From the IMG/VR virus record IMGVR_UViG_3300035698_029289, positions 1-64,000 of that record: a DNA stretch of 64,000 nt. One strand, given 5' to 3'. Within the stretch, counting starts at the first letter, position 1; the number at the start of each line of letters is the position of its first letter. The position numbers and the translations under genes are program-made. Origin of the DNA: a virus. Below the pieces are notes generated by a model. It saw only the letters and a list, made by a program, of their open reading frames with translations, ran no database searches and was not told where the DNA came from. Below, one piece after another: positions 1 to 64,000 of the stretch.

Positions 1-122
1 CGGTATAATGTAGCTTGTTCCCAAACTTTGTCTTTGCTCTTTCTTCTTTTGTTTATCTCCAATGCGTTTTTTCTCGCTATCTTGATAACATTCTTTAATG
101 CTTCATAAGTTTCTTTGTCCAT
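1..122 (-). CDS. small hypothetical protein, cut by window edge
   Basis: This is the last visible gene of the leftward early operon, and its 3' end lies outside the window. Forty residues are readable from the ATG at 122, starting MDKETYEALKNVIKIARKN, and they are rich in Lys, Arg and Glu. A good ribosome site (AGGTGGTG) sits just upstream, which fixes the start. It is probably a small helical protein. No family is recognised. Confidence 0.6.
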   Translation of the reverse strand, partial: MDKETYEALKNVIKIARKNALEINKRRKSKDKVWEQATLY

Positions 123-138
123 ATTTTTCACCACCTTT

Positions 139-330
139 CTATTTAGCTTCTTTAGAATTTTGTTCGTCAAAGGTTGTTTCTTCGTAGTGAAGGGAATACC
201 ATTCTTTACCAGACACACCACAATCTTCACACCGAAACGGATAATAAAGCTGGTTTCCGTCATTCACACAGGTTTCCCAGTCTATGTTTTCGCTTCCGCA
301 TTTTGGACATTTACCTGCTTCTTGCTTCAT
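139..330 (-). CDS. small zinc-ribbon protein
   Basis: This 63-residue protein has CPKC near residues 8-11 and CEDC near 34-37, a four-cysteine zinc ribbon. The start is supported by an AGGCGGTG ribosome site six bases upstream. It lies in the early leftward operon next to other tiny genes. Such ribbons can bind DNA, RNA or protein, and nothing shows which applies here. An acidic tail follows the ribbon. Confidence 0.7.
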   Translation of the reverse strand: MKQEAGKCPKCGSENIDWETCVNDGNQLYYPFRCEDCGVSGKEWYSLHYEETTFDEQNSKEAK

Positions 331-364
331 ATATTTTCACCGCCTTTCTTCGTTATTCAAATAA

Positions 365-535
365 TCAAAATTCAATAACAGGGTGATTTTTGTCTAAAAC
401 ATCTGTTCTTTTAGTAATGTTCAATCTCTTGGCCGGATAATACTCATCAATCAAGGTATTAAGGATTGAAACATCAGTATTTAGCTGTTCCTTGCTCAAC
501 TGATTAAGTTTAATTAGCAATTTTTTGTATGTCAT
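365..535 (-). CDS. small hypothetical protein (56 aa)
   Basis: The ORF begins MTYKKLLIKLNQLSKEQL and ends HPVIEF. An AGGCAGTGAG ribosome site precedes the ATG. It fills the gap between two other early genes in the same direction. The sequence is mixed helical and soluble, with no cysteine motif or membrane segment. No family is recognised. Confidence 0.6.
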   Translation of the reverse strand: MTYKKLLIKLNQLSKEQLNTDVSILNTLIDEYYPAKRLNITKRTDVLDKNHPVIEF

Positions 536-551
536 ATTTTCTCACTGCCTT

Positions 552-740
552 TCAGCCCTCTTTAGAGATAGATAGTCTATTATTAACATTGATTTCATAG
601 CCTCTTTTCCCCAATTCATCACAAACAAGATTAAGCCATTGAAGGTCTTTAACCGAATAACACTCAGTAACATAAATGCTATCGTTAAGAGAGTGAGCCA
701 TTTCAATCAACTGCTTGTCGTTCATTTTTTTAACTTTCAT
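552..740 (-). CDS. small hypothetical protein (62 aa)
   Basis: Its ATG overlaps the stop of the gene upstream in an ATGA, so translation is probably coupled. A second Met at residue 6 (MNDKQLIEMAHSL) is an alternative start. The protein is short, soluble and probably helical. No family is recognised. Confidence 0.6.
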   Translation of the reverse strand: MKVKKMNDKQLIEMAHSLNDSIYVTECYSVKDLQWLNLVCDELGKRGYEINVNNRLSISKEG

Positions 741-1015
741 TTATCCTCTAAAATGTATTCACTAATCATCTCTAAAGTTTCCCAATAACCGCCATCGCAA
801 TACGCATCTCCCATTTTACTCGCCAAGTGCTTCATATCGTTGTCATCAAACTTAGCTATTTTCTTCGGGGTTAAAAAAGCCATCAAATCAATCCGGCAGA
901 CACTTGAAACCTCAAATGGTTTGTTAAGGCAGTCGAGGCAAATGCCGGTAGCCTTTACAGCCTTTGGTGTATGCTCGCCATACTCGAATTTCTTTTGACA
1001 ATTTTTACAAATCAT
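737..1015 (-). CDS. small protein with N-terminal zinc-finger-like cysteines (92 aa)
   Basis: The N-terminus has CKNC at residues 3-6 and CLDC near 27-30, consistent with one bound zinc. The rest is acidic and helical. Start and stop overlap both neighbours by four bases (ATGA), placing it firmly in the coupled early operon. The function is unknown. A regulator or an inhibitor of a host protein would suit the position, but that is only inference. Confidence 0.65.
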   Translation of the reverse strand: MICKNCQKKFEYGEHTPKAVKATGICLDCLNKPFEVSSVCRIDLMAFLTPKKIAKFDDNDMKHLASKMGDAYCDGGYWETLEMISEYILEDK

Positions 1016-1185
1016 ATTTTCTCACCTGCTTCAAGATCAAGCGTTTTCTCTATTAGTTCGGTTAGCTTTTCTTTACAAACCGGACACAAGAGAAAAGAAT
1101 AATCAATGTCTTTCTCAAAGTCTTTCGGGTTCTCCCAAGAAAACAAGTTATCGGTTTTCTTTCCGCAAAAATAACATTCATTCAT
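1012..1185 (-). CDS. small zinc-binding protein (57 aa)
   Basis: I chose the start at MNECYFCGKKTDN because a GGGCGGT ribosome site lies just upstream. An upstream in-frame Met six codons earlier lacks one. CYFC near residues 4-7 and CPVC near 34-37 make a likely zinc site. It overlaps the next gene by four bases. No specific family is recognised. Confidence 0.65.
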   Translation of the reverse strand: MNECYFCGKKTDNLFSWENPKDFEKDIDYSFLLCPVCKEKLTELIEKTLDLEAGEKI

Positions 1186-1199
1186 ATTTTTACCGCCCT

Positions 1200-1319
1200 T
1201 CAAACACTCTCATAAACTTCCTTGTCGCATTTCTCAACCGCAATAAGATAATTAGCATAGTTCTCTTTACAAAAAGCTACTGCTTCTTTATCGTTTGTTA
1301 GCAAAACTTTAATTTTCAT
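1200..1319 (-). CDS. very small hypothetical protein (39 aa)
   Basis: The ORF begins MKIKVLLTNDKEAVAFCKEN and ends EKCDKEVYESV. Its ATG overlaps the stop of the upstream gene in ATGA. Its own stop lies just before the ribosome site of the next gene. Length and context fit a coupled early gene. No family is recognised. Confidence 0.5.
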   Translation of the reverse strand: MKIKVLLTNDKEAVAFCKENYANYLIAVEKCDKEVYESV

Positions 1320-1492
1320 ATAGTGTAGATAGAATTACGAACATCTAAAATCTTTATTTCCTCTTGCTTTTCCAATTCCCGGCATTTGATTAACATTTTC
1401 TCAAACAATTTTTCATTTGAGTATTGTAAAATTGTTGTTTTGTAAGTTTTAGGATTAACTATAAAAATCTCTTTTGAAAAATCTTCTGTCAT
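1316..1492 (-). CDS. small hypothetical protein (58 aa)
   Basis: The ORF begins MTEDFSKEIFIVNPKTYK and ends VRNSIYTI, and it overlaps the next start by four bases. The start directly follows the stop of the 155-residue gene upstream. It is soluble with mixed strand and helix propensity. The function is unknown. Confidence 0.55.
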   Translation of the reverse strand: MTEDFSKEIFIVNPKTYKTTILQYSNEKLFEKMLIKCRELEKQEEIKILDVRNSIYTI

Positions 1493-1493
1493 A

Positions 1494-1961
1494 TTATTTT
1501 ACCTCTCTGGTTAGGCGATCAAATGCTTTTAGCAAGCCATCGAAAGATGAGTAGTGGTTAGAGCCACCAGTCCAGTCTTTATCGTGTTTAGCAGTTCTAA
1601 CAAGAATGTTGTTATACCAGCTATCAGGAAAAAACCTAACATCACTTATGCTAAAATAAGCAATTTTACCAGTCTTTTTATTCTTGACAAACCCAGAGAC
1701 CCCAAAATGCCCCCTTGACCAGTTAAGCAATTCATAATCAGCGCCAATCATTTTTTTTAGGGTTTGTTTATAGTCTTTGGCAAATTGAGCAAACTCTGGT
1801 GTTAATCCGCTTGAGCTTTCAAAAGGATAGCCGAGCCATTGATCCATCCCTTTTTCTTTTCCGGCGCGTTTCTTTAGTTCTTTTAATGCTCCCAATGCTT
1901 GTTTGGTTGCTTCCAGGCTGGCTTCTTGTTCTGCTATTCTTTTATCGTATAAGGTTTTCAT
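1494..1961 (-). CDS. hypothetical phage protein (155 aa)
   Basis: Residues 1-40 form a charged helix (EQEASLEATKQALGALKEL). The rest is a compact domain rich in aromatics (NWSRGHFGVSGFV, SISDVRFFPDSWYNN, HDKDWTGGSNHYSS). This resembles conserved phage early proteins of unknown function, and I cannot name a family. Its start overlaps the upstream stop in ATGA. It is one of the larger genes of the early operon. Confidence 0.65.
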   Translation of the reverse strand: MKTLYDKRIAEQEASLEATKQALGALKELKKRAGKEKGMDQWLGYPFESSSGLTPEFAQFAKDYKQTLKKMIGADYELLNWSRGHFGVSGFVKNKKTGKIAYFSISDVRFFPDSWYNNILVRTAKHDKDWTGGSNHYSSFDGLLKAFDRLTREVK

Positions 1962-2071
1962 TTTTTCCCCTCGGCTTTCGCCACTTTGTTCAAGTATTTG
2001 AGATATTGCTTCTTCGTCATTATCTTCTCAGCGATTTCCAACTTGATGTTGGCGTTCAATTCATTGCTCAT
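1958..2071 (-). CDS. very small hypothetical protein (37 aa)
   Basis: It begins MSNELNANIKLEIAEKIMTK and ends KAEGKK. It is basic and helical, with an ATGA overlap into the 155-residue gene downstream. Its start lies three bases after the stop of the gene upstream. The coupling argues for a real gene. No function can be read. Confidence 0.5.
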   Translation of the reverse strand: MSNELNANIKLEIAEKIMTKKQYLKYLNKVAKAEGKK

Positions 2072-2073
2072 AA

Positions 2074-2313
2074 TTATTTTGTCCTCGATAGTAAAACTCT
2101 AACTCCGTCCATATACCAAACATACCAAACCGAGCCTTCAGTGTTCATTCTCTCTTTAATGGTATCCCAGTTGTTGCCATAGCATTTTTTAATCAAGTTC
2201 CTGGCGCTTACCTTGCCATTGATTGCTTGTTCATATAGCGAGTTCATCAAGTCGCAGGAGTCTATTTCCTGCTGGCTTTCAAACTGCCAAACATCACCGA
2301 TTTGTTTTCTCAT
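2074..2313 (-). CDS. small hypothetical protein (79 aa)
   Basis: It begins MRKQIGDVWQFESQQEIDS and ends with a tryptophan- and tyrosine-rich tail (VWYVWYMDGVRVLLSRTK). An ATGA overlap links it to the gene upstream. It may be a small folded domain. No family is recognised. Confidence 0.6.
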   Translation of the reverse strand: MRKQIGDVWQFESQQEIDSCDLMNSLYEQAINGKVSARNLIKKCYGNNWDTIKERMNTEGSVWYVWYMDGVRVLLSRTK

Positions 2314-2480
2314 ACTATCATTATCCCCTTTAGCCCGGCCAATGCTCTTTCTTCAAGCCGGTCAAACTCTGGTTTGTCAAACTTATTCATCAACTCAAGG
2401 GTCCGGGCGTTTCTTTCGCTTTCAATGGCGCGGGCTTTGATTTCTTTTAATGAAGTGTAATTCAGGTTATCTCTTTCCAT
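2310..2480 (-). CDS. small hypothetical protein (56 aa)
   Basis: It begins MERDNLNYTSLKEIKARA and ends LAGLKGIMIV. It is highly charged and predicted helical. It overlaps the upstream gene by 14 bases and the downstream one by four. It is a coupled early gene of unknown role. Confidence 0.55.
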   Translation of the reverse strand: MERDNLNYTSLKEIKARAIESERNARTLELMNKFDKPEFDRLEERALAGLKGIMIV

Positions 2481-2958
2481 ATTTCCTCTCTATATACTCC
2501 TCAGCAGTTTCACAGCATAAAGCTAGGAATGATGGGTGAATACCAAGATTGCTTTCAGTCTTTTTGATTATATTTCCGAAGGTCTTGCCTTTTATCCTCT
2601 TGAAGTCTTGCCAAAAGAAAACCAATTTCTTATCTGCTTCTTTGTTTGATCTATCGAAGTTCGAGGCGCTTATTGTTTTGTGTAGCTTCTTCCACTTATT
2701 CATATCTTTTAACTCTAACTTTAGGCTTCTATGATAACAGTAACATACAGAAATTAGTTTGTCAAGTGCCAATTTAGGCAGGGAATAGGGACTTGACTCT
2801 ATATCAGCAACCCTTTTTGTTTTTATACTGGGACTATCTTTAACCATAATAATAGGATAGGGGAGGGGTAGTTTTTTTGGAGTTATCCCTCTCCATTTTC
2901 CCCTTTTATAGGCACAAAAATCCAATTTCAGAGTCCTATAACTATTTCCTAACAACAT
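2467..2958 (-). CDS. hypothetical protein, basic (163 aa)
   Basis: The protein is basic, with a helical second half (LKDMNKWKKLHKTISAS, DKKLVFFWQDFKRIKGK). The stretch KGKTFGNIIKK could be a nucleic-acid contact, but this is weak. The start at 2958 lies seven bases after the upstream stop. A later in-frame Met (MVKDSPSIK) is an alternative. No family is recognised. Confidence 0.55.
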   Translation of the reverse strand: MLLGNSYRTLKLDFCAYKRGKWRGITPKKLPLPYPIIMVKDSPSIKTKRVADIESSPYSLPKLALDKLISVCYCYHRSLKLELKDMNKWKKLHKTISASNFDRSNKEADKKLVFFWQDFKRIKGKTFGNIIKKTESNLGIHPSFLALCCETAEEYIERKYGKR

Positions 2959-2964
2959 TTCCGG

Positions 2965-3282
2965 TTATTCTTCTTTCAATTCTTCCCACGCCTCGTAAAG
3001 CAACCGATTATTTACCAAATACTGCCCAGACATTATGGCTTTGATAAAATCAGGCTTGCCCTCTTGGTTTTTAGCAAATCCAAATTCCTCGATGGCGTCC
3101 TCGATGTCGCTATAATTATCCTTCGCCCACTCAAGTAGGGCAGAGGTATAAACATCAACATTACTATCAGCCAGCTCGATGATGGTATCTTGAATGTTAT
3201 TTTCGATGGCTTCTTCAAGTTCTTTTTTACCGCCAAAGCAGTCAATTAACTGCTCTTTTGCGTCTTTTATATTTTCAATCAT
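2965..3282 (-). CDS. acidic hypothetical protein (105 aa)
   Basis: I chose the start MIENIKDAKEQL because a strong GGAGGTG ribosome site lies seven bases upstream. The in-frame Met three codons earlier would overlap that site. The protein is strongly acidic and helical throughout, with no cysteine motif. Acidic early phage proteins often mimic DNA or block host enzymes, but nothing here proves it. Confidence 0.65.
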   Translation of the reverse strand: MIENIKDAKEQLIDCFGGKKELEEAIENNIQDTIIELADSNVDVYTSALLEWAKDNYSDIEDAIEEFGFAKNQEGKPDFIKAIMSGQYLVNNRLLYEAWEELKEE

Positions 3283-3403
3283 ATTTTTCACCTCCTTTTT
3301 CTGCTCAAAAACTACCCTATAATAAAAATCAGGTTTTGTTGATTATAGGCTTAAAATGGCATCTTCTCCCATCGGTGGGTAGTGAATTGCTTTAGGCCCA
3401 TAG

Positions 3404-3598
3404 TTAAACCTTTGTTAGCTTGTAAATCTTGATGGTTTTTTCTATTTCTTTAATTTCTTTGGCATCTTCCTCGGTGTTGTCTATCCATTCAAGAATTGCC
3501 TTGTTGACTGCTGGCAGGGAGTCAAAAACCTGTTCGGGATATACTCCGGTAGTGATGACGCTTTCATTGTAGCCTTGAAAAGTCGCTATATATTTCAT
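3404..3598 (-). CDS. small hypothetical protein (64 aa)
   Basis: It begins MKYIATFQGYNESVITTGV and ends with a Lys/Glu-rich helix. A GGGGGTGAG ribosome site supports the ATG. About 120 bases separate it from the next gene. That gap carries no clear ORF, promoter or terminator. Confidence 0.6.
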   Translation of the reverse strand: MKYIATFQGYNESVITTGVYPEQVFDSLPAVNKAILEWIDNTEEDAKEIKEIEKTIKIYKLTKV

Positions 3599-3671
3599 AA
3601 ATTCTCACCCCCTTCTTTAAGACCTCATCTGGGGGGGCTTCCAGGCTTTCAGAAACCCCGCCAGTCAAGCC

Positions 3672-3920
3672 TTAAGCCTCTCTCAGTCCCTCCCAAACTT
3701 CAACCCAATTTACTTGCCTCAGGCTCATATTGATTAAATCAGTAAATAAACCTTTCTCAAGTAAACCTTGTTCATCCGCCCAGTTTTCAACCATTTCTTT
3801 TAACATTTCTGGGGTTTTACAGGCTTTTGCCATCTCACAGCTTCCCTCGTCATTTGTTAGCCAAAGGTTGGCGTTCCAGGTTTCCCAGTTCGTCCAGCCG
3901 TTGTATTTTTTATCGGTCAT
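3672..3920 (-). CDS. conserved phage/plasmid-type protein, GWTNxETWN type (82 aa)
   Basis: The N-terminal motif NGWTNWETWNANLWLTND resembles a small conserved domain found in many phage and plasmid proteins (DUF7249-like, from memory). An acidic helical part with three tryptophans follows. A GGGGAGGTGAG ribosome site precedes the ATG. The biochemical role of the domain is not known to me. Confidence 0.75.
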   Translation of the reverse strand: MTDKKYNGWTNWETWNANLWLTNDEGSCEMAKACKTPEMLKEMVENWADEQGLLEKGLFTDLINMSLRQVNWVEVWEGLREA

Positions 3921-3936
3921 ATTTTCTCACCTCCCC

Positions 3937-4017
3937 TCAGTAAGCTACTAAAATCCAAATGTAGATGGATAGTAAAATCATCAATAACCGGAGAAAGTCA
4001 AAAGCGTCTTTTTTCAT
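3937..4017 (-). CDS. single-span membrane micro-protein (26 aa)
   Basis: The ORF begins MKKDAFDFLRLLMILLSIY and ends WILVAY, so nearly all of it is one hydrophobic helix after a charged start. Its ATG overlaps the stop of the first early gene (ATGA), and its stop sits just before the ribosome site of the next gene. Coupling and composition suggest a real membrane peptide. Its role is unknown. Confidence 0.5.
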   Translation of the reverse strand: MKKDAFDFLRLLMILLSIYIWILVAY

Positions 4018-4217
4018 AGGCCTGATCCTCTATAATTCATCACTAAAAACCTAAGCCACTTTTCGCCCTTCTTTTTTCTTTGGGTGATGATAACTTCGCC
4101 TTGCTTGTTGTTTTCGAGAAGAAGCCGCCGGGCGGCGTTTAATGCTCCGCGCTGACTGGTTCGGAGTAATGAGCCAGTCGGGTCATTGTCATTTCTCAAT
4201 CTGAGCTGGTAGGACAT
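4014..4217 (-). CDS. first gene of leftward early operon, basic protein (67 aa)
   Basis: I chose the start MSYQLRLRNDNDPTGSLL. An earlier in-frame Met at 4256 would fall inside the promoter. The protein is basic (RRLLLENN, QRKKKGEKW). The ATG lies ten bases after the -10 box, so the transcript would have an almost absent leader. The family is unknown. Confidence 0.6.
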   Translation of the reverse strand: MSYQLRLRNDNDPTGSLLRTSQRGALNAARRLLLENNKQGEVIITQRKKKGEKWLRFLVMNYRGSGL

Positions 4218-4227
4218 AGCACCCTTA

Positions 4228-4256
4228 ATCTTACTAGAGTTAGAAACCCTTGTCAA
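4228..4256 (-). promoter_or_regulatory. sigma70-like promoter of the leftward early operon
   Basis: On the minus strand TTGACA (4251-4256) is followed after 17 bases by TAAGAT (4228-4233). The first start codon is ten bases beyond the -10 box, so the mRNA is leaderless or nearly so. No other good promoter was seen in the operon down to position 1. Confidence 0.7.
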
Positions 4257-4642
4257 TAGTCAATTTATTTATTATTATAGGCGTTTATACCTGGGGACTA
4301 GGCCTATAAGTCGAGTTTTTACTATTGGATTGGGCGTGGTTTTTTACTATGGGTTGGCGCGCTTAGGGGTTTTTGCGCTATCAATTCCCCTTCCTTTCTT
4401 TCTTTTATAGATGATTTATTCCTTTATGTTCTTATATTACATCTCCCCTCTTACATTCTCCCCTTTCCTTCCTTTTTTTTGATGAGGTTTTATTTTAGGG
4501 GGGTGGGGGTGGGGGCTTGTGGTTGTTCTCCCTGAGAAAGCGATGGGGGTTTTTATGAAATGGGTAAGGGATTAATGAATTTTTGAGGGTGCAAGCGTAT
4601 TCCCACCCCCCTCCCAAAAATTCCCACCAAAATTAGCCACCC

Positions 4643-4664
4643 CCAGGCACAAGCGCTTAATACT
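4643..4664 (+). repeat. 22-base motif, copy 1
   Basis: The sequence follows the pattern CCARRCAYAA, then CTTNATACT. It shares this with copies at 4707-4728 and 6072-6093. It ends in a -10-like TAATACT. It may be a regulator site overlapping a weak promoter. Confidence 0.45.
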
Positions 4665-4706
4665 ATGTCTTCAAGAAATAAAATTTCCCAATAAATTTTC
4701 AAGTTT

Positions 4707-4728
4707 CCAGGCATAAAACCTTCATACT
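4707..4728 (+). repeat. 22-base motif, copy 2
   Basis: This has the same CCAGGCA start and CATACT end as the other two copies. It lies immediately upstream of the -35 box of the rightward promoter, a typical place for an activator or repressor to bind. Confidence 0.45.
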
Positions 4729-4729
4729 A

Positions 4730-4758
4730 TTGATTTCCCGCGAACTCTCTGCTATAAT
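4730..4758 (+). promoter_or_regulatory. strong sigma70-like promoter, rightward
   Basis: TTGATT (4730-4735), 17 bases, then a perfect TATAAT (4753-4758). An ATG lies seven bases after the -10 box, giving a leaderless start for the micro-ORF at 4766. It probably drives 4766-6067. Confidence 0.75.
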
Positions 4759-4765
4759 TCCTCAT

Positions 4766-4828
4766 ATGTGGTTGTACTGGCTCATTCTTTTTGTGTTCTC
4801 TCTGATTCCAGGCCCTAAGAGGTATTAA
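4766..4828 (+). CDS. hydrophobic leader micro-peptide (20 aa)
   Basis: It starts seven bases after the -10 box and begins MWLYWLILFVFSLIPGP, a single membrane helix. It may be a leaderless membrane peptide or a leader ORF for the genes behind it. No homology can be judged at this size. Confidence 0.4.
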   Translation: MWLYWLILFVFSLIPGPKRY

Positions 4829-4848
4829 ATGGCTAAAGTAATTACATT

Positions 4849-5043
4849 ATGGCTTATGCAATAGATCCTAGCCAGAAAGAGATTGATAAACTGAACTTCG
4901 ATTTAGCTGTTGCTGGTAGTATTGTTAGGCTATGGAAACTTTATTGTTCTGATAAAAATGTTCGAGAAAATACTAACCTAGTATCAGGATCTCCAGTATT
5001 TAATGCTAATGGTTTCATTTTATGGTTAAAGGAAAAGAAATGA
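4849..5043 (+). CDS. small hypothetical protein (64 aa)
   Basis: It begins MAYAIDPSQKEIDKLNFDL and contains a helix-rich core (AVAGSIVRLWKLYCSD). No clear ribosome site precedes the ATG. Its stop overlaps the next start in ATGA, which supports the frame. The family is unknown. Confidence 0.5.
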   Translation: MAYAIDPSQKEIDKLNFDLAVAGSIVRLWKLYCSDKNVRENTNLVSGSPVFNANGFILWLKEKK

Positions 5044-5198
5044 AAAGTAAAGAACCATCTATGCCAATGACAAAAAAACAAAAGAAGTTTTATGAAAAAA
5101 TGGGATGGTCAACTGAATGGGTAACGAAAAGAATGGCAATTAAAAGAATGGCTGATTTGTTTGAGCAGAAGAGAAAGAATAGGAAGGGAGTGGAATAG
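5040..5198 (+). CDS. small basic hypothetical protein (52 aa)
   Basis: It begins MKSKEPSMPMTKKQKKFYEK and ends RKNRKGVE. It is strongly basic and overlaps the preceding stop by four bases. The next gene starts one base after its stop. Basic charge suggests nucleic-acid contact, without further evidence. Confidence 0.5.
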   Translation: MKSKEPSMPMTKKQKKFYEKMGWSTEWVTKRMAIKRMADLFEQKRKNRKGVE

Positions 5199-5199
5199 A

Positions 5200-5439
5200 A
5201 TGAAAACTAAATTTGGCTACAATGCTAATAATAAAAAAAGCGACTGGGTTTTAATCCAGTTTGAAAAGCTAAGCAAAGAGCAAATGAAGCATTTGCACGA
5301 AGCAGAACAAGAATTATCAGCAGCAGGGATTAGTTTTGACACAGGCTATGATTTTGAAACAAAAACCAGAGATTGGGAATTTGACTGGTCGCTTAAAGGA
5401 GCAAGGGTAAGCGTTAAAAAGAATAGGAGGAAGGTATGA
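5200..5439 (+). CDS. conserved-looking phage protein (79 aa)
   Basis: I chose the start MKTKFGYNANNKKSDW because of the GGAAGGGAG site upstream. The segment GISFDTGYDFETKTRDWEF plus DWSLKGA resembles a short conserved phage domain of unknown role. Its stop overlaps the next start (ATGA). Confidence 0.65.
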   Translation: MKTKFGYNANNKKSDWVLIQFEKLSKEQMKHLHEAEQELSAAGISFDTGYDFETKTRDWEFDWSLKGARVSVKKNRRKV

Positions 5440-5783
5440 AAATCGCCTTTGATTTCAATGGTGTTTTGGACATTTATCCCAACATCTTCTTTCCATTGAT
5501 TCATCTTCTCCGTATTTCTGGTCATCAAGTGATTTTATGCACCGGCAATGCTAGTAAAGCATTTCCCCAAGAGTTTAAAGATCAGTTTGATTTCTGTATA
5601 TTTTGCGATGGGCCCGAAGAAGAGAAGAGGTTAACTGGGCGGGTGGCCAAGAATCATGTTGAAAAGATGAAGTATTGGAAAGCTGCGGCGCTCAAGAAGC
5701 ATAAAGTCGATTTACTGTTTGATGATTTCGCCGATGTGATAAAAGGAACTCCCTGTGTTAGAATAGGGCCGGAAACCATATGA
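5436..5783 (+). CDS. HAD-like phosphatase-fold protein (115 aa)
   Basis: The N-terminus has FDFNGVLD (residues 5-12), matching HAD motif I, except that the second catalytic Asp is Asn. LCTGN near residue 35 fits motif II, and LFDDFADV near residue 94 fits motif IV. The substituted Asp may reduce or change activity, since that residue normally acts as general acid/base. It is short for a HAD enzyme, having no cap. Neighbours overlap by four bases. Confidence 0.7.
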   Translation: MKIAFDFNGVLDIYPNIFFPLIHLLRISGHQVILCTGNASKAFPQEFKDQFDFCIFCDGPEEEKRLTGRVAKNHVEKMKYWKAAALKKHKVDLLFDDFADVIKGTPCVRIGPETI

Positions 5784-6067
5784 ATTGGAACAAAATCTCT
5801 CCGAAAAGAAAAAATGAAAGCTATCTTATTTATGTTGAACATGAAGGTAGTGATTTTAAGGTTATTGGTGATTGGGATCCATGGATGTTTAAGGAACTCA
5901 AAAAAAAGAAATGGTTTCTTGTTCGCTCAGGAGATGTGATGGAAAAAGTCTATCCCGCCTTTGCCACTCTTGTCAAAGGTGTTGATAACTGGGACTTCGT
6001 TTTCGAGAGGCTAAAAGAGGCAAATACCAAAAAAACTCTCACTGAGTATTTGTTCCAAAAAATTTGA
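5780..6067 (+). CDS. hypothetical protein (95 aa)
   Basis: It begins MNWNKISPKRKNESYLIYV and has many aromatic residues, consistent with a small mixed domain. It is coupled to the HAD-like gene by ATGA. The next promoter starts within its last codons. The family is unknown. Confidence 0.55.
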   Translation: MNWNKISPKRKNESYLIYVEHEGSDFKVIGDWDPWMFKELKKKKWFLVRSGDVMEKVYPAFATLVKGVDNWDFVFERLKEANTKKTLTEYLFQKI

Positions 6068-6093
6068 CTTTCCAAACATAAGTGCTTTATACT
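6064..6093 (+). promoter_or_regulatory. promoter with 22-base motif copy 3
   Basis: TTGACT (6064-6069), 18 bases, TATACT (6088-6093). The 22-base motif (6072-6093) fills the spacer and the -10 box. The ATG of the epimerase gene lies eight bases further, so its mRNA would be leaderless. The conserved spacer suggests a bound regulator as well as sigma factor. Confidence 0.65.
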
Positions 6094-6101
6094 TTCTTTA
6101 C

Positions 6102-7130
6102 ATGAGGGTTTTAGTTACTGGTAGCGCTGGATTCATGGGAGGCCATTTGGTTGATTCCCTGGTGGCAACGGGAAAACATCAGGTTTATGGAGTTGATGAT
6201 CTCTCGGGAGGATACAAAAGAAATATCAATCCCCAATCGCACTTCAAGAAGCTTGACCTTCGCAATCGGAAGAAAACAGCAAAGTACATTGCCAAAATCA
6301 AGCCGGAGCTTCTTTTTTACTTAGCGGCTGATGCTTCAGAGGGAAGAAGTCAATTTACCCCGATTTCGGCTACTGAGAGAAATTATTTGGCATATTTGTA
6401 TACCTTGATTCCCTGTATCAGAAACGGAATCAAAAAGGTGGTCTTAACAAGCAGCATGAGCGTTTACGGCGCACAGAAGCCACCGTTTTCCGAGGACATG
6501 CCGAAGAAGCCGGAAGACATCTACGGCATCGCCAAAACCGCCATGGAGGAGGCAACCAAGGTTTTGGCCAAAGTCCATCAATTCAAATATGTGATTGTCC
6601 GGCCCCACAATGTCTACGGCCCGAGACAGAACTGTTCTGATCCCTACAGGAACGTGATTGGCATTTTCATCAACCGCCTTTTGTACAATAAGAATTTTTA
6701 CATTTACGGAGACGGCGAGCAGAAAAGAGCCTTCACTTATATCGATGACTTCACTCCCTATTTCATGAGAATCGGATTTTTGGACAGTTGCGACGGAGAA
6801 ATCATCAATATCGGTCCCACCAAGAAATATACCATCAATCAGTTGGCCGAGACTGTCCTGAGATGCTTTTTCCCGGATAGAAAGATTCCCGAGAACTTCA
6901 GGCCTCAATATTTGCCTCCCAGACCCCAAGAGGTCAAAGAAGCCTATTGCACCAAAGAAAAGGCGAAAAGACTCTTGGATTATCAACCGAAGGTTTCTTT
7001 AAAAGAGGGAGTCCAAAGGATGGTGGCTTGGGCAAGGAAAATCGGTCCCCAGAAATTCAAATATTTAAAGAGCGGCCTGGAGCTTGAAAGCAAAGATGTG
7101 CCACTGACTTGGAGTAAAAAATTAATTTAA
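6102..7130 (+). CDS. NAD-dependent sugar-nucleotide epimerase/dehydratase (extended SDR)
   Basis: This is a 342-residue Rossmann enzyme. The NAD loop TGSAGFMGGH is at residues 6-15, TSSMSVYG near 116-123, and the catalytic YGIAK at 141-145. RPHNVYGP follows, then GDGEQKRAFTYIDD, a hallmark of UDP-glucose 4-epimerase-like enzymes. It probably makes a sugar nucleotide in the cytoplasm for the glycan genes at 23-37 kb. Its reading is richer in C-ending codons than its AT-rich neighbours, hinting at separate acquisition. The exact substrate cannot be told. Confidence 0.85.
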   Translation: MRVLVTGSAGFMGGHLVDSLVATGKHQVYGVDDLSGGYKRNINPQSHFKKLDLRNRKKTAKYIAKIKPELLFYLAADASEGRSQFTPISATERNYLAYLYTLIPCIRNGIKKVVLTSSMSVYGAQKPPFSEDMPKKPEDIYGIAKTAMEEATKVLAKVHQFKYVIVRPHNVYGPRQNCSDPYRNVIGIFINRLLYNKNFYIYGDGEQKRAFTYIDDFTPYFMRIGFLDSCDGEIINIGPTKKYTINQLAETVLRCFFPDRKIPENFRPQYLPPRPQEVKEAYCTKEKAKRLLDYQPKVSLKEGVQRMVAWARKIGPQKFKYLKSGLELESKDVPLTWSKKLI

Positions 7131-7133
7131 TTG

Positions 7134-7210
7134 GGTATCCGAGCGGATTCGAACCGCCACCATTCCGGGTTCACAGCCCAGTGCTCTAAACCAATTGAGC
7201 TACGGACACC
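7134..7210 (-). tRNA. tRNA-His (GTG)
   Basis: The anticodon loop CTGTGAA has a GGG-containing stem. The acceptor stem is GTGTCCG/CGGATAC, with the extra 5' G opposite C73 that is typical of tRNA-His. No CCA is encoded. It is the last tRNA of the leftward array. Confidence 0.9.
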
Positions 7211-7219
7211 ATATTGTTG

Positions 7220-7292
7220 TGGAAAGTTCTGGAGTTGAACCAGAATCCCCTGATTTTCAGTCAAGTGCCGTGACCACCTTGGCTAACTTTCC
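7220..7292 (-). tRNA. tRNA-Phe (GAA)
   Basis: The acceptor stem is GGAAAGT/ACTTTCC and the anticodon loop is CTGAAAA. A standard T-arm with TTCAACT is present. No CCA is encoded. Confidence 0.9.
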
Positions 7293-7300
7293 TTATTTTG

Positions 7301-7371
7301 TACCGTTACGGAGAATCGAACTCCGGTTATTGGGATGAAAACCCAACGTCCTGCCACTAGACTATAACGGC
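7301..7371 (-). tRNA. tRNA-Glu (TTC)
   Basis: The anticodon stem TTGGG/CCCAA carries the loop TTTTCAT. The acceptor stem GCCGTTA/TAACGGT ends in a G-U pair. The T-loop is TTCGATT. No CCA is encoded. Confidence 0.88.
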
Positions 7372-7375
7372 TTTG

Positions 7376-7450
7376 CGAGGTCGATGGGATTTGAACCCAC
7401 GGTCTACGGCTTGACAAGCCGGCGCTTTGTCCGGACTAAGCTACGACCTC
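7376..7450 (-). tRNA. tRNA-Asp (GTC)
   Basis: The acceptor stem is GAGGTCG/CGACCTC with discriminator G. The anticodon loop is TTGTCAA, and the first pair of the anticodon stem is mismatched. The T-loop is TTCAAAT. Confidence 0.88.
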
Positions 7451-7455
7451 TAGTG

Positions 7456-7529
7456 TGGACCCGAGGAGATTCGAACTCCTAACCTACTCTGTGCAAAAGA
7501 GTCGCTCTAGCCGTTAGAGCTACGAGCCC
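7456..7529 (-). tRNA. tRNA-Ala (TGC)
   Basis: The anticodon stem ACTCT/AGAGT carries the loop TTTGCAC. The acceptor stem is GGGCTCG/CGGGTCC with A73. No CCA is encoded. Confidence 0.9.
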
Positions 7530-7533
7530 TTGT

Positions 7534-7618
7534 TGGCGGAAGATAGAGGAATTGAACCTCTCTGTCCCGAAGGACACGGTTTTCAAGACCGAGGCGACCC
7601 AGTACGCTTTAATCTTCC
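7534..7618 (-). tRNA. tRNA-Ser (TGA), CCA encoded
   Basis: This is a class II tRNA with the acceptor stem GGAAGAT/ATCTTCC, discriminator G and encoded CCA. The anticodon loop is CTTGAAA. The long variable arm folds as GTCC-TTC-GGGAC. Confidence 0.88.
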
Positions 7619-7623
7619 TTGTG

Positions 7624-7711
7624 CGGAAGAGGCGAGATTTGAACTCGCGTATGGAAAAACCAATTCTCCCTTAGCGGGGGAGCACGGTCAACCGGCGCCG
7701 TTTTCGCTTCC
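7624..7711 (-). tRNA. tRNA-Ser (GCT)
   Basis: This is a class II tRNA with the anticodon stem CTCCC/GGGAG and the loop CCGCTAA. A long variable arm and the T-arm GCGAG/CTCGC are present. The acceptor stem has one mismatch. Its 5' part overlaps the end of the small basic ORF at 7688-7786. Confidence 0.82.
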
Positions 7712-7786
7712 TAATTTTCTTCTTCTTCTTTTAAGCTTCCTTGCCCTTCTTTTGGCCAGGTTCTTTTTTTTCTTCGATTTTGCCAT
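7688..7786 (-). CDS. possible very basic micro-protein between tRNAs (32 aa)
   Basis: The ORF begins MAKSKKKKNLAKRRARKLK and stays Arg/Lys-rich for about 24 residues. Its stop falls inside tRNA-Ser(GCT). The ATG lies four bases after the 3' end of tRNA-Pro, with no ribosome site, just as two neighbouring ORFs begin at tRNA ends. If real, it could bind nucleic acid. The overlap with a tRNA means processing and translation would compete. Confidence 0.35.
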   Translation of the reverse strand: MAKSKKKKNLAKRRARKLKRRRRKLGSENGAG

Positions 7787-7789
7787 TTG

Positions 7790-7861
7790 TCAGGGATGGG
7801 AATTCCGAGATCCCGGCCTCGCGGGCCCAGGCCGCGCGCTCTGCCTCTGAGCTAATCCCTG
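7790..7861 (-). tRNA. tRNA-Pro (TGG), atypical
   Basis: The acceptor stem CAGGGAT/ATCCCTG has the C1-G72 pair typical of bacterial tRNA-Pro, plus A73. The anticodon stem CGCGG/CCGCG carries the loop CCTGGGC, with C instead of the near-universal U33. The T-loop CTCGGAA is also atypical. It may be a divergent or decaying tRNA. Confidence 0.65.
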
Positions 7862-7864
7862 ATA

Positions 7865-8065
7865 TTACTTTGATTTTACCTCATATTCTCCTACATAGTC
7901 AATGTAATCTTCATCCGCGGAAAAGGTGACTCCTTTTACCGGGGCATCTTCGTCTTTTCCGTGACCCGGAATATAGAGATCGACATAATCATACATCCTG
8001 GTAAAACACCACATTCCGACCCACATTAAGATTCCGCTGATAATTCTTTCTATTTTATCTTTCAT
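7865..8065 (-). CDS. small protein with a membrane-like segment, between tRNA-Tyr and tRNA-Pro (66 aa)
   Basis: A hydrophobic N-terminal part (ISGILMWVGMWCFTRMY) is followed by an acidic tail (DEDAPVKGVTFSADEDYID). The ATG lies two bases after the 3' end of tRNA-Tyr and the stop lies three bases before tRNA-Pro. There is no room for a ribosome site, so translation would start on a leaderless RNA made by tRNA processing. The function is unknown. Confidence 0.55.
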   Translation of the reverse strand: MKDKIERIISGILMWVGMWCFTRMYDYVDLYIPGHGKDEDAPVKGVTFSADEDYIDYVGEYEVKSK

Positions 8066-8067
8066 AG

Positions 8068-8152
8068 TGCCGCCTAGAGGTATCGAACCTCTCTAATCTT
8101 CTCAGATTTCGGCTTTACAGGCCGAGTCGCATCCTTAACGATTTACGACGGC
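8068..8152 (-). tRNA. tRNA-Tyr (GTA)
   Basis: This is a class II tRNA with the anticodon stem TCGGC/GCCGA, the loop CTGTAAA and the variable arm AATCTGAGAAGATT. The T-arm AGAGG/CCTCT has TTCGATA. The stop of the upstream ORF directly abuts its 5' end. Confidence 0.9.
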
Positions 8153-8602
8153 TTACCACCAAAGAGCGTGATACCATTTCACAAATAACTTCATTCCTTT
8201 CTCTCTCTGCTTTTCCAGTTTTTTCCATTGTTTGATAGTTGGTGTGTCATCTTGCTTTTTTGCCGCTTCAAACCCTTTTATCATTTGATTTAGTATTTCA
8301 TCCCATTTTTTGTATGCCTTTTTCCATTGTTTTTCTGTCAAATCTGGTTCTCCAAGTGAAGCAGGGCAGCTTCTTTGGTATTTCTTCATACTTCTTAGTG
8401 CATCGGGGATCCAACTGGATAGATAGTAGTCCAAACCCCAAGCGTCGCAGTCAGACCAACCTCTTTTGCCTCGTTGGATAAACCATTTGATCTCCGTCAG
8501 TATCTCTCCTGGTTTTTCTAATACTCTTTCGATTGGCCACCAAATGTTTGCCTCCAACCACTCAAGCTTTGTTTTTGGTTTCCATTCCTCTAATTTTTTC
8601 AT
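8153..8602 (-). CDS. hypothetical phage protein nested between tRNA-Gly and tRNA-Tyr (149 aa)
   Basis: The start ATG shares its A with the CCA end of tRNA-Gly, and the TAA touches the first base of tRNA-Tyr. The protein has a core with RGKRGWSDCDAWGLDYYLSS, a pattern I associate with phage proteins of unknown function. A Lys-rich helical tail (KKWDEILNQMIKGFEAAKK) follows. An upstream in-frame start would run through tRNA-Gly and was rejected. Translation is probably leaderless after tRNA 3' cleavage. Confidence 0.7.
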   Translation of the reverse strand: MKKLEEWKPKTKLEWLEANIWWPIERVLEKPGEILTEIKWFIQRGKRGWSDCDAWGLDYYLSSWIPDALRSMKKYQRSCPASLGEPDLTEKQWKKAYKKWDEILNQMIKGFEAAKKQDDTPTIKQWKKLEKQREKGMKLFVKWYHALWW

Positions 8603-8678
8603 GGTCCGAGTTAGGAGATTCGAACTCCTACTATCTGCTTGGAAAGCAGAGATGCTAGCCATTAAACATTAAACTCGG
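8602..8678 (-). tRNA. tRNA-Gly (TCC), CCA overlaps a start codon
   Basis: The acceptor stem is CCGAGTT/AACTCGG with A73 and an encoded CCA. The anticodon stem TCTGC/GCAGA carries the loop TTTCCAA. The final A of CCA is also the A of the ATG of the next ORF. Confidence 0.88.
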
Positions 8679-8679
8679 T

Positions 8680-8754
8680 TGGTTGCGAAGCTAGGTTTCG
8701 AACCTAGATTACGAAGGCCAGAACCTCGCGTACTACCAGTTATACTACCTCGCA
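8680..8754 (-). tRNA. tRNA-Gln (CTG), CCA encoded
   Basis: The acceptor TGCGAGG/CTTCGCA has the U1-A72 pair typical of tRNA-Gln, then A73 and CCA. The anticodon loop is TTCTGGC. Its first ten bases overlap the end of the upstream HNH gene, whose stop codon lies inside the acceptor and D-arm. Confidence 0.85.
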
Positions 8755-9251
8755 TTATATTTTTTGTTTCTACCAGAAAAGGTTGGTGTTTGGCTATTGC
8801 AGTTTGGGCAAAGCAACCTAAGGTTTTCTAGTCTATTATCGTTTTTAATTCCGTTGATATGGTCTAAAACTAACACTAAAGGTTTCCCTCGCCATTCGGG
8901 TTTAAGCCTACAGTCGGAATTTGCACACTTGTTTTCAAGCAACCCCGCCCTAAAAAGCCTAATTTTGAGACGCCATCGATTACTATAGGTAGAGTTTCTA
9001 ACAAGTATTTCCTCGAGTGGGCGTCCACTGTTAGGGAATTTTCTTCCTTTGTTGCTATTTAGGCCTGTTGGAATGTGCGAATAATCAACTTTGTCTGATT
9101 TAAGCCTTGTTTTTAATGTTCTAATATTCCCACCGATATTATTGAGTTTAAAATGTTGTAGTATAGCAGAAAAAGTTTTGCTTTTAACAACAAGTTTTTC
9201 CAATTCACTTTTTGGAATTTTCCATATTGGACTTCGTTTTCTCCTATTCAT
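8745..9251 (-). CDS. HNH homing endonuclease in the tRNA array
   Basis: This 168-residue protein has a C-terminal HNH motif (LVLDHINGIKNDNRLENLR, then LLCPNCNSQT) and a structural cysteine pair before it. The basic N-terminal half probably binds DNA. The C-terminal end runs ten bases into tRNA-Gln. A promoter and a 12-base inverted repeat lie directly upstream. It is probably a selfish element inserted between two tRNA-Gln genes. Confidence 0.88.
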   Translation of the reverse strand: MNRRKRSPIWKIPKSELEKLVVKSKTFSAILQHFKLNNIGGNIRTLKTRLKSDKVDYSHIPTGLNSNKGRKFPNSGRPLEEILVRNSTYSNRWRLKIRLFRAGLLENKCANSDCRLKPEWRGKPLVLVLDHINGIKNDNRLENLRLLCPNCNSQTPTFSGRNKKYNAR

Positions 9252-9303
9252 ACTAAAATGGTAACATATCTTAATAGACTTGTCAAGAACCTACCATTTT
9301 AGT
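9252..9303. repeat. perfect 12-base inverted repeat around the HNH promoter
   Basis: The arms ACTAAAATGGTA (9252-9263) and TACCATTTTAGT (9292-9303) are separated by 28 bases. One arm covers the -10 box and ends at the HNH start codon. In long tRNA-array transcripts it would fold into a hairpin next to the start. It may also be an operator. Confidence 0.7.
9258..9286 (-). promoter_or_regulatory. promoter of the tRNA-array HNH gene
   Basis: TTGACA (9281-9286), 17 bases, then the weak -10 box TACCAT (9258-9263). The ATG is six bases downstream, so this transcript would be leaderless. Confidence 0.5.
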
Positions 9304-9307
9304 TCTA

Positions 9308-9383
9308 TGGTTGCCAGACTAGGATTTGAACCTAGAATTTGCAACTTCAAGGGCTGCCGTGTTACCGATTACACTACCTGGCA
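9308..9383 (-). tRNA. tRNA-Gln (TTG), CCA encoded, atypical loop
   Basis: The acceptor TGCCAGG/TCTGGCA has U1-A72, A73 and CCA. The anticodon stem GCAGC/GTTGC carries the loop CCTTGAA, with C at position 33 in place of U. The T-arm CTAGG/CCTAG is standard. Confidence 0.78.
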
Positions 9384-9384
9384 T

Positions 9385-9461
9385 TGGCGGCACGAGACAG
9401 GAATCGAACCTGTATTCTCTCGTTTTGGAGACGAGTGCTTTCCCAGTTAAGCTACCCGGCC
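9385..9461 (-). tRNA. tRNA-Trp (CCA), bulged acceptor
   Basis: The anticodon stem CTCGT/ACGAG carries the loop CTCCAAA. The T-arm ACAGG/CCTGT, discriminator G and encoded CCA are present. The acceptor stem pairs fully only if one U on the 3' strand is bulged out. The standard Trp anticodon argues against UGA recoding. Confidence 0.82.
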
Positions 9462-9468
9462 TTATTTG

Positions 9469-9598
9469 TGGGGATAACAGAGTTGTAGCTGCCAGTGTGC
9501 CTCACTATCACTCCCTTGATGTACAATCCAAAATACTTACAACGAAGTGTAAGATTTAACACTCGCACTTCCGGTCTGTTTTAAAGACGCTATCCCCA
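9469..9598 (-). ncRNA. candidate structured RNA A in the tRNA array (about 130 nt)
   Basis: An eight-base closing stem joins 9469-9476 with 9591-9598 (TGGGGATA/TATCCCCA). On the minus strand three arms follow: GTCT/AGAC, GAAGTG/CACTTC and GTTGTA/TACAAC. The ends sit where a tRNA would sit, eight bases before tRNA-Trp. No T-loop or clear anticodon is seen, so I do not call it a tRNA. No ORF fits. Confidence 0.45.
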
Positions 9599-9600
9599 TT

Positions 9601-9620
9601 AAGCGGTCAATTGACTGCTT
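9601..9620. repeat. near-perfect 20-base palindrome between RNAs A and B
   Basis: AAGCGGTC and GACTGCTT surround AATT. The stem is complete with one G-U when read on the plus strand. It could be a processing hairpin or a protein site. Confidence 0.4.
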
Positions 9621-9702
9621 AGTGAGACGAGCAATGGATTTTATGCTAGAAATGGGCCAAGAGACCAAAATCCCTCTGCTCCACCAACCTCCGCCTCACT
9701 AA
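9619..9702 (-). ncRNA. candidate structured RNA B in the tRNA array (about 84 nt)
   Basis: An 11-base end stem pairs 9619-9629 with 9692-9702. It includes a G-U only when read on the minus strand, the sense of the tRNAs; the plus strand would have an A-C mismatch. Inside are AGCA/TGCT and GGATTTT/AAAATCC stems around a large loop. It has no T-loop. It follows tRNA-Asn by about a dozen bases. Confidence 0.45.
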
Positions 9703-9713
9703 ATTGTCAATGT

Positions 9714-9787
9714 TGGCTCCAAGGCTGGGAATCGAACCCAGAACCAGTGATTAACAGTCACGCGTGATACCGTTTCACCACCCTGGA
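9714..9787 (-). tRNA. tRNA-Asn (GTT), CCA encoded
   Basis: The acceptor stem TCCAGGG/CCTTGGA is followed by G73 and CCA. The anticodon loop is CTGTTAA and the T-arm is CTGGG/CCCAG. It is the first tRNA of the leftward array. Confidence 0.9.
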
Positions 9788-9805
9788 ATATTTCCTACTA
9801 ATCAA

Positions 9806-9834
9806 AGAATAGACAACTTTTAGTGTCTTGTCAA
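9806..9834 (-). promoter_or_regulatory. promoter of the tRNA operon
   Basis: TTGACA (9829-9834), 17 bases, TATTCT (9806-9811). It lies just upstream of tRNA-Asn, and its -35 box overlaps the stop of the preceding gene. Confidence 0.7.
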
Positions 9835-10799
9835 GTGTTCTTTTTTTTGGTTAAAGCAAGATGAATAACTTTATTCTTAAATATCGTTGCTTCTCCCAAA
9901 TAGTCGCCCATTTCTAGTCCTACGGTTTTGCCATTTTTGTCTTTGAAAAGATTTTTCTGACCGAAATCCAAACCGAGAACTTTTCGGGCGGTTGCCCGTG
10001 CCTTGCTTGATTTGTATTCAAAGACAGAATCTTTGTCTTCAAGATATTTGGCCAAGGTTTCATTTTCTTTGTTCAGGACTGCTTTAGAAATTGCTGTCCA
10101 AGAATCGGCCAAATCAAAACATTCAATGGCTTCCACTCCATCGACGGAAATCAAAACCAAACCAGTTTGCCAGTCGAGTTTCGGCACTGCCTTAATAATC
10201 TTCTCAATGGACTTAGAAAATGTTTTCATGCTTTGAGCTAGGTCATCTGCCTTTATGTCTCCGATGGTATCTTCAAGATTTTCTTTTACAAATGATGAGG
10301 CCATCATGGTATGACTATAATTCATCGCAGCGTTCCAAACATTGGCTTGAGCATTGCCAAGCCCACCTCCACCACTTGTTTTATATAATGTTCGTTCAAC
10401 AGAAGAAGGAGTAATTCCTCCAACATCCATCGCGGCTCCAGAAAAGATTCCTTTGCTCTGGTGGACACAAACCACCTTGATTTCGGCAGTTTCTTCAGGC
10501 ATTACTATCCTACTAAGCACCGCCGCTCTTTCTTGCGTTTGTCCTTTGAATATCTCTCCAGCCCTGACGAAAAGAGGCTTCTTGTCATTGTTGGTGACAA
10601 AAACCTGATTAATGCTCCCCGAGTCTTTGATTTTGACTTTTTTGGCTTCAGAAAGAGTTATGTAGTTTCTTTTTGCCTTTGATTTATTGAGAATCGGCAA
10701 TATCGCAAAGAGCGAGTCTTTGTTATATCGCCAAGGCTTGCCGAACTCAAAACCTTTCTTTTCCCCTTTGATTGCTTCTAAAAATTGATTAATTTTCAT
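9831..10799 (-). CDS. ARPP-1-like domain protein (322 aa)
   Basis: The segment KPLFVRAGEIFKGQTQERAA and the following VLSRIVMPEETAEIKVVCV match my memory of the ARPP-1 domain (PLLLxxGExLxGxxQxR). A Gly-rich stretch (YKTSGGGGLGNAQANVW) sits mid-protein. The domain is widespread and its biochemistry is not settled. It is the last of three coupled genes, overlapping the previous stop by four bases. Confidence 0.65.
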   Translation of the reverse strand: MKINQFLEAIKGEKKGFEFGKPWRYNKDSLFAILPILNKSKAKRNYITLSEAKKVKIKDSGSINQVFVTNNDKKPLFVRAGEIFKGQTQERAAVLSRIVMPEETAEIKVVCVHQSKGIFSGAAMDVGGITPSSVERTLYKTSGGGGLGNAQANVWNAAMNYSHTMMASSFVKENLEDTIGDIKADDLAQSMKTFSKSIEKIIKAVPKLDWQTGLVLISVDGVEAIECFDLADSWTAISKAVLNKENETLAKYLEDKDSVFEYKSSKARATARKVLGLDFGQKNLFKDKNGKTVGLEMGDYLGEATIFKNKVIHLALTKKKNT

Positions 10800-11146
10800 T
10801 TATTTTCACCCCCCCTCTTTTCTAAAAACTTCTCCAAATACTTAATACGGTCTTTTTCTAATACCATTTGTTGAAGGTGATAAGCCCATGGTTCTGCCTC
10901 TGATTCTATTACACCACCAATGGGATTGACTTGTTTAACTGTTTTTGTTTTTCCCCAAAAAGCCTTAGCAAAGGAAGGGGAGAAATAAAATCTTTCGCCC
11001 AAAGACATCCCATCGCTTAGTATCCATTTTCCAGTATGTGCATCCCAATCAACTGATATTGGAAAACTTTTATCCAAATCAATATCCCACCCATTCTTAA
11101 CGGCTTTCTCTATTGCTAGTTTTAGTATCTGTTCGTTAGTCATCAT
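10796..11146 (-). CDS. conserved-looking phage protein (116 aa)
   Basis: It contains NGWDIDLDKSFPISVDWDA and FYFSPSFAKAFWGKT, resembling short phage proteins of unknown role with a GW...FAKAFWG signature. It is coupled to both neighbours by ATGA overlaps. There is no catalytic motif. Confidence 0.65.
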   Translation of the reverse strand: MMTNEQILKLAIEKAVKNGWDIDLDKSFPISVDWDAHTGKWILSDGMSLGERFYFSPSFAKAFWGKTKTVKQVNPIGGVIESEAEPWAYHLQQMVLEKDRIKYLEKFLEKRGGENK

Positions 11147-11343
11147 TCACACCCACAAGTTCTTTTATAAACATTATGCAAGGGACACATTTCAAGATTA
11201 GTTGAGGGAGAAGAAAATTTCTCCATTTTGGCAGTTGTAGTGAGGAAGCCAATGGTTTGACCATGACAAGTGACTTCAACTGGGGCATTGTCAAATATTT
11301 TCCGGGAACTTTTTTGAAGTTCTCTCATAGATATGCGTTTCAT
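11143..11343 (-). CDS. Phd/YefM antitoxin-like protein with cysteine tail (66 aa)
   Basis: ISMRELQKSSRKIFDNAPV followed by EVTCHGQTIGFLTTT fits the Phd/YefM DNA-binding fold (start of helix, then strand pair). The tail has CPLHNVYKRTCGCE, a likely metal site. No toxin gene is adjacent, so it may work as a repressor of its own operon. The ATG lies nine bases after the -10 box (leaderless). Confidence 0.65.
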   Translation of the reverse strand: MKRISMRELQKSSRKIFDNAPVEVTCHGQTIGFLTTTAKMEKFSSPSTNLEMCPLHNVYKRTCGCE

Positions 11344-11352
11344 ATTTTACAT

Positions 11353-11381
11353 ATATTATCACTTATATTTTCTCTTGTCAA
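11353..11381 (-). promoter_or_regulatory. promoter of the Phd-like/ARPP-1 operon
   Basis: TTGACA (11376-11381), 17 bases, TAATAT (11353-11358). It is divergent from the promoter at 11407-11435, so one regulator bound between them could control both. Confidence 0.7.
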
Positions 11382-11406
11382 CCCCCAATCTAACTATAAA
11401 ACAATT

Positions 11407-11435
11407 TTGACAAATTGAGTTTTTTGTTTTATATT
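11407..11435 (+). promoter_or_regulatory. promoter of the rightward regulator gene
   Basis: TTGACA (11407-11412), 17 bases, TATATT (11430-11435). The ATG of the next gene follows after seven bases, so the mRNA is leaderless. Confidence 0.75.
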
Positions 11436-11442
11436 ATTAATT

Positions 11443-11949
11443 ATGGAAGAGCTGAAGGACTACCTCATTGAAAGCTTCAATGCTGGTGACACGGCTTCTG
11501 ATTGTGCAAGGCAACTAAATTTCTCCCGTCAATATATTCACCAATTGATTCGTTTTTTTGAAATTGACTATCGTAAATACCTTAGGAGGTGGAGGAAGGC
11601 TCGCCACAAGCCAAAGAAAAGGAATTGTGAGTTATGCAATCGGCGATTCATTGTCAATAAAAACGGGGCTACGGTTAAATTTTGTTCGAAAGAATGCAAA
11701 AAGGAGTTTGATAGGGCTTATAGAAGAGTACAAATGAAAGTCTATCTGAAAGTTTATCGTCAAACCGAAAAATTCAAGAAATATCGAAAAAAAGTCCAAA
11801 AGAGGAAATATGAGCGACGAAACTGGGCAATTACCAGAATATGTCCCGTTTGCTTACAGGAATTTCATCCACGACTTGTTAATTTGAAAATGAAGTATTG
11901 TTCGCATGATTGTTATTATTCTCGGGGAAAAGTTGACAACTCAAGTTGA
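11443..11949 (+). CDS. helix-turn-helix plus double zinc-finger protein (168 aa)
   Basis: Residues 1-40 form a helix-turn-helix (GDTASDCARQLNFSRQYIHQ). Two cysteine clusters follow: CELC...CSKEC and CPVC...CSHDC, likely zinc fingers. A basic linker joins them. It is probably a DNA-binding regulator of the late region, encoded at its head and divergent from the Phd-like gene. It could also be a nuclease relative that has lost its HNH core. Confidence 0.65.
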   Translation: MEELKDYLIESFNAGDTASDCARQLNFSRQYIHQLIRFFEIDYRKYLRRWRKARHKPKKRNCELCNRRFIVNKNGATVKFCSKECKKEFDRAYRRVQMKVYLKVYRQTEKFKKYRKKVQKRKYERRNWAITRICPVCLQEFHPRLVNLKMKYCSHDCYYSRGKVDNSS

Positions 11950-11960
11950 TGTGATATATT
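11933..11960 (+). promoter_or_regulatory. promoter overlapping the end of the regulator gene
   Basis: TTGACA (11933-11938), 16 bases, TATATT (11955-11960). It starts within the last codons of the upstream gene and ends 13 bases before the next ATG. Confidence 0.6.
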
Positions 11961-11973
11961 ATAGGAATTAACC

Positions 11974-12342
11974 ATGAAATTCTCGCTTCCAGAATTCCTC
12001 AAACGACACAAACACGATTGGGAGTTGGTTGCCAAAACTGTTTCTGAACCCAAAAATATTTCCACTAATAACTTAACCACAAGTTTTTCTCAAGATTTCT
12101 TGGATAAATTGATTTTCGGAATGACTACGTATGTTTGGGAGTGTGTGGAGTGTGGTGCAACAAGGAAACAAGAGTGTCTGGGGACTGAAAATACTTCCCT
12201 GGACGAAATTCTTGATAGGGTGGATAGTTACGGTAGCCAGCAGGTTGCTAGGGGGAACAAGCAGTATGTGGTTGTCCACCGCTCACCTCAACCACACCCC
12301 ATTAATCCGATGCCACAAAGGCTTCCAATTAGAAAACAATGA
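11974..12342 (+). CDS. hypothetical protein with one CxxC (122 aa)
   Basis: It begins MKFSLPEFLKRHKHDWEL. YVWECVECGATRKQECL near residues 52-68 has three cysteines that could hold a metal with a His of the N-terminus. The C-terminal tail is Pro- and Gln-rich. No family is recognised. Confidence 0.55.
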   Translation: MKFSLPEFLKRHKHDWELVAKTVSEPKNISTNNLTTSFSQDFLDKLIFGMTTYVWECVECGATRKQECLGTENTSLDEILDRVDSYGSQQVARGNKQYVVVHRSPQPHPINPMPQRLPIRKQ

Positions 12343-12351
12343 TAGCAAAAC

Positions 12352-12852
12352 ATGCCCACAAAGAAGATTAAAAAAGACCTTCGGAATATATCTTCACTCA
12401 AGCTATGGAGCAAAAACCCTCGTTATATCAAAAAAGAAGATTTCAAGCGCCTCAAAAAATCCATCAAAAAATTCGGGCAATTTAAGCCCATTATTATTAC
12501 CAGTGAGGGTGTTATCGTTGGTGGAAACATGAGATTGCGGGCGATGAGGGAATTGGGTATCAAGAAGATTTGGGTTTCAGAAATAGATGTTCAGACAACA
12601 AGCGAGATTTTGAAAATTTCTCTTTTGGACAATGAGGGTTTCGGCAAATATGACGAAGAAGCCCTGGCGGAACTTCTTTCGCAAGAGACCATTGACATTC
12701 CGCTAGAAGATTATAAGATAAATGTTGGGAAAAACATCAACCTGCAAAAAGTGCTCGACAAGTTTGCTCCGTCGGGGGAAGACATTTTGGATGACATAGA
12801 AGAACCGGAAATGATTACTTGCCCGAAGTGTGGGCATAAATTTGAACCATGA
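12352..12852 (+). CDS. ParB-like nuclease-domain protein with zinc ribbon (166 aa)
   Basis: KKSIKKFGQFKPIIITSEG and VIVGGNMRLRAMRELG (residues 54-69) form the ParB/sulfiredoxin-type nucleotide-binding core. CPKCGHKF ends the protein. In phages this domain often sits next to or fused with DNA methylases. Here it stands alone, before the terminase genes. It may be a CTP-binding regulator or a DNA-binding factor in packaging; the choice is open. Confidence 0.75.
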   Translation: MPTKKIKKDLRNISSLKLWSKNPRYIKKEDFKRLKKSIKKFGQFKPIIITSEGVIVGGNMRLRAMRELGIKKIWVSEIDVQTTSEILKISLLDNEGFGKYDEEALAELLSQETIDIPLEDYKINVGKNINLQKVLDKFAPSGEDILDDIEEPEMITCPKCGHKFEP

Positions 12853-13010
12853 AACAACACAAAGTGAAATTTAGAAAATGTCGTTTTTGTAAAAAGAAGG
12901 TTGAAAATGGACCAGGACTTCATATTGTTCTTGATTTTAAGAAAAAAAGTACGGAATTTTATCATTTAGGTTGTGCTATAAAGAATAATTTAATGTGGGG
13001 AAAAGAATGA
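12849..13010 (+). CDS. small zinc-finger-like protein (53 aa)
   Basis: CRFC near residues 11-14 and YHLGC near 38-42 form a Cys/His metal site. Start and stop both overlap neighbours in ATGA. The Lys-rich composition suggests nucleic-acid binding. No family is recognised. Confidence 0.6.
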   Translation: MKQHKVKFRKCRFCKKKVENGPGLHIVLDFKKKSTEFYHLGCAIKNNLMWGKE

Positions 13011-13390
13011 AACAACACATAACTAAAACCCAGCTAAATGAATTGAGTGAGAAGGGGAAGGAGAGGCTGAGGAAGTGGTGGATTAAAAGACATCTTAAGA
13101 ATGTAGATGAGTTAAGGATTACAATTTTTGGTAAGGGTGATAAAAAAGAAGCTCAAGATAATCATGATAAAAAAATGGCACAGAGAGAATATCAAGAGCA
13201 TGGTAGGTTTCTCTCCGTCGGAATGATGATAGAGTTTTTGGATGAGAAATATAAAAAGAATCCTTGGCCTGATTTCTGGGATGATAGAAAGGAAAACAGA
13301 AGAATTGATGAAATTGATGTAATAATTTCTTGGAAAGATGAACTCTGTGATGCCCTGTTTTTGGCTGTGAAAGAAGTATTAGAAAAATGA
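13007..13390 (+). CDS. hypothetical phage protein (127 aa)
   Basis: I chose the start MKQHITKTQLNELSEKGKE because it overlaps the upstream stop (ATGA). It contains GRFLSVGMMIEFLDEKYKK and WKDELCDALFLAVKEVLEK. It is mostly helical and charged. Similar small proteins sit before terminase genes in phages. The function is unknown. Confidence 0.6.
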   Translation: MKQHITKTQLNELSEKGKERLRKWWIKRHLKNVDELRITIFGKGDKKEAQDNHDKKMAQREYQEHGRFLSVGMMIEFLDEKYKKNPWPDFWDDRKENRRIDEIDVIISWKDELCDALFLAVKEVLEK

Positions 13391-13905
13391 AGAAAAAGAA
13401 AGCAAGAACTAAGCCCTATGTTCGACCATACACAAGAACGGCAGTTTTACTTCCCAAAACTCAAAGATATAACTGGCTCGTCATGAAAAAGACTTTCCTT
13501 GCCGATCCAACAATTTCTCTCACCGACCTTGCGAAGAAATACAAAGTTTCTCAAAAGACTCTTCTCAATAAAGCTCGAAGAGAAAGATGGATGGCTTTGC
13601 GTGAAGAAATTCAGAAAAGAGCAGAGGAAAGAATGATTAGGGCAACAGAGGAAAAGCTCTCTGAGGTTAAAATGAGACATTCTCAAATCGGTAAAATGCT
13701 TCAACATGAAGGAGTAAAGGCTATTCGTAAAGGGAAAGGGCCTAAAACTCCAAAACAAGCCCTAAAATTCACAACGGAAGGGGTGAGAATTGAAAGGGAG
13801 GCTGAGGGTGTGGAGAAAAGAGGACCGGCTATCGTCAACATTGTTCAACAACAAAAAGCGGTTGTAGACAAATACAGATTTGAAGAAGGTGAGGTGGTGG
13901 AGTGA
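13387..13905 (+). CDS. terS: terminase small subunit (probable)
   Basis: The segment ISLTDLAKKYKVSQKTLLN is a helix-turn-helix, followed by a long basic coiled helix (REEIQKRAEERMIRATEEK). This is the layout of small terminases that recognise phage DNA ends. The 172-residue length and the place just before terL support the call. It overlaps both neighbours by four bases. A generic HTH protein is the alternative. Confidence 0.7.
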   Translation: MKKKKARTKPYVRPYTRTAVLLPKTQRYNWLVMKKTFLADPTISLTDLAKKYKVSQKTLLNKARRERWMALREEIQKRAEERMIRATEEKLSEVKMRHSQIGKMLQHEGVKAIRKGKGPKTPKQALKFTTEGVRIEREAEGVEKRGPAIVNIVQQQKAVVDKYRFEEGEVVE

Positions 13906-14645
13906 AAGAAACTAGGGATAGAAAAATAGTAAGGAAACTCATTGATGACTATGGAGAGGAGTTTGTTGAGAAAGTGTGGCCCAAATTGCCGGGAAGCGAG
14001 TATGGCAACTTGGAAAGCATGGTTCTTTATTGTTTTTTGCGTCACTATAAGCCGAAGTATGTTTTGGAAGTAGGAACAGAGGTTCATGGTCGGACGACAC
14101 ACATTGTTCATAAAGCTCTTTTGGCTAATGGCGAATTTCAAAAACACATCATGTCCGACTTGGAGGGGAAAGTAGAAAAGGCTTTCGGGAATTTATGTCG
14201 AGATTTGCCGGTTAACCAGGAAAAGGTTAAGCTCTTGTCGGGGGTGATTCAACAGACTTTCAGAAAAATTGATCTTTCTATGGTCGATTTCTTGCTTATT
14301 GATGCCGATCACCAGCGAGATTTTGCAACTTTTTACCTAGATGAACTTATTCCGCCGTTGGAAGACGGAACTTATGTTCATATCCATGATGTTAATTTGT
14401 CCGGGAATTGGAGTTGGAGGCCTGCTCCAGACAGTGAAGTCGAAGAATTTCTTGAGCGCAGGTCAAAGGGGCGATTTCCTTTGAAAAAACTTTTCTGGTT
14501 GGAAGACTGGTGCATTAATCTAAAATATGTAGACAACAGAAATAAGATTAATGAACGCTTTCCTTTTATTGGGTCGTTTTCGGAATCGGAAACTGGGCTT
14601 CCTTATTCAAGTTCTGCATCCTATTGGGAGAAACTGGGAAAATGA
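13902..14645 (+). CDS. class I SAM-dependent methyltransferase, Methyltransf_24 type
   Basis: VLEVGTEVHGRTTHI (residues 54-68) is the SAM loop and LLIDADHQRDFATFYLD (131-147) is the acidic motif of this family. HIHDVN near 157 fits the metal/substrate region. The family methylates sugars and other small molecules. It lies inside the packaging cluster between terS and the nuclease gene. Its target is unknown, and a second such gene is at 32587. Confidence 0.8.
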   Translation: MKETRDRKIVRKLIDDYGEEFVEKVWPKLPGSEYGNLESMVLYCFLRHYKPKYVLEVGTEVHGRTTHIVHKALLANGEFQKHIMSDLEGKVEKAFGNLCRDLPVNQEKVKLLSGVIQQTFRKIDLSMVDFLLIDADHQRDFATFYLDELIPPLEDGTYVHIHDVNLSGNWSWRPAPDSEVEEFLERRSKGRFPLKKLFWLEDWCINLKYVDNRNKINERFPFIGSFSESETGLPYSSSASYWEKLGK

Positions 14646-14938
14646 GTAAAATATCCAAGGGAAATTATTATGAAAATAAAGCACGCGATACTTTGAGAAA
14701 GTGGGGGTATAAAGTTGAGAAGCCAGTGAGGACAAAATTCAGTCGCAAAGATTTTTTCGATTTATTCGATCTTTTTGCCATCCGCGAACTTGATGCCAAG
14801 TTAATCCAAGTGAAACTCAATAGGTGGCCATCAGGAGAACTCGTCCGTAAATTGAGGGCTTTTAAACATCCGAGAGGCATTAAGATTGAGGCGTGGCGAT
14901 ACAAAAAGCACAAAGGTTTTAGCATAAGGGAATATTGA
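14642..14938 (+). CDS. PD-(D/E)XK nuclease, Holliday-resolvase-like (98 aa)
   Basis: I chose the start MSKISKGNYYENKARDTL, which overlaps the upstream stop. KGNYYE supplies the early Glu, and FDLFDLFAIRELDAKLIQV followed by K gives the D...QxK core. Small archaeal-type resolvases share this order. Next to terL it may resolve branched DNA before packaging. Confidence 0.75.
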   Translation: MSKISKGNYYENKARDTLRKWGYKVEKPVRTKFSRKDFFDLFDLFAIRELDAKLIQVKLNRWPSGELVRKLRAFKHPRGIKIEAWRYKKHKGFSIREY

Positions 14939-15814
14939 ATGGTAATTAATCGCAAGAAATTCATTGAGGAACAATTTTTGATTCTCAGCAAAGAGAATAA
15001 GGTGGTTCCATTTCATTTTTGGCCCGTTCAAGAAAAGTATTATAATATGTTGGTTGGTGATTATGGGCCGGAATTAAAAGGAACAAGGGAGATCATTTTG
15101 AAGGCAAGGCAGCAGGGATTTTCAGCTTTGGTTCTAGCACTTTTCACAGTCGATTTTATTACTAACCCGAACAGTGTTTCAATTTGTATTTCCCATAGGA
15201 AGGATGCCACTCAAATGTTGTTCAAGCGCGTGAAGTTTTTTCTTGAGAGCTATTGTAATAAACACAAGTGGGATATTAAGAGATATTTAGCGACTGATAG
15301 CAAAAACGAGATAGAGAATAGGACAAATAATGCCTATTTTTATATTGGTACAGCTGGATCGAAGGTTGGTGGCAGAGGAGGAACTGTGCAAAATATACAT
15401 TTTTCCGAGGGTGCGTATTATTTGGACACCGACAGAATCACGGCCAGAGAAATGATTGAAGGAACGAGTCAACAGGTTGCTCAGGGAACTGGAATAATTT
15501 TTATTGAATCCACAGCCAATGGTTATGGGAACTATTATCAGCATGTTTGGGAAAAGGCAAAGAGGGGAGAAAGCACTTATAGGCCAAGATTCTTTAGTTG
15601 GGAGGAGTTTTATGACAAAGAATGGGTTGAAAAGAAAAGGGGCGACTTTGAATCGGAAGCAATGTGGAAGCAAGAATATCCTCTGACAGCTCGAGAGGCA
15701 TTCATTTCCTCTGGAACTCCATTTTTCGATCATGCTGTATTAGAAAAATTATTGGAAAAACAGGTTGAACCAATAAAAATGGGAAGGCTTGCCCAGGATG
15801 GGCAGTGGATTTAA
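14939..15814 (+). CDS. terL: terminase large subunit, ATPase half (split gene)
   Basis: KARQQGFS at residues 55-62 is the Walker A-like loop of terminases, and VQNIHFSEGAY at 150-160 is the Walker B region with the catalytic Glu. The 291-residue length matches only the motor domain of a typical 450-550 residue terminase. The stop TAA overlaps the next ATG (TAATG), and the following ORF supplies the nuclease domain. Reinitiation or frameshifting could join production of both halves. Confidence 0.85.
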   Translation: MVINRKKFIEEQFLILSKENKVVPFHFWPVQEKYYNMLVGDYGPELKGTREIILKARQQGFSALVLALFTVDFITNPNSVSICISHRKDATQMLFKRVKFFLESYCNKHKWDIKRYLATDSKNEIENRTNNAYFYIGTAGSKVGGRGGTVQNIHFSEGAYYLDTDRITAREMIEGTSQQVAQGTGIIFIESTANGYGNYYQHVWEKAKRGESTYRPRFFSWEEFYDKEWVEKKRGDFESEAMWKQEYPLTAREAFISSGTPFFDHAVLEKLLEKQVEPIKMGRLAQDGQWI

Positions 15815-16452
15815 TGGCAAAATTACCACTGAAAGATCCATTTCGACTCTACCGCCAATTGGAGGATGGTGAACAATTTTGTATCTTTGGCGATCCAGCA
15901 GAGGGAAGAGATTTTTGTGCAGCAGCAGTGGTCAGTAAAAGACATGGAGATTTTCCCTTAATTTATAATAATCGCACAGAAAGCTCTCAATTTGGCTATG
16001 ATATTCATAAAATAGCGAAATATATCCACCGCAAAACTGATTTGTGGCCAATGGTTGCTATTGAAAGAAATGTCGGTGCGGCGACAATCTTTGTTTTGCA
16101 GGAATTGAATTATCCCCGTATGTTCAGAATGCCTGTTTTTGATAGTGCGACTCACAAGGAAACTACCAAAATCGGTTGGCTTACAACAAGGGCGACTCGT
16201 AGCAAAATGTTGAATGATTTTGCCATGGCATTGAGGCAGGGCCAAGCTATGGTTTACGACCAGGAAGCCATCGAGCAAATGTTGGCTTTTGTTTACAAGT
16301 TAGGGCGGGGGCAAATCGAGGCGGGGAAGAAAGATGACTTGGTGATTGCTCACAGTGGAGCATGGCAGCTTTATTTGCTTGTTCCGACCCTCAGTGACGC
16401 AGATGAAGATATAGACTGGGAAGAAGAAAGAAGGAAGTGGAGGTTCAAATAA
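15814..16452 (+). CDS. terL: terminase large subunit, nuclease half (split gene)
   Basis: CIFGDPAEGRDFCAAAVV holds the first catalytic Asp (about residue 27). VAIERNVGAA holds the Glu (about 84) and GKKDDLVIAHSGAW the final Asp (174-175). This is the RuvC-like terminase nuclease. It starts inside the stop of the ATPase ORF, at ATG 15814, or at GTG 15805. All catalytic residues are kept, so the pair is probably functional as two chains. Confidence 0.85.
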   Translation: MAKLPLKDPFRLYRQLEDGEQFCIFGDPAEGRDFCAAAVVSKRHGDFPLIYNNRTESSQFGYDIHKIAKYIHRKTDLWPMVAIERNVGAATIFVLQELNYPRMFRMPVFDSATHKETTKIGWLTTRATRSKMLNDFAMALRQGQAMVYDQEAIEQMLAFVYKLGRGQIEAGKKDDLVIAHSGAWQLYLLVPTLSDADEDIDWEEERRKWRFK

Positions 16453-16742
16453 TGTCAAAGAAATTTATTGATTACCATAAACAGAAAAGTCACAATGAAA
16501 GAATGATTTCCGAGCTTTTGCGGAAAGTGCGACCAGACATTTGGGTTTTAATGGATTTGATAGACAAGACGGATATGAACCCAATAATAGTATTTAAGTT
16601 TCTGAGGCAAGTCAACAATGTCATTCTGGGGTCGGGGTGGGGGCAAGTGACGCTAGTAATTAACAATAGGGTGGCAAAATATATTCGCGGTGAGGACACA
16701 GATAAAATCGAAGCAGAGATTGTTTTGCCACGACCAAAATAG
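16452..16742 (+). CDS. hypothetical protein between terminase and portal (96 aa)
   Basis: The start MSKKFIDYHKQKSHNERM follows the terL stop with no gap. The protein is helical with RKVRPDIWVLMDLIDKTDM in the middle. Position suggests a packaging or head accessory. No family is recognised. Confidence 0.6.
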   Translation: MSKKFIDYHKQKSHNERMISELLRKVRPDIWVLMDLIDKTDMNPIIVFKFLRQVNNVILGSGWGQVTLVINNRVAKYIRGEDTDKIEAEIVLPRPK

Positions 16743-16749
16743 TCAACTA

Positions 16750-16859
16750 TTGACAAGACAAAATTTTTGTTGTAGTGTTTAATTAACAGTTACTTGAAGC
16801 GAAAAAGCGCTAGAGGACTGCAATATACCCGAGTGGGCGTGATTGCAGTCCTTTTTATT
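16750..16859 (+). promoter_or_regulatory. promoter-hairpin-terminator leader, copy a (before portal)
   Basis: TTGACA (16750-16755) is followed by a poor -10 region. Then come TTGAAGCGAAAAAGCGCTAG (inner stem 16798-16801/16808-16811) and an 11-base terminator stem, AGGACTGCAAT/ATTGCAGTCCT (16814-16824/16842-16852), with a T-run. The portal ATG lies about 15 bases beyond and lacks a ribosome site. The hairpin core matches the other four leaders in layout. Confidence 0.65.
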
Positions 16860-16872
16860 TGAATTATTAACT

Positions 16873-18942
16873 ATGGCCCAAAAGAAGAAAGAAAGAAAAC
16901 CAAAAGGTGTTATCGCCTTTTCAGAGTTAAAGAATCACTACGATTTAGCCAATGATGAGACTGACAAAAGACGGACGGGTCGAGGAAAAATCGGAACGAT
17001 TTCTTTTGACGAAGCAGACGAGTTGTTCCGTTCTTGGCTCGATGAAGATAGTTGGCCATATGATGCTCTCCTTTTTGATCCTCGCGTTTTCACTTTTATT
17101 TTTGAAAAGACTTCAAGGTTAATCTCCAACAAACTCAGAGGAAGATTGATTCCCCGAGAAGGTGGAGATATGTTGGCGGCTCATATCAATAACGAGTTAT
17201 TGAGTTTTCAATGGGATCAGGCGACTCATAGCGGCTCAATGATTTCAAAATGGGCTTTAATGGATTTGAATGCGAGGAAGTATGGCGCTGCTTTTGCTTT
17301 GTGTAAATGGCGCTATGAGCTTGCTCCTGATGAGAAAGTTTTGTTTGACGGACCGGGAATGCAAATTTTGAATAATAGAGATTGTCTCCCCGATCCGGCG
17401 GCGACAGACATTGAGTCTTGTAACTGGTTCCAAGCTAGGCAATATGTTACTTTTCAAGACCTTGAAAGGGTTAATGATAGAGCGCGAACGAAGCCTGTTT
17501 ACAAAAATCTTGATAAATTAAGAACAGTAATTAGCCAGAAAGCAGAGAAGAGCGGTGGAGATTCCCGAGACATTAACTGGACATCTCGAAATCGACAAAT
17601 TTCTGGACTTACCACAGATCCGGTTGGAAAAGACGCTGCCTTCAAGACAGTAGAGATTGTGACAGAATACCGGAAAGGTCGCTGGATCACCTTTTCGCCC
17701 CGACATGGAGTCATCCTTCGAGATATTGCCAATCCATATCACAATAATGAGATTCCGATTGTAATGCTTCGCTATTATCCGATCGATGACGACTTGTATG
17801 GCATGAGCGAAATTGAGCCAGTTAAAGGATTGCAAAAGGCAATCAATGCCATCCTCTCTCAATATGTGGATGAAATCAACCAAAAGCTTTATACGCCTAT
17901 TGCTGTCGGTCCTGGTGTTCGGCAGCACACATTGCGATGGGGAAAGGGTGCGAGGTGGATTATGAACAATCCAATGACAGACTTTCGATTGGTTGAATCT
18001 CGGTCGAATGCGGCACAATTCTTCAACAATACCTATTCTGTATTAGTGGCCGCTTTAATGAATTCTATCGGAGAAACTTCTTTGGGAGTTTCCAATATTA
18101 GCAGGTTTCAAGCAGAAAAGACTGCGACTGAGGTGAAACAGCTTGTTTCTCAAAGAAATGCACGGGATAATTTCAATCAGACATTTTTGGGAGAGGCGCT
18201 TAAAAGACAAATGATTCTGTGGCATACCATGAATCAAGTAATGATATTCAGCGATCCAGAAAAGAAATCCTATGTTATTCGGATTATTGGAAGAGACGCA
18301 ATCCGATACTTTGAAGAAAGCGGGATTGGGGCTTATGGCTTGACCGAAGAGGGAGCAAAATTGCTTCAAGAAAACACAGAAAGGACGATGGCAGAAGGAG
18401 GCGAAGAAACAGGAATTCCAGAGGACTTCATGATTCCAATGTCGCCAGTGTCAATGGGAGAAGAAGAGGAGGCTATCCCCAAGTTTTCTCTTGACATGAG
18501 CAAGCAACTTGGTACTTTAGTTATAGAGCCAGAGGATTTAAAAGGAAATTATGATTTCATTGCCGATGTGGAATCGATGGCTTTATCGGCAGGAGAACAG
18601 CAAATGCAAGGAAGAAAAGCTGCTTTCAATATGCTTCTTTCTAATCCGCTGGTAGTAGAATTTTTGGCAAAGGAAAAAGTGAGACCGAAGTTTAAAGATT
18701 TGTTTGTTGCATGGCTTGAGGATGTTGGAATGAAAGATGCTGAGAAGTTCTTTGAAAATATTCCGCCTGAGGAAATGCTTGGTCCACCGGGAATGGGACA
18801 ACCAGGAATGGGTCAGCCCGGAATGGCTCCGCAGGGAATGGGACAGCCACCAATGACAATGGGTAGTCCTATGCCAGGAGGTCCAGGCGGCGTGGCTCCA
18901 TTAGCTCCTTCTCCGAGAGCGAGAGGAGGTGGAACAGTTTAA
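16873..18942 (+). CDS. portal protein
   Basis: The start MAQKKKERKPKGVIAFSEL was chosen because the upstream in-frame start lies in the terminator stem. Size (689 residues), the place after terL, and motifs such as IVMLRYYPIDDDLYGMSEI and TATEVKQLVSQRNARDNFN fit a podovirus-type head-tail portal. The last 60 residues are a Gly/Pro/Met-rich repeat (GMGQPGMGQPGMAPQ), probably disordered. No clear ribosome site is present; translation may depend on the leader structure. Confidence 0.8.
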   Translation: MAQKKKERKPKGVIAFSELKNHYDLANDETDKRRTGRGKIGTISFDEADELFRSWLDEDSWPYDALLFDPRVFTFIFEKTSRLISNKLRGRLIPREGGDMLAAHINNELLSFQWDQATHSGSMISKWALMDLNARKYGAAFALCKWRYELAPDEKVLFDGPGMQILNNRDCLPDPAATDIESCNWFQARQYVTFQDLERVNDRARTKPVYKNLDKLRTVISQKAEKSGGDSRDINWTSRNRQISGLTTDPVGKDAAFKTVEIVTEYRKGRWITFSPRHGVILRDIANPYHNNEIPIVMLRYYPIDDDLYGMSEIEPVKGLQKAINAILSQYVDEINQKLYTPIAVGPGVRQHTLRWGKGARWIMNNPMTDFRLVESRSNAAQFFNNTYSVLVAALMNSIGETSLGVSNISRFQAEKTATEVKQLVSQRNARDNFNQTFLGEALKRQMILWHTMNQVMIFSDPEKKSYVIRIIGRDAIRYFEESGIGAYGLTEEGAKLLQENTERTMAEGGEETGIPEDFMIPMSPVSMGEEEEAIPKFSLDMSKQLGTLVIEPEDLKGNYDFIADVESMALSAGEQQMQGRKAAFNMLLSNPLVVEFLAKEKVRPKFKDLFVAWLEDVGMKDAEKFFENIPPEEMLGPPGMGQPGMGQPGMAPQGMGQPPMTMGSPMPGGPGGVAPLAPSPRARGGGTV

Positions 18943-19277
18943 TGACAGATAAATCGCAACCAGATATTGAAAAGGGAAGAAAATTGAACAGAAAAGAAAT
19001 AGGGGAATTGAGGGAAGGGCAGGGTGTTTATGAAATGACTCAAACACCTGGGTGGCAAACCGTAAAAGGATGGTTGGAAGACAGAGCGTTTCATAGTTGG
19101 GTAGACCCACGTGAAACCAAGTCAAAAAAGGAGTGGGAATGGCAAGAACTAAATGCCTTCCACTCAGCGGATGTGTCAAGCCAGTTGTTAATAGATATTC
19201 AAAGGGCTGTTGAAAGGTCGGAGTATCTTGACAAAGTGAAAAAGGGTGAAATAAAAGAAAGGCGAATGAGAATTTAA
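18942..19277 (+). CDS. hypothetical virion-region protein (111 aa)
   Basis: The start overlaps the portal stop (TAATG). The protein is highly charged and helical, with WVDPRETKSKKEWEWQELN in the centre. Such genes beside the portal are often head completion or assembly factors, but no family is recognised. Confidence 0.6.
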   Translation: MTDKSQPDIEKGRKLNRKEIGELREGQGVYEMTQTPGWQTVKGWLEDRAFHSWVDPRETKSKKEWEWQELNAFHSADVSSQLLIDIQRAVERSEYLDKVKKGEIKERRMRI

Positions 19278-19297
19278 TGAAAGGAGGTGTAAGAATA

Positions 19298-19366
19298 ATG
19301 GAATTTGGAAGTTTTTTAAAAGGCAAAAAGAAAAAGAAAAAAAAGAAAAAGAAGGAGGCGAAATAA
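19298..19366 (+). CDS. lysine-rich micro-protein (22 aa)
   Basis: A textbook AAAGGAGGTG ribosome site precedes MEFGSFLKG, then a run of ten lysines and EAK. Its last codons contain the ribosome site of the next gene. It may be a true DNA-binding peptide, or mainly a coupling device. Confidence 0.5.
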   Translation: MEFGSFLKGKKKKKKKKKKEAK

Positions 19367-19570
19367 ATGCCATATCGCAGGAGCGGAACTAAAGTCTTAC
19401 ACAAAAAAGGAGGCAAGTGGAAAGTAAAACAAACTTGCCGCTCTGAAGCTGCTGCCAAAAGAGCCATGAGCTTATTGAGAGGCTTGGAATCTGGTAGCAT
19501 TAAGCCAAGCCAAGTTGGGAAAGGAAAGTTTGCCAAAAAAAGGAAAACTAGCCGGAAGAGAAAGAAATAA
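19367..19570 (+). CDS. small basic protein (67 aa)
   Basis: It begins MPYRRSGTKVLHKKGGKWK and ends KRKTSRKRKK. Small Lys/Arg-rich proteins with a single CRSEAAAKRAMSLLRGLESG-like helix occur in phage head regions and probably bind DNA. The ribosome site lies inside the preceding micro-ORF. Confidence 0.65.
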   Translation: MPYRRSGTKVLHKKGGKWKVKQTCRSEAAAKRAMSLLRGLESGSIKPSQVGKGKFAKKRKTSRKRKK

Positions 19571-19836
19571 TGCCTAAAAAATTGCCTGATTTGCCGGGTT
19601 CGGATGAAAGCACTTTAAAAACTAACAGAATGGATTCTTTCTACGAGAAGAAGCCAAGTGATATTTGGAAAGGATATGTGGAGAACATAAAATTGAAAGG
19701 GCGAAAGAAATGTTCTCATAAATTTAGACATATTCAAAGAGGAATAGAATGCGAAAAATGTCACATCGGTTTTGTAGGAGAAGGATTGAGGATTAAAAAC
19801 GGGCACATTTTCTTCGGTAATCAAAGATTTCTTTGA
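19570..19836 (+). CDS. zinc-finger protein of the head region (88 aa)
   Basis: KKCSHKFRHIQRGIECEKCH carries C, H, C and C in a zinc-ribbon order, followed by GFVGEGLRIKNGHIFF. The ATG overlaps the previous stop by one base. Similar small ribbons occur in phage structural clusters. The role is unknown. Confidence 0.65.
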   Translation: MPKKLPDLPGSDESTLKTNRMDSFYEKKPSDIWKGYVENIKLKGRKKCSHKFRHIQRGIECEKCHIGFVGEGLRIKNGHIFFGNQRFL

Positions 19837-19954
19837 TTGTCGAAATTAGTGTACCTTTAAAAATAAATTAGAGGGAATATTTTATCATTCACCTAAGCGG
19901 TAATGCTTGCCGCCTATAACCATTATTAAATAGAGCATAAGAAAGGAGGTGAAA

Positions 19955-20923
19955 ATGACAATAAATACAGGGCTTAAAAGACCCCCTGAGAAGGTAGAAC
20001 CTCAGGCTGGAGCAAAGCCTACTCCAGAGAAAAAAGAACCTGTTCCTCAGGTTAAGGAGGTTGAAACCGAAACCCAACCAAAACCAGGAACAGAGGGGGA
20101 GTTGCCAGGAGGCGCTTCGGAGAGGACCCGAGAGCAATTTGACAAGCTCAAAAGTAGCAATCAAAGACTGCTCGAGGCAAACAAACTTCTCCAAGGAGAA
20201 ATAGCTAGAAGGGTTCAAAGTGAACAAACTTTTGCCCCGATTCAGCAAATTCCAGGAGTGCCACAAGCGCCGACACAGGCGCCATTGCAAACTCCAACTC
20301 AACCAGCTCAAGTTCCTGCGCCCGATGTTGAGCAATTCGTCGCTGTAGATCCTATTACTGGGGAGCGGTATCTTAATGAACCTAAACTCGGTCAGGCAAT
20401 CGCCGACGCAAATGCTCGAGCAAAGAGGGCAGAAAAGTCAGTTCAGAACTATATTTTGCAACAGAGATCGATTGAGGAAGAGCAACAGACGCGAGAAGCG
20501 TTTACTGCTCACCCCGAGCTTAATCCGAAGTCAAAAAAGTTCGAGAAAGGACTGCATACAAGAACACGAGCGCTTCTCTTGGATTCGATGATGAATCCAA
20601 GTGACTATGACAATCATTCTTTGAGTTTCAAAGAAGCAGGAGATTTAGCAAAGAAGCAATCAGCAAAAGATGCTAAAGAACTGACAAAGAAAGTCGATGA
20701 AGAAAGTCAAAAAGCACTTGAAGCCAAAGAGCAAGCTAGTCTAGCGGTAGAGGGGAAACCGGGAACACCGTCCCCCTCACAAGAACCATCTGAGGAGCTT
20801 GCTAACTTAGCGAAGAAAACCCGTGAGGGAGATATTTGGGCATTAGCTCGAAGATTGCAAAATACTCCACACACTGGAACACCAACTTCTTCGACAGAAG
20901 AAGGAACCGAAGAGAAGAAATAG
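19955..20923 (+). CDS. scaffolding-like protein (322 aa)
   Basis: I chose the start MTINTGLKRPPEKVEP because of the AAAGGAGGTG site. The N-terminal third is Pro/Glu-rich and likely disordered. A coiled segment (REQFDKLKSSNQRLLEANK) follows, then long charged helices. Place directly before the capsid gene and composition fit a scaffold. A protease is not seen nearby. Confidence 0.7.
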   Translation: MTINTGLKRPPEKVEPQAGAKPTPEKKEPVPQVKEVETETQPKPGTEGELPGGASERTREQFDKLKSSNQRLLEANKLLQGEIARRVQSEQTFAPIQQIPGVPQAPTQAPLQTPTQPAQVPAPDVEQFVAVDPITGERYLNEPKLGQAIADANARAKRAEKSVQNYILQQRSIEEEQQTREAFTAHPELNPKSKKFEKGLHTRTRALLLDSMMNPSDYDNHSLSFKEAGDLAKKQSAKDAKELTKKVDEESQKALEAKEQASLAVEGKPGTPSPSQEPSEELANLAKKTREGDIWALARRLQNTPHTGTPTSSTEEGTEEKK

Positions 20924-20933
20924 TGCGAGAGAG

Positions 20934-20978
20934 TTGTGCCTCCCGTGCTATGACCGGGAGGTCAATTATCCTGCACAA
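20934..20978 (+). promoter_or_regulatory. two-part hairpin before the capsid gene
   Basis: CCTCCCG (20939-20945) pairs with CGGGAGG (20955-20961), and TTGTGC with GCACAA (20973-20978) outside it. No T-run follows, so it is not a plain terminator. It may protect the abundant capsid mRNA or mark a processing site. Confidence 0.5.
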
Positions 20979-21000
20979 GAAAGGAGTGTGAAAAAATTAT

Positions 21001-21909
21001 ATGGCGTGGGGATTAATTACATATCAAGATGCCGCGCGTAGAGAAGATCTATTGGATGTTATCGGAGATGTATCTCCTGATGAGACTCCACTTTTGACTC
21101 TTTTCGGCACAAGCACGGCAAAAGGAACTCTGCACGAATGGCTGGCATACTCAGTCTCAAGACCAACTTCGGTATCTGCCGATGTTGAAGGAGCTGATAC
21201 CACATTCGGAGATTTGACTCAACCCAACAGAGTAGTCAATGTTACCCAAATTATTAAAGAACCGGTTCAAGTTTCTCGAACCGAGCGACGGGTTAATGTG
21301 GCTGCAATGGGAGATCCGTATGCTTTCCAAAAAGCAGAAGCACTTCGTCGTCTAAAAATGAATATGGAGTATGCTTTACTGAATGCTGCGAAAGCCTCTG
21401 GATCGTCTGGTTTGGCTCGTCAAATGAATGGAATCGATGCTTTCATCACAACTACTGTTACTGCTCGAAACTCAGGAACTTCGTTTTCTGAAACTGAGCT
21501 AGAAGCTATGGTTTCTGATGCCTGGACAACAGTCGATCCCGACAAGGTATTTGACATGCTTCTTTGTACTTTCAAAATCAAGCAGAAAATTGCCGGGTTC
21601 TCTGGAAACTCTACTAGATATATTGATGCAACTGAACGAAGACTTGTTAAAGACGTGTTGGTTTATGATTCCGCTGGTGGATCTCACAGAATCTTTGCAC
21701 ACAAAGATGTGAGGAACTCAGCAGGTTCAACAACTATCTTGGGCCTACGAGAAGATTTGTACAAGACTGCGTATCTCGACAAACCAATGTTTGAAGAACT
21801 TGCTAAAACAGGTGATGCGGACAAGGGTCACTGGGTAACAGAATTTACGCTTGAGTCTATAGCAGAGAAGGCTAGTTTGAAGCGAACAGGGTATAATCAA
21901 AACGGGTAG
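21001..21909 (+). CDS. major capsid protein, SU10-like (HK97 fold)
   Basis: The N-terminus DAARREDLLDVIGDVSPDET and PLLTLFGTSTAKGTLHEWL match the SU10 major capsid family, as does the middle QPNRVVNVTQIIKEPVQVS. Its 302 residues and the preceding scaffold gene agree. A strong ribosome site (AAAGGAGTGTG) lies upstream. The protein ends TGYNQNG, and a second copy of the codons for YNQNG-stop occurs after the following HNH gene. Confidence 0.88.
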   Translation: MAWGLITYQDAARREDLLDVIGDVSPDETPLLTLFGTSTAKGTLHEWLAYSVSRPTSVSADVEGADTTFGDLTQPNRVVNVTQIIKEPVQVSRTERRVNVAAMGDPYAFQKAEALRRLKMNMEYALLNAAKASGSSGLARQMNGIDAFITTTVTARNSGTSFSETELEAMVSDAWTTVDPDKVFDMLLCTFKIKQKIAGFSGNSTRYIDATERRLVKDVLVYDSAGGSHRIFAHKDVRNSAGSTTILGLREDLYKTAYLDKPMFEELAKTGDADKGHWVTEFTLESIAEKASLKRTGYNQNG

Positions 21910-21961
21910 TAATACCCGAATGGTTGATATTTTATCCTGGTTTTGGTAGTATGAGAATACT

Positions 21962-22381
21962 ATGAAAACCAAAAGTTGCACTTTTAAAGCTTGTAATAGA
22001 AAACATTATGCCAAAGGTTATTGCCGAAAGCATTACCGACAGCGTATTGGTGAATCTGCCACTAGATGGCAAGTAATTAAATCTGATCCTGTTCTTTATG
22101 AACATTGGAGAGAACTCCAAAGAAAATGGAGCAGAAACCATAAAAGGGATCATCGGAAACATTCTGATAAAATCTACTTTGGTGGTAACAGAGAAATTGC
22201 GATTCAGCGAGACAATGAAAAGTGTGTTCGATGTGGAATGACACGGGAGGAACATCTTGCCAAATGGAAGAAAGACCTTCATGTTAATCACAAAGACCAC
22301 ACTAAAAGGAATGATTTGGATAATCTTGAAACATTATGTCTTCCTTGTCATGCTTCTAAAAGTCACTATAGTAAGAGATAA
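21962..22381 (+). CDS. HNH endonuclease inserted after the capsid gene
   Basis: DLHVNHKDHTKRNDLDNLE and TLCLPCHASKSHY form the HNH core. An N-terminal Cys/His cluster (CTFKACNRKHYAKGYCRKH) may bind zinc. It lies between the capsid stop and a second copy of the capsid's last codons. It is probably a homing element that entered the capsid 3' end. Spare non-coding sequence is too short for a group I intron. Confidence 0.88.
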   Translation: MKTKSCTFKACNRKHYAKGYCRKHYRQRIGESATRWQVIKSDPVLYEHWRELQRKWSRNHKRDHRKHSDKIYFGGNREIAIQRDNEKCVRCGMTREEHLAKWKKDLHVNHKDHTKRNDLDNLETLCLPCHASKSHYSKR

Positions 22382-22385
22382 AATT

Positions 22386-22421
22386 ACCTTGGTTTAAGTT
22401 ACAACCAGAACGGTTAAGGTG
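22386..22421 (+). repeat. second copy of the capsid C-terminal codons
   Basis: Read in frame this gives NYLGLSYNQNG and a stop, against LKRTGYNQNG-stop at the capsid end. Over the last six codons 13 of 18 bases agree. All five differences are third positions, apart from the choice of stop. That pattern points to two coding copies rather than chance. Confidence 0.65.
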
Positions 22422-22493
22422 TAACATAGGCTTAGAGGGAGACAAAAAACATGCGGACATTTACCGCATTACCCTTGAATAAAATAAATGCGC

Positions 22494-22524
22494 ACTCTAT
22501 GAACTGCCAAAGTTTGCATAGAGT
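22494..22524 (+). promoter_or_regulatory. hairpin just before the 22530 gene
   Basis: ACTCTATG (22494-22501) pairs with CATAGAGT (22517-22524). AACT/AGTT pairs inside around a GCCAA loop with a two-base bulge. The ATG is five bases downstream without a ribosome site. It recalls the outer-stem/inner-stem layout of the five leaders but has no T-run. Confidence 0.45.
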
Positions 22525-22529
22525 ACAAA

Positions 22530-22919
22530 ATGCCAAAGACAATAGTTTATGACAAATTATCGGGAAAACTGCGAAGATGGATGGATGTCCAAGACGCAGA
22601 ACATATAGTGCAACTTAGAAAAAAGAAGGGCAAGTGGACCGTCATTAAAGATTTAATTAAAATATGGATGGAAAGAAGCCCTGAGGAATTCAAAGGGTTT
22701 AAAGTTCATTTGAAAGACATTAAAGAAACGAGGCTTGACAAGAAATTCGGTCAAACACATAGCAAGAAACAAGAGAGAAGGTTAATATTGGTATTTCCGA
22801 TGGCCTTACAGTCTCTTATCAGAACGATATATTCATCAAGTGAATTACCATTTAACCGAGCCTTTTTTCATGAGTTCGGTAAAAGATTCCGGATTTTTCA
22901 GATTCCGGAAAAACTATAG
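22530..22919 (+). CDS. hypothetical protein after the capsid (129 aa)
   Basis: The N-terminus MPKTIVYDKLSGKLRRWMD is followed by charged helices and a basic middle. No ribosome site is seen before the ATG. The place suggests a head accessory. No family is recognised. Confidence 0.5.
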   Translation: MPKTIVYDKLSGKLRRWMDVQDAEHIVQLRKKKGKWTVIKDLIKIWMERSPEEFKGFKVHLKDIKETRLDKKFGQTHSKKQERRLILVFPMALQSLIRTIYSSSELPFNRAFFHEFGKRFRIFQIPEKL

Positions 22920-22936
22920 GAGGGAGGTGAATAAAC

Positions 22937-23290
22937 ATGGCATTAGGCAAAACAATAGGCGATAGAGAATTTTCTAAGTTTGTGGAAGATGAGACTGGCA
23001 AAATAGCAGTGAGAACCCATAATCAGTTTGGAACCGCTGCTCTTGTCTCTTTGACAACATCAGTAGTGAAATCATCGGCTGGGTTTCTCCACGCAGTCAA
23101 TATTGGAGGAGTTAGTGGGCCAACCATCAGCCTTTGGGATAATACTGTTCCGAGTGGAACGTTAATTCATAGATTTCATGCAGATGCTCCTGTTGCCACT
23201 TATCTGTTTGATGTGAAATTTACAACTGGTTTGTCCATTAAGGCAGTTGGAGGTGGGATTAACCCCCAGGTTCAAATTAGTTATAAATAA
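22937..23290 (+). CDS. minor virion protein (117 aa)
   Basis: SSAGFLHAVNIGGVSGPTI and SLWDNTVPSGTLIHRF follow a beta-rich pattern found in small phage structural proteins (GxLHxVxI ... LYDN). The strong GGAGGGAGGTG site marks it as highly expressed. It may decorate the capsid. Confidence 0.65.
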   Translation: MALGKTIGDREFSKFVEDETGKIAVRTHNQFGTAALVSLTTSVVKSSAGFLHAVNIGGVSGPTISLWDNTVPSGTLIHRFHADAPVATYLFDVKFTTGLSIKAVGGGINPQVQISYK

Positions 23291-23309
23291 AACATCCGAG
23301 TATTTTTTG

Positions 23310-23318
23310 TGATATAAT
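23310..23318 (+). promoter_or_regulatory. extended -10 promoter before the glycan locus
   Basis: TGATATAAT, preceded by GTG, is a perfect extended -10 box. The same GTGATATAATGA string recurs before the methyltransferase at 41993. It overlaps the first in-frame ATG of the next gene, so the real start must be the later ATG at 23344. Confidence 0.6.
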
Positions 23319-23343
23319 GAAAAAACTTGGGGTTACGAAATTG

Positions 23344-25860
23344 ATGACTAAACAAAATAGCGGGCCCAAAATCGCCCTCAACATGATCTTGTCGGAGAAC
23401 GAACCCATAGACATGGTTAAAAGGGCAATTGATAGCGTTCGACGCTATGTTGATGGAATTTACATAACCGTCACTTATAAAAAGAAAAAGCCTAAAAAAA
23501 CTCCTCTTTTGAAACTCCTTCGTGATTACAAAGTTAAAGTGAGTTTATTCAAGTGGGTTTATGATTTTTCCGAAGCAAGAAATTTCGCCATGGTTCAAGT
23601 TCCTCGGGACTATTTTTATCTTTTTTGGATTGACGCTGATGACGTTGTTCAGGAAGCAGAACATCTTCCTCGGATTGTTCGGGAATCATATTTGATGGAT
23701 GCTTCTGCGGTTTTTTTCGACTATTGGTATAAAGTTGATTTGGATGAGCAAGGGAAGGTGAGAGAAGTGGTTATTGAGCATAAAAGAGAAAGGCTTATCA
23801 AGACTGATGGAACATACAAATGGATCGGCAAGCTTCACGAGACACTTATTCCTCAAAAAAAAGAGAATGTTAAACAGGTTTTCAGGAAGGAATGTATTAT
23901 CGTTCACCTTAATACCGAAGAGCGAGAAAATAAAAATCTTGAGCGCAATATCAAAATTCTCGAAGAGGCTGCTCGGGAAGAAAAACATAAAGATCCCCGG
24001 ACGCTTCTTTATCTTGCAAAAGCCTATTTTGACAAAGGGAAATTAAGGGATGTTAAAAATCGTAAATTATGGTTTGATATGACTAGGGCACTTTTGTATG
24101 AATATATTGAGGGAACAGGCAAGCCAGGGCAAGAAGGTTATCAGGAAGGTTCTGGATGGAATCAAGAAAGGGCAGTCGCTTGGGGTTATCTTTCTGATAT
24201 GCACCGCCTTGAAGGACGATTGAATGCTGCCATTAAAACGATTAACAATGCTATCGTTGAGGACCCAACTTTCCCTAAATATTATTTGGATTTAGCAATG
24301 ACTTGGACTTTAAAACAGAAATGGGAGAAGGCTGAACATTGGTTGAGAGTAGCACTTCATACCCCAATGCCTAAAACTACTCAAATCCTTAATCCCCGAG
24401 ATATGAAAGCGCAGGCGTTAGAGATTGATTACAACATTGCCAGGGCGAAACAAGATTTGAATAGAAGCGTTAAGGCTGCGGAAAAACTGGTAGAAATCTT
24501 GCCCAATGTTAAGGGGATAAGAGAGCGTCTTGAGGAAGCAAAAGTTCTTAAAGCAACCAATCAAGCGGCCCAGTCTGTTATCTATTTGGCAAAGTATCTT
24601 GAGGCATCAAAAGAACCCCAAAAAATTATTCCTCTTATTCAGGCTATCCCTGCGACAATACAAGGAGAAGAAATTATATCTCAAATGAGACATCGATACT
24701 TGCCATCTCGGATTTGGGATAAAGATGAAATTGCCATTTTGTGTGGACCTGGATTTGAGAAGTGGTCTCCGAAGAACATTAAACAAGGCTTGGGTGGATC
24801 TGAATCGGCAGTTATTTACCTTAGTCGAGAACTGAAAAAGCTGGGTTACAAGATTACCGTTTTTGGAGATCCTCAGGGTGATGCGGGAGACTATGGCGGA
24901 GTTCAATTCCGACCATGGCATGAGATTAATATTAAAGATTCTTTTAACATTTTGGTTTTGTGGCGAGCCCTTGGTTTTGCGGACAACAATTTCTCGGCGA
25001 ATCAAACTTATTTATGGATGCACGATGTCCCCAATAATGCTGATTTCATAAAAGAAAGGTTGGCAAAGATTGATAAAATTATTCCTCTGTCTCAGTATCA
25101 TAAATCTCTATTTAGAATGCAGGAAGACGGAGATTTTGTAGAAATTCCCGATGAAAAGTTCTGGGTTTCTACCAATGGTATTGTTCCTGTGAAAATTAAC
25201 AAAAAGTGGAAGCGTGATCTTTATAGGTGTATTTGGACTTCTAGCTATGATCGAGGACTGGTTTATCTTTTAAATATTTGGTCTGATGTGAAAAAGGCAG
25301 TACCAAAGGCGAATCTTCACATTTATTATGGGTGGAATTTATATGACCGCCTTCATGCAGAGAATCCTGCCAGAATAGAGTGGAAAGCAAAAGTTTCCAA
25401 AATGATGCAACAACCAGGAATCGTTCATCATGGAAGGGTTGGACACAAAGAGTTGAATAGGGCTTATGCAGGATCAGCCATTTTTTCATACCCGACTGAT
25501 TTCCAGGAAATAAATTGTATAAGTGCTATGTCTGCACAGGCCTATGGAGCGATTCCAGTTTGCACAAACTATGCAGCTCTGAAAGAAACTGTTCAACATG
25601 GAATTAAGGTGGACGTAGATATTACTACGAAAACAGACCAAAAAGCATACACAAAGGAATTAATTTCTCTTTTGAAGAACACAAAAAAACAGGAAGAAAT
25701 AAGAAAGCCGATGATGGAATGGGCACAAAAATTCTTCCTATGGAAGAATACGGCCGCAAGTTGGAATCGTCAATTCCGGAAGAAAACTAAGTCCATAAAA
25801 GGAAAAAAACTTTTAAGAAAAGGGGGTGAAAACAATGCAGGACACAACAAAAAGGCCTAA
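23344..25860 (+). CDS. bifunctional glycosyltransferase: GT2, TPR-like, GT4-like (838 aa)
   Basis: The N-terminal GT-A domain has LNMILSENEPIDMVKRAID and FWIDADDVV (the DxD motif). A helical TPR-like middle follows (DPRTLLYLAKAYFDKGKL and later pairs). The C-terminal GT-B-like domain has LGGSESAVIYLSRELKKLG and ends in PTDFQEINCISAMSAQAYG, the usual donor-binding Glu region. It probably adds two sugars in sequence. The start is the ATG after the promoter. Confidence 0.85.
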   Translation: MTKQNSGPKIALNMILSENEPIDMVKRAIDSVRRYVDGIYITVTYKKKKPKKTPLLKLLRDYKVKVSLFKWVYDFSEARNFAMVQVPRDYFYLFWIDADDVVQEAEHLPRIVRESYLMDASAVFFDYWYKVDLDEQGKVREVVIEHKRERLIKTDGTYKWIGKLHETLIPQKKENVKQVFRKECIIVHLNTEERENKNLERNIKILEEAAREEKHKDPRTLLYLAKAYFDKGKLRDVKNRKLWFDMTRALLYEYIEGTGKPGQEGYQEGSGWNQERAVAWGYLSDMHRLEGRLNAAIKTINNAIVEDPTFPKYYLDLAMTWTLKQKWEKAEHWLRVALHTPMPKTTQILNPRDMKAQALEIDYNIARAKQDLNRSVKAAEKLVEILPNVKGIRERLEEAKVLKATNQAAQSVIYLAKYLEASKEPQKIIPLIQAIPATIQGEEIISQMRHRYLPSRIWDKDEIAILCGPGFEKWSPKNIKQGLGGSESAVIYLSRELKKLGYKITVFGDPQGDAGDYGGVQFRPWHEINIKDSFNILVLWRALGFADNNFSANQTYLWMHDVPNNADFIKERLAKIDKIIPLSQYHKSLFRMQEDGDFVEIPDEKFWVSTNGIVPVKINKKWKRDLYRCIWTSSYDRGLVYLLNIWSDVKKAVPKANLHIYYGWNLYDRLHAENPARIEWKAKVSKMMQQPGIVHHGRVGHKELNRAYAGSAIFSYPTDFQEINCISAMSAQAYGAIPVCTNYAALKETVQHGIKVDVDITTKTDQKAYTKELISLLKNTKKQEEIRKPMMEWAQKFFLWKNTAASWNRQFRKKTKSIKGKKLLRKGGENNAGHNKKA

Positions 25861-26038
25861 GGGCAAATGTGCTTATTGTGGAAAGGAAATTACCATTGAT
25901 TCTGTTCGGAATGCTAAGGTTATTTATTGTTGTCGTGCTTGTGCTTCCATGGCCCGTTACCAAAAGCGATATGTCGGTCCTAGAAGCGGAAGAGGCGATA
26001 TGCCTACATGGGATAGGAGAAAATTCAAGAGGTCTTAA
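25835..26038 (+). CDS. small zinc-finger protein (67 aa)
   Basis: CAYCGKEI near residues 13-20 and YCCRACASMARY near 33-44 form a four-cysteine site. The start was chosen for the AAGGGGGTGAAAACA site. It overlaps the end of the large transferase gene by 26 bases and abuts the next. A basic tail follows. The role is unknown. Confidence 0.6.
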   Translation: MQDTTKRPKGKCAYCGKEITIDSVRNAKVIYCCRACASMARYQKRYVGPRSGRGDMPTWDRRKFKRS

Positions 26039-26862
26039 TGAAAAAAGTAAAATTGGCTTTCATTTGCGACATGCCGAAAGAACATTTTCTCCACTGGAAT
26101 GATGGTCTTGCTGCTGCTCTTCGCTATTTAGTCAAAAAATACGACTGGGAGGTAAAGATTTACAACTTGCCGTCAATGGAAGCTCCAGAAGTCTCCGAAG
26201 ACTCAGATTTTCACCTTTTTTGGGGAGCACTTGATCAGAAACAGCATCATCATCGTTTTTTCAAGAAACAGGGATTGTGTTTCGGTGGTGGTCCCACTTA
26301 TCACCAGAACGCCAACAATTTTGACATTATATTTGCTGAAAGCAGGGTTGATTTGGAGGAACTCAAGAAATCGGGGGTGAAAACAATGCAGGCTTTTGGG
26401 ACTAATACTAAACTCTTTCGGCCAATTCCTGAACAACCTAAGATTTGGGATTTTATTTATGCCGCAGCCTTTGCCAAGTGGAAACAACACGATGTATTTG
26501 TTCAACAGATTAAAGACAAGAAAGCATTGGCCGTAGGATACATGCAACCAGGAGGATGGGAAAAAGTATGTTATGAAATTTGCTTGAAGAATGGAGTGAT
26601 GGTAATGCCATGGGTTCCTTATAGTGTCATGCCGTGGCTTTACAACGCCTCTAGGGCGTGTTTAATAACCGCTGACACTACTGGAGGATGTCAGAGACAA
26701 GTTCTTGAAGCAAAGGCCTGTGGTATCCCTGTTTCAATAGTTTCCAGTTCGCCAAAACTTGAAGAACTTGCTGATTTAACAAGAAAGGAAATTCTGAGGG
26801 ATTGGAGCGAAAAGGCTTATGGGGAAAAGTTGAAAAAGGGGATAGAAGAGGTTTTAAAATGA
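26038..26862 (+). CDS. GT4-like glycosyltransferase (274 aa)
   Basis: The GT-B C-terminal signature is visible as CLITADTTGGCQRQVLEAK followed by ACGIPVSIV, with MPWLYNAS before it. The N-terminal Rossmann part is short. It likely uses a nucleotide sugar in the cytoplasm. It overlaps the next gene by four bases. Confidence 0.8.
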   Translation: MKKVKLAFICDMPKEHFLHWNDGLAAALRYLVKKYDWEVKIYNLPSMEAPEVSEDSDFHLFWGALDQKQHHHRFFKKQGLCFGGGPTYHQNANNFDIIFAESRVDLEELKKSGVKTMQAFGTNTKLFRPIPEQPKIWDFIYAAAFAKWKQHDVFVQQIKDKKALAVGYMQPGGWEKVCYEICLKNGVMVMPWVPYSVMPWLYNASRACLITADTTGGCQRQVLEAKACGIPVSIVSSSPKLEELADLTRKEILRDWSEKAYGEKLKKGIEEVLK

Positions 26863-27701
26863 AGAAACCAAAGATGATTTTCAATTACGATTATGATTTG
26901 CCTCCTTTTCCGGAGCGCAGAGAGAATAGCGTTCCCTTTTTGCTTCAACAAGCATGTGGAGAATATTTTGATGTATATGAAAGAGGCGAAATCCCACGAG
27001 AAGAAGCAGATGTGATTTTTAACACCTTGCCTCTCCCGCACAACGGGTTTTTAGAAGGGAAAGTGACGATGTATTGGGACACCGTTCCATTAGAGAAAAT
27101 TTGGAAAGAATATTTTGACCGTTCACAGGCAATTTTCTATGTCGTTCCTTCTTATCAGTCATTTTACCCAAGGGACAAGTCCCATCTCCTTTTACCAGCC
27201 ATTAATGAAAATTATCGCTATTTTCCATCCGACTTTGCTTATGATGTTGGTTTCCTCGGGAGTGAAGTAGAGGCATGGAGGATTAATCTGCTTGACGAGT
27301 TAGAAAAACACTTTAAGCTATTGAGGGGAGCGACTGAGATTGGTGTCCCTTCAGCGAAACTTTTATCCAAATGTAGGTTGGTTTTGTCTGTACAGGACTA
27401 CCATGAGAAAAAGGTTGGCATCGAGTATCGGTTGTTTACTTTCGGCAATGTTCGCCCCATTCTTGTTCACTTTAACCTAGACTACAAACACGTCGGTGAA
27501 CCATATGTTCATTATATTCCCTATAGCAATAAAGATGATATTATAGGGCAAATTGATTATTACTTGAAGCGTAAGAAAAAAAGAGAAACGGTTGGAGAGA
27601 ATTTGAAGAAGCGATTGGCTCAACATCATACTTATGAGAAGCGAGCGAAAAAAGTTTATGATGTTTTTTGTAAAATAACAAAGGGGCAATGGAAAAAGTA
27701 A
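26859..27701 (+). CDS. CgeB-like glycosyltransferase (280 aa)
   Basis: KVTMYWDTVPLEKIWKEYF, YVVPSYQSFYPRD and LPAINENYRYFP, then DVGFLGS, follow the CgeB-like GT-B layout. The gene starts at the ATGA overlap with its neighbour. An acceptor cannot be named. A second CgeB-like gene lies at 35289. Confidence 0.75.
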   Translation: MKKPKMIFNYDYDLPPFPERRENSVPFLLQQACGEYFDVYERGEIPREEADVIFNTLPLPHNGFLEGKVTMYWDTVPLEKIWKEYFDRSQAIFYVVPSYQSFYPRDKSHLLLPAINENYRYFPSDFAYDVGFLGSEVEAWRINLLDELEKHFKLLRGATEIGVPSAKLLSKCRLVLSVQDYHEKKVGIEYRLFTFGNVRPILVHFNLDYKHVGEPYVHYIPYSNKDDIIGQIDYYLKRKKKRETVGENLKKRLAQHHTYEKRAKKVYDVFCKITKGQWKK

Positions 27702-28201
27702 AAACACGAATAAAGCCCATAAAAGTTTTGGTTGTTGGTTCTTCTGGCAGGAGAGGCAGAAAAGTAATGAAATTTCTCAAAGACAGAGGGTTTCTTGTTT
27801 TCGGTGCTGACAGAATTGCTCAAGAAGAGGACATAAAAGGAACAACAAGGTTTTTCAAGTTGAATCTACGACATCGGGATAGCATTTGGTTGATGTTTAA
27901 TGTTGTTAAGCCGCATGCATTGGTTTATTGTGCCATCGCTAGGGGGAATAGGGGAAACTATGGGACTTTTTTTAGCGTTTTATCCATGGCAATTAAATTT
28001 GGGATAAAAAAGGTGATGGTAATTGTTACGAAACCCCCAATTCACAAAAAACCTAAAGACTTGTTGGAAATAGAAGAGCTTGCTATTGTCTCGGCGACTC
28101 AGCTATTGGCGAAGAAACATGATTTTAAACATGATGTTGTTACTCAAGGGGATAATTTATTGAAAAAAATCAAGAGATTTTTGAAAGAAAGGAGTTTGTG
28201 A
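27689..28201 (+). CDS. truncated SDR/epimerase-like protein (170 aa)
   Basis: VLVVGSSGRRGRKVMKFLK is a Rossmann NAD loop, and VKPHALVYCAIARGNRGNY recalls extended SDR proteins. It ends at about half the usual length, and no catalytic YxxxK is visible. It may be a degenerate epimerase or a NAD-binding subunit of another enzyme. It overlaps the previous gene by 13 bases. Confidence 0.65.
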   Translation: MEKVKTRIKPIKVLVVGSSGRRGRKVMKFLKDRGFLVFGADRIAQEEDIKGTTRFFKLNLRHRDSIWLMFNVVKPHALVYCAIARGNRGNYGTFFSVLSMAIKFGIKKVMVIVTKPPIHKKPKDLLEIEELAIVSATQLLAKKHDFKHDVVTQGDNLLKKIKRFLKERSL

Positions 28202-28205
28202 AAGA

Positions 28206-28838
28206 ATGAAACGTATTTCTGTTGTGCTTCTAGCTTGCATTTTTAGCGAGAAATTACTCCGTTTAACCGAGGATTGCCTGCTTTCGCTAGAAAACCAATA
28301 TGATGAGCTTATTTTTGTCGATAATGCCAGTCATATGTTAAAAGAAAAATGGCGGAATATGGCGGATGTTTACATCAGAAATAATAAGAACCTTGGTTTT
28401 TCATTAGCCTACAATCAAGGATTCAAATTGACAACAGGAGACTATATTTGTGTTGTGACGAATGACACAAGGATTGAAAAGGGCAAGTTAAAAGATTTAA
28501 CATCCTTGGCAGATAAGGGTTATGTTTTCCCAACATTTACCAACAAGGATAAACCCGATTGGGATGGAGCATTTTACATGTTTTCAAGAAAGACAATGGA
28601 AAAGAATGGAATTTACGACCCGATTATGCGAAATTATTTCAGCGATTTGGATTTATTCTATCGGGCAAAGAAAAAAGGATTGGCTTTGACAAAAACCGAT
28701 AAGGTTGTAGTTTTCCACCATGAAGAGCAAACCTATAGGCCATTGGGGACAAGGGACTTTGTTTACGATGAAGACCACCGGAAGTTTGTTAAAAAACACA
28801 AAATTGATCCTTTGGTAGATTATTATAATTTTATATAA
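28206..28838 (+). CDS. GT2 glycosyltransferase (210 aa)
   Basis: LIFVDNASHMLKEKW, NNKNLGFSLAYNQGFKLTTG, then DYICVVTNDTRIEKG is the classic GT2 (rhamnosyl/galactosyl-type) order. GAFYMFSRKTMEKNGIYDP follows as the acceptor region. It is short but complete for this class. It abuts the next gene. Confidence 0.85.
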   Translation: MKRISVVLLACIFSEKLLRLTEDCLLSLENQYDELIFVDNASHMLKEKWRNMADVYIRNNKNLGFSLAYNQGFKLTTGDYICVVTNDTRIEKGKLKDLTSLADKGYVFPTFTNKDKPDWDGAFYMFSRKTMEKNGIYDPIMRNYFSDLDLFYRAKKKGLALTKTDKVVVFHHEEQTYRPLGTRDFVYDEDHRKFVKKHKIDPLVDYYNFI

Positions 28839-29533
28839 TGATGAACAAGACTAAGAAAAAGATTACCGCTGTAGTCTTACATTACTATTCACAAAGAACA
28901 AAGAATGTTGAAAAAATTATTAATGCTTTGCAGTTAGGAATATTAGCTCCAGACAAAATAATTCTCTTCAATAACAACAAAGACGTTCAATATCCGAAAA
29001 CCAAGGGAGTAAGCGTCATTAATAGTGACACCAATTATGGAGGTCGGGGGCGTTACCCCATTGCTTTACTTGAACCCAGTGATTATTATTTTTTCATCGA
29101 TGACGATATGTCTCCCAGTAAAAATACCTTGAAGAACTTTATGAAATATGCAGAAGAAGGTTGTTGCCTTGGCTACATAGGAAAAGTTATTACTGAAAAC
29201 GAAGATTATATGAGTGCTAAAGCGTTTTTTGGTGATGAAATGTCGAAAGTTACGGACGTAGATCTTTTAGTAGGCAATGGTAGTATTTTTGTGTCTTTCA
29301 CTGCTCTTTTTAAAATGTTTGAAACGGAAAAAGGGTTATTAAAAGAAGGTTTTATTTTCGGTAGAGAAGAAGACATTATTTTAAGCATGAGCAATGATCC
29401 GAAAGTGATTCCCGCAAAATACGATGAAGACCTTATCAAGTTGCCAGAGGAGGGTGTTGGGTATTGGAGAGACCCTAGCCATATTAATTTGAGAGACGAG
29501 ATGGTAAGGAGGCTTTATAGGAGGGCTAAATGA
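28838..29533 (+). CDS. GT2-like glycosyltransferase (231 aa)
   Basis: ITAVVLHYYSQRTKNVEKI starts the GT-A fold, YYFFIDDDMSPSK is the DxD motif, and FIFGREEDIILSMS fits the acceptor/base segment with its ED pair. It is part of a run of overlapping transferase genes. Confidence 0.78.
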   Translation: MMNKTKKKITAVVLHYYSQRTKNVEKIINALQLGILAPDKIILFNNNKDVQYPKTKGVSVINSDTNYGGRGRYPIALLEPSDYYFFIDDDMSPSKNTLKNFMKYAEEGCCLGYIGKVITENEDYMSAKAFFGDEMSKVTDVDLLVGNGSIFVSFTALFKMFETEKGLLKEGFIFGREEDIILSMSNDPKVIPAKYDEDLIKLPEEGVGYWRDPSHINLRDEMVRRLYRRAK

Positions 29534-29913
29534 TTATTGGCTATGCCTATCTTGTGGGAGATGTCCTTCATTTTGGGCACATTCAACATTTGAAAAATTG
29601 TAAAGCATTATGTGACAAATTGATTGTAGGCGTGTTGACTGATGGGGCCTGCATGGAAAAGAAACAAAAGCCAATAATTCTTTTTAAGGAAAGAATGGAA
29701 TTAGTAACTGAATTAAAGAGCGTTGACTCGGTTGTTACACAAGAAAAATATTCGCCTATAGAAAACCTTCAAGCAATTCAACCGGACATTTTTTTTGAGA
29801 GCACAAGCCATAAGCCTCCAGTAGAGAATCCTTGGGGAAGAACTATCGTTATGCCTTATTTTCCTGAACAATCAAGTAGTAAAATAAAGGAGAAAATTCG
29901 TGGCAAGTCGTAA
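29530..29913 (+). CDS. cytidylyltransferase-family nucleotidyltransferase (127 aa)
   Basis: GDVLHFGHIQHLKNCKAL (residues 10-27) carries the HxGH motif, and SSSKIK (115-120) matches the second nucleotide-binding motif of TagD/phosphocholine cytidylyltransferases. It probably activates glycerol-, choline- or ethanolamine-phosphate, or a sugar phosphate, with CTP. A LicD gene, which would use such a CDP-alcohol, lies two genes downstream. The alcohol is unknown. Confidence 0.85.
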   Translation: MIIGYAYLVGDVLHFGHIQHLKNCKALCDKLIVGVLTDGACMEKKQKPIILFKERMELVTELKSVDSVVTQEKYSPIENLQAIQPDIFFESTSHKPPVENPWGRTIVMPYFPEQSSSKIKEKIRGKS

Positions 29914-30274
29914 ATCATCAGCTTTGAAAAGTTTGATTTGGCGAATAATAGGCGTGCTCATTCTTGGAGCTGTTACATATTTTTTCACTAGGAAGTGGGT
30001 TGTTACTGGGTTGATTGCTTTTTGGCACAATTTTTCTTTTATTTGGATATTTTATGCTCATGAAAGATTTTGGCTTTGGTTTAAAAAGCCCAATCATCCG
30101 ATTAAAGCAATTACTTATGAAATCATTTTAGGCATGGGAATAGGAGGCTTAATTGTCTATCTTTTTACTGGTCAATGGTCAAAAGTAACCAGAATTACTG
30201 GAACCTACACAGCAATAAAGCTTATAATGTATTATATTAATGAGAAAGTTTGGAGTAAAATAGAAAAGAGGTAA
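29900..30274 (+). CDS. DUF2061-like membrane protein (124 aa)
   Basis: KSLIWRIIGVLILGAVTYF and WVVTGLIAFWHNFSFIWIF, then YAHERFW, match my memory of the DUF2061 membrane domain. About four membrane segments are visible. The start is a GTG that overlaps the preceding gene by 14 bases. It may help move or flip a lipid-linked intermediate, which is inference from the location. Confidence 0.75.
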   Translation: MASRKSSALKSLIWRIIGVLILGAVTYFFTRKWVVTGLIAFWHNFSFIWIFYAHERFWLWFKKPNHPIKAITYEIILGMGIGGLIVYLFTGQWSKVTRITGTYTAIKLIMYYINEKVWSKIEKR

Positions 30275-30277
30275 AAA

Positions 30278-30781
30278 ATGGCTAGAAAAATGCCGTTCGA
30301 AAATAAAGAAAAAGCAGATAAGTTTTTAGAAATCTGGGATGATATTTGTAATGAATTAGGTATTCGACGTTCATTAATTTATGGGACTGCTTTGGGGTTT
30401 TATCGTGAAGGTGGTTATATCAAAGGTGACAGCGATATTGACGTTAGGGTTTTTTGCAAAAGAGATAAATGGGATAAAATGGTAGCGAAATTACACGAAA
30501 AGGGTGTTACTCAAACTCTTCCACATGGGTTTGGTTTCTATAAAGATGCTGTTCTCATGTGTATTGAAAGATGTGAAAGAGTTGGCGTAGTAACTTATCA
30601 GGACGGTTGGGAGATTACATGCTTGCCTTATTATGAATTTGAGACTATTGAATATAATGGCAGGAAATATAATATTCCACATCCGATTGAAAAATATCTT
30701 GAGCAAAGATATGGAGCAGACTGGAGGACACCTAAACCAGGAGCAAAGGCTCAACCTGGTGTTGGTATTCGCATAAAATAA
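30278..30781 (+). CDS. LicD-family phosphotransferase (167 aa)
   Basis: SLIYGTALGFYREGGYIKG followed by DSDIDVRV (residues 51-58) is the LicD/fukutin nucleotidyltransferase-fold signature with its metal-binding Asps. LicD proteins transfer phosphocholine or related groups to glycans. With the cytidylyltransferase upstream it makes a compact phospho-modification pair. Confidence 0.85.
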   Translation: MARKMPFENKEKADKFLEIWDDICNELGIRRSLIYGTALGFYREGGYIKGDSDIDVRVFCKRDKWDKMVAKLHEKGVTQTLPHGFGFYKDAVLMCIERCERVGVVTYQDGWEITCLPYYEFETIEYNGRKYNIPHPIEKYLEQRYGADWRTPKPGAKAQPGVGIRIK

Positions 30782-30790
30782 AGGAGATAT

Positions 30791-31738
30791 ATGAAAAAAG
30801 TTTTAGTCAGTGGAAGTGGCGGTTTTATAGGCCACCATCTATGTAGATTTTTAAAGAAAAGGGGATATTGGGTTCGTGGTGCAGATTTAGTTCACTCTCC
30901 ATTCCTTAAAGTTGATGAAATTGATGAGTTTTTGATACTAGACTTGCGTATTGGCGAAAATTGCCTCAAAGCAACAGAGGGAATCGATGAAGTTTATGCT
31001 TTAGCTGCTATGAATGGGAGTATTGAGTACACTTCAAAGGTAAAAGCAGAAATTGTTCACGATAATGTCCTCATTAACACCAATACGGCTCAGGCATGTG
31101 TAGATAATGGAGTAAAACGGCTATTTTTCTCTTCTTCAGCCTGTGTTTACCCAATTAATAAGCAAGATACAGATGAAGTGATCGCTTTAAGGGAAGAAGA
31201 CGCCTATCCGGCCATGCCTGACAGCGAATATGGGTGGGAAAAGCTATTTTCTGAGAGAATGTACAAGTCCTTTGAAGAAGATTGCGGATTAGAGGTAAGA
31301 ATTGCGAGATTTTTCAACATTTATGGCCCAGAAGGGCATTATGATGAGTTATTGGCCAAGGCCCCAACAGCAATTTCAAGAAAAGTAGCCTTAACAAAGG
31401 ATGGAAAAGTAAAGATTTGGGGAGATGGGGAGCAAAAGCGTTCATTTACCTACATTGATGACTGTCTGGAGGCAATATACAAGCTAACGCAGTCAAATAT
31501 CAATACCCCAACGAATATCGGGACCACAGACCTTCTCACGATAAACGAATTGGCCTATTTGATAGGAAAAATCGCTGGTAAAAAGATTAAACTCGTTCAT
31601 CAATTAGATAAAGCACAGGGAGTAAGAACAAGACAATCCGATCAATCAAAAATAGAGAGATTACTTGGATGGAAGAGGAAAGTTAAGCTAAAAGAGGGTC
31701 TTAAAAATACTTATGACTGGGTGAAAGGGGAACTATGA
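30791..31738 (+). CDS. GDP-mannose 3,5-epimerase-like SDR (315 aa)
   Basis: The NAD loop GSGGFIGHH is at residues 8-16 and SSSACVYP at 114-121. EEDAYPAMPDSEYGWEKL contains the catalytic YGWEK (147-151). The SSACVYP/DAYP/YGWEK set resembles GDP-mannose 3,5-epimerases. GDGEQKRSFTYIDD is also kept. A sister epimerase gene is at 6102. A GGAG ribosome site is present. Confidence 0.82.
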   Translation: MKKVLVSGSGGFIGHHLCRFLKKRGYWVRGADLVHSPFLKVDEIDEFLILDLRIGENCLKATEGIDEVYALAAMNGSIEYTSKVKAEIVHDNVLINTNTAQACVDNGVKRLFFSSSACVYPINKQDTDEVIALREEDAYPAMPDSEYGWEKLFSERMYKSFEEDCGLEVRIARFFNIYGPEGHYDELLAKAPTAISRKVALTKDGKVKIWGDGEQKRSFTYIDDCLEAIYKLTQSNINTPTNIGTTDLLTINELAYLIGKIAGKKIKLVHQLDKAQGVRTRQSDQSKIERLLGWKRKVKLKEGLKNTYDWVKGEL

Positions 31739-32583
31739 ACAATAATGTCCAAGCACTAATCTTTTCGTATAATCGTCCAATGCAATTGGATCTTTTGTTG
31801 AGCAGTATTAAAAGGAATATTACTGGCTTTGATAAAATTTTCGTTACCTTCAATTATTCCAATGACAAATTTCTTAAAGGCTATGAGATGTTGATGAAAA
31901 AGGGGTTGGCAGATGAATGGCACTGTGATAAAGACTTTGCCTACACTCCTGGCTTTAAGGACTATCTCGTGGGGTTAATGGGTACTAAATATCAACACAC
32001 TTGTATCTTCTCTGATGACGATATTGTTTTTGGAAAGGCTTCCATGGATGATGTTGTTTCCCTCATAACGAATGATGTTATTTCTTTCCCCTTGAGATCT
32101 GGCCTTAATGCCAATTACAGTTTTTATGGTGGAACCACTATAATCGAAAATCCATGGGGAGAATATGAGGATTTGGGAAAGTTCATTAAATGGGATTGGA
32201 CAACATATAATCCAAAGCGTTGCAATGGTTATCCTATAGCATTTGGAGATGGTGGTGTTTACAGGACTCAAGTAATAAGAAATTTACTGAAAAGGGTTGA
32301 GGGACAATCACCTAATGAGATAGAAAGACATTTGAATGAAAAAGAATCGAGGAAGGTCATCACTCAACACAATCTGGCTGCATACAAACATAGCGTATTA
32401 GTAAGCACACCGGTTAATTTGGTGCAAACATTTTCTCCTTTGTTTCATGGTGAAAAATTCAGTTACCCTGTTGGAGAATTAAATGACGCATATTTAAAAG
32501 GATATATTATTGATTATGATAAAATAGATTTTAGTAATATTAAAGGAACTCATCAAGAGTTAAAATTACCATTAAGGAGGTAA
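31735..32583 (+). CDS. GT-A-like glycosyltransferase (282 aa)
   Basis: VQALIFSYNRPMQLDLLLS starts a GT-A fold and TCIFSDDDIVFGKAS is the DxD motif. GYPIAFGDGGVYRTQVIRN is the probable acceptor loop. It overlaps the previous stop (ATGA). The exact GT family is not certain. Confidence 0.72.
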   Translation: MNNNVQALIFSYNRPMQLDLLLSSIKRNITGFDKIFVTFNYSNDKFLKGYEMLMKKGLADEWHCDKDFAYTPGFKDYLVGLMGTKYQHTCIFSDDDIVFGKASMDDVVSLITNDVISFPLRSGLNANYSFYGGTTIIENPWGEYEDLGKFIKWDWTTYNPKRCNGYPIAFGDGGVYRTQVIRNLLKRVEGQSPNEIERHLNEKESRKVITQHNLAAYKHSVLVSTPVNLVQTFSPLFHGEKFSYPVGELNDAYLKGYIIDYDKIDFSNIKGTHQELKLPLRR

Positions 32584-32586
32584 AAT

Positions 32587-33177
32587 ATGGCTTGTCCATC
32601 AATAAGAGCATTTGATTTTTTACTTAAAAAGAAAAAGGATTTAGTTGGTGTAGAAGTAGGAGTATTAGCAGGAAGTCATGCTCTTAAAATGTTACAATTT
32701 CTTGATATAAAAACTCTTTATTTAGTTGATCCTTATTTTAAATATAAGTCTAAATATAAGTCTGGAGAATTTGAATGGGATAATAGAAAATGGGAAGCAA
32801 TTGCAAAAGAAAAGCTACAAAAATATAAAGATAAAATAAAATGGATTAAAACTACATCAGTTAAAGCAGTTGTTGAGTTTAAAGATGAAAGTTTAGATTT
32901 TGCTTACATAGATGCCAATCATGAATATAAATTTACATTAGAAGATACTGAATTATGGACACCAAAAGTAAAACAGGGTGGAATCGTAGGTGGACACGAT
33001 CATGTACCTAATCATCCTGGAGTAGCAAAAGCTGTAAAAGAATATTGTGATAAAAATAAAATTGAATATAAAACTAAATATTTTATAAATAAAAAAGTTA
33101 ATATTGATTGGGCATTTAAAAAAGGTGGCAAGTTAGGAGTTTGGGAAATTCCTAAAAGTAATATACCTGAACCATGA
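32587..33177 (+). CDS. Methyltransf_24-type SAM methyltransferase (196 aa)
   Basis: GVEVGVLAGSHALKML (SAM loop), YLVDPYFKYK and LDFAYIDANHEYKFTLED match this sugar methyltransferase type, and GGIVGGHDHV fits the metal/substrate region. A strong AAGGAGGT site precedes it. Its codons are much more A/T-ending than its neighbours, suggesting separate acquisition. Confidence 0.82.
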   Translation: MACPSIRAFDFLLKKKKDLVGVEVGVLAGSHALKMLQFLDIKTLYLVDPYFKYKSKYKSGEFEWDNRKWEAIAKEKLQKYKDKIKWIKTTSVKAVVEFKDESLDFAYIDANHEYKFTLEDTELWTPKVKQGGIVGGHDHVPNHPGVAKAVKEYCDKNKIEYKTKYFINKKVNIDWAFKKGGKLGVWEIPKSNIPEP

Positions 33178-34031
33178 ACAAACTCTGCATAGCAATTAGA
33201 AGCCTTAACCGACCAGAATATTTAAAACAATGTTTGGAGTCTTTGGAAGCTAATACCTATTTAAGCGGTGTAGATTTCCATTTCTTTCAAGATGGAGCAG
33301 TTAACCAATTTTCTGGCATTAGGCATGCCACTGATGAAGACATTAAAGCTTCATTAAAAGTCTTTCTGGATTCTAAATTACCTAATAAAACAATCTTTAT
33401 TAGTTCGTCTAATGTTGGTCCAATTATCAGGAATAAACTCCAATTAGGACATGTGTTCCCGCGATACGAATATGGAGTGTTTATTGATAATGACCTCATT
33501 TTCAACAAGTATTACATCAAGACATTAAAGGTTTTGTTCGAACAGTTCAAAAATAGCGATGCTGGCTCGATTCAAACATCTTTTAGGCATCATGAAAATA
33601 GTCTTCAATCTTTTGAAGAGGCTGAAAGGCTTCAGGATAAAGTAGCTTATGGATTTTCTCATAGGTGGGAGATTGGTTTATGGAGGGAGAGCTGGGAAAA
33701 AATCAAACCCCAAATGGCACCATATTTCGAAATGACTGAGAAATGTGATTTCAAAGAGCTTTTATACAATCATGATATTTATGAAGATATTCGGGTCAAA
33801 CTACGGGAGATTTATGGGCAGTCAGGGAATGTCACAACAGAAGATTACGCTTTGGAAAGATCGGTAGAAAAAGCAGGATATAAGGGGTTGCACACTTTAA
33901 CATTACGGCACAAAACAATTGGAGAAAAAGGAATGTATAGTTTTAGGTCAACTCGATTTAAGGATGGAAATTATGCTGGAATCGAATTGTACAATGTCGG
34001 CAATGTGGAGGAATATGAGGTTCATAAATAA
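33174..34031 (+). CDS. GT2-like glycosyltransferase (285 aa)
   Basis: LCIAIRSLNRPEYLKQCLE starts the GT-A fold, YEYGVFIDNDLIFNKYY is the DxD region, and GNVTTEDYALERSVEKAGY holds the ED acceptor motif. It ends ELYNVGNVEEYEVHK. The same start and end words recur at 34703-34789 as the scar of a deleted paralogue. Confidence 0.78.
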   Translation: MNKLCIAIRSLNRPEYLKQCLESLEANTYLSGVDFHFFQDGAVNQFSGIRHATDEDIKASLKVFLDSKLPNKTIFISSSNVGPIIRNKLQLGHVFPRYEYGVFIDNDLIFNKYYIKTLKVLFEQFKNSDAGSIQTSFRHHENSLQSFEEAERLQDKVAYGFSHRWEIGLWRESWEKIKPQMAPYFEMTEKCDFKELLYNHDIYEDIRVKLREIYGQSGNVTTEDYALERSVEKAGYKGLHTLTLRHKTIGEKGMYSFRSTRFKDGNYAGIELYNVGNVEEYEVHK

Positions 34032-34728
34032 ATTGTACGATAAACACAAGGGGCAAGCAATATGGATTTGTGGAAGCGGGCCAACTCTTGATGATTACCC
34101 TGATAACTTTCTTGATGACAAGATAGGGATTACCCTTCACCTAGCGACGCTCAAATACCCCCAGGCGAGCTATCGTTACTTCAATGAGTATGATAGGCTA
34201 GAATATCTTATTAAACAGGATCCTACGGTCTTAGAGAGGAAAAACATTTTTGGTTGGCCGTTTTATAGGAGAACGGAAGAAGAGTCGGCCAGATTAACAG
34301 AGAAAGCTACCAAGGCATATTATTTAAAACTGACTCCTTACCCGCCTAATGGCATGGCAAAAGACATTTTTACTGAAGTTGGAGTAAGCGCCATGAAGAA
34401 GCAAGTAAAGGATGCCAAGAGAGCCAGAGTAATTAAATTCGGAGGATATGGTACTTGTGCTCATGGCTGCTTGTATACAGCGATAATGATGGGTGGCAAC
34501 CCGATTTTTATGATTGGGTGTGGGTTTAAATCAATAGGCGACAAGGAACACTTTAATGAAGCCAACATTATTGACAAGAAAATGAGACCCAAAATAGCAT
34601 TATTTTCCGACCAGAGCAGAACAAAAAGAATGTTTACAGGAACGAAGGCAATAATTGAAGGCTGCAAGGAGCAAGGGATTAAAATTCACTGGTGCAAAAA
34701 TTATGAACAAACTTGTCGTTTCCATTAG
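34015..34728 (+). CDS. MptE/DUF115-like protein of glycan clusters (237 aa)
   Basis: IWICGSGPTLDDYPDNFLD resembles the nucleotide-binding GxGPSL motif of DUF115/MAF-type proteins, and GYGTCAHGCLYTAIMMGGN with PIFMIGCG fits its later strand. The GGAGG site and the 17-base overlap with the previous gene fix the start at 34015. DUF115 proteins occur in glycosylation islands; their activity is not settled. Confidence 0.65.
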   Translation: MRFINKLYDKHKGQAIWICGSGPTLDDYPDNFLDDKIGITLHLATLKYPQASYRYFNEYDRLEYLIKQDPTVLERKNIFGWPFYRRTEEESARLTEKATKAYYLKLTPYPPNGMAKDIFTEVGVSAMKKQVKDAKRARVIKFGGYGTCAHGCLYTAIMMGGNPIFMIGCGFKSIGDKEHFNEANIIDKKMRPKIALFSDQSRTKRMFTGTKAIIEGCKEQGIKIHWCKNYEQTCRFH

Positions 34729-34789
34729 GGGCAAAACTTTATGATGTTGGAAATGTCGAAAAATACCAAATCACCAATTAAGCTGTTTA
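34703..34789 (+). pseudogene. scar of a deleted GT2 paralogue
   Basis: An ATG at 34703 opens MNKLVVSIRG, matching MNKLCIAIRS at the start of the gene at 33174. Only about 30 bases later, in another frame, KLYDVGNVEKYQITN and a stop match that gene's end, ELYNVGNVEEYEVHK. The middle of the paralogue is missing. The next methyltransferase start lies inside the scar. Confidence 0.65.
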
Positions 34790-35292
34790 TTGGCTGCGGT
34801 CCATTGCCAATACACCAGTACCACTGTCAATTCATCGACGATAGTTGGACTTTGATTGACTTGTATGTGAATGATCCTAAAATCGTTAAAATGGACGCTA
34901 GGTGCTTGGATTATGATGATAATTCCGTGGAGAAAATATATTCCTCCCACCTTTTGGAACACTTTGCCAAAAAAGAAGTTGTGCCTATTCTTACAGAGTG
35001 GTGGCGCGTATTGAAAGATGGTGGTAAACTAAGACTAAATGTTCCGAATCTCGAATGGGCAGCAAAGTGCTTATTGGGAAAAGTCAAAAGTGATTATTTT
35101 ATTACTACAGAAATGATTTTGGATATTTTTTATGGGAATCAAGCCCATAAAGGTGAGTTCCATAAAACTGGGTTCACCAAGGAGTTGCTTGAAAAATATT
35201 TAAAGGGAGTAGGTTTTAAAAACATCAAGGTTTGGACTGAATATGAAGCTCATAACATGAATTGTTTATTAGTTACCGCGAGGAAACCATGA
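34741..35292 (+). CDS. SAM-dependent methyltransferase, Methyltransf_11 type (183 aa)
   Basis: KLFIGCGPLPIHQYH is a SAM loop, and KIYSSHLLEHFAKKEVVPI with LTEWWRVLKDGGKLRLNVP is typical of this type. The first residues are read out of frame from the scar upstream; Met at residue 5 is an alternative start. The target is probably a sugar. Confidence 0.78.
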   Translation: MMLEMSKNTKSPIKLFIGCGPLPIHQYHCQFIDDSWTLIDLYVNDPKIVKMDARCLDYDDNSVEKIYSSHLLEHFAKKEVVPILTEWWRVLKDGGKLRLNVPNLEWAAKCLLGKVKSDYFITTEMILDIFYGNQAHKGEFHKTGFTKELLEKYLKGVGFKNIKVWTEYEAHNMNCLLVTARKP

Positions 35293-36149
35293 AAGTAGGT
35301 ATTTTTTCAGAAGACGATAGTCACACGCGTGGCTTTTATAGCAAAATTGATGGGCTGATAAAGGCCTCCAAAAAACTCGGCCTTGATTACTCAAGGTGTG
35401 GAAATGGAGAAAAGTATGATGTAGTAATCAACTGGGAACCATTTGGCTCAGTAAGAAAGGGAAGCCGGCTCACAATTGTTTGGGTATGGGATACCTATAG
35501 ACATAGCATGAGAGCTCAATTAGGGAATGTTGGTGGTGACAAAACAGAAGCCTTTGATGTTCTGTTCCGGGCCCATGCTACTTTTTATCACGGCGAAGAC
35601 ATAAATCCACGTTTAAGACCAACTTATTGGATGCCGCCTGCTGTTGATTCGGAGGTTTTCAAGAGAAATCCTGAAATAAAACAGAAATATGATATTTCTT
35701 GGGTGGGGCAACAGAGATACATGCCCGAATTCGAAATACTAAAAAAACATTTTAAATTTTTTCGATGTTTTGGGTCAAAGCCTTATCTTGAGTATGTAGA
35801 AGCTCTTTGCCAGGGAAAACTTATTCTAAATGCCCCCATTGCTCATGAAACCAACAAGCGAGTAATGGAAGTAATGGCTATCGGCCCAGCTTTAATGTCA
35901 TGGGGGCCGGATTATAGTTTGCTAGCAACTCCAGATAAGCATTTTGTATGTTATAATTCGATTAGAGAAAACATTGAAAGCATTGATAAATTTGAGAAGA
36001 GGCTAGTTGAAAAGGTAAGTACTTATCTTGGCAGTCAAGAGGAACTTGATAGAATAGCGAAAGCGGGCCGGCAACTTGTCAAAGAACAGTTTACATTTGA
36101 GTGCCAAGTAAAAAGAATAGAAATAATTATTAAAAGACACTTAAAGTAA
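35289..36149 (+). CDS. CgeB-like glycosyltransferase (286 aa)
   Basis: YWMPPAVDSEVFKRNPEIK, YDISWVGQQRYMPEFEIL and KRVMEVMAIGPALMSWG follow the CgeB GT-B pattern. The start overlaps the previous stop (ATGA). It ends the main run of glycan genes before small virion genes resume. Confidence 0.78.
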   Translation: MKVGIFSEDDSHTRGFYSKIDGLIKASKKLGLDYSRCGNGEKYDVVINWEPFGSVRKGSRLTIVWVWDTYRHSMRAQLGNVGGDKTEAFDVLFRAHATFYHGEDINPRLRPTYWMPPAVDSEVFKRNPEIKQKYDISWVGQQRYMPEFEILKKHFKFFRCFGSKPYLEYVEALCQGKLILNAPIAHETNKRVMEVMAIGPALMSWGPDYSLLATPDKHFVCYNSIRENIESIDKFEKRLVEKVSTYLGSQEELDRIAKAGRQLVKEQFTFECQVKRIEIIIKRHLK

Positions 36150-36169
36150 GAAGGGGGGTGAAAAAATCT

Positions 36170-36355
36170 ATGGTAGCAAAGTTTCAGGACTTAGCCAACC
36201 TATCTGTCGGATTAGCAACAGCAGTAAATAGCCATTTAATGTCAGTCGAGGAAGCCAGGATTATTTTGAAGCGCCACCTCGTTGACAAAGGACTAAAAAT
36301 ATTGCCTACTCGCAAAAGTAGTCCCGTCAAGGCAAAAGAGGAAAAGGATAAATAA
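36170..36355 (+). CDS. small hypothetical protein (61 aa)
   Basis: The strong GAAGGGGGGTG site places the start at MVAKFQDLANLSVGLATA. A helical front is followed by a Lys-rich tail. Strong ribosome sites in this phage mark virion genes, so it may be structural. The family is unknown. Confidence 0.55.
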   Translation: MVAKFQDLANLSVGLATAVNSHLMSVEEARIILKRHLVDKGLKILPTRKSSPVKAKEEKDK

Positions 36356-36427
36356 TAAAGTACAAATTATTTGCCTATAAACGAATTGTCGTTTAAATCA
36401 TGGGCAGAAAGGAGTGTGAAAAAATAA

Positions 36428-36916
36428 ATGCCATTAGTGAGAATTTTGAAAGATTATGGTCCAACTGAAGGTTGGAGCGTTGGCGACATCGTTGACATTA
36501 CCAATCCGTGGACTTTGATTGATGAGGGAAAGGTTGTTTTAGTAGATGAAAAGGGTAACCCTATGGAGAGGCCTGGTCTTTTGCATTGTCCGATTTGTTC
36601 ATACAATGCTACTACTGCTCTTGATCTAGCTCAACACATTATTGATTTCCACCCTCGCAAGTCGAAGCAACCGCAAGCAATTAGGAAGGGTCTTGTCGAA
36701 AGAAAAGGGAAAATTGAAGCCAAGCCTGGTCTTCCGCCCAAGGAAGCACTGGCAAAAGTAGAAAAAGAAGGAATAGAAGAACAGATAAGTGATGAAGAAG
36801 CCACTGTACAAAAAGAGAAGGTTCGTCGACAAAGGCTTTTGAATTTGGAAAAGGCTCGAGCAGCAAAAAGAGTCATAAAAGCCAGGAAAGAAAAAAAGGA
36901 AGGAAAGAGTGCTTAA
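36428..36916 (+). CDS. C2H2-finger-containing protein (162 aa)
   Basis: LHCPICSYNATTALDLAQH followed by IIDFH near residues 57-80 is a C2H2-like finger. The first 50 residues are beta-rich, and the last 80 form a charged coiled helix. The AAAGGAGTGTG site equals that of the capsid gene. It may be a virion protein. Confidence 0.6.
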   Translation: MPLVRILKDYGPTEGWSVGDIVDITNPWTLIDEGKVVLVDEKGNPMERPGLLHCPICSYNATTALDLAQHIIDFHPRKSKQPQAIRKGLVERKGKIEAKPGLPPKEALAKVEKEGIEEQISDEEATVQKEKVRRQRLLNLEKARAAKRVIKARKEKKEGKSA

Positions 36917-37658
36917 AATCAGCGTAATTAGCCCTAGCGTACGCAAGGCAGGATTAAAGGTTGTTGCTCGATCTTTGGAACGGCAATCATTCCCTCAAGA
37001 AGATTGGGAATGGATTATAGTATCGCCTTTTGATCCTGAAATTTTTTCTATGGATAAAAATTGGTATTGGATTGAAGACCCGCCAAAAAACAAAGGAGAT
37101 TATTGGAACTTAAATAAAGCCTATAACGCTGCTCTTCGAAAAGCAGAAGGACAATTAATTATCAGTTGGCAAGATTGGCTTTGGGCAAAAGAAGATGCAC
37201 TTGAGAAATTTTGGTTTTGGTTCAAGGAAAAAGGAGATAAGTGGGCAGTGACGGGAAGTGGTCATCAATACCAGCGGTTGGATGAGTTCGGCAAGCCGAT
37301 AATTCAAATTTGGACCGATCCGAGAAGGTCTAATGCGACAAAGAATGGTGGGGCCTATGAATGTTCCCCCATAGAATGGGAAATTAACTTTGCTTCAGCA
37401 CCCAGAAAGGCTTTTTATGACATCGGTGGTTTTGACGAGGGCCTTGATAAAATGGCTGGAATGGATAATGTTTCTATTTGTGAAAGAATGGATGAGTTGG
37501 GATACAGGTTTTGGATTGACCACGGGCTAGAATGCCGAGGGATAAAACATGGAAGGCTTCCCGAATGGGATAAAATGCACGCTATGCACGGATTTTATGA
37601 ACAAAGGAAAAAAGAATTGAAATTACAAGGGAAATGGCCTGTTTTGGGTTATTTGTAA
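36909..37658 (+). CDS. GT2 glycosyltransferase (249 aa)
   Basis: ISVISPSVRKAGLKVVARS opens the GT2 fold, LIISWQDWLWAKEDALEKF stands in the DxD place, and IGGFDEGLDKMAGMDNVSI holds the family's FDE/D acceptor motif. The start is GTG, overlapping the previous gene by eight bases. It closes the glycan block. Confidence 0.78.
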   Translation: MLKISVISPSVRKAGLKVVARSLERQSFPQEDWEWIIVSPFDPEIFSMDKNWYWIEDPPKNKGDYWNLNKAYNAALRKAEGQLIISWQDWLWAKEDALEKFWFWFKEKGDKWAVTGSGHQYQRLDEFGKPIIQIWTDPRRSNATKNGGAYECSPIEWEINFASAPRKAFYDIGGFDEGLDKMAGMDNVSICERMDELGYRFWIDHGLECRGIKHGRLPEWDKMHAMHGFYEQRKKELKLQGKWPVLGYL

Positions 37659-37659
37659 C

Positions 37660-37757
37660 TTGACAGGATCCCTTTAATTTAGTTAGAATGATTTAATACC
37701 TCCGAAGCAGCAAATTGCTAGGGGGGAACAAGAGACAAATTTTATTTGTCTTTTTTT
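37660..37757 (+). promoter_or_regulatory. promoter-hairpin-terminator leader, copy b
   Basis: TTGACA (37660-37665), 18 bases, TAGAAT (37684-37689). Then CCTCC (37699-37703) pairs with GGGGG (37721-37725) around the core GAAGCAGCAAATTGCTA. A terminator AGACAAAT/ATTTGTCT with seven T's follows. The core and its flanks are identical to copy c. The next ATG is six bases after the T-run. Confidence 0.75.
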
Positions 37758-37763
37758 GTTGCC

Positions 37764-38316
37764 ATGAATGATGAGATAGTTACCACACCATTGCCAGAAG
37801 GGAAAGAAAAATTGGGGAAAGATCGGCCCGAGACGGAACAGGAAGTTAGAGTAACAAAACAACTAGAGCAATTTCAAACAGAAAAGAAAGAAAAAATTGC
37901 TAAGCCAATCTATAAAAAAGAGCCTCCCGTAAAAGCAGAGGTCGAAGAAAAAGTCAAGGAAGCAGTTGAAGAGGAGGTCAAAGAAAAAGAGCCAGTTGTT
38001 TCTCCGGAAGACTATTACTTGACTGATCCTCTTTTTTATAAAGTGGCGAATTATTTCGGGCTAGCACAAAGAGATTGGAGCATTGCCAAAGACAAATTGT
38101 CTGTGATTGTTGACTGGGCTGTTCTTAGAACTCAATCACGGAAAGCCGCTGATGTTTTAACAGCGATTCGTGCATTAGAGGATGAGATTACCTCGCCTGG
38201 TCTGGGAGAAAGAAGATATGCCAATGTTCACAAATTTGTTCGCTTATTGGGTCAAAAAGAATCTTTAGAAAAAGAGTTAAAAGTTTATAAAAAACATGAA
38301 GTAAAGGAGGTGGTAA

Positions 38317-38324
<8 letters not shown>
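37764..38324 (+). CDS. charged virion-region protein (186 aa)
   Basis: The start MNDEIVTTPLPEGKEKLGK follows the terminator T-run with no ribosome site. The N-terminal half is Lys/Glu-rich and likely disordered or coiled. The C-terminal half (YYLTDPLFYKVANYFGLAQ on) is a helical domain. No family is recognised. Confidence 0.55.
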
Positions 38325-40639
<2,315 letters not shown>

Positions 40640-40640
40640 G

Positions 40641-40668
40641 TTGACATAACATAAAGTTATGCTATACT
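40641..40668 (+). promoter_or_regulatory. promoter of the HNH-AP2 gene
   Basis: TTGACA (40641-40646), 16 bases, TATACT (40663-40668). The ATG is six bases beyond, so the transcript is leaderless. The mobile gene thus brings its own promoter. Confidence 0.7.
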
Positions 40669-40674
40669 TAAAGC

Positions 40675-41175
40675 ATGGCAAAAGTGAGACTGAATAAATA
40701 TATAGATTGTGGAGATTACTACGAAGTTATCCTCACAAATAAGGATAGAAAAGAAATTGCTAGGGCGAAAGTTGATAAAGGGGATGTGGAGAAGGTGAAA
40801 ATATGCCGATGGGGGTTAAATAGCACTACGGGAACTACGCAAGGGTGGGTAAATAAAAGGATGACTGCTATGCACATAGTTATTTTGGGAAAGAAGGATG
40901 GCTATGTAACAGACCATATAAATCATGATGTGTTGGACAATCGGAGAAGTAACATACGGCACGCAACGAAAAGTCAGAATGCAATGAATCAGCGGGATGT
41001 CGCTGGTGTTTATTTTGTCAAGCGGGTTACAGTAAAGACAAAAAAGTGGGCTGCGCAAATTTACAAAGATGGCAAGCACATTACTCTTGGATACTTTTTA
41101 ACAAGGGAAGAAGCCACGAAAGCTAGAAGGGAAGCAGAAAAAAAGTATTATGAAGAATTTGCTTATAGGGATTAA
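40675..41175 (+). CDS. HNH homing endonuclease with AP2 domain (166 aa)
   Basis: YVTDHINHDVLDNRRSNIR and HATKSQNAMNQ make the HNH core. KKWAAQIYKDGKHITLGYF then TREEATKARREAEKKYY is an AP2 DNA-binding domain. It sits between the collagen-like fibre and the LamG-like gene and is probably selfish. Confidence 0.88.
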   Translation: MAKVRLNKYIDCGDYYEVILTNKDRKEIARAKVDKGDVEKVKICRWGLNSTTGTTQGWVNKRMTAMHIVILGKKDGYVTDHINHDVLDNRRSNIRHATKSQNAMNQRDVAGVYFVKRVTVKTKKWAAQIYKDGKHITLGYFLTREEATKARREAEKKYYEEFAYRD

Positions 41176-41195
41176 TTTTATTACTCATACTTAAA

Positions 41196-41972
41196 ATGGC
41201 TCAAAAATATTGGTCAAAACTAGAAGATGATGGCGACATAACTACTCCTGAGGTTGGTCCTGCTGGGACGAAGGATGGCTCTCCTACATATGTAGCCTGT
41301 AAATTTAATAATGGGATTTATGTTGATGTTGATGCGGAGGGCTATCATTTCCCTAACAATCCGACAGTTATTACAGGAGCTACTAAAGGGACAGTCGAAT
41401 TTTGGATAAAACCAGACTTTGACCTTGTAAATGGAATCCCTGCTACTGCAAGGCATCATATGTTTGTTGAGTATAACCCCGCTGGAAGTGCTTGGTTGCT
41501 TTTTTATATTCATGGTGGTGAGGGAATTAGAATTTATAGAGCGGATGATTCTAATGTAGCAGTAGACGCAGTAGATTCAACAACAGACTGGACAGCGGGA
41601 GATTTAGTTCACCTTGCTTTTGTCTGGGATGCAGCTGCAGGCTTTGATAGCACTAAGACCCTAGCTGTTTATGTTAATGGCGTTCAAACTGCTTCTAGCA
41701 CAACTGCCCTAGGAACATTTACTGATGATACTTCTGATATTCATGTAGGGTGGTGGCCAACGGTAGCAGACAAGGAAATGGACAGTGCTTTGGACAACCT
41801 CAAGATTCATGATGTTGCCAAGACTGATTTTTCGGATAAGGATACTGAGGATACTTCACCAGTAGTAGGCCCTCCCGGCATCAAAACAATCAACGACCTT
41901 GCTATAGCCAGTATTAAAACTGTAAATGATGTGGCGATTGGTTCAGTAAAAACAATTCAGGATGCTTCGTGA
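41196..41972 (+). CDS. LamG/concanavalin-like appendage protein (258 aa)
   Basis: GTVEFWIKPDFDLVNGIPA, HLAFVWDAAAGFDSTKTLA and VYVNGVQTASSTTALG, then ALDNLKIHD, give the LamG sandwich order. The C-terminus has three short KT(I/V)(N/Q)D repeats. Such domains bind glycans on the host surface. No good ribosome site is seen. Confidence 0.78.
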   Translation: MAQKYWSKLEDDGDITTPEVGPAGTKDGSPTYVACKFNNGIYVDVDAEGYHFPNNPTVITGATKGTVEFWIKPDFDLVNGIPATARHHMFVEYNPAGSAWLLFYIHGGEGIRIYRADDSNVAVDAVDSTTDWTAGDLVHLAFVWDAAAGFDSTKTLAVYVNGVQTASSTTALGTFTDDTSDIHVGWWPTVADKEMDSALDNLKIHDVAKTDFSDKDTEDTSPVVGPPGIKTINDLAIASIKTVNDVAIGSVKTIQDAS

Positions 41973-41978
41973 TATAAT
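41970..41978 (+). promoter_or_regulatory. extended -10 promoter before the second glycan block
   Basis: TGATATAAT overlaps the stop of the LamG-like gene. The surrounding GTGATATAATGA is the same as at 23309. The ATG of the methyltransferase gene lies 14 bases beyond. Confidence 0.55.
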
Positions 41979-41992
41979 GATTTTTAGAGTTT

Positions 41993-43063
41993 ATGCGACA
42001 AACATGGGAACAGGCTCAAAAGTGGGAAAAGGATTGGCAAGGTAACTGCGTCAATAGAGTTGCTGGCGAATTAAACCATGTTCAAAACATTGCTCCCAAA
42101 ATGGGCCTGAAACTTTCCTCAAACTACAGCGTTGATTTGAAAGGCATCCGTGTATTAGACATCGGTGGGGGCTCGGTTTCAATACTCCTCCAATGTACCA
42201 ATGTGAAAGGCAAGGTGGTTGACCCGCTTAAATATCCGGATTGGGTTTATGCTCGCTATGATTGTGCTGGAATAGAATGGGAGATTAAAAAGGGCGAGGA
42301 TATTGATGAAATTGGTTACGATGAAGTGTGGATTTATAATTGCCTTCAACACACAGAGAATCCCAAAAAGATAGTTGAGAACGCTAAGAAGGCTGGCAAG
42401 CTAATTAGAATGTATGAGTGGGTAGATATTCCAGTTAGCGATGGACATATTCATACTTTGAGGGAAAACGAGTTGAATGAATGGCTAGGGGGTGAAGGGA
42501 GAGTGGAATTAAACGACAAGGGTTTTAAGCGCTATTTTGGAATATTTCCAACCAATGTTAATACTAAAGAATACTGGAATGACATTCATCGAAGAGATGG
42601 CAAAGATACTTGGCGGGTAAAAGATGAGTTGAACGATTATGTTTTAAGCAAAGTAAAGGGGTCTGTTTTAGAACTAGGCTGTGGGGTTGGAGTATTTGCC
42701 CGCAAGGTTAAGGATAAATACTTGGGCTTGGATATTTCTCCTGTTGCAGTCAGGATAATGAAAGAGCAAGGTTTTAATGCCGAGGTAAGGAATATTCCAC
42801 CAATCAACACAGGCAAATTTGATACAATAGTTGGCCTGGAGTTTCTGGAACATATAGACGATAGGTTGAAAGTAATCAAAGAAGCTAGTAAACTTTGTCA
42901 ACAAGCAATTTTCTCAGTACCCGATGACTGTATGCCACCAGAGGAAATAGCAGAGCATAGGGTAATGTTTAATAAAGAATCGTTTAAAAAGTTCTTGGAA
43001 AAGGCTTTTGAGAATGTAGAAATTGTCTCAATAGATAAGTATTTAGTGGGAGTTTGCAAATGA
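41993..43063 (+). CDS. tandem SAM methyltransferase fusion (356 aa)
   Basis: The first unit has RVLDIGGGSVSILL and DEVWIYNCLQHTENPKKIV. The second has SVLELGCGVGVFARKV, LGLDISPVAVRIMKEQGFN and IVGLEFLEHIDDRLKVI. Both SAM loops look intact, so two methylations are possible. It heads the second glycan block and overlaps the sulfotransferase gene by four bases. Confidence 0.78.
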   Translation: MRQTWEQAQKWEKDWQGNCVNRVAGELNHVQNIAPKMGLKLSSNYSVDLKGIRVLDIGGGSVSILLQCTNVKGKVVDPLKYPDWVYARYDCAGIEWEIKKGEDIDEIGYDEVWIYNCLQHTENPKKIVENAKKAGKLIRMYEWVDIPVSDGHIHTLRENELNEWLGGEGRVELNDKGFKRYFGIFPTNVNTKEYWNDIHRRDGKDTWRVKDELNDYVLSKVKGSVLELGCGVGVFARKVKDKYLGLDISPVAVRIMKEQGFNAEVRNIPPINTGKFDTIVGLEFLEHIDDRLKVIKEASKLCQQAIFSVPDDCMPPEEIAEHRVMFNKESFKKFLEKAFENVEIVSIDKYLVGVCK

Positions 43064-43707
43064 GTAACTATAATAAAGAATCCAATGTTCTTTTCATACA
43101 CAATTCAAGGGTTGTAGGAACGGCTATGGAAGTTCGGAAAGAGATTGGTGGTGGTGGGCATCATAACATTTATTATTTTAAGCAACGGCTAACAGATAAA
43201 GAATTTGAAGAAGCGTTTAAGTTTGCTTTTGTTAGAAACCCCTTTGATCGTGTTGTTGCAGCATTTCTCCGTAACGAAATCAGGTGTAAAGGCTTCAATC
43301 TTAAAAATACAAAGAAAGCACTCGCCGATTGGTTTAGAGATGAGCCAAAGAATGATCACCTTTCTTATTCTGAAAAGGGCTTGCGTGCCACATTGAATGT
43401 TAAGGTGGGAGTATCACAGATTGGGCTAATGTCTTTTGCTCCACAGTGGTATTACCTCTGTGATGAAGATGGAAATATTCCACTAGATTTCATTGGTCGC
43501 TTTGAGAATAAGGAATCAGATTGGAAGAAAGTATGTAAAACTTTAAACATTGAATATAAGAAACTTTCACTTATGATGTTTGACCGTCATTATGACCAGT
43601 CTTTGTATCGTGATTATTACACACCAGAGTCGGAAGCTCTTGTTAGGGAAGTGTATAAGCGTGATTTTGAGCTATTTGATTATTCGGAGGACTTATGGGC
43701 AAAATAG
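43060..43707 (+). CDS. carbohydrate sulfotransferase-like protein (215 aa)
   Basis: FAFVRNPFDRVVAAFLRNE is the 3'-phosphate-binding motif of the sulfotransferase-2 type. DFIGRFENKESDWKKVCKT and YTPESEALVREVYKRDFEL with FDY are further family marks. The 5' motif reads IHNSRVVGTAM, where the usual Lys is not in place, so activity should be tested. If active, it would move sulfate from PAPS to a glycan. Confidence 0.78.
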   Translation: MSNYNKESNVLFIHNSRVVGTAMEVRKEIGGGGHHNIYYFKQRLTDKEFEEAFKFAFVRNPFDRVVAAFLRNEIRCKGFNLKNTKKALADWFRDEPKNDHLSYSEKGLRATLNVKVGVSQIGLMSFAPQWYYLCDEDGNIPLDFIGRFENKESDWKKVCKTLNIEYKKLSLMMFDRHYDQSLYRDYYTPESEALVREVYKRDFELFDYSEDLWAK

Positions 43708-45533
43708 CAATCTGTATCGCCAGCTATAATTCTGCCAGGTTTCTTCCGGCGTTGTTCGATAGTTTGAAAAAGCAAACCTTCAAGGATTTCAAGGTTTATA
43801 TTGTTTATGATGGTTCTACTGATAACACACTGGAGATAATCAAAAAGTATCAAAAAGAACTTTCGATTGTGGTTGCCGATTATAAACCAACAGCGAGGGT
43901 GGGGTTAAACAAAAACCGAGTAGTGGCTATGGCTCTGCGGGACAAACCAAATTATATCCAAATGATAGATGCTGATGATAAGGTTCTGCCTCGGTTTTTA
44001 GAGGTCGGAGTAGAGAGAATAAAAAAAGGCGATGTTGATTGGGTGATTACTTGGGGAAGGTTATTTGGAGGCAGGAAGGGTTATATCCACAGCGAAATCC
44101 CTACTTTAGATGAGTTAATGAAGGATAATAACAAACTTCATAGTTGGGGAATGTTCAAGAGTGAGATTTTAGAGAATCGCAATTTCTCTAAAAAACTCAC
44201 TAGCGGAGTAGATTGGAAACTTTGGATTGATTTGACAGATGATGGCTGTAAGGGAACTATTATTAAAAAGGAACTATATTTGAAAAGGTGGCATGATAAG
44301 AGCATAACCGTTGTTGAAGGGAAGAAGGAGAAGAAACATTTTAGATTTCACCTTTTGGGCTTGGTTCATCTTCCGTGTACTAGAAAGTATATGAGCTGTG
44401 CTTTTACTCAGAAGAATTATAAGTTGGCTCAGATGCTTCTCTCCTTGGGACACGAAGTTATCTATTATGGCGCGGAAGGATCAAATGTTCCTTGCACTAA
44501 ATTTGTTCAAACTCATACTTTGAGAGATATTCGGCAGGACTATGGTGATGGCGACAATCGTTTTGAGATAGGCTACGATTGGACTAATTGCGATTTTCGG
44601 CACGACTTCAATACCAAAAGGAAACCAGCGACTTTGAAGTTTTACGCCAAATGTATTGAGGAGATAAATAAGGCTAAGAAAGATGATGATTTCCTTTTAT
44701 GTACCCAGGGGCCATATTTCAAGCCGATCGCCAATGCTGTTAATCTTTTCTTGACTTGTGAGCCAGGAATAGGCTATAGGGGTTCTTATATGAAGTTCAG
44801 AGCTTTTGAAAGTTCTTACATTCAGAGTTTTACTTATGGATCAGAGCATCCCAGACAATGTATTAATGGCAGTTATTATGACCGAGTGATTCCTAATTAC
44901 TTTGATCCAAAAGATTTTGAGTATTCTGACAAAAAAGACGATTACTATTTCTTCATTGGCCGGATGATCAAGAGAAAAGGGATAATGACTGCTTATTTAG
45001 TTTGTGAGTATTTAAAAAAGAAGCTTATCATTGCCGGGCAAGGTGCTCATGTTGATAAGCGAGGTTATCTTATTCCCAATAAAAATCCCGATTTTGAGTT
45101 GCCACCAGGACATTGGGAGTATGTGGGCTTTGTTGATGTTCCTAAGAGGAAAAAGCTAATGGCTCATGCCATTGCTACTTTCACTCCCACCGAGTATCTT
45201 GAATGTTTTGCCGGTACTCATGTTGAGTCAATGCTTTCAGGCACGCCTCCAATCACCACTAATTTCGCTGTTTTCCCTGGGACTTTGCCTGATTATTTCG
45301 CTAATGGAATAGTGGGTTTTCGGTGTAATACACTAAACGATTTTGTTGAGGCTGCTAAAAAGGCCCAAAAGATGACTAAAAAAGACTATCGGAAAATAAG
45401 GAAATATGGGGAGAGATTTTTGATGGACAATGTTAAATGGGAGTTTGAAAAGTGGTTTCGCGACCTCATGATGGTTTACGAATCGGCGATTGATTCAACT
45501 AAGAAGGGGTGGCATAGAATATATGGTATTTAA
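43695..45533 (+). CDS. bifunctional GT2-GT4 glycosyltransferase (612 aa)
   Basis: The N-terminal GT2 domain has IASYNSARFLPALFDSLKK, VYDGSTDNTLEIIKKY and YIQMIDADDKVLPRF. The C-terminal GT-B domain has YFFIGRMIKRKGIMTAYLV and PTEYLECFAGTHVESMLSG, the donor-binding Glu region. The order is like the protein at 23344, though without the TPR-like middle. It overlaps the sulfotransferase gene by 13 bases. Confidence 0.85.
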   Translation: MGKIAICIASYNSARFLPALFDSLKKQTFKDFKVYIVYDGSTDNTLEIIKKYQKELSIVVADYKPTARVGLNKNRVVAMALRDKPNYIQMIDADDKVLPRFLEVGVERIKKGDVDWVITWGRLFGGRKGYIHSEIPTLDELMKDNNKLHSWGMFKSEILENRNFSKKLTSGVDWKLWIDLTDDGCKGTIIKKELYLKRWHDKSITVVEGKKEKKHFRFHLLGLVHLPCTRKYMSCAFTQKNYKLAQMLLSLGHEVIYYGAEGSNVPCTKFVQTHTLRDIRQDYGDGDNRFEIGYDWTNCDFRHDFNTKRKPATLKFYAKCIEEINKAKKDDDFLLCTQGPYFKPIANAVNLFLTCEPGIGYRGSYMKFRAFESSYIQSFTYGSEHPRQCINGSYYDRVIPNYFDPKDFEYSDKKDDYYFFIGRMIKRKGIMTAYLVCEYLKKKLIIAGQGAHVDKRGYLIPNKNPDFELPPGHWEYVGFVDVPKRKKLMAHAIATFTPTEYLECFAGTHVESMLSGTPPITTNFAVFPGTLPDYFANGIVGFRCNTLNDFVEAAKKAQKMTKKDYRKIRKYGERFLMDNVKWEFEKWFRDLMMVYESAIDSTKKGWHRIYGI

Positions 45534-45571
45534 AATTAGTAATTAGTTTTTTAGAAAGGAGGTGAAGAAGC

Positions 45572-45772
45572 ATGGATGGTGGATATGGTGGCATTATTGT
45601 TCTTGCCGATAAAATTAGAGACTTGGAGAGAGGCCGGTCGAGGTTAAATCGCAAAATTGATGCCTTGGCTGAAGCACTAGGGAAAACAATGGAATTGGTA
45701 CCCGAAAGATATGAGGTGCAAGATATTGAGAAAACAGAGGAGGAAGTAGCAGAAACCCCAGCAGAATATTAA
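45572..45772 (+). CDS. small coiled protein (66 aa)
   Basis: AAAGGAGGTG precedes MDGGYGGIIVLADKIRDLE. A central helix with heptad-like spacing (RDLERGRSRLNRKIDALAE) suggests a small oligomer. It is probably a virion or assembly protein. Confidence 0.55.
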   Translation: MDGGYGGIIVLADKIRDLERGRSRLNRKIDALAEALGKTMELVPERYEVQDIEKTEEEVAETPAEY

Positions 45773-45777
45773 TTCCC

Positions 45778-45874
45778 TTGACAAAGGATAATTATCCTTA
45801 GTATAGTTAAATTACATATTCTCCGAAGCAGCAAATTGCTAGGAGAAGGCAAGCTTTATTGGCTTGCCTTTTTT
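45778..45874 (+). promoter_or_regulatory. promoter-hairpin-terminator leader, copy c
   Basis: TTGACA (45778-45783), 18 bases, TATAGT (45802-45807). The spacer holds a perfect palindrome, AAGGATAATTATCCTT. CTCC (45821-45824) pairs with GGAG (45842-45845) around GAAGCAGCAAATTGCTA. The terminator is AAGGCAAGC/GCTTGCCTT with a T-run. The fibre gene at 45911 follows with its own ribosome site. Confidence 0.8.
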
Positions 45875-45910
45875 GTTGATTTATCAATACCGCGAAGGAG
45901 GTGAAAATTT

Positions 45911-46228
45911 ATGGGAGATTTAGTAAACCTATGGGGAGAATCAGGTCGAAGTATCATCAATGATGACACATCGCCAACCCTTACTCTTAAAAATATAGAG
46001 TCTACTGCTACCACTGGTGGCAGTGCTCTTCAAGTTGAGGCTTTGGGTACTGGTCCTACTCTTAATGTTATAGTTTCAGGAACTTCTGGAACAACTCTTA
46101 AATTGAACAACCTTGCAAAAGGTTATGTCTCAACTAACTCATTATCTACTATTTCCTATGCCATGAGGGTAGACATTGGTGGAGTGATTTTTTACATGCC
46201 AGTTTATCTCGGTGTAGAAATAGCATAA
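45911..46228 (+). CDS. fibre-tip-like virion protein (105 aa)
   Basis: An AAGGAGGTG site precedes MGDLVNLWGESGRSIINDD. Its second half (LNNLAKGYVSTNSLSTISY, MRVDIGGVIFYMPVYLG) closely matches the end of the next gene (YVSTNSTATISFAMRVDIG, GTIYYMPVYLG). Beta-rich and short, it is probably a trimeric tip or plug. Confidence 0.7.
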   Translation: MGDLVNLWGESGRSIINDDTSPTLTLKNIESTATTGGSALQVEALGTGPTLNVIVSGTSGTTLKLNNLAKGYVSTNSLSTISYAMRVDIGGVIFYMPVYLGVEIA

Positions 46229-46292
46229 AGAGAGTAAAAAAGTTTAAAAGTTTTATTTCCGGATCACTCATAATTAAGGAGGTGATAAGTAT

Positions 46293-46895
46293 ATGCAGTT
46301 TTTACGTAACGAAAGTCAGGAAGCAAGAGCGGCTTATGAAAACCTCTTGAAGTCATCGGAGGGTGGTTATGTTAATGCCACTGGTGACACAATGACAGGT
46401 AATCTTATAGTGCCTACAGTGACAATTACTAGCTTGGTTTCTGGAGCACGATTTCAAGGAAAAGACATTATCCTTTCCAGCCTTGCTTCAATAAGAAGGG
46501 TGGAATCAGTTCTTTATCGAGGAATAAATCAAGTTCTAACCAGCATTGCTTCTATTGCAAGGGTGGAATCCCCTTATTATGAAGGAATCAAGTTGAATAT
46601 TACAAGCTTGATTTCTGCGGCAAGGGTTAAAACCCTAAGAGCAGACACCATTCATCTTAACGTATCAAGCTTAGCTTCTATAGCTAGGGTTGGTGGAAAA
46701 GTTGAAGTTTGGTCTGATCTTGCTGGCCCAGCGATTGATTTCAATGTCTCTGGACCGTCTGGAACAGTTTTCAAGATAGGCAATATCGAACAAGGTTATG
46801 TCTCAACTAACTCAACAGCGACTATTTCCTTTGCTATGAGGGTTGATATTGGCGGAACAATTTATTATATGCCAGTTTATTTGGGCAAAGCCTAA
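46293..46895 (+). CDS. fibre protein with repeats (200 aa)
   Basis: YVNATGDTMTGNLIVPTVT is a common phage fibre start motif. About four repeats of roughly 25 residues follow, each with SLxSxARV (SLVSGARF, SLASIRRV, SIASIARV, SLISAARV, SLASIARV). The C-terminus is paralogous to the 105-residue gene upstream. A GGAGGTG site is present. Confidence 0.75.
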   Translation: MQFLRNESQEARAAYENLLKSSEGGYVNATGDTMTGNLIVPTVTITSLVSGARFQGKDIILSSLASIRRVESVLYRGINQVLTSIASIARVESPYYEGIKLNITSLISAARVKTLRADTIHLNVSSLASIARVGGKVEVWSDLAGPAIDFNVSGPSGTVFKIGNIEQGYVSTNSTATISFAMRVDIGGTIYYMPVYLGKA

Positions 46896-46912
46896 TAAGG
46901 AAGTTTGATAAA

Positions 46913-47530
46913 ATGGCCTTGTGTAAATGCGGTTGCGGTCGTGAAACAAAAATTGTTTGTGGTAAACCAAATCGGTTTATTCATGGGCATAGTGGGAATT
47001 TTTATAAAAATGGGCACGAGTTTCAAGGAGACATAGCAAGGTCAAACTATTTCAAAAAAGGTTACACTCCTTGGAACAAAGATAAAAAAGGGGTTTTTTC
47101 TGTGGAAGCACGTAAAAAACAATCAGAAGCCGCCAAAAATCAAAAAAATAGAAATATTGAGGGATTGAAATTAGGCTGGGGATATTGGAGGGATAAACAT
47201 AACCCACATATGGTTGGAGAAAAGAATCCTAATTACAAAGGAGGCATTAGTAAAATTAAAAAGAATAGTCGTCGATTAGACATGGAAACGCTTGAGTATA
47301 AACAATGGCGAAGAGCGGTTTTTAAGAGAGATTATTGGACATGTTTGTCTTGTGGTGAGTCTAAGGGTGGAAATTTTATAGCTCACCATATTAAAAAATA
47401 TGATGACTATCCTTCTTTAAAATATAATGTTGATAATGGATTTACACTTTGTGGAAAATGTCACCTATTTACATATGGGTATGAAGAAGATTATGAAAAA
47501 TATTTTTTGGAGATATTAAAATGGCAATAA
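46913..47530 (+). CDS. HNH homing endonuclease (205 aa)
   Basis: FIAHHIKKYDDYPSLKYNV and TLCGKCHLFT give the HNH core. The N-terminus has a CKCGC cluster and NUMOD3-like FKKGYTPWNKDKKG. Its last codons overlap the start of the adaptor gene and carry that gene's ribosome site. Confidence 0.87.
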   Translation: MALCKCGCGRETKIVCGKPNRFIHGHSGNFYKNGHEFQGDIARSNYFKKGYTPWNKDKKGVFSVEARKKQSEAAKNQKNRNIEGLKLGWGYWRDKHNPHMVGEKNPNYKGGISKIKKNSRRLDMETLEYKQWRRAVFKRDYWTCLSCGESKGGNFIAHHIKKYDDYPSLKYNVDNGFTLCGKCHLFTYGYEEDYEKYFLEILKWQ

Positions 47531-48213
47531 CAGTAGACGAGGTACAAAGTCGCATAGCAAGTTTAGTTGATCAGTCAATAACTACTCCTACTCAAACAGG
47601 GAGTGAATATGCGCTAAGATTGAAATATCTGAATCGGGCTATCTCCGAATGGGGACAAGCCTTTGATTGGGAAGCGTTGCGGAAAGATTATTGGCCTGGG
47701 GTAACGGGAGTTTCTCAGGCCTCCATTTCTTTGCCTGACGATTTTCATAAAGTGGCGGGTTTCCCCCTATATTATTCGGGTGGAGTATCCGGAGGTGAAG
47801 AGCGGGAGGTTATTAATGCAGAAGCAACAAAGCTGTATTCTAGCACCGACAAATACTGCTATGTGCTGGGGGACAGGGCAAATGGTCACACCCTAGTCTG
47901 GAGCCCCGGGACGCTAGCTTCTGGCGCCTCTCTGAAGATTCCTTACTATTCTTATGTAACCTCCGTTGCTTCGCCGGCGAATGAAATTATCGTGTCCGAC
48001 CCAGGGTTTGTGGTTAATCGAGTAATTGCCTATATTTTCGAAAGCCGGTCGGATGAGAGGTTTCAGGAAACAGAAGTGAAAGCCCGGGAAAGTTTAATTG
48101 AGATGATTAATTCGGAACAAGTACGGAAATTCTCTTCGTATGGGGCAGGAACGAGCAAAAATGTACAAGGAGATCTCCGGCTCTACCACGGTTTTAGGGT
48201 GGGCCGGGATTAG
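47521..48213 (+). CDS. head-tail adaptor-like protein (230 aa)
   Basis: The protein starts MAITVDEVQSRIASLVDQS, has RLKYLNRAISEWGQAFDWE, and SLPDDFHKVAGFPLYY. This helical front and FHKV beta part resemble podovirus adaptor (tail tube A-like) proteins. The ribosome site GGAG lies inside the upstream endonuclease gene. Confidence 0.7.
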   Translation: MAITVDEVQSRIASLVDQSITTPTQTGSEYALRLKYLNRAISEWGQAFDWEALRKDYWPGVTGVSQASISLPDDFHKVAGFPLYYSGGVSGGEEREVINAEATKLYSSTDKYCYVLGDRANGHTLVWSPGTLASGASLKIPYYSYVTSVASPANEIIVSDPGFVVNRVIAYIFESRSDERFQETEVKARESLIEMINSEQVRKFSSYGAGTSKNVQGDLRLYHGFRVGRD

Positions 48214-48216
48214 GCT

Positions 48217-48999
48217 ATGAGGGATAAGAAGGGAAAGTTCCAAAAAGGCCATGCCCCATGGAATAAGGGAAAGACTGGAGTTTATTCGGAAGAACGACTA
48301 GAGGAATTAAGCCATTGTGCCAAAACTGGAGTGACGGGAATGTTGGGGAAAAAGCATAGCGAAGGAACAAAAGAAAAAATGAGCATAGTTAAAAGAGGAA
48401 AAGTGTTTTCCGAAAAACATAAGAAAAACTTAAGCAAGGCACATAGGAAAAGAGGAACAATTCCTCCTAGGTGGTGGGAAGATCCCATTCTTGCCACTAA
48501 AACCATGGGGAAGCTAAAGAAGAAAAAAGTGGTTATTCGGTGTGGAGTTTGTGGAAAAAAGTTTAAAGTTATTCCTTCTAGGGCTAAAACGGCTAATTTC
48601 TGTTCAAAGCAATGTCATAATAAATCAATGATTGGTCGTCTTCTTACTAAAGAGTGGAAAGAAAAAATGATTAAAAATACCCTAATGGCGATGTTAAAAC
48701 GTCCCACCTCTCTTGAAAAACAAATGATTGCCCTAATCAAAAAACACAATCTTCCCTATAAATATGTTGGTGATGGGGGCTTTTTAATAGGCTATAAAAA
48801 TCCCGATTTCGTAAACATTAATGGAGAAAAGAAATTGATTGAAATTGGCAATGAATTTCATCACAAACCGCCATACACGAAGAATCGGAGGAAACACTTC
48901 GCCAAATACGGTTGGGAAAGCTATATTTTTATAGGAGATGAATTGGATGAGGGAAAAATACTAAAAATCCTAGGGAGTAAATTATGTTACAACGATTAA
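48217..48999 (+). CDS. NUMOD3 plus EDxHD/Vsr-like homing endonuclease (260 aa)
   Basis: Repeats such as GKKHSEGTKEKMS and FSEKHKKNLSKAH are NUMOD3 DNA-binding units. CGVCGKKF with CSKQCHN is a zinc finger. The end (SLEKQMIALIKKHNLPYKY, KNPDFVNINGEKKLIEIGN, EFHH) fits the Vsr-like EDxHD nuclease fold. Its 3' end overlaps the tail gene start by 16 bases. Confidence 0.82.
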   Translation: MRDKKGKFQKGHAPWNKGKTGVYSEERLEELSHCAKTGVTGMLGKKHSEGTKEKMSIVKRGKVFSEKHKKNLSKAHRKRGTIPPRWWEDPILATKTMGKLKKKKVVIRCGVCGKKFKVIPSRAKTANFCSKQCHNKSMIGRLLTKEWKEKMIKNTLMAMLKRPTSLEKQMIALIKKHNLPYKYVGDGGFLIGYKNPDFVNINGEKKLIEIGNEFHHKPPYTKNRRKHFAKYGWESYIFIGDELDEGKILKILGSKLCYND

Positions 49000-50918
49000 A
49001 ACAACCAAAATTTAAAGCACCACGTCAAGCCGTAGCTGATTGGGACAATTTTCGCGGAGGATTAAATTCTTTACTTCGTCCCACAGAACTTGCAAAGAAC
49101 GAATTGGCTCAAATGGAGAATTTAATGCTTATCGGTCGTGGAGTTCCCACTAAGCGATGGGGAACACAAAATTATTTCCTTGCAGGAGTGACTGGTTACG
49201 GCAGAGGTTTGTTTCACGCCAAATCGGCTGTGGGAACAAGTGAGGTTTTAGGCATTACTGACTGGGGGCTTTTGGTCAAAAGAAGCGGAGCAAGTTATAC
49301 GGTTTTGACTGGTGCTTCCTGGGGATCGGGATATAACCTTGAAGCCACGCAGCTTAATAATAGGGTATATTTGGTCAACGGACAGAGAGAGTTGGTAAGA
49401 TATGACTTTTCCACCCTGACAGGGTTTCCCACATTGTCGGTTCCAGCTGGTGTGGCGGCAACTAACCTTTCGGGGGCAACCGGTGACACTACTTATTCAT
49501 GGAGAATTGCCGCAACTTCTCAAGTGGGAGAAACGCTTGGATCAGCGGCCGTTGCCATGGCGAGCCTGCCCCAAGAACTTTCTGATACGAGCATTAGAGT
49601 TCAATGGACGCCAGTTTCGGCAGCCTCAGGGGACCTTACCGGTTATAATATTTATCGGGGTTCACCCGGTGATGAAACATGGTTGGCTTTTGTGGACGAT
49701 GATACTAGCTCTTATGATGATGCGGGCTTAGATGTATCGCAACTGCGGGTGCCTCAAACCAAAGATACAACCGGAGGACCGATTGCCAAATGGATTATCC
49801 GGTACGAAGACAGATTGATTCTTGCTGGGATTTCTGGTGAACCCACTAAAATCATGATTTCGGGAAGAGTTCCGAACCAAGACAAATTCACTTGGCCTTA
49901 TGGAGGAGGATATGTTTTGGTCGATCCCGACACAGGAGATGAGATAACTGGTCTTGCCGTTCACCAGGGAAAGATTATTGTTTTCAAGGAAAATTCTGTT
50001 TGGCAAGTAACTCTTAGTACAATAACAGTTGGCAATTTCACGATTCTTGAGCCTTCTTATGAATTGATTACTGCTTCTCAGGGTTGCACCAGCCACCGAT
50101 CGATTGTGCCGGTTGAAAACGATTTGCTTTTCTGCAACAGGCAGGGTGTATATATCTTGGGATTCGAACCCAATATTTTGGCAGCTGTTTTGAGAACCAA
50201 TGAGTTGTCAGTGAAAATCCGGCCATTTTTTGAAGCGATTACTCCGACAGACTTTGATGATGCTAGTGCGAATTACTTTGACCACAAGTATGTTTTGTCT
50301 TTTCCTGGTGCCAAAAAATGTATTGTCTTTGATAGGGAAAGAGCCGCTTGGGTCGGACCATGGACCACGGGGTTTGGAACAAACAAGTTTATTAAATATG
50401 TTGATTCGGGCAATGTTGAAAGATTGCTGGGAATAGATGCAGAAGACAATTATGTCAGTGAATTTTCAAAGACGTTGAATAGCGACAAGGGAACTGCCTT
50501 CAGGACTCTTTTGAAAACACGGAAAGAAGATTTTGGAGACTGGACGATTTTCAAGACCATCAATGAATCATTTTTATCTTTCAGGAATGTTTTGGGGAGT
50601 GTTAATATCAATATTTTCTTGGAGGGAAGAGCGGGAGAGATAATCACCGCCAAAACATTTTCCATTGTCAGCCAAAAGGGTGTTTCCGGCTGGGGAACCG
50701 ATCAATGGGGATTGACTCAATGGGGGTTATCAAAGAATGACGCAGAACTGTCTTCAGAAGAATTAATTAGGCAGGCGTTGCTTTATAAAACCGCACGGAC
50801 TTTCCAGGTGGAATTGATTTCGTCTGCCACAAGAGACAACTATGAATTACTAGGCATTAAGACTTTCTCTACCTTGCAAGGGCGTGGCTCAAGCCCATCT
50901 GATTGGAGAGCCTCTTAA
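48984..50918 (+). CDS. tail protein with fibronectin-III-like domain (644 aa)
   Basis: WDNFRGGLNSLLRPTELAK and NELAQMENLMLIGRGVPTK are typical of podovirus-like tail nozzle/stabiliser proteins. Residues about 155-250 form an FnIII-like domain (TYSWRIAATSQVGETLGSA, DLTGYNIYRGSPGDETW). The rest is beta-propeller-like. A ribosome site (AGGGAG) lies in the upstream endonuclease gene. Confidence 0.75.
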   Translation: MLQRLKQPKFKAPRQAVADWDNFRGGLNSLLRPTELAKNELAQMENLMLIGRGVPTKRWGTQNYFLAGVTGYGRGLFHAKSAVGTSEVLGITDWGLLVKRSGASYTVLTGASWGSGYNLEATQLNNRVYLVNGQRELVRYDFSTLTGFPTLSVPAGVAATNLSGATGDTTYSWRIAATSQVGETLGSAAVAMASLPQELSDTSIRVQWTPVSAASGDLTGYNIYRGSPGDETWLAFVDDDTSSYDDAGLDVSQLRVPQTKDTTGGPIAKWIIRYEDRLILAGISGEPTKIMISGRVPNQDKFTWPYGGGYVLVDPDTGDEITGLAVHQGKIIVFKENSVWQVTLSTITVGNFTILEPSYELITASQGCTSHRSIVPVENDLLFCNRQGVYILGFEPNILAAVLRTNELSVKIRPFFEAITPTDFDDASANYFDHKYVLSFPGAKKCIVFDRERAAWVGPWTTGFGTNKFIKYVDSGNVERLLGIDAEDNYVSEFSKTLNSDKGTAFRTLLKTRKEDFGDWTIFKTINESFLSFRNVLGSVNINIFLEGRAGEIITAKTFSIVSQKGVSGWGTDQWGLTQWGLSKNDAELSSEELIRQALLYKTARTFQVELISSATRDNYELLGIKTFSTLQGRGSSPSDWRAS

Positions 50919-50922
50919 TCCC

Positions 50923-51017
50923 TTGACAAGGAAGCGAATTGTTGTTTTAATTAATTATAGAGTCTGTTAAGCGGGAAACGCTCGCAGACGACAATAGGGT
51001 CTAACCGACCCTTTTTT
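50923..51017 (+). promoter_or_regulatory. promoter-hairpin-terminator leader, copy d
   Basis: TTGACA (50923-50928), 17 bases, TTTAAT (50946-50951). GTCTG (50962-50966) pairs with CAGAC (50985-50989) around TTAAGCGGGAAACGCTCG. The terminator GGGTC/GACCC (50997-51001/51007-51011) has six T's. An endonuclease gene now separates it from the fibre gene at 51733. Confidence 0.75.
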
Positions 51018-51046
51018 ATTGGAATAAATTAAAAGAAAGGAAGAAA

Positions 51047-51727
51047 ATGTCCTGGCCTAAAGGAAAACCAACATGGAATAAAGGGAAAATTGAATGGAAA
51101 AAGTGTAAAGTGTGTGGGAAGAAAATTAGAAAGTGGCGAGTTTATTGTTCGAAAGAATGTGTATCAATTGGAAGAAGTGGAGAAAATAGATGTGGATTTA
51201 AAAAAGGACATATTCCTTGGAACAAAGATATGAAAAGGAGTGAAGAATTTAAAAAGGCATGCCGAGAGAGAGCACTTAGATTAAAACAAAAACCACCCAA
51301 ATATAATAAAAGAGGAAAAAATCATTGGAATTGGAAAGGTGGTTTACCAGTTTGTGTTGAGTGTGGGAAAATAATCTCTAGGTATAGGACTCGATGTCTC
51401 AAGTGTCATCTTGGAACAAAAAGAATGACTACTTTAGAAAAGAAAGTTCAGAATGTGATTAATAAATATAAATTGCCATATAAATTTGTTGGAAATGGAG
51501 AATTTTTTATTGAAAGGAAAAATCCTGATTTCATTAATATAAATGGAGAGAAAAAAGCTATTGAAGTTTATTGGAAGCGACACAAAGATAAATTTAAAAA
51601 GGGAGGATTTGTGGGTTGGAAAAAAGAAAGAGAAACAGTTTTTTCTAAGTATGGTTGGACAATTATTTTTTTAGATGAAAATAACATGATAGAAGAAAAA
51701 ATATTAGAAGCCTTAAGAAAGGGGTGA
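51047..51727 (+). CDS. EDxHD/Vsr-like homing endonuclease (226 aa)
   Basis: CKVCGKKIRKWRVYCSKEC is a zinc finger and FKKGHIPWNKDMKRSEEFK is NUMOD3-like. TLEKKVQNVINKYKLPYKF and KNPDFININGEKKAIEVYW match the nuclease of the protein at 48217. The end of the gene carries the ribosome site of the following gene, which lacks a normal start codon. Confidence 0.82.
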   Translation: MSWPKGKPTWNKGKIEWKKCKVCGKKIRKWRVYCSKECVSIGRSGENRCGFKKGHIPWNKDMKRSEEFKKACRERALRLKQKPPKYNKRGKNHWNWKGGLPVCVECGKIISRYRTRCLKCHLGTKRMTTLEKKVQNVINKYKLPYKFVGNGEFFIERKNPDFININGEKKAIEVYWKRHKDKFKKGGFVGWKKERETVFSKYGWTIIFLDENNMIEEKILEALRKG

Positions 51728-51732
51728 GTTGA

Positions 51733-52554
51733 ATTTCAGCAAAACTCTGGGAATCGGCAGGCGTAAACGCTTTTCAGACAACCCTTAATGGATCAATAGC
51801 AAGTGACACTACAACCATTACTCTGTCTTCAGTAACAAACTTGGTTGCCCCAAGTATTCTTGTTATTGACCGGCAAGATGGTGTTGGAAATGATACTCCA
51901 ACGAAAAGAGAATACATTTCTTTTACTGGAATTAGCGGGAATGATCTTACAGGAGTCACTCGTGGGGTAGCCAGTTCTACTGCTCAGGCCCACTCTTCCG
52001 GTGCTTTAGTTGAAGCGATCCCTTCTGCAACTCACTGGACGGATTTAGTAGATTTCTTACAGGTAGAACACTCTTCTGCTGGGAAGCATGTTCTCTCCAC
52101 GGTGACTATTGCTTATGCTGAGGTGGCAAGATTGGTTGTGACTTCTTTAGCCTCACTTGCTGTTGTAAATGTAAAAGGACAATTTGTGTGGACAAGTGCA
52201 GGAGCTCTAGTAACTTCTTTGGCAACTGCTCCTGGGGATAGTCATTTACCTTTTTTGAGAGCAAGGAAGAATTTGACTTTAAATGGTGTTTGGGCAGGTT
52301 TAAATTCTGCTCCTTCAACAGCAGCATTTCAGGCTAATATCAGTTATCGTTCAGAACCAACAGGGGCTCATACGACCCTTTTGTCAACCGCATTAACGAT
52401 TGACGTGGGCGAATATGAGTCGAGAACTGCGGCGACTCCAGTAGTTTTAGGATTGACAAGTTTAGCATCAGGGACTCTTTTGAGCCCGAGCATTGATGCT
52501 CCGGGTGATGGAGGAGACCTCACTTTGACTATAGCTGCGACAGAGCGACCATAA
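51733..52554 (+). CDS. fibre/structural protein with apparent ATT start (273 aa)
   Basis: Reading from ATT at 51733 gives ISAKLWESAGVNAFQTTLN, GSIASDTTTITLSSV and onward without a break. A GGGGTGAG site lies five bases before ATT, and the codon just before is a stop. No ATG, GTG or TTG occurs until 51841, which would cut 36 good residues. The protein is beta-rich (REYISFTGISGNDLTGVTR) and virion-like. The endonuclease insertion probably removed the usual start. Confidence 0.6.
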   Translation: MSAKLWESAGVNAFQTTLNGSIASDTTTITLSSVTNLVAPSILVIDRQDGVGNDTPTKREYISFTGISGNDLTGVTRGVASSTAQAHSSGALVEAIPSATHWTDLVDFLQVEHSSAGKHVLSTVTIAYAEVARLVVTSLASLAVVNVKGQFVWTSAGALVTSLATAPGDSHLPFLRARKNLTLNGVWAGLNSAPSTAAFQANISYRSEPTGAHTTLLSTALTIDVGEYESRTAATPVVLGLTSLASGTLLSPSIDAPGDGGDLTLTIAATERP

Positions 52555-53132
52555 TGGCAAACATACTTATTAATTCTGATTTTGAGAATGGAAGTGGAGA
52601 CCGAACCACAGAAGGGTGGCTTGGCAATAGTTCTGCTTATGGTACTTATCTTATGGCTGCTTATGGAACTTTATCCTTTCAGGCTACCGCTTATCATGGT
52701 TCTCAGGCTATTAAACTTGATGTTGGACAAAGCTCTTGGCTTGAAGTAAGTAATGTTGATACAAATGATACTAATGCAATCAAGGCCTATTGTCCTGCGA
52801 TTACAGGAAACACAAAATATAAACTTACTGGATGGCAGAAAAGCGATGGCTTCAGCGTTGGTGTTCAAGGATTATGTGTTTATATTAGGGAATTTGATTC
52901 GGATGGAGCTGTTATTGTTAATTTGGCTACGGATGGTATGTTAGGCACTCAAGACTGGACAGAAGTAACACACACTTGGACAACTCACGCTGATGCCGCC
53001 TACATAGGAATTACCTATATAAGGGCACACGGAGATGGAGGAGCTACTGGCGATTTATATGCCGATTACTTTAGTTTGGAAGAAGTAGGAGAAGAAGAAA
53101 AAAACAACATTTATGGATATTTTAATTGCTAG
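52554..53132 (+). CDS. carbohydrate-binding-module-like appendage protein (192 aa)
   Basis: MANILINSDFENGSGDRTT, YHGSQAIKLDVGQSSWLEV, TKYKLTGWQKSDGF and DLYADYFSLEEVG follow the CBM4/9-type jelly roll. The last dozen residues (EEKNNIYGYFNC) look added and run up to the HNH gene, so the end may have been changed by its insertion. It probably binds host glycans. Confidence 0.75.
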   Translation: MANILINSDFENGSGDRTTEGWLGNSSAYGTYLMAAYGTLSFQATAYHGSQAIKLDVGQSSWLEVSNVDTNDTNAIKAYCPAITGNTKYKLTGWQKSDGFSVGVQGLCVYIREFDSDGAVIVNLATDGMLGTQDWTEVTHTWTTHADAAYIGITYIRAHGDGGATGDLYADYFSLEEVGEEEKNNIYGYFNC

Positions 53133-53134
53133 AC

Positions 53135-53791
53135 ATGAGAAATAAAAACATTATACATAAATGTAAAAACTGTGGAAAGAAATTTTTCCATCGGTCGAAA
53201 GGAGCTAATAAATATTGTTCTCATAAATGTTATGTCGAACATTATTGGACAAAGGAAAGACGAGAAGCTCAAGCAATAAAAAGTAGAAAAAGAATATTAA
53301 GTAAAAATCCTATGGAAAATAAAGAAAATAGAAAAAAAGTAAGTTTGTCTAAACTAGGAAAAAAAAGAAAGCCATTTAGTAAAAAATGCAAAGAAAATAT
53401 GAGCAATGCTCATAAGGGAGAAAAGAGTTGGTTTTGGGGAAAAAAGGGAAGTCAGCATCCTGGTTGGAGAGGTGGTTTATCATCATTGAATCAATTAATT
53501 AGAAGCAATGGTTTAATGGACTCTTGGAGAAGAAAAATATTCGAAAGAGACAATTTTACTTGTCAGGAGTGTAAAGGAAATGGGCGGTTAGTAGCACATC
53601 ATATTGTTACTTTCATAACTCTCTTGCGAAAAAACCATATAACAACAGTAAAAGAGGCAGAAAAATGTGATGAACTATGGAATCTTGATAATGGTATAAC
53701 TCTATGTAAAAAGTGTCATGACCCTACGATTAAAAGAGAGAAATTATATGAAGAAAGATACAAGGAAATTATTGAAAGTTTCAATGTTTAA
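53135..53791 (+). CDS. HNH homing endonuclease with NUMOD3-like repeats (218 aa)
   Basis: HKCKNCGKKFFHRSKGANK with YCSHKC is a zinc finger. Lys-rich NUMOD3-like repeats follow (SKLGKKRKPFSKKCKENMS). RLVAHHIVTF and NLDNGITLCKKCHDPT make the HNH core, with a longer insertion than usual between them. The start ATG lies two bases after the upstream stop. Confidence 0.85.
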   Translation: MRNKNIIHKCKNCGKKFFHRSKGANKYCSHKCYVEHYWTKERREAQAIKSRKRILSKNPMENKENRKKVSLSKLGKKRKPFSKKCKENMSNAHKGEKSWFWGKKGSQHPGWRGGLSSLNQLIRSNGLMDSWRRKIFERDNFTCQECKGNGRLVAHHIVTFITLLRKNHITTVKEAEKCDELWNLDNGITLCKKCHDPTIKREKLYEERYKEIIESFNV

Positions 53792-53796
53792 CTAAT

Positions 53797-53967
53797 ATGC
53801 CAGGACCAGGAAGTCGCATTTCTACTTGGAAAATTTGCCCAGAATGTGGAGAGGAATTTTTATCTTACACAAGGAAGATTTGTGAGGATTGTTATCAAAG
53901 ATTGAGATATCAAAGAAAGAAGAAAAAGTTACTTCAAAAGAAAAAAGAATTGTTGAACATAAAATGA
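53797..53967 (+). CDS. small zinc-ribbon protein (56 aa)
   Basis: CPECGEEF near residues 14-21 and CEDCYQR near 29-35 give a four-cysteine ribbon, followed by a Lys-rich helix. Its stop overlaps the next start (ATGA). The role is unknown. Confidence 0.6.
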   Translation: MPGPGSRISTWKICPECGEEFLSYTRKICEDCYQRLRYQRKKKKLLQKKKELLNIK

Positions 53968-54119
53968 AAGAAAAGGATTTTGTTATCAGGAAATATTGGG
54001 GTTCTTTTGGCATCAGAAGAAGTGCTAAACCAACTGTTGAATCAGCTGAACTAACTCGTGATGAAAAGAACGCCGAATGGGTGCGAAAAAAAAATAAAGA
54101 GGCGGAAAGCTGGCTTTAA
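53964..54119 (+). CDS. small charged protein (51 aa)
   Basis: It begins MKEKDFVIRKYWGSFGIRR and ends KEAESWL. It is coupled to the ribbon gene by ATGA. The 60 bases after it hold no clear gene. No family is recognised. Confidence 0.5.
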   Translation: MKEKDFVIRKYWGSFGIRRSAKPTVESAELTRDEKNAEWVRKKNKEAESWL

Positions 54120-54178
54120 TCAGTTTACTGGATTTTACAAAGGGCGTTGGTGGGTTAAGGGTAGACCGATGAAAAGAA

Positions 54179-54472
54179 ATGAAAGAAAGGTTGTGGAAGG
54201 CAATATCAGAAATAGACGGAGAAATCTTTTCTCTGGGAATGAAAGATGCCGAAATAATCCGCTTACCTGAAAGTGAATGGATTGAAGGAGGAGAACATGG
54301 TATTTTTGCGACAAGACATAAGTCAGATGCCGAAAAAGTTATTTACTCTGCCGAACATAGAAAGGTTTTGTCAATACCATTAAACATGAAAGTGATACCT
54401 ATTATTGGTGAGATAAAGGATGATAGAGGGAAGACAGTAGTTTGTGAAAGGATTTTAATAGAAGGTGAATAA
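54179..54472 (+). CDS. hypothetical protein (97 aa)
   Basis: It begins MKERLWKAISEIDGEIFSL and contains GEHGIFATRHKSDAEKVIY. The ribosome site is weak. It overlaps the metallophosphoesterase start by eight bases, so coupling is likely. The family is unknown. Confidence 0.55.
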   Translation: MKERLWKAISEIDGEIFSLGMKDAEIIRLPESEWIEGGEHGIFATRHKSDAEKVIYSAEHRKVLSIPLNMKVIPIIGEIKDDRGKTVVCERILIEGE

Positions 54473-56432
54473 AGAAATAGGATTACACTATTTAGGGGGT
54501 GACTTTAAGACAAGAACCCAAATCAGACGGAAACTTCTCTCTGAGGAGTTGACTGCTCCGCTCCAATTAACAAAACCTGCTTTAGTTAGAACCTTCGCTG
54601 AATGGCAGCCGATTATAAACAGACGGCAAAAAGAATACCAGGAACTCCTTGGAATACCAGAAACAATCCACATTGAAATCGCTACTGAAAAACCAATCCT
54701 GCTTGTCCCCATAGGGGATGTTCATGCCGAGCATCCTGAAACCAATCTTGAACAATTTGGTAAAGACATAGATTTAGCAAAATCAGTTAATGCGTATTTT
54801 ATCACTTTAGGAGATTTAACCAATAGTATCTTCTGGAAAGCAGAACCTTCCTTAATGACTGCCCAAGAGTCAACAATGTATATCAGGTCGGCCTTGAAAT
54901 ATATGGCGGAAGATGGACACCTTTTGGCTTCATGGCTTGGCGACCATGATTGTCTTGATGAGAAAACGGAAGTATATACAAAACGAGGTTGGTTAAAATG
55001 GAATGAGCTTAATGAAAAGGATAATCTTTTGACTATAAACCCCGATGGTGGGTTGTTAGAATGGCATAAATACGAAAAGAAAATTGTTGAAGATTTTGAT
55101 GGAGAGCTAATTCATATCAAGGGTAAAAATATTGACTTGTTGGGAACAGAAAACCATCGGGTGTTTTATCAAAAGCGAAGAACTGATAAATATGATTTTA
55201 TCCCCTTGGAACAGTTTGCTAGTTTAAAGTGGGCAGACCATTATGGAATTCCTAATGCTTCAACTTTTAATTTTAGTGATTATCCGATATCAGATGAACT
55301 AATTCGATTGGTGGCGTGGTTGATTACTGATGGGTGGATTCAAACAAGAAAAGGCTATGGTTATCAACGGGTATGTTATACACAAAAGGAAGAGGATGCT
55401 CATTTAATTACTGATATTTTGGATGGACTTGGTTTTAAGTATTCTGCTAAAAGAAGGATTAGAACAAGAGATAAAATTGATGGCATGAAAATTAAATCCT
55501 TAAAGCCATCTATTGATATAGGAGTTTGTTCCAAAGATTCTAAGAAAATTTTAGATTTGATTAAAGATAAAAAATCCATGCCGTCATGGGTTTATAAATT
55601 GAGTGATAGGCAGTTTGACGCTTTTCTGGATTCTTTGATTGATGGTGATGGAACTCGGCTTCCGAGAATGAAGAATTGTGCTTGTTTCTATCAAAAGAGC
55701 AAGAAATTGATTGATGAATTACAGGCTTTGTGTGCGATGCACAATATTAAAACCAACATTTACGAGTATAAAAACCGAATGGGGAATAAGCAATATCGGC
55801 TCAATATAAATTTTAGGAAAGACACTCGATTGGTTTCTCCAAAAGCGGTTAGAGAAAATTACAAGGGGAAGATTTGGGATGTTTCAATACCACCTAACAG
55901 AAACTTCTTTGTTAGAAGAAATGGCAAAGCGTATTTTACTGGTAATTCTTGGGCTTTTGACAAACACGGAAGCCATACACTTTACGCTGATTTTTGGGAG
56001 AAGTTTAACGCCCATTTACTAGACGGAGTATCTTATGTTGATATTGGACTTAATAACGGAGATACAGTCCAGAAATACGGGATAGTTGGCTCTCATCGCC
56101 ACCCTGGCCACAGTATCTACAATTCCAGCCATCAATGTTTAAGACAATGGAGAGATGAGGGAGTAGGGTCTCTTATTAGTATTTCTGCTCACAAACACAC
56201 TAAGGCCCATAATCAACAAACCCATAAACTTTATGGTGGAAAAGAGGTTGTGTTTCATTCTGTTGCCATAGGAACATATAAAGAATCAGACCGATATAGC
56301 AGAAAACACGGTTGGCCACGCAAGGGAGAAAAGACAGCTGGAGCGTTTGGAATAGTGCTTTATCCAGGCAAGGAAAAAATTCACATTTTCTGGGAATTAG
56401 AAGATGCGGTAGACGCACTAAGCAAGGCTTGA
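54465..56432 (+). CDS. metallophosphoesterase interrupted by an intein (655 aa)
   Basis: The host protein shows the calcineurin-type motifs in order: VPIGDVHAEH (residues 81-90), FITLGDLTN (112-120), LGDHD (158-162), then after the intein GSHRHPGHS and AHKHTKAHN. Residues 163-494 are an intein placed right after the GDHD metal motif, so the enzyme is dead until splicing. The joined host protein is about 323 residues. The start is GTG. It may cut nucleic acid or remove phosphate; the substrate is unknown. Confidence 0.85.
   Translation: MNKEIGLHYLGGDFKTRTQIRRKLLSEELTAPLQLTKPALVRTFAEWQPIINRRQKEYQELLGIPETIHIEIATEKPILLVPIGDVHAEHPETNLEQFGKDIDLAKSVNAYFITLGDLTNSIFWKAEPSLMTAQESTMYIRSALKYMAEDGHLLASWLGDHDCLDEKTEVYTKRGWLKWNELNEKDNLLTINPDGGLLEWHKYEKKIVEDFDGELIHIKGKNIDLLGTENHRVFYQKRRTDKYDFIPLEQFASLKWADHYGIPNASTFNFSDYPISDELIRLVAWLITDGWIQTRKGYGYQRVCYTQKEEDAHLITDILDGLGFKYSAKRRIRTRDKIDGMKIKSLKPSIDIGVCSKDSKKILDLIKDKKSMPSWVYKLSDRQFDAFLDSLIDGDGTRLPRMKNCACFYQKSKKLIDELQALCAMHNIKTNIYEYKNRMGNKQYRLNINFRKDTRLVSPKAVRENYKGKIWDVSIPPNRNFFVRRNGKAYFTGNSWAFDKHGSHTLYADFWEKFNAHLLDGVSYVDIGLNNGDTVQKYGIVGSHRHPGHSIYNSSHQCLRQWRDEGVGSLISISAHKHTKAHNQQTHKLYGGKEVVFHSVAIGTYKESDRYSRKHGWPRKGEKTAGAFGIVLYPGKEKIHIFWELEDAVDALSKA
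54951..55946 (+). mobile_element. intein with LAGLIDADG endonuclease (332 aa)
   Basis: It starts CLDEKTEVYTKRGWLKWNE with splice Cys and ends NFFVRRNGKAYFTGN before Ser of the host protein. The block B His is in LLGTENHRVF. Two LAGLIDADG helices read RLVAWLITDGWI and FLDSLIDGDG. The usual penultimate His is Gly (TGN), a variant seen in other phage inteins as I recall. All parts for splicing and homing look present. Confidence 0.88.
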
Positions 56433-56471
56433 AAATAAGATGTCCAGTATTTTCTTTTCTTATTGGAGAAA

Positions 56472-56480
56472 TGGTATAAT
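56472..56480 (+). promoter_or_regulatory. extended -10 promoter before an HNH gene
   Basis: TGGTATAAT is a clean extended -10 box, 27 bases before the endonuclease ATG at 56508. Confidence 0.5.
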
Positions 56481-56507
56481 AATGAAAATGAGGACAGAAT
56501 AAATATT

Positions 56508-57026
56508 ATGCCAAAAGGAGTTTATTTTCGTACTGAAGCAACTAGAAAGAAAATAAGTGAAGCCCGTATGGGTAAAAAGCTTTCTGAAAAAACTAAACGG
56601 AAATTGAGTGAAATTCATAAACGGATTGGCACTAGGCCACTTTCTCGTAAAGGCATCATTTTGAGTGAAGAGCTTAAAAAGAAACTAAGTAAAATTCATA
56701 AAAAAATCGGAACTATGCCGCCACACCCTAAAGGAAAAGACCATCCTAACTGGAAAGGTGGCTTCTCGCTTTATCCTATTGATTGGACAGAAACCCTAAA
56801 AGAATCTATCAGACAAAGAGATAACTGTGTTTGTCAGTTATGCGGAATACATCAAGGCGAATTAAAAGGATTTCATAAGAAACTAGATGTTCACCATATT
56901 GATTATAATAAAGATAATCTAAATCCAGACAACTTGATTTCACTTTGTAAAAGTTGTCACTTGAAAACTAATTATAATCGGGAATATTGGCTTGAATATT
57001 TTCAACAAAAGGAAGTGAAAATATAA
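56508..57026 (+). CDS. HNH homing endonuclease with NUMOD3-like repeats (172 aa)
   Basis: The start is MPKGVYFRTEATRKKISEA, after the promoter. Repeats KLSEKTKRKLSEIHKRIGT and LSEELKKKLSKIHKKIGT are NUMOD3 units. KLDVHHIDYNKDNLNPDNL and ISLCKSCHLKTNYNREYW form the HNH core. It lies between the metallophosphoesterase and leader e. Confidence 0.87.
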   Translation: MPKGVYFRTEATRKKISEARMGKKLSEKTKRKLSEIHKRIGTRPLSRKGIILSEELKKKLSKIHKKIGTMPPHPKGKDHPNWKGGFSLYPIDWTETLKESIRQRDNCVCQLCGIHQGELKGFHKKLDVHHIDYNKDNLNPDNLISLCKSCHLKTNYNREYWLEYFQQKEVKI

Positions 57027-57090
57027 ATGATAAACTGGCGTGATGGAATATTGAACAGGCGATAGATTTTATGGCAATCTGATTATTCCC

Positions 57091-57187
57091 TTGACAAAGG
57101 TGGAGGCATGGTTTAATAATGTATTATATGTTCATAAGGCGGTTTAATCGCTAGTGAACAAGAAGAGCCGATAATTGGCTCTTTTTT
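57091..57187 (+). promoter_or_regulatory. promoter-hairpin-terminator leader, copy e
   Basis: TTGACA (57091-57096), 17 bases, TAATAA (57114-57119). GTTCA (57130-57134) pairs with TGAAC (57155-57159) around TAAGGCGGTTTAATCGCTAG. The terminator AGAGCC/GGCTCT (57164-57169/57177-57182) has a T-run. The membrane protein at 57200 follows. Confidence 0.75.
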
Positions 57188-57199
57188 AATGGAGAGAAT

Positions 57200-57481
57200 A
57201 TGGCAACAAAAAATAACTTGTTAGAAAAAATTTGGGTTATTATTCGCGAAGATTCAAAAAAGTTAAACAAAATCGGTATTCATGTCGCCGTTCTTAATAA
57301 GGAAATGGGTGGAGTTCAAAAAGATATTAGTGCGATTAGGCTTTGGCAAAGAAGTCTTACGAAGAGGTTCGTCGGTCGTGCTGAATTTGATCCCGTAAAG
57401 AAGATTGTATTTGGGGCTGTAAAAATAATATTAGTGGTAGTCTTTGGAGCGATTATAGGACTTGTAATTATCTCGAGATAA
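57200..57481 (+). CDS. C-terminally anchored membrane protein, holin/XhlA-like (93 aa)
   Basis: A charged helical front is followed by one strong C-terminal membrane segment (FGAVKIILVVVFGAIIGLV). This layout resembles XhlA-type lysis proteins. No endolysin is visible nearby, so the lysis role is open. A GGAGAG site lies in front. Confidence 0.55.
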   Translation: MATKNNLLEKIWVIIREDSKKLNKIGIHVAVLNKEMGGVQKDISAIRLWQRSLTKRFVGRAEFDPVKKIVFGAVKIILVVVFGAIIGLVIISR

Positions 57482-57544
57482 CTTTGCGAGCAAATTTAAA
57501 GAAAAAAAGGTAAAGGAGAAGGAAAATAACTAGCACCTTAATCA

Positions 57545-57673
57545 TTAAGAGCGCCAGGGGTGATTGAGAATTACTAATAAAACGCCGAGGCCAAAAAATA
57601 AATCAAGGCCATAGAACCAATAGGAAAGGCAGAACATTATGATAGAAAGAAACCAAGCGATTTTTTTAATCAT
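57545..57673 (-). CDS. possible antisense small membrane protein (42 aa)
   Basis: On the minus strand MIKKIAWFLSIIMFCLSYW opens a peptide with about two membrane segments, ending NHPWRS. An extended -10 box lies ten bases upstream of the ATG, matching the leaderless style of this phage. It is the only minus-strand candidate in the late region and sits beside the holin-like gene. Confidence 0.4.
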   Translation of the reverse strand: MIKKIAWFLSIIMFCLSYWFYGLDLFFGLGVLLVILNHPWRS

Positions 57674-57683
57674 TATTAAAGAT

Positions 57684-57692
57684 ATTATAACA
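57684..57692 (-). promoter_or_regulatory. extended -10 box for the minus-strand membrane ORF
   Basis: The minus strand reads TGTTATAAT ten bases before the ATG at 57673. There is no clear -35 box. Confidence 0.4.
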
Positions 57693-57723
57693 CAAAATTT
57701 TAAAAGAAGGGAGGTGAACAATA

Positions 57724-59022
57724 ATGGGATGGTTAAGTAATATGTGGGGAAAAGTTCAGGATGTTTGGGGAGGAGGGCTTCCGGCACGGCCACAAGAACA
57801 GAGGCCAATTCTTCCTTTAGGAGTAGGTCCTGCGGGAATTACGCCACCATGGGGAGCTAGGCCAGTTCAGGCTGCTGCTCCAACTACACCTCAAACTCAA
57901 TGGAGGACTCCTGAGCAAGAAGCTCAATTAAGGGCTTTTGATATTGCTCAGCGCAGTGGTGGAGTACCATCTGGTGGAAGTTATCCAGGAGCAGCTCCAG
58001 GGCCAGCAACAGCAGGGCCAGCAGCAGCAGGGCCAACAGGTCCTTCTGCAGAAGAGATAGCAAGACAAAGAGAATTGGAAGAGATTGAAGGCATATTCGG
58101 ACAAACTAAAGACTATCTTGGAACTCTCGAAGCACGATATCGGGAAGAACTTCCGGCATCTGAGCAGAGAGTAGCAACTTCTTATGAAGCAGCATTAGTT
58201 CCCATTGAGGAAAGAGCTGCTACTCAAGCAGGTCTTATTTCAGGTCAGGAGGAAACGGTTTCGAAAGAAGAGGCTTCTGCCTTGGCTCAAGCTCGCCAGC
58301 GCTATGGTGAACTTCAACAGGGAATTATTTCTCGGTTTGGAGCTGGAACCTCAGCAGGACCAGCAGCAAGCGAGATTTTGGCAAGGGAGACACAGAGAAC
58401 GTTTGCGGGTGTTCAAGAAGCAGCTCAAACAGCCATGACTGATCTTACTTCAGAGTCACGACGGCTTTCAGATTTTGTCGGCAGACAAAAGGAAGTCCTG
58501 GCAAAACAAAAAGCCGATAGCATCAAAGAAATTAGACTCAAGTTCAATGCTGGATTGGCTCAAATTCAAGCGATGAAAGGTCAATCAGAGATAGAAAAAG
58601 CAAAGGCTCGCCTTGGAACAATGCAAGCATATCAACAGCAGGCATTTCAAATTGCACAGGCAGACAAAGCCTTTGAAAGACAACTGGAGTTATTCGAAAC
58701 AACCAAACAGGATCAACTATCACAGCAATTCATAACGAAGACTGGAATTGCACCTGAGGCAGCTTTAACATATCAAAGACTTCTAGCGGGTGGCAAAGGA
58801 TATACACCGGCCGCAGCAGCAGAAGTAATGGAATTTCCAACCACTGGATTCGGAGGAGGAGTAAGTCCTTTCGCTACGGGATGGCAACATGACCCTGCTT
58901 CTAATATTTGGTATAACGAACAAACGGGAGAAAGGCTTCCTTACGGACAATCTCCGGGAGGAGCAGGGCAAGGTATGGGTGCGGGAAGTATGTACGACTT
59001 GAATATACCAGGTCAAGGATAA
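57724..59022 (+). CDS. internal virion protein-like (432 aa)
   Basis: A GGGAGGTG site precedes MGWLSNMWGKVQDVWGGGL. A Pro/Ala/Gly-rich front is followed by long Ala/Gln-rich helices (EARYREELPASEQRVATSY and on) and a Gly-rich end. This resembles the ejected internal proteins of podoviruses. No enzyme motif is seen. Confidence 0.65.
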   Translation: MGWLSNMWGKVQDVWGGGLPARPQEQRPILPLGVGPAGITPPWGARPVQAAAPTTPQTQWRTPEQEAQLRAFDIAQRSGGVPSGGSYPGAAPGPATAGPAAAGPTGPSAEEIARQRELEEIEGIFGQTKDYLGTLEARYREELPASEQRVATSYEAALVPIEERAATQAGLISGQEETVSKEEASALAQARQRYGELQQGIISRFGAGTSAGPAASEILARETQRTFAGVQEAAQTAMTDLTSESRRLSDFVGRQKEVLAKQKADSIKEIRLKFNAGLAQIQAMKGQSEIEKAKARLGTMQAYQQQAFQIAQADKAFERQLELFETTKQDQLSQQFITKTGIAPEAALTYQRLLAGGKGYTPAAAAEVMEFPTTGFGGGVSPFATGWQHDPASNIWYNEQTGERLPYGQSPGGAGQGMGAGSMYDLNIPGQG

Positions 59023-59031
59023 GGAGTAACT

Positions 59032-62000
59032 ATGCCGAATAACGCTTTACAGGAAGCAACCAGTTTCTTTAGGCGTGGCGTGGCTACAATAAAGTCTCTT
59101 CCGAAAAAGATTAAGAAAGCAGTCGTGCCAAGCCTGGAAAAGTTAGAACGTGACTATCAAAAAGAAGTCGCAAAGGCTTTTAGTGGTTACAAAAAGCTCA
59201 AAGTAAGTTACCCCGGACAAATCGCTCAAAGAGCCTATCAGTTGGCAAGGGCTAGACCAGCAGAGCGTCTTCAAGTCTTCAAAGGAGTCCCAGAAGCCGC
59301 TTGGAAAGGAATAATAAAGCCTTTGGTGAAACCGCTCGGAGAAATTCCTGTTATGCCAGCTGGAGGGTTTTTTCAACCGCCTCCAACTGAAATTAAAACT
59401 ACTGGCCCAAAACCTTGGCAATTTAAAGTTACAACCAAGCCAAGAGAAGAACCACCAATTAAATTAAAAGAATTCTTCGAGCCAAAAGAATATATCGGCG
59501 GCAAAGTAGGAAGGGCAATATCAGGAACAATTTACGACATTATCGGTTCTTTAACGCCAGAACACTACATTAGAGCGATTCCCAAATTTGGCTATAAAAT
59601 TTCTCCAAAAGGTGCATTTAAAGGGGCTTTGTCTATGCTTGGCATTTCTCAAATCTTGAAGAAATTGAACACAGGCAAAGACTTAACTAAAGAAGAGGCG
59701 GCTGTAGTTGGAATAATGGGGGCAGTCATTGGAGCGGTGGAACCCCGCCCACTTAGTTCAGCTTCTACCACGGAATTAGGAGCGGCTCGGAAAAGATTGG
59801 CTAAAAATTATGGTTTTGAGTTAAAAGATTTTAGTAATTCGGAGATATTAAAAAGGAAAGCGACAAAGGTTTGGTTAGATATTCATCCAGACAGACATCC
59901 AGAGAATCCTGCTGCTTATGAAAAACCAATGGCTCAATTCAACCGAGATTTTGAAATCGTTAGTTCTGCTAAACCTCCCTCTCTCAAGCTACCGAATATT
60001 TTAGAGTGGCTCAAAACCCTGTGGAGTAAACCAAAAGCAGGAGAAAAGGCTTTAATAAAGGTTAAGCAACCACCTGTTGGAATGCCTCCTGTTCCAGTCG
60101 GAGCAGGTCCCCTTGTTCCTGTGGGTCCACCACCTCCACCAAGTGCCATAGTTCCGCCCAAACTGCCAATTGGAGAGGGCAGGATTTCTCCAGCCGAACA
60201 GCAACGAATAACCCAAATGAAAATTAGCGAAGCCGAGACTAAGGCAATAGAAGAAATGAAGCCGAAGCTAAGAGTCCGGGGAGCATTGGAGGGATTGCCA
60301 CTTGAGGCGGCAATTCCGACACCGCTGGAAGAAGCGATAAGGGCAAAAGAACCTAGAATCAAAATAGAACCAGAACCTTTGGTAAAAGTTAGGCCACCAG
60401 TAGAGAAAGCCCCAGCAATTCCCACAGAACTAGAACCATTTAAATTTCAAGATGTCAACCAAGAGAAAATTATACACATGGAGTGGGATAAAGGAAATCC
60501 ATATCGTCACGATCTTGAAGGTGCTGGAGATATTTTCAGAGAATTAACAAAAAGAAGGTCTGACTTTGGTTATATTACAGAAAAGGTAAATAGAATTGAT
60601 AGGCTACTAACCGGCATTGAAACTGGGAAATTACATCCAGATGATAGCTTGGAGGCAGCATTGAAGCAAAATGCTGATAGATTAAAACAACTTGAAAGTC
60701 TTTGGAATAAACAACCAATTACAAACGAGGCACAAGGCGTAGCAAGAGACTTAAATATTGCGTTGATTAAGGGAGATTATAAAACCGCAAGAACACTACT
60801 TGAACAAATAAAATCTCCAGATTTCTACGCCCAAGTTACTAAAGAAGTAAAACCACCAGTAGAGAAAGTGCCAGGCGTATCAATAGATGTAGCTGAACTC
60901 GATAGGGCTGTAGCGAAGCTACCGAAAGAACCCGTTGATAATATTATTGCAAAGATTAAGGAAAAACTTGCAGTAGAGACTAATTCTCTTGAGGTTTCTG
61001 CTCTTCGACAAGAATTAAAGGTGTTTATAGAAGGGAAAAAGATGGGTGCTACCGAATTTCCTAATATGGAATTATCAGCTGAACTTAACAAGTTAACTCG
61101 GGATGGTGTTCCAGTAGCAGAGGCACTAGAAAGGGTTTTATCAAAACCATCAACAGAAGAAGCATTAGGGGTAGCAAAAGAAGCCAGAATTTTGGCTGAA
61201 GCAAGAAAAGAAGTTAAAGAAGAGTTTGGAGCGGGCTATGAATTGAAAACTGGGGGAGAACTACAAAACATTCTAAAAAGAATGGTTCCTACAAAAGAAG
61301 GAGAATGGTCATTGCCTCGAATTATAGATGGAGAACCGGTAAAGTGGGATGAAATCGGCAGAGACTTAGGTTTCCCCGGCAAGAAGTTTAAGGAAATAGA
61401 ACTGACAGAGGGAGAAAATGTTGTTGTTGATGCTGATCTCTACAATATGTTTGTTCAACTCAAGGGCGGTCAACCGGGTGCCAGACCGACAAGAATAAAA
61501 GTGAGGAAGCCAAGAATTTCAAAAGCCAGAATCAAGAAGTGGCATGAGAAATTGCCTTCAGAAGCTTTCAAGGTAGTTCAAAACTACTTGGGTGAAGTTA
61601 CGGGGGTAGTCGTTGAGCCTAGCAAGAAGGTTAGAGCTAAAATTATTTCACGGGAGCTACAACCAAAGATAAAAGAAGAAAGAGAGTTTTTGAAAAGCCT
61701 CGGGAAAGCCCCTTCTTTGCCAAAGCAAGTTGACAAGATTGCGAGAATGATAAGAAAGGCGACAGATGATGCTCTCAAAAAGAAGATTGCCACTAGAACC
61801 ACAGAAGCGGGCAATGAGGTTCCAATAATAAGAGGCGGTCAAACTATAGGTCGAGAGTTAGTTGATGATGCGAGCAAACTAAAAGACATTCGTTCAATAG
61901 AAAAAATTGGTGTTGATTATGAGCGGAATTTCGAGAAAGTGTTTGGGGATAGAATAGGATTGGTAAAGAGAGAAATCCTTAATCCTTATCTTGATGCTAA

Positions 62001-64000
62001 AACTGAGAGGTCGGACTTTGAAGCAATGAAAAGAGAAGAGTTAACGGAAAAAATTGTTGAGAAATATGGTATCCGCAAGGGGTCGAAAGAATCGGCGGCA
62101 GTCCAGGCATATGGAGAAAAAGAGATGAGCCTGGAAGATTTGCAGAAAGGGTTCCCCGAAAAATGGGAAGGCATTGTTAAGGCGGATGAATGGTTTAGAA
62201 AAGAATATGACGCACTTCTTCTAAAAGTCAACAAGATTAGGGTGCAAATAGGGAAAAAACCAATCGAGGCACGAGAGGATTATTATCGTCACTTTTGGGA
62301 ACTATCTGGCTTTGAGGGGTTTGTCAATGTTTTCAGACAAAGCTATGAAGTCGATCCTCTCTTGGTCGGTGTTTCCGAGTATACCCAACCCATTAGCCGC
62401 TGGTTGTCTTTCGCCCAGCGACGATTCGGAATCGGCGGTTATAAAATGGATGCCATCGGCGGCTATCTTAATTATCTCAAGCCGGCAAGTTATGCCATTT
62501 ATATCGATCCTCATATCGGGAAATTTAGGGCATTGAAAGATGCATTAGCGGAACAGACAAAAGACACCAAACACTTGAACAACTTTATTTGGTTTTTGAA
62601 TCAATATGCCAATGGGTTGGCAGGTAAAACTAATGCCCTTGATCGCCCTATCAACGATATCTTGGGGCGGAAGTTGAGCATTTTGGTTAGAGGTTTAAAT
62701 CGACGAATTAAAAACAATATCATCTTGGGGAACCTTAGTCCACAATTGGCTCAAGTTCTTAACCTTCCTCAGTCATTGGCGACTGCTGGAGTGAAAAATA
62801 ATATGGCAGCAAGTTGGGAGGCGATCACAAATGGCATTGTTAGGGAAAAAGGGAAAGACTTTGTTTTTGAAAACTCGGGGTTCATACGCGAAAGAAGTCG
62901 GGCATATAAGAAATTCGATCCCACTTTATTTGAGAAACCGAGTCAACTTGCTGGATGGATTGGCAGGACACTAGAAGAACTTACCACACGAATTACTTGG
63001 GGAGCCCAATTTAGAAGTGCTATTGAAAGGGGGCTGGACAAAGAAGAGGCAATCCGTTTTGCGGAAAGAGAAACAAAGAGAGTAATGGCTGGACGGTTAG
63101 TCGGAGATTTGCCGATTGCCTATCAATCCCAATATCTTGGCAATATGGCTTTAGCTTTTCAACTTGAGGTTGGCAATGCAATTCTTTATTACAAGGATAT
63201 TGTTTCAGAGCAAATTCCTTTTACTAAAGGTTGGAAAAAAGTTCTTGGAACTCTTGTCAAATTAATGGTTTGGTCATGGGCATTTAATGCAGTATTTAAG
63301 AGGATGCGTGGGAATAAGCCACTTTTAGACCCAATAGATGCTGTTACTGATGCTCTTTTCGAAGAAGACATGACTGCTCTTGAAAGAGGAGGAAGGCTGG
63401 TTGGTGAATTCCTTGCAAATGTTCCGGGCGGACACTACCTTGCTCGACTTTATCCCGAGGAAGGAATTATGATACCGACAGCAATAGAAGAAGAACCGAT
63501 TCGTTTGCCGACCAGAAGAGCATTGTTCGGAAGAGAATTTGCGGGAAGATGGGGGGTTCCACCCGTTATTTCCGGCCTGACTAGGCCCGAATTGATTATC
63601 CCTCAGGTGGGAGGAGCTCAAATCAAAAAAACATGGGACGCTTGGCAGGCAGTCAAGCGCGGAGCTTCCGTCACTGCTACTGGTAGGGAAAGATTTCCCA
63701 TTGAAGGCCTTGCTGATAAAATCCAAGCCCTTCTTTTCGGACAATATTCAATCCCAGAAGCGCAAGAATATTTTGATGAACTGGAGAAAATTGATAGGCT
63801 CAAAAGACAAGAAATTAGCGAACGTATGGATGAGGCTGCTACTGCCATGGCTTTTATCAGAGATTACCAACGAGTGGCAACTCCGGAAGAACGATTAAAG
63901 ATTTTCAATGATTATAAAAGCAAGGGATTGCTTAATGAAAGAGTTGAAGCAAGAATCAAGCGATATGTAAAGGAACAAAGGAAGGAAATCGGAGTAACCG
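59032..64000 (+). CDS. giant internal virion / polyvalent-type protein, runs off the window
   Basis: AAGGAGTAACT precedes MPNNALQEATSFFRRGVAT. I read it as open to the window end, at least 1656 residues. Residues about 250-310 contain KVWLDIHPDRHPENPAAYE (HPD at 285-287), a J-domain-like segment. Two Pro-rich linkers and long charged helices follow. The last third (NALDRPINDILGRKLSILV and FAERETKRVMAGRLVGDLP) resembles large phage proteins thought to be ejected with the DNA. Two or three amphipathic or membrane-like stretches occur near residue 1420. No protease or lysozyme motif was recognised. Confidence 0.75.
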   Translation, partial: MPNNALQEATSFFRRGVATIKSLPKKIKKAVVPSLEKLERDYQKEVAKAFSGYKKLKVSYPGQIAQRAYQLARARPAERLQVFKGVPEAAWKGIIKPLVKPLGEIPVMPAGGFFQPPPTEIKTTGPKPWQFKVTTKPREEPPIKLKEFFEPKEYIGGKVGRAISGTIYDIIGSLTPEHYIRAIPKFGYKISPKGAFKGALSMLGISQILKKLNTGKDLTKEEAAVVGIMGAVIGAVEPRPLSSASTTELGAARKRLAKNYGFELKDFSNSEILKRKATKVWLDIHPDRHPENPAAYEKPMAQFNRDFEIVSSAKPPSLKLPNILEWLKTLWSKPKAGEKALIKVKQPPVGMPPVPVGAGPLVPVGPPPPPSAIVPPKLPIGEGRISPAEQQRITQMKISEAETKAIEEMKPKLRVRGALEGLPLEAAIPTPLEEAIRAKEPRIKIEPEPLVKVRPPVEKAPAIPTELEPFKFQDVNQEKIIHMEWDKGNPYRHDLEGAGDIFRELTKRRSDFGYITEKVNRIDRLLTGIETGKLHPDDSLEAALKQNADRLKQLESLWNKQPITNEAQGVARDLNIALIKGDYKTARTLLEQIKSPDFYAQVTKEVKPPVEKVPGVSIDVAELDRAVAKLPKEPVDNIIAKIKEKLAVETNSLEVSALRQELKVFIEGKKMGATEFPNMELSAELNKLTRDGVPVAEALERVLSKPSTEEALGVAKEARILAEARKEVKEEFGAGYELKTGGELQNILKRMVPTKEGEWSLPRIIDGEPVKWDEIGRDLGFPGKKFKEIELTEGENVVVDADLYNMFVQLKGGQPGARPTRIKVRKPRISKARIKKWHEKLPSEAFKVVQNYLGEVTGVVVEPSKKVRAKIISRELQPKIKEEREFLKSLGKAPSLPKQVDKIARMIRKATDDALKKKIATRTTEAGNEVPIIRGGQTIGRELVDDASKLKDIRSIEKIGVDYERNFEKVFGDRIGLVKREILNPYLDAKTERSDFEAMKREELTEKIVEKYGIRKGSKESAAVQAYGEKEMSLEDLQKGFPEKWEGIVKADEWFRKEYDALLLKVNKIRVQIGKKPIEAREDYYRHFWELSGFEGFVNVFRQSYEVDPLLVGVSEYTQPISRWLSFAQRRFGIGGYKMDAIGGYLNYLKPASYAIYIDPHIGKFRALKDALAEQTKDTKHLNNFIWFLNQYANGLAGKTNALDRPINDILGRKLSILVRGLNRRIKNNIILGNLSPQLAQVLNLPQSLATAGVKNNMAASWEAITNGIVREKGKDFVFENSGFIRERSRAYKKFDPTLFEKPSQLAGWIGRTLEELTTRITWGAQFRSAIERGLDKEEAIRFAERETKRVMAGRLVGDLPIAYQSQYLGNMALAFQLEVGNAILYYKDIVSEQIPFTKGWKKVLGTLVKLMVWSWAFNAVFKRMRGNKPLLDPIDAVTDALFEEDMTALERGGRLVGEFLANVPGGHYLARLYPEEGIMIPTAIEEEPIRLPTRRALFGREFAGRWGVPPVISGLTRPELIIPQVGGAQIKKTWDAWQAVKRGASVTATGRERFPIEGLADKIQALLFGQYSIPEAQEYFDELEKIDRLKRQEISERMDEAATAMAFIRDYQRVATPEERLKIFNDYKSKGLLNERVEARIKRYVKEQRKEIGVT

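Follow-up and report, generated by a model that had tools for sequence, protein, structure and literature searches.

In mitochondrial genomes, according to the tRNA punctuation model that Ojala, Montoya and Attardi are said to have set out in 1981, ORFs abut tRNAs whose excision separates the messages. A protamine-like ORF of the E. coli tyrT operon is likewise said to have been described by Altman in 1981 and by Bosl and Kersten in 1991. In bacteria and their viruses, leaderless mRNAs are known from lambda cI and from mycobacteria (PMC4633059). The open-access literature describes organellar punctuation and bacterial or phage leaderless starts separately and not in combination, and we found in it no description of tRNA punctuation in phages or of leaderless genes behind phage tRNAs, an absence that carries little weight.

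The stretch of DNA analysed here, hereafter the window, comprises positions 1-64,000 of the 73,979-base IMG/VR virus IMGVR_UViG_3300035698_029289. In its tRNA cluster, protein-coding ORFs begin on or immediately behind the last bases of tRNAs, and we propose, with a probability of roughly 0.6, that these are tRNA-punctuated protein genes and that tRNA cleavage would free near-leaderless mRNAs. Elsewhere in the window, a 651-aa collagen-like protein with GDTG and GADSTV repeats is encoded at 38684-40639, and a long run of ORFs at 23317-37658 resembles glycosyltransferases, nucleotide-sugar epimerases and methyltransferases in an amount unusual for a phage. Probable HNH-type endonuclease ORFs are dispersed among structural genes (at 21962, 46913, 48217, 51047, 53126 and 56463), and a 655-aa ORF (54465-56432) looks like a metallophosphoesterase that carries an intein-like insertion (GDHDCLDEKTEVYTKRGW ... 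FTGNS).

Junctions in the tRNA cluster

The tRNAs and ORFs of the cluster lie on a single strand without spacers, in the order tRNA-Gln(ttg), HNH ORF, tRNA-Gln(ctg), tRNA-Gly, 149-aa ORF, tRNA-Tyr, 66-aa ORF, tRNA-Pro-like element, 32-aa ORF and tRNA-Ser(GCT), and the HNH ORF has a promoter-like site of its own. The features are as follows.

7133-9787, minus strand: tRNA cluster, 12 tRNAs called by ARAGORN and two read by eye
7624-7711, minus strand: tRNA-Ser(GCT), identified by eye and absent from the ARAGORN calls
7688-7786, minus strand: 32-aa basic ORF, its last 24 nt inside tRNA-Ser(GCT)
7790-7861, minus strand: tRNA-Pro(TGG)-like element with an abnormal 9-nt T loop, read by eye, uncertain
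7865-8065, minus strand: 66-aa ORF, no relatives found
8067-8152, minus strand: tRNA-Tyr(gta), discriminator A8068, ARAGORN
8153-8602, minus strand: 149-aa ORF, conserved phage protein family
8602-8678, minus strand: tRNA-Gly(tcc), ending ...CGGACCA, ARAGORN, Rfam 37.9 bits
8680-8754, minus strand: tRNA-Gln(ctg), ARAGORN; the HNH ORF takes its UAG stop from U8-A9-G10 of this tRNA
8745-9251, minus strand: HNH endonuclease ORF, 168 aa, between both tRNA-Gln genes (phrog_10822, E 1.1e-40)
9252-9286, minus strand: putative leaderless-type promoter of the HNH ORF, TTGACA-17-TACCAT-6-ATG, by sequence pattern

Between tRNA-Trp and tRNA-Asn (9462-9713) lies a 252-nt gap with neither an ORF nor an Rfam match.

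The junction of tRNA-Gly with the 149-aa ORF is an overlap of one base: the tRNA encodes its CCA at 8604-8602, the ATG occupies 8602-8600, and A8602 is both A76 of the CCA and the A of the ATG (...CGGA-CC-ATG). The initial annotation had reported this shared base, and the tRNA end called by ARAGORN bears it out. The same holds for its statement that the 149-aa ORF stops against tRNA-Tyr, since the TAA (8155-8153) directly abuts the first base of that tRNA (8152), and for the start of the 66-aa ORF (8065-7865) two bases past tRNA-Tyr, where CT stands between the discriminator A8068 and the ATG. Counted from the tRNA ends, the offsets of these two starts are -1 and +1, unlike the spacers of phage T5, which are sized for a ribosome-binding site.

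A third such ORF had been described behind a tRNA-Pro, and this junction is weak. The 66-aa ORF stops 3 nt ahead of the tRNA-Pro-like element and the 32-aa ORF does start 3 nt past the element's discriminator, but ARAGORN does not call this tRNA, Rfam gives no match at E<=1, and the predicted fold is no better than that of shuffled sequences (z -0.85). The 32-aa ORF then reads 24 nt into tRNA-Ser(GCT), a tRNA that the earlier reading had missed and that supplies its UGA. The assertion that no ribosome site is possible was slightly overstated, because AGGCGG is present 5′ of the 66-aa ORF, although it lies within the tRNA acceptor stem.

The 149-aa ORF is, judged from its sequence, a gene. An alignment search found its family at 79 viral loci, some of them in genomes of 300-460 kb, with a conserved core QRG.RG[YW]SD.D.W and a C-terminal LWD (LW[DW]), and the N terminus of the window copy is consistent with those of its homologues. 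Many family members encoded away from tRNAs have strong Shine-Dalgarno (SD) sites, in G004 for example AAGGAGGAAAA-ATG, whereas the window copy starts at the end of tRNA-Gly and that of the related phage G002 exactly at tRNA-Thr. A single-sequence search of viral contigs with the 149-aa and 66-aa ORFs returned no relatives; none were found for the 32-aa ORF or for the neighbouring ARPP-1 gene either. The lack of relatives for the 66-aa and 32-aa ORFs, together with the doubtful tRNA-Pro and the termination of the 32-aa ORF within a tRNA, would fit a view in which both short ORFs are untranslated chance frames and the 149-aa ORF alone is a gene. We consider this rather unlikely, as the ORFs occupy the spaces between tRNAs end to end and comparable small ORFs fill such gaps in four other phages (G002, G005, G027 and G028).

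Starts at tRNA ends are not due to chance. Within the window, an ATG-initiated ORF of at least 38 aa starts at -2 to +2 in two of five gaps, against 0.08 expected from dinucleotide shuffles (Poisson P 0.003), and the lineage of the window has 14 ORFs of at least 40 aa at -2 to +12, against 0.67 expected. Pooling five phages, namely the window, two relatives and two phages without its capsid gene, gave starts at -2 to +2 in 26 of 68 inter-tRNA gaps, against 0.56 expected from the same kind of shuffles, a figure that describes these five and not phages at large because they were partly selected for the pattern. The trait is real and limited to some phages, since against this enrichment T5 has no such start in 14 gaps, the tRNA-rich phage G031 has one, and an unbiased sample of phage tRNAs yielded one in 256 at -2 to +4. 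Where a tRNA is followed by CCATG, the ATG opens an ORF of at least 60 aa in 14 of 39 viral cases as compared with 10 of 78 for the other frames (P 0.007); the corresponding values in cellular genomes are 12/64 and 19/128. An artefact common to all tRNAs is ruled out by the unbiased viral sample and by the cellular genomes, neither of which has an excess.

Recurrence in relatives and in phages without the capsid gene of the window

The capsid gene of the window matched 27 loci. The initial annotation had hinged on whether related phages would keep the reading frames along with the tRNAs, and the outcome in two of them, G002 and G005, favours it. G002, with 80% capsid identity to the window, repeats the arrangement: eight ORFs (236, 180, 160, 138, 108, 66, 61 and 39 aa), including an HNH gene and a methyltransferase-like gene (PF13578), start 0-8 nt behind tRNAs. 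The window counterpart of the latter gene, identified by resemblance without alignment, lies in a tRNA-free operon. Two junctions occur in G005, at 0 and +1, while G012 and G027 each show a single one, at +7. For dN/dS or position-wise conservation of junctions, the search turned up no sufficiently close relatives of either the window or phage G028. The tRNA cluster of G002 packs 36 tRNAs and a tmRNA into about 9 kb, the tmRNA (L063 5135-5452) being located between tRNA-Ala and tRNA-Thr.

The arrangement occurs in several phage lineages. A scan of viral contigs for a tRNA T-arm followed by CCATG had G028, G029, G032 and others among the matches listed, and where tested these lack the capsid gene of the window; no isolated relatives of the three were found. 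Thirteen ORFs in G028 and six in G029 lie at -2 to +2 of tRNA ends. In G028 (L386 3147-12792), six small, related Cys-rich proteins (C..C.xRF.C.T) each have a different tRNA ahead of them, and in G029 and G028 a PDDEXK_5 protein (E 4.5e-33) and metallophosphoesterases start 0-7 nt from a tRNA. In other contigs, members of recognisable protein families start on a tRNA CCA: RmlB (TIGR01181, E 3e-142, residue 6 aligning with profile position 1), ThyX (TIGR02170, E 6e-55) and, by family models, a dNMP kinase and an RNase H-like protein. For the RmlB, ThyX and kinase genes the next in-frame ATG is 60-117 nt downstream, beyond conserved sequence.

Some of these ORFs could be selfish cargo, that is, homing-type insertions that arrived with tRNAs or landed beside them, such that the junction reflects only an insertion site. 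HNH and PD-(D/E)XK genes are indeed among them, and homing endonucleases also reside in the tRNA clusters of T4 and T5. As a full explanation this is very unlikely, because much of the set encodes other proteins than endonucleases (ThyX and RmlB, methyltransferases, phosphoesterases, members of the 149-aa family) and an insertion origin leaves translation without a ribosome-binding site unexplained; it could, in any case, be compatible with punctuation.

Translation signals at the junctions

SD sequences of at least 4 nt precede 5 of 32 starts at offsets of up to 8 nt, as compared with 41 of 71 starts farther from a tRNA (P 8e-5), a contrast that is uninformative within G002, where ordinary genes rarely have them (2 of 15). 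When the leader is counted from the discriminator, it is 2 nt long in 18 of 42 junctions; a further 7 have 1 nt and 3 have 3 nt, so that 25 of the 42 have a leader of 1-2 nt.

These distances bear on a simpler account, according to which the clusters are just extremely packed: spacers would have been trimmed until the ATG met the tRNA, initiation would occur independently of SD sequences on the unprocessed transcript, and cutting of the tRNA would be irrelevant or would even lower expression. An uncut message suits stops that lie inside tRNAs, stops crowd against or into the next tRNA even in T5, where starts depend on ribosome-binding sites, and the frequent lack of SD sequences from ordinary G002 genes is also in keeping with it. 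On the other hand, the RNA directly 5′ of each start would be folded into a tRNA acceptor and T arm, leaders peak at 1-2 nt past the discriminator with no even spread, and equally tRNA-rich phages keep gaps of ribosome-binding-site size (mostly 13-25 nt by annotation in T5; mostly 13-30 nt or more in G031). We therefore regard packing alone as unlikely.

Leaderless starts would not be foreign to this phage. Four genes of the window (at 6102, 9251 on the minus strand, 11443 and 40675; an epimerase gene, the HNH gene and two more) are preceded by TTGAC-N15-20-TANNNT-N5-9-ATG, sigma70-type promoters that would place the transcript start at the ATG, against 0.08 expected, and the pattern suggests that the phage uses leaderless starts elsewhere in its genome. 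If similar promoters inside the tRNA genes started RNA at the junction ATGs, leaderless mRNAs would arise without tRNA processing, and one of the four promoters, that of the HNH gene, does lie in the cluster. A suitably spaced TANNNT element is found at 1 of 42 junctions, however, with 1.94 expected, and in view of this lack of enrichment we reject internal promoters as highly improbable.

A proposed model of tRNA-punctuated expression and its relation to known systems

Because these start codons sit at the very ends of tRNAs and have no ribosome-binding site, cutting the tRNA out would make the messenger, and tRNA punctuation is the best available reading of the junctions, a partly supported one. 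We propose that tRNAs and ORFs alternate along one long transcript and that host RNase Z would cut it immediately behind every tRNA discriminator, leaving an RNA that begins C-AUG, CC-AUG or CU-AUG and that would be translated as a near-leaderless mRNA; a nucleotidyltransferase would re-add CCA to the tRNA, and the ribosome would reach the stop before RNase P cuts at the next tRNA. Mitochondrial-type punctuation, as originally suggested for this cluster, is favoured by its recurrence in relatives and in phages that lack the capsid gene of the window, by the absence of SD sequences and by the leaderless-type promoters, and is weakened by the third junction. The simple form of the proposal, that excision releases leaderless mRNAs, needs to be changed in two respects.

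The first concerns the site of cleavage. In tRNA precursors that lack CCA, RNase Z cuts after the discriminator. For tRNAs that encode CCA, such as tRNA-Gly, we assume the same site, since cleavage behind the CCA would cost the AUG its A, and CCA would then need to be re-added. No phage-encoded RNase Z was found in eight records, including that of the window, in which no CCA-adding enzyme was found either, nor was a CCA-adding gene found in the G002 record. Genes of the PolyA_pol family (CCA-adding type) are present in G028 (29657-30028), G029 (75693-76061) and G032 (116334-116711), each of which has several tRNA-abutting ORFs. As a marker of punctuation the enzyme is suggestive only, its association not being robust to genome size (P 0.02 over 50 kb, P 0.43 over 100 kb).

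The second concerns the stops, which are complete and are often supplied by the next tRNA, as UAG at positions 8-10, UAA at 13-15 or UGA at 22-24. Where another tRNA follows closely, 11 of 21 junction ORFs stop inside it, mostly at +10 (U8-A9-G10), +15 or +24, so that cutting out both flanking tRNAs would yield a message lacking its stop codon. If the upstream tRNA is cut, either translation ends before the downstream cut, or tRNA and mRNA are alternative products, or ribosome rescue is needed; the tmRNA in the G002 cluster fits the last of these, which is suggestive only.

On a broader and more tentative view, to which we would give slightly less than even odds, several phage lineages independently evolved mitochondrial-style punctuation: host tRNA 3′ processing would serve as the switch by which a group of phage mRNAs becomes translatable, the precursor would trade its encoded CCA for an AUG, and some phages would supply a CCA-adding enzyme that restores the tRNA. 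If so, phage tRNA arrays would be processing signals that create mRNAs, beyond their role as a decoding supplement, which would explain the protein genes between phage tRNAs and couple expression of the junction genes with CCA addition and with the RNase Z of the host. Punctuation could then evolve outside organelles, and gene finders based on ribosome-binding sites would be predicted to mis-start or miss such genes.

In relation to mitochondria, the cluster is alike in that ORFs abut tRNAs on one strand and start at tRNA 3′ ends or a few bases past them, with few or no bases between and no ribosome-binding site. It differs in belonging to phages, whose genes a bacterial host translates, in start codons that can overlap an encoded CCA, in the use of the arrangement by only some genes of the genome, and in stops that are complete and often inside the next tRNA, whereas mitochondrial ones are finished by poly(A), a type of mRNA 3′ end that the junction ORFs do not show. 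The clusters of T5 and T4 similarly combine tRNAs with small ORFs and homing endonucleases, and in T5 the stops of hegD, hegC and T5.069 overlap tRNAs; the T5 starts, however, lie at least 13 nt past the tRNA, mostly with an SD sequence, and 0 of 13 ORFs start within 8 nt. Since T5 shares the 3′ overlaps while keeping ordinary starts, packing at the 3′ end is a known habit, and what is new is the 5′ junctions only. The 32-aa ORF resembles the tyrT ORF in being very small, basic and presumably part of a tRNA transcript, the latter reportedly being a single case in a chromosomal operon. As in leaderless mRNAs, the AUG would be at or near the 5′ end, SD sequences are mostly missing ahead of the junction starts, and 70S-type initiation is assumed; the 5′ end of those mRNAs is set by the start of transcription, whereas here it would be set by tRNA 3′ processing.
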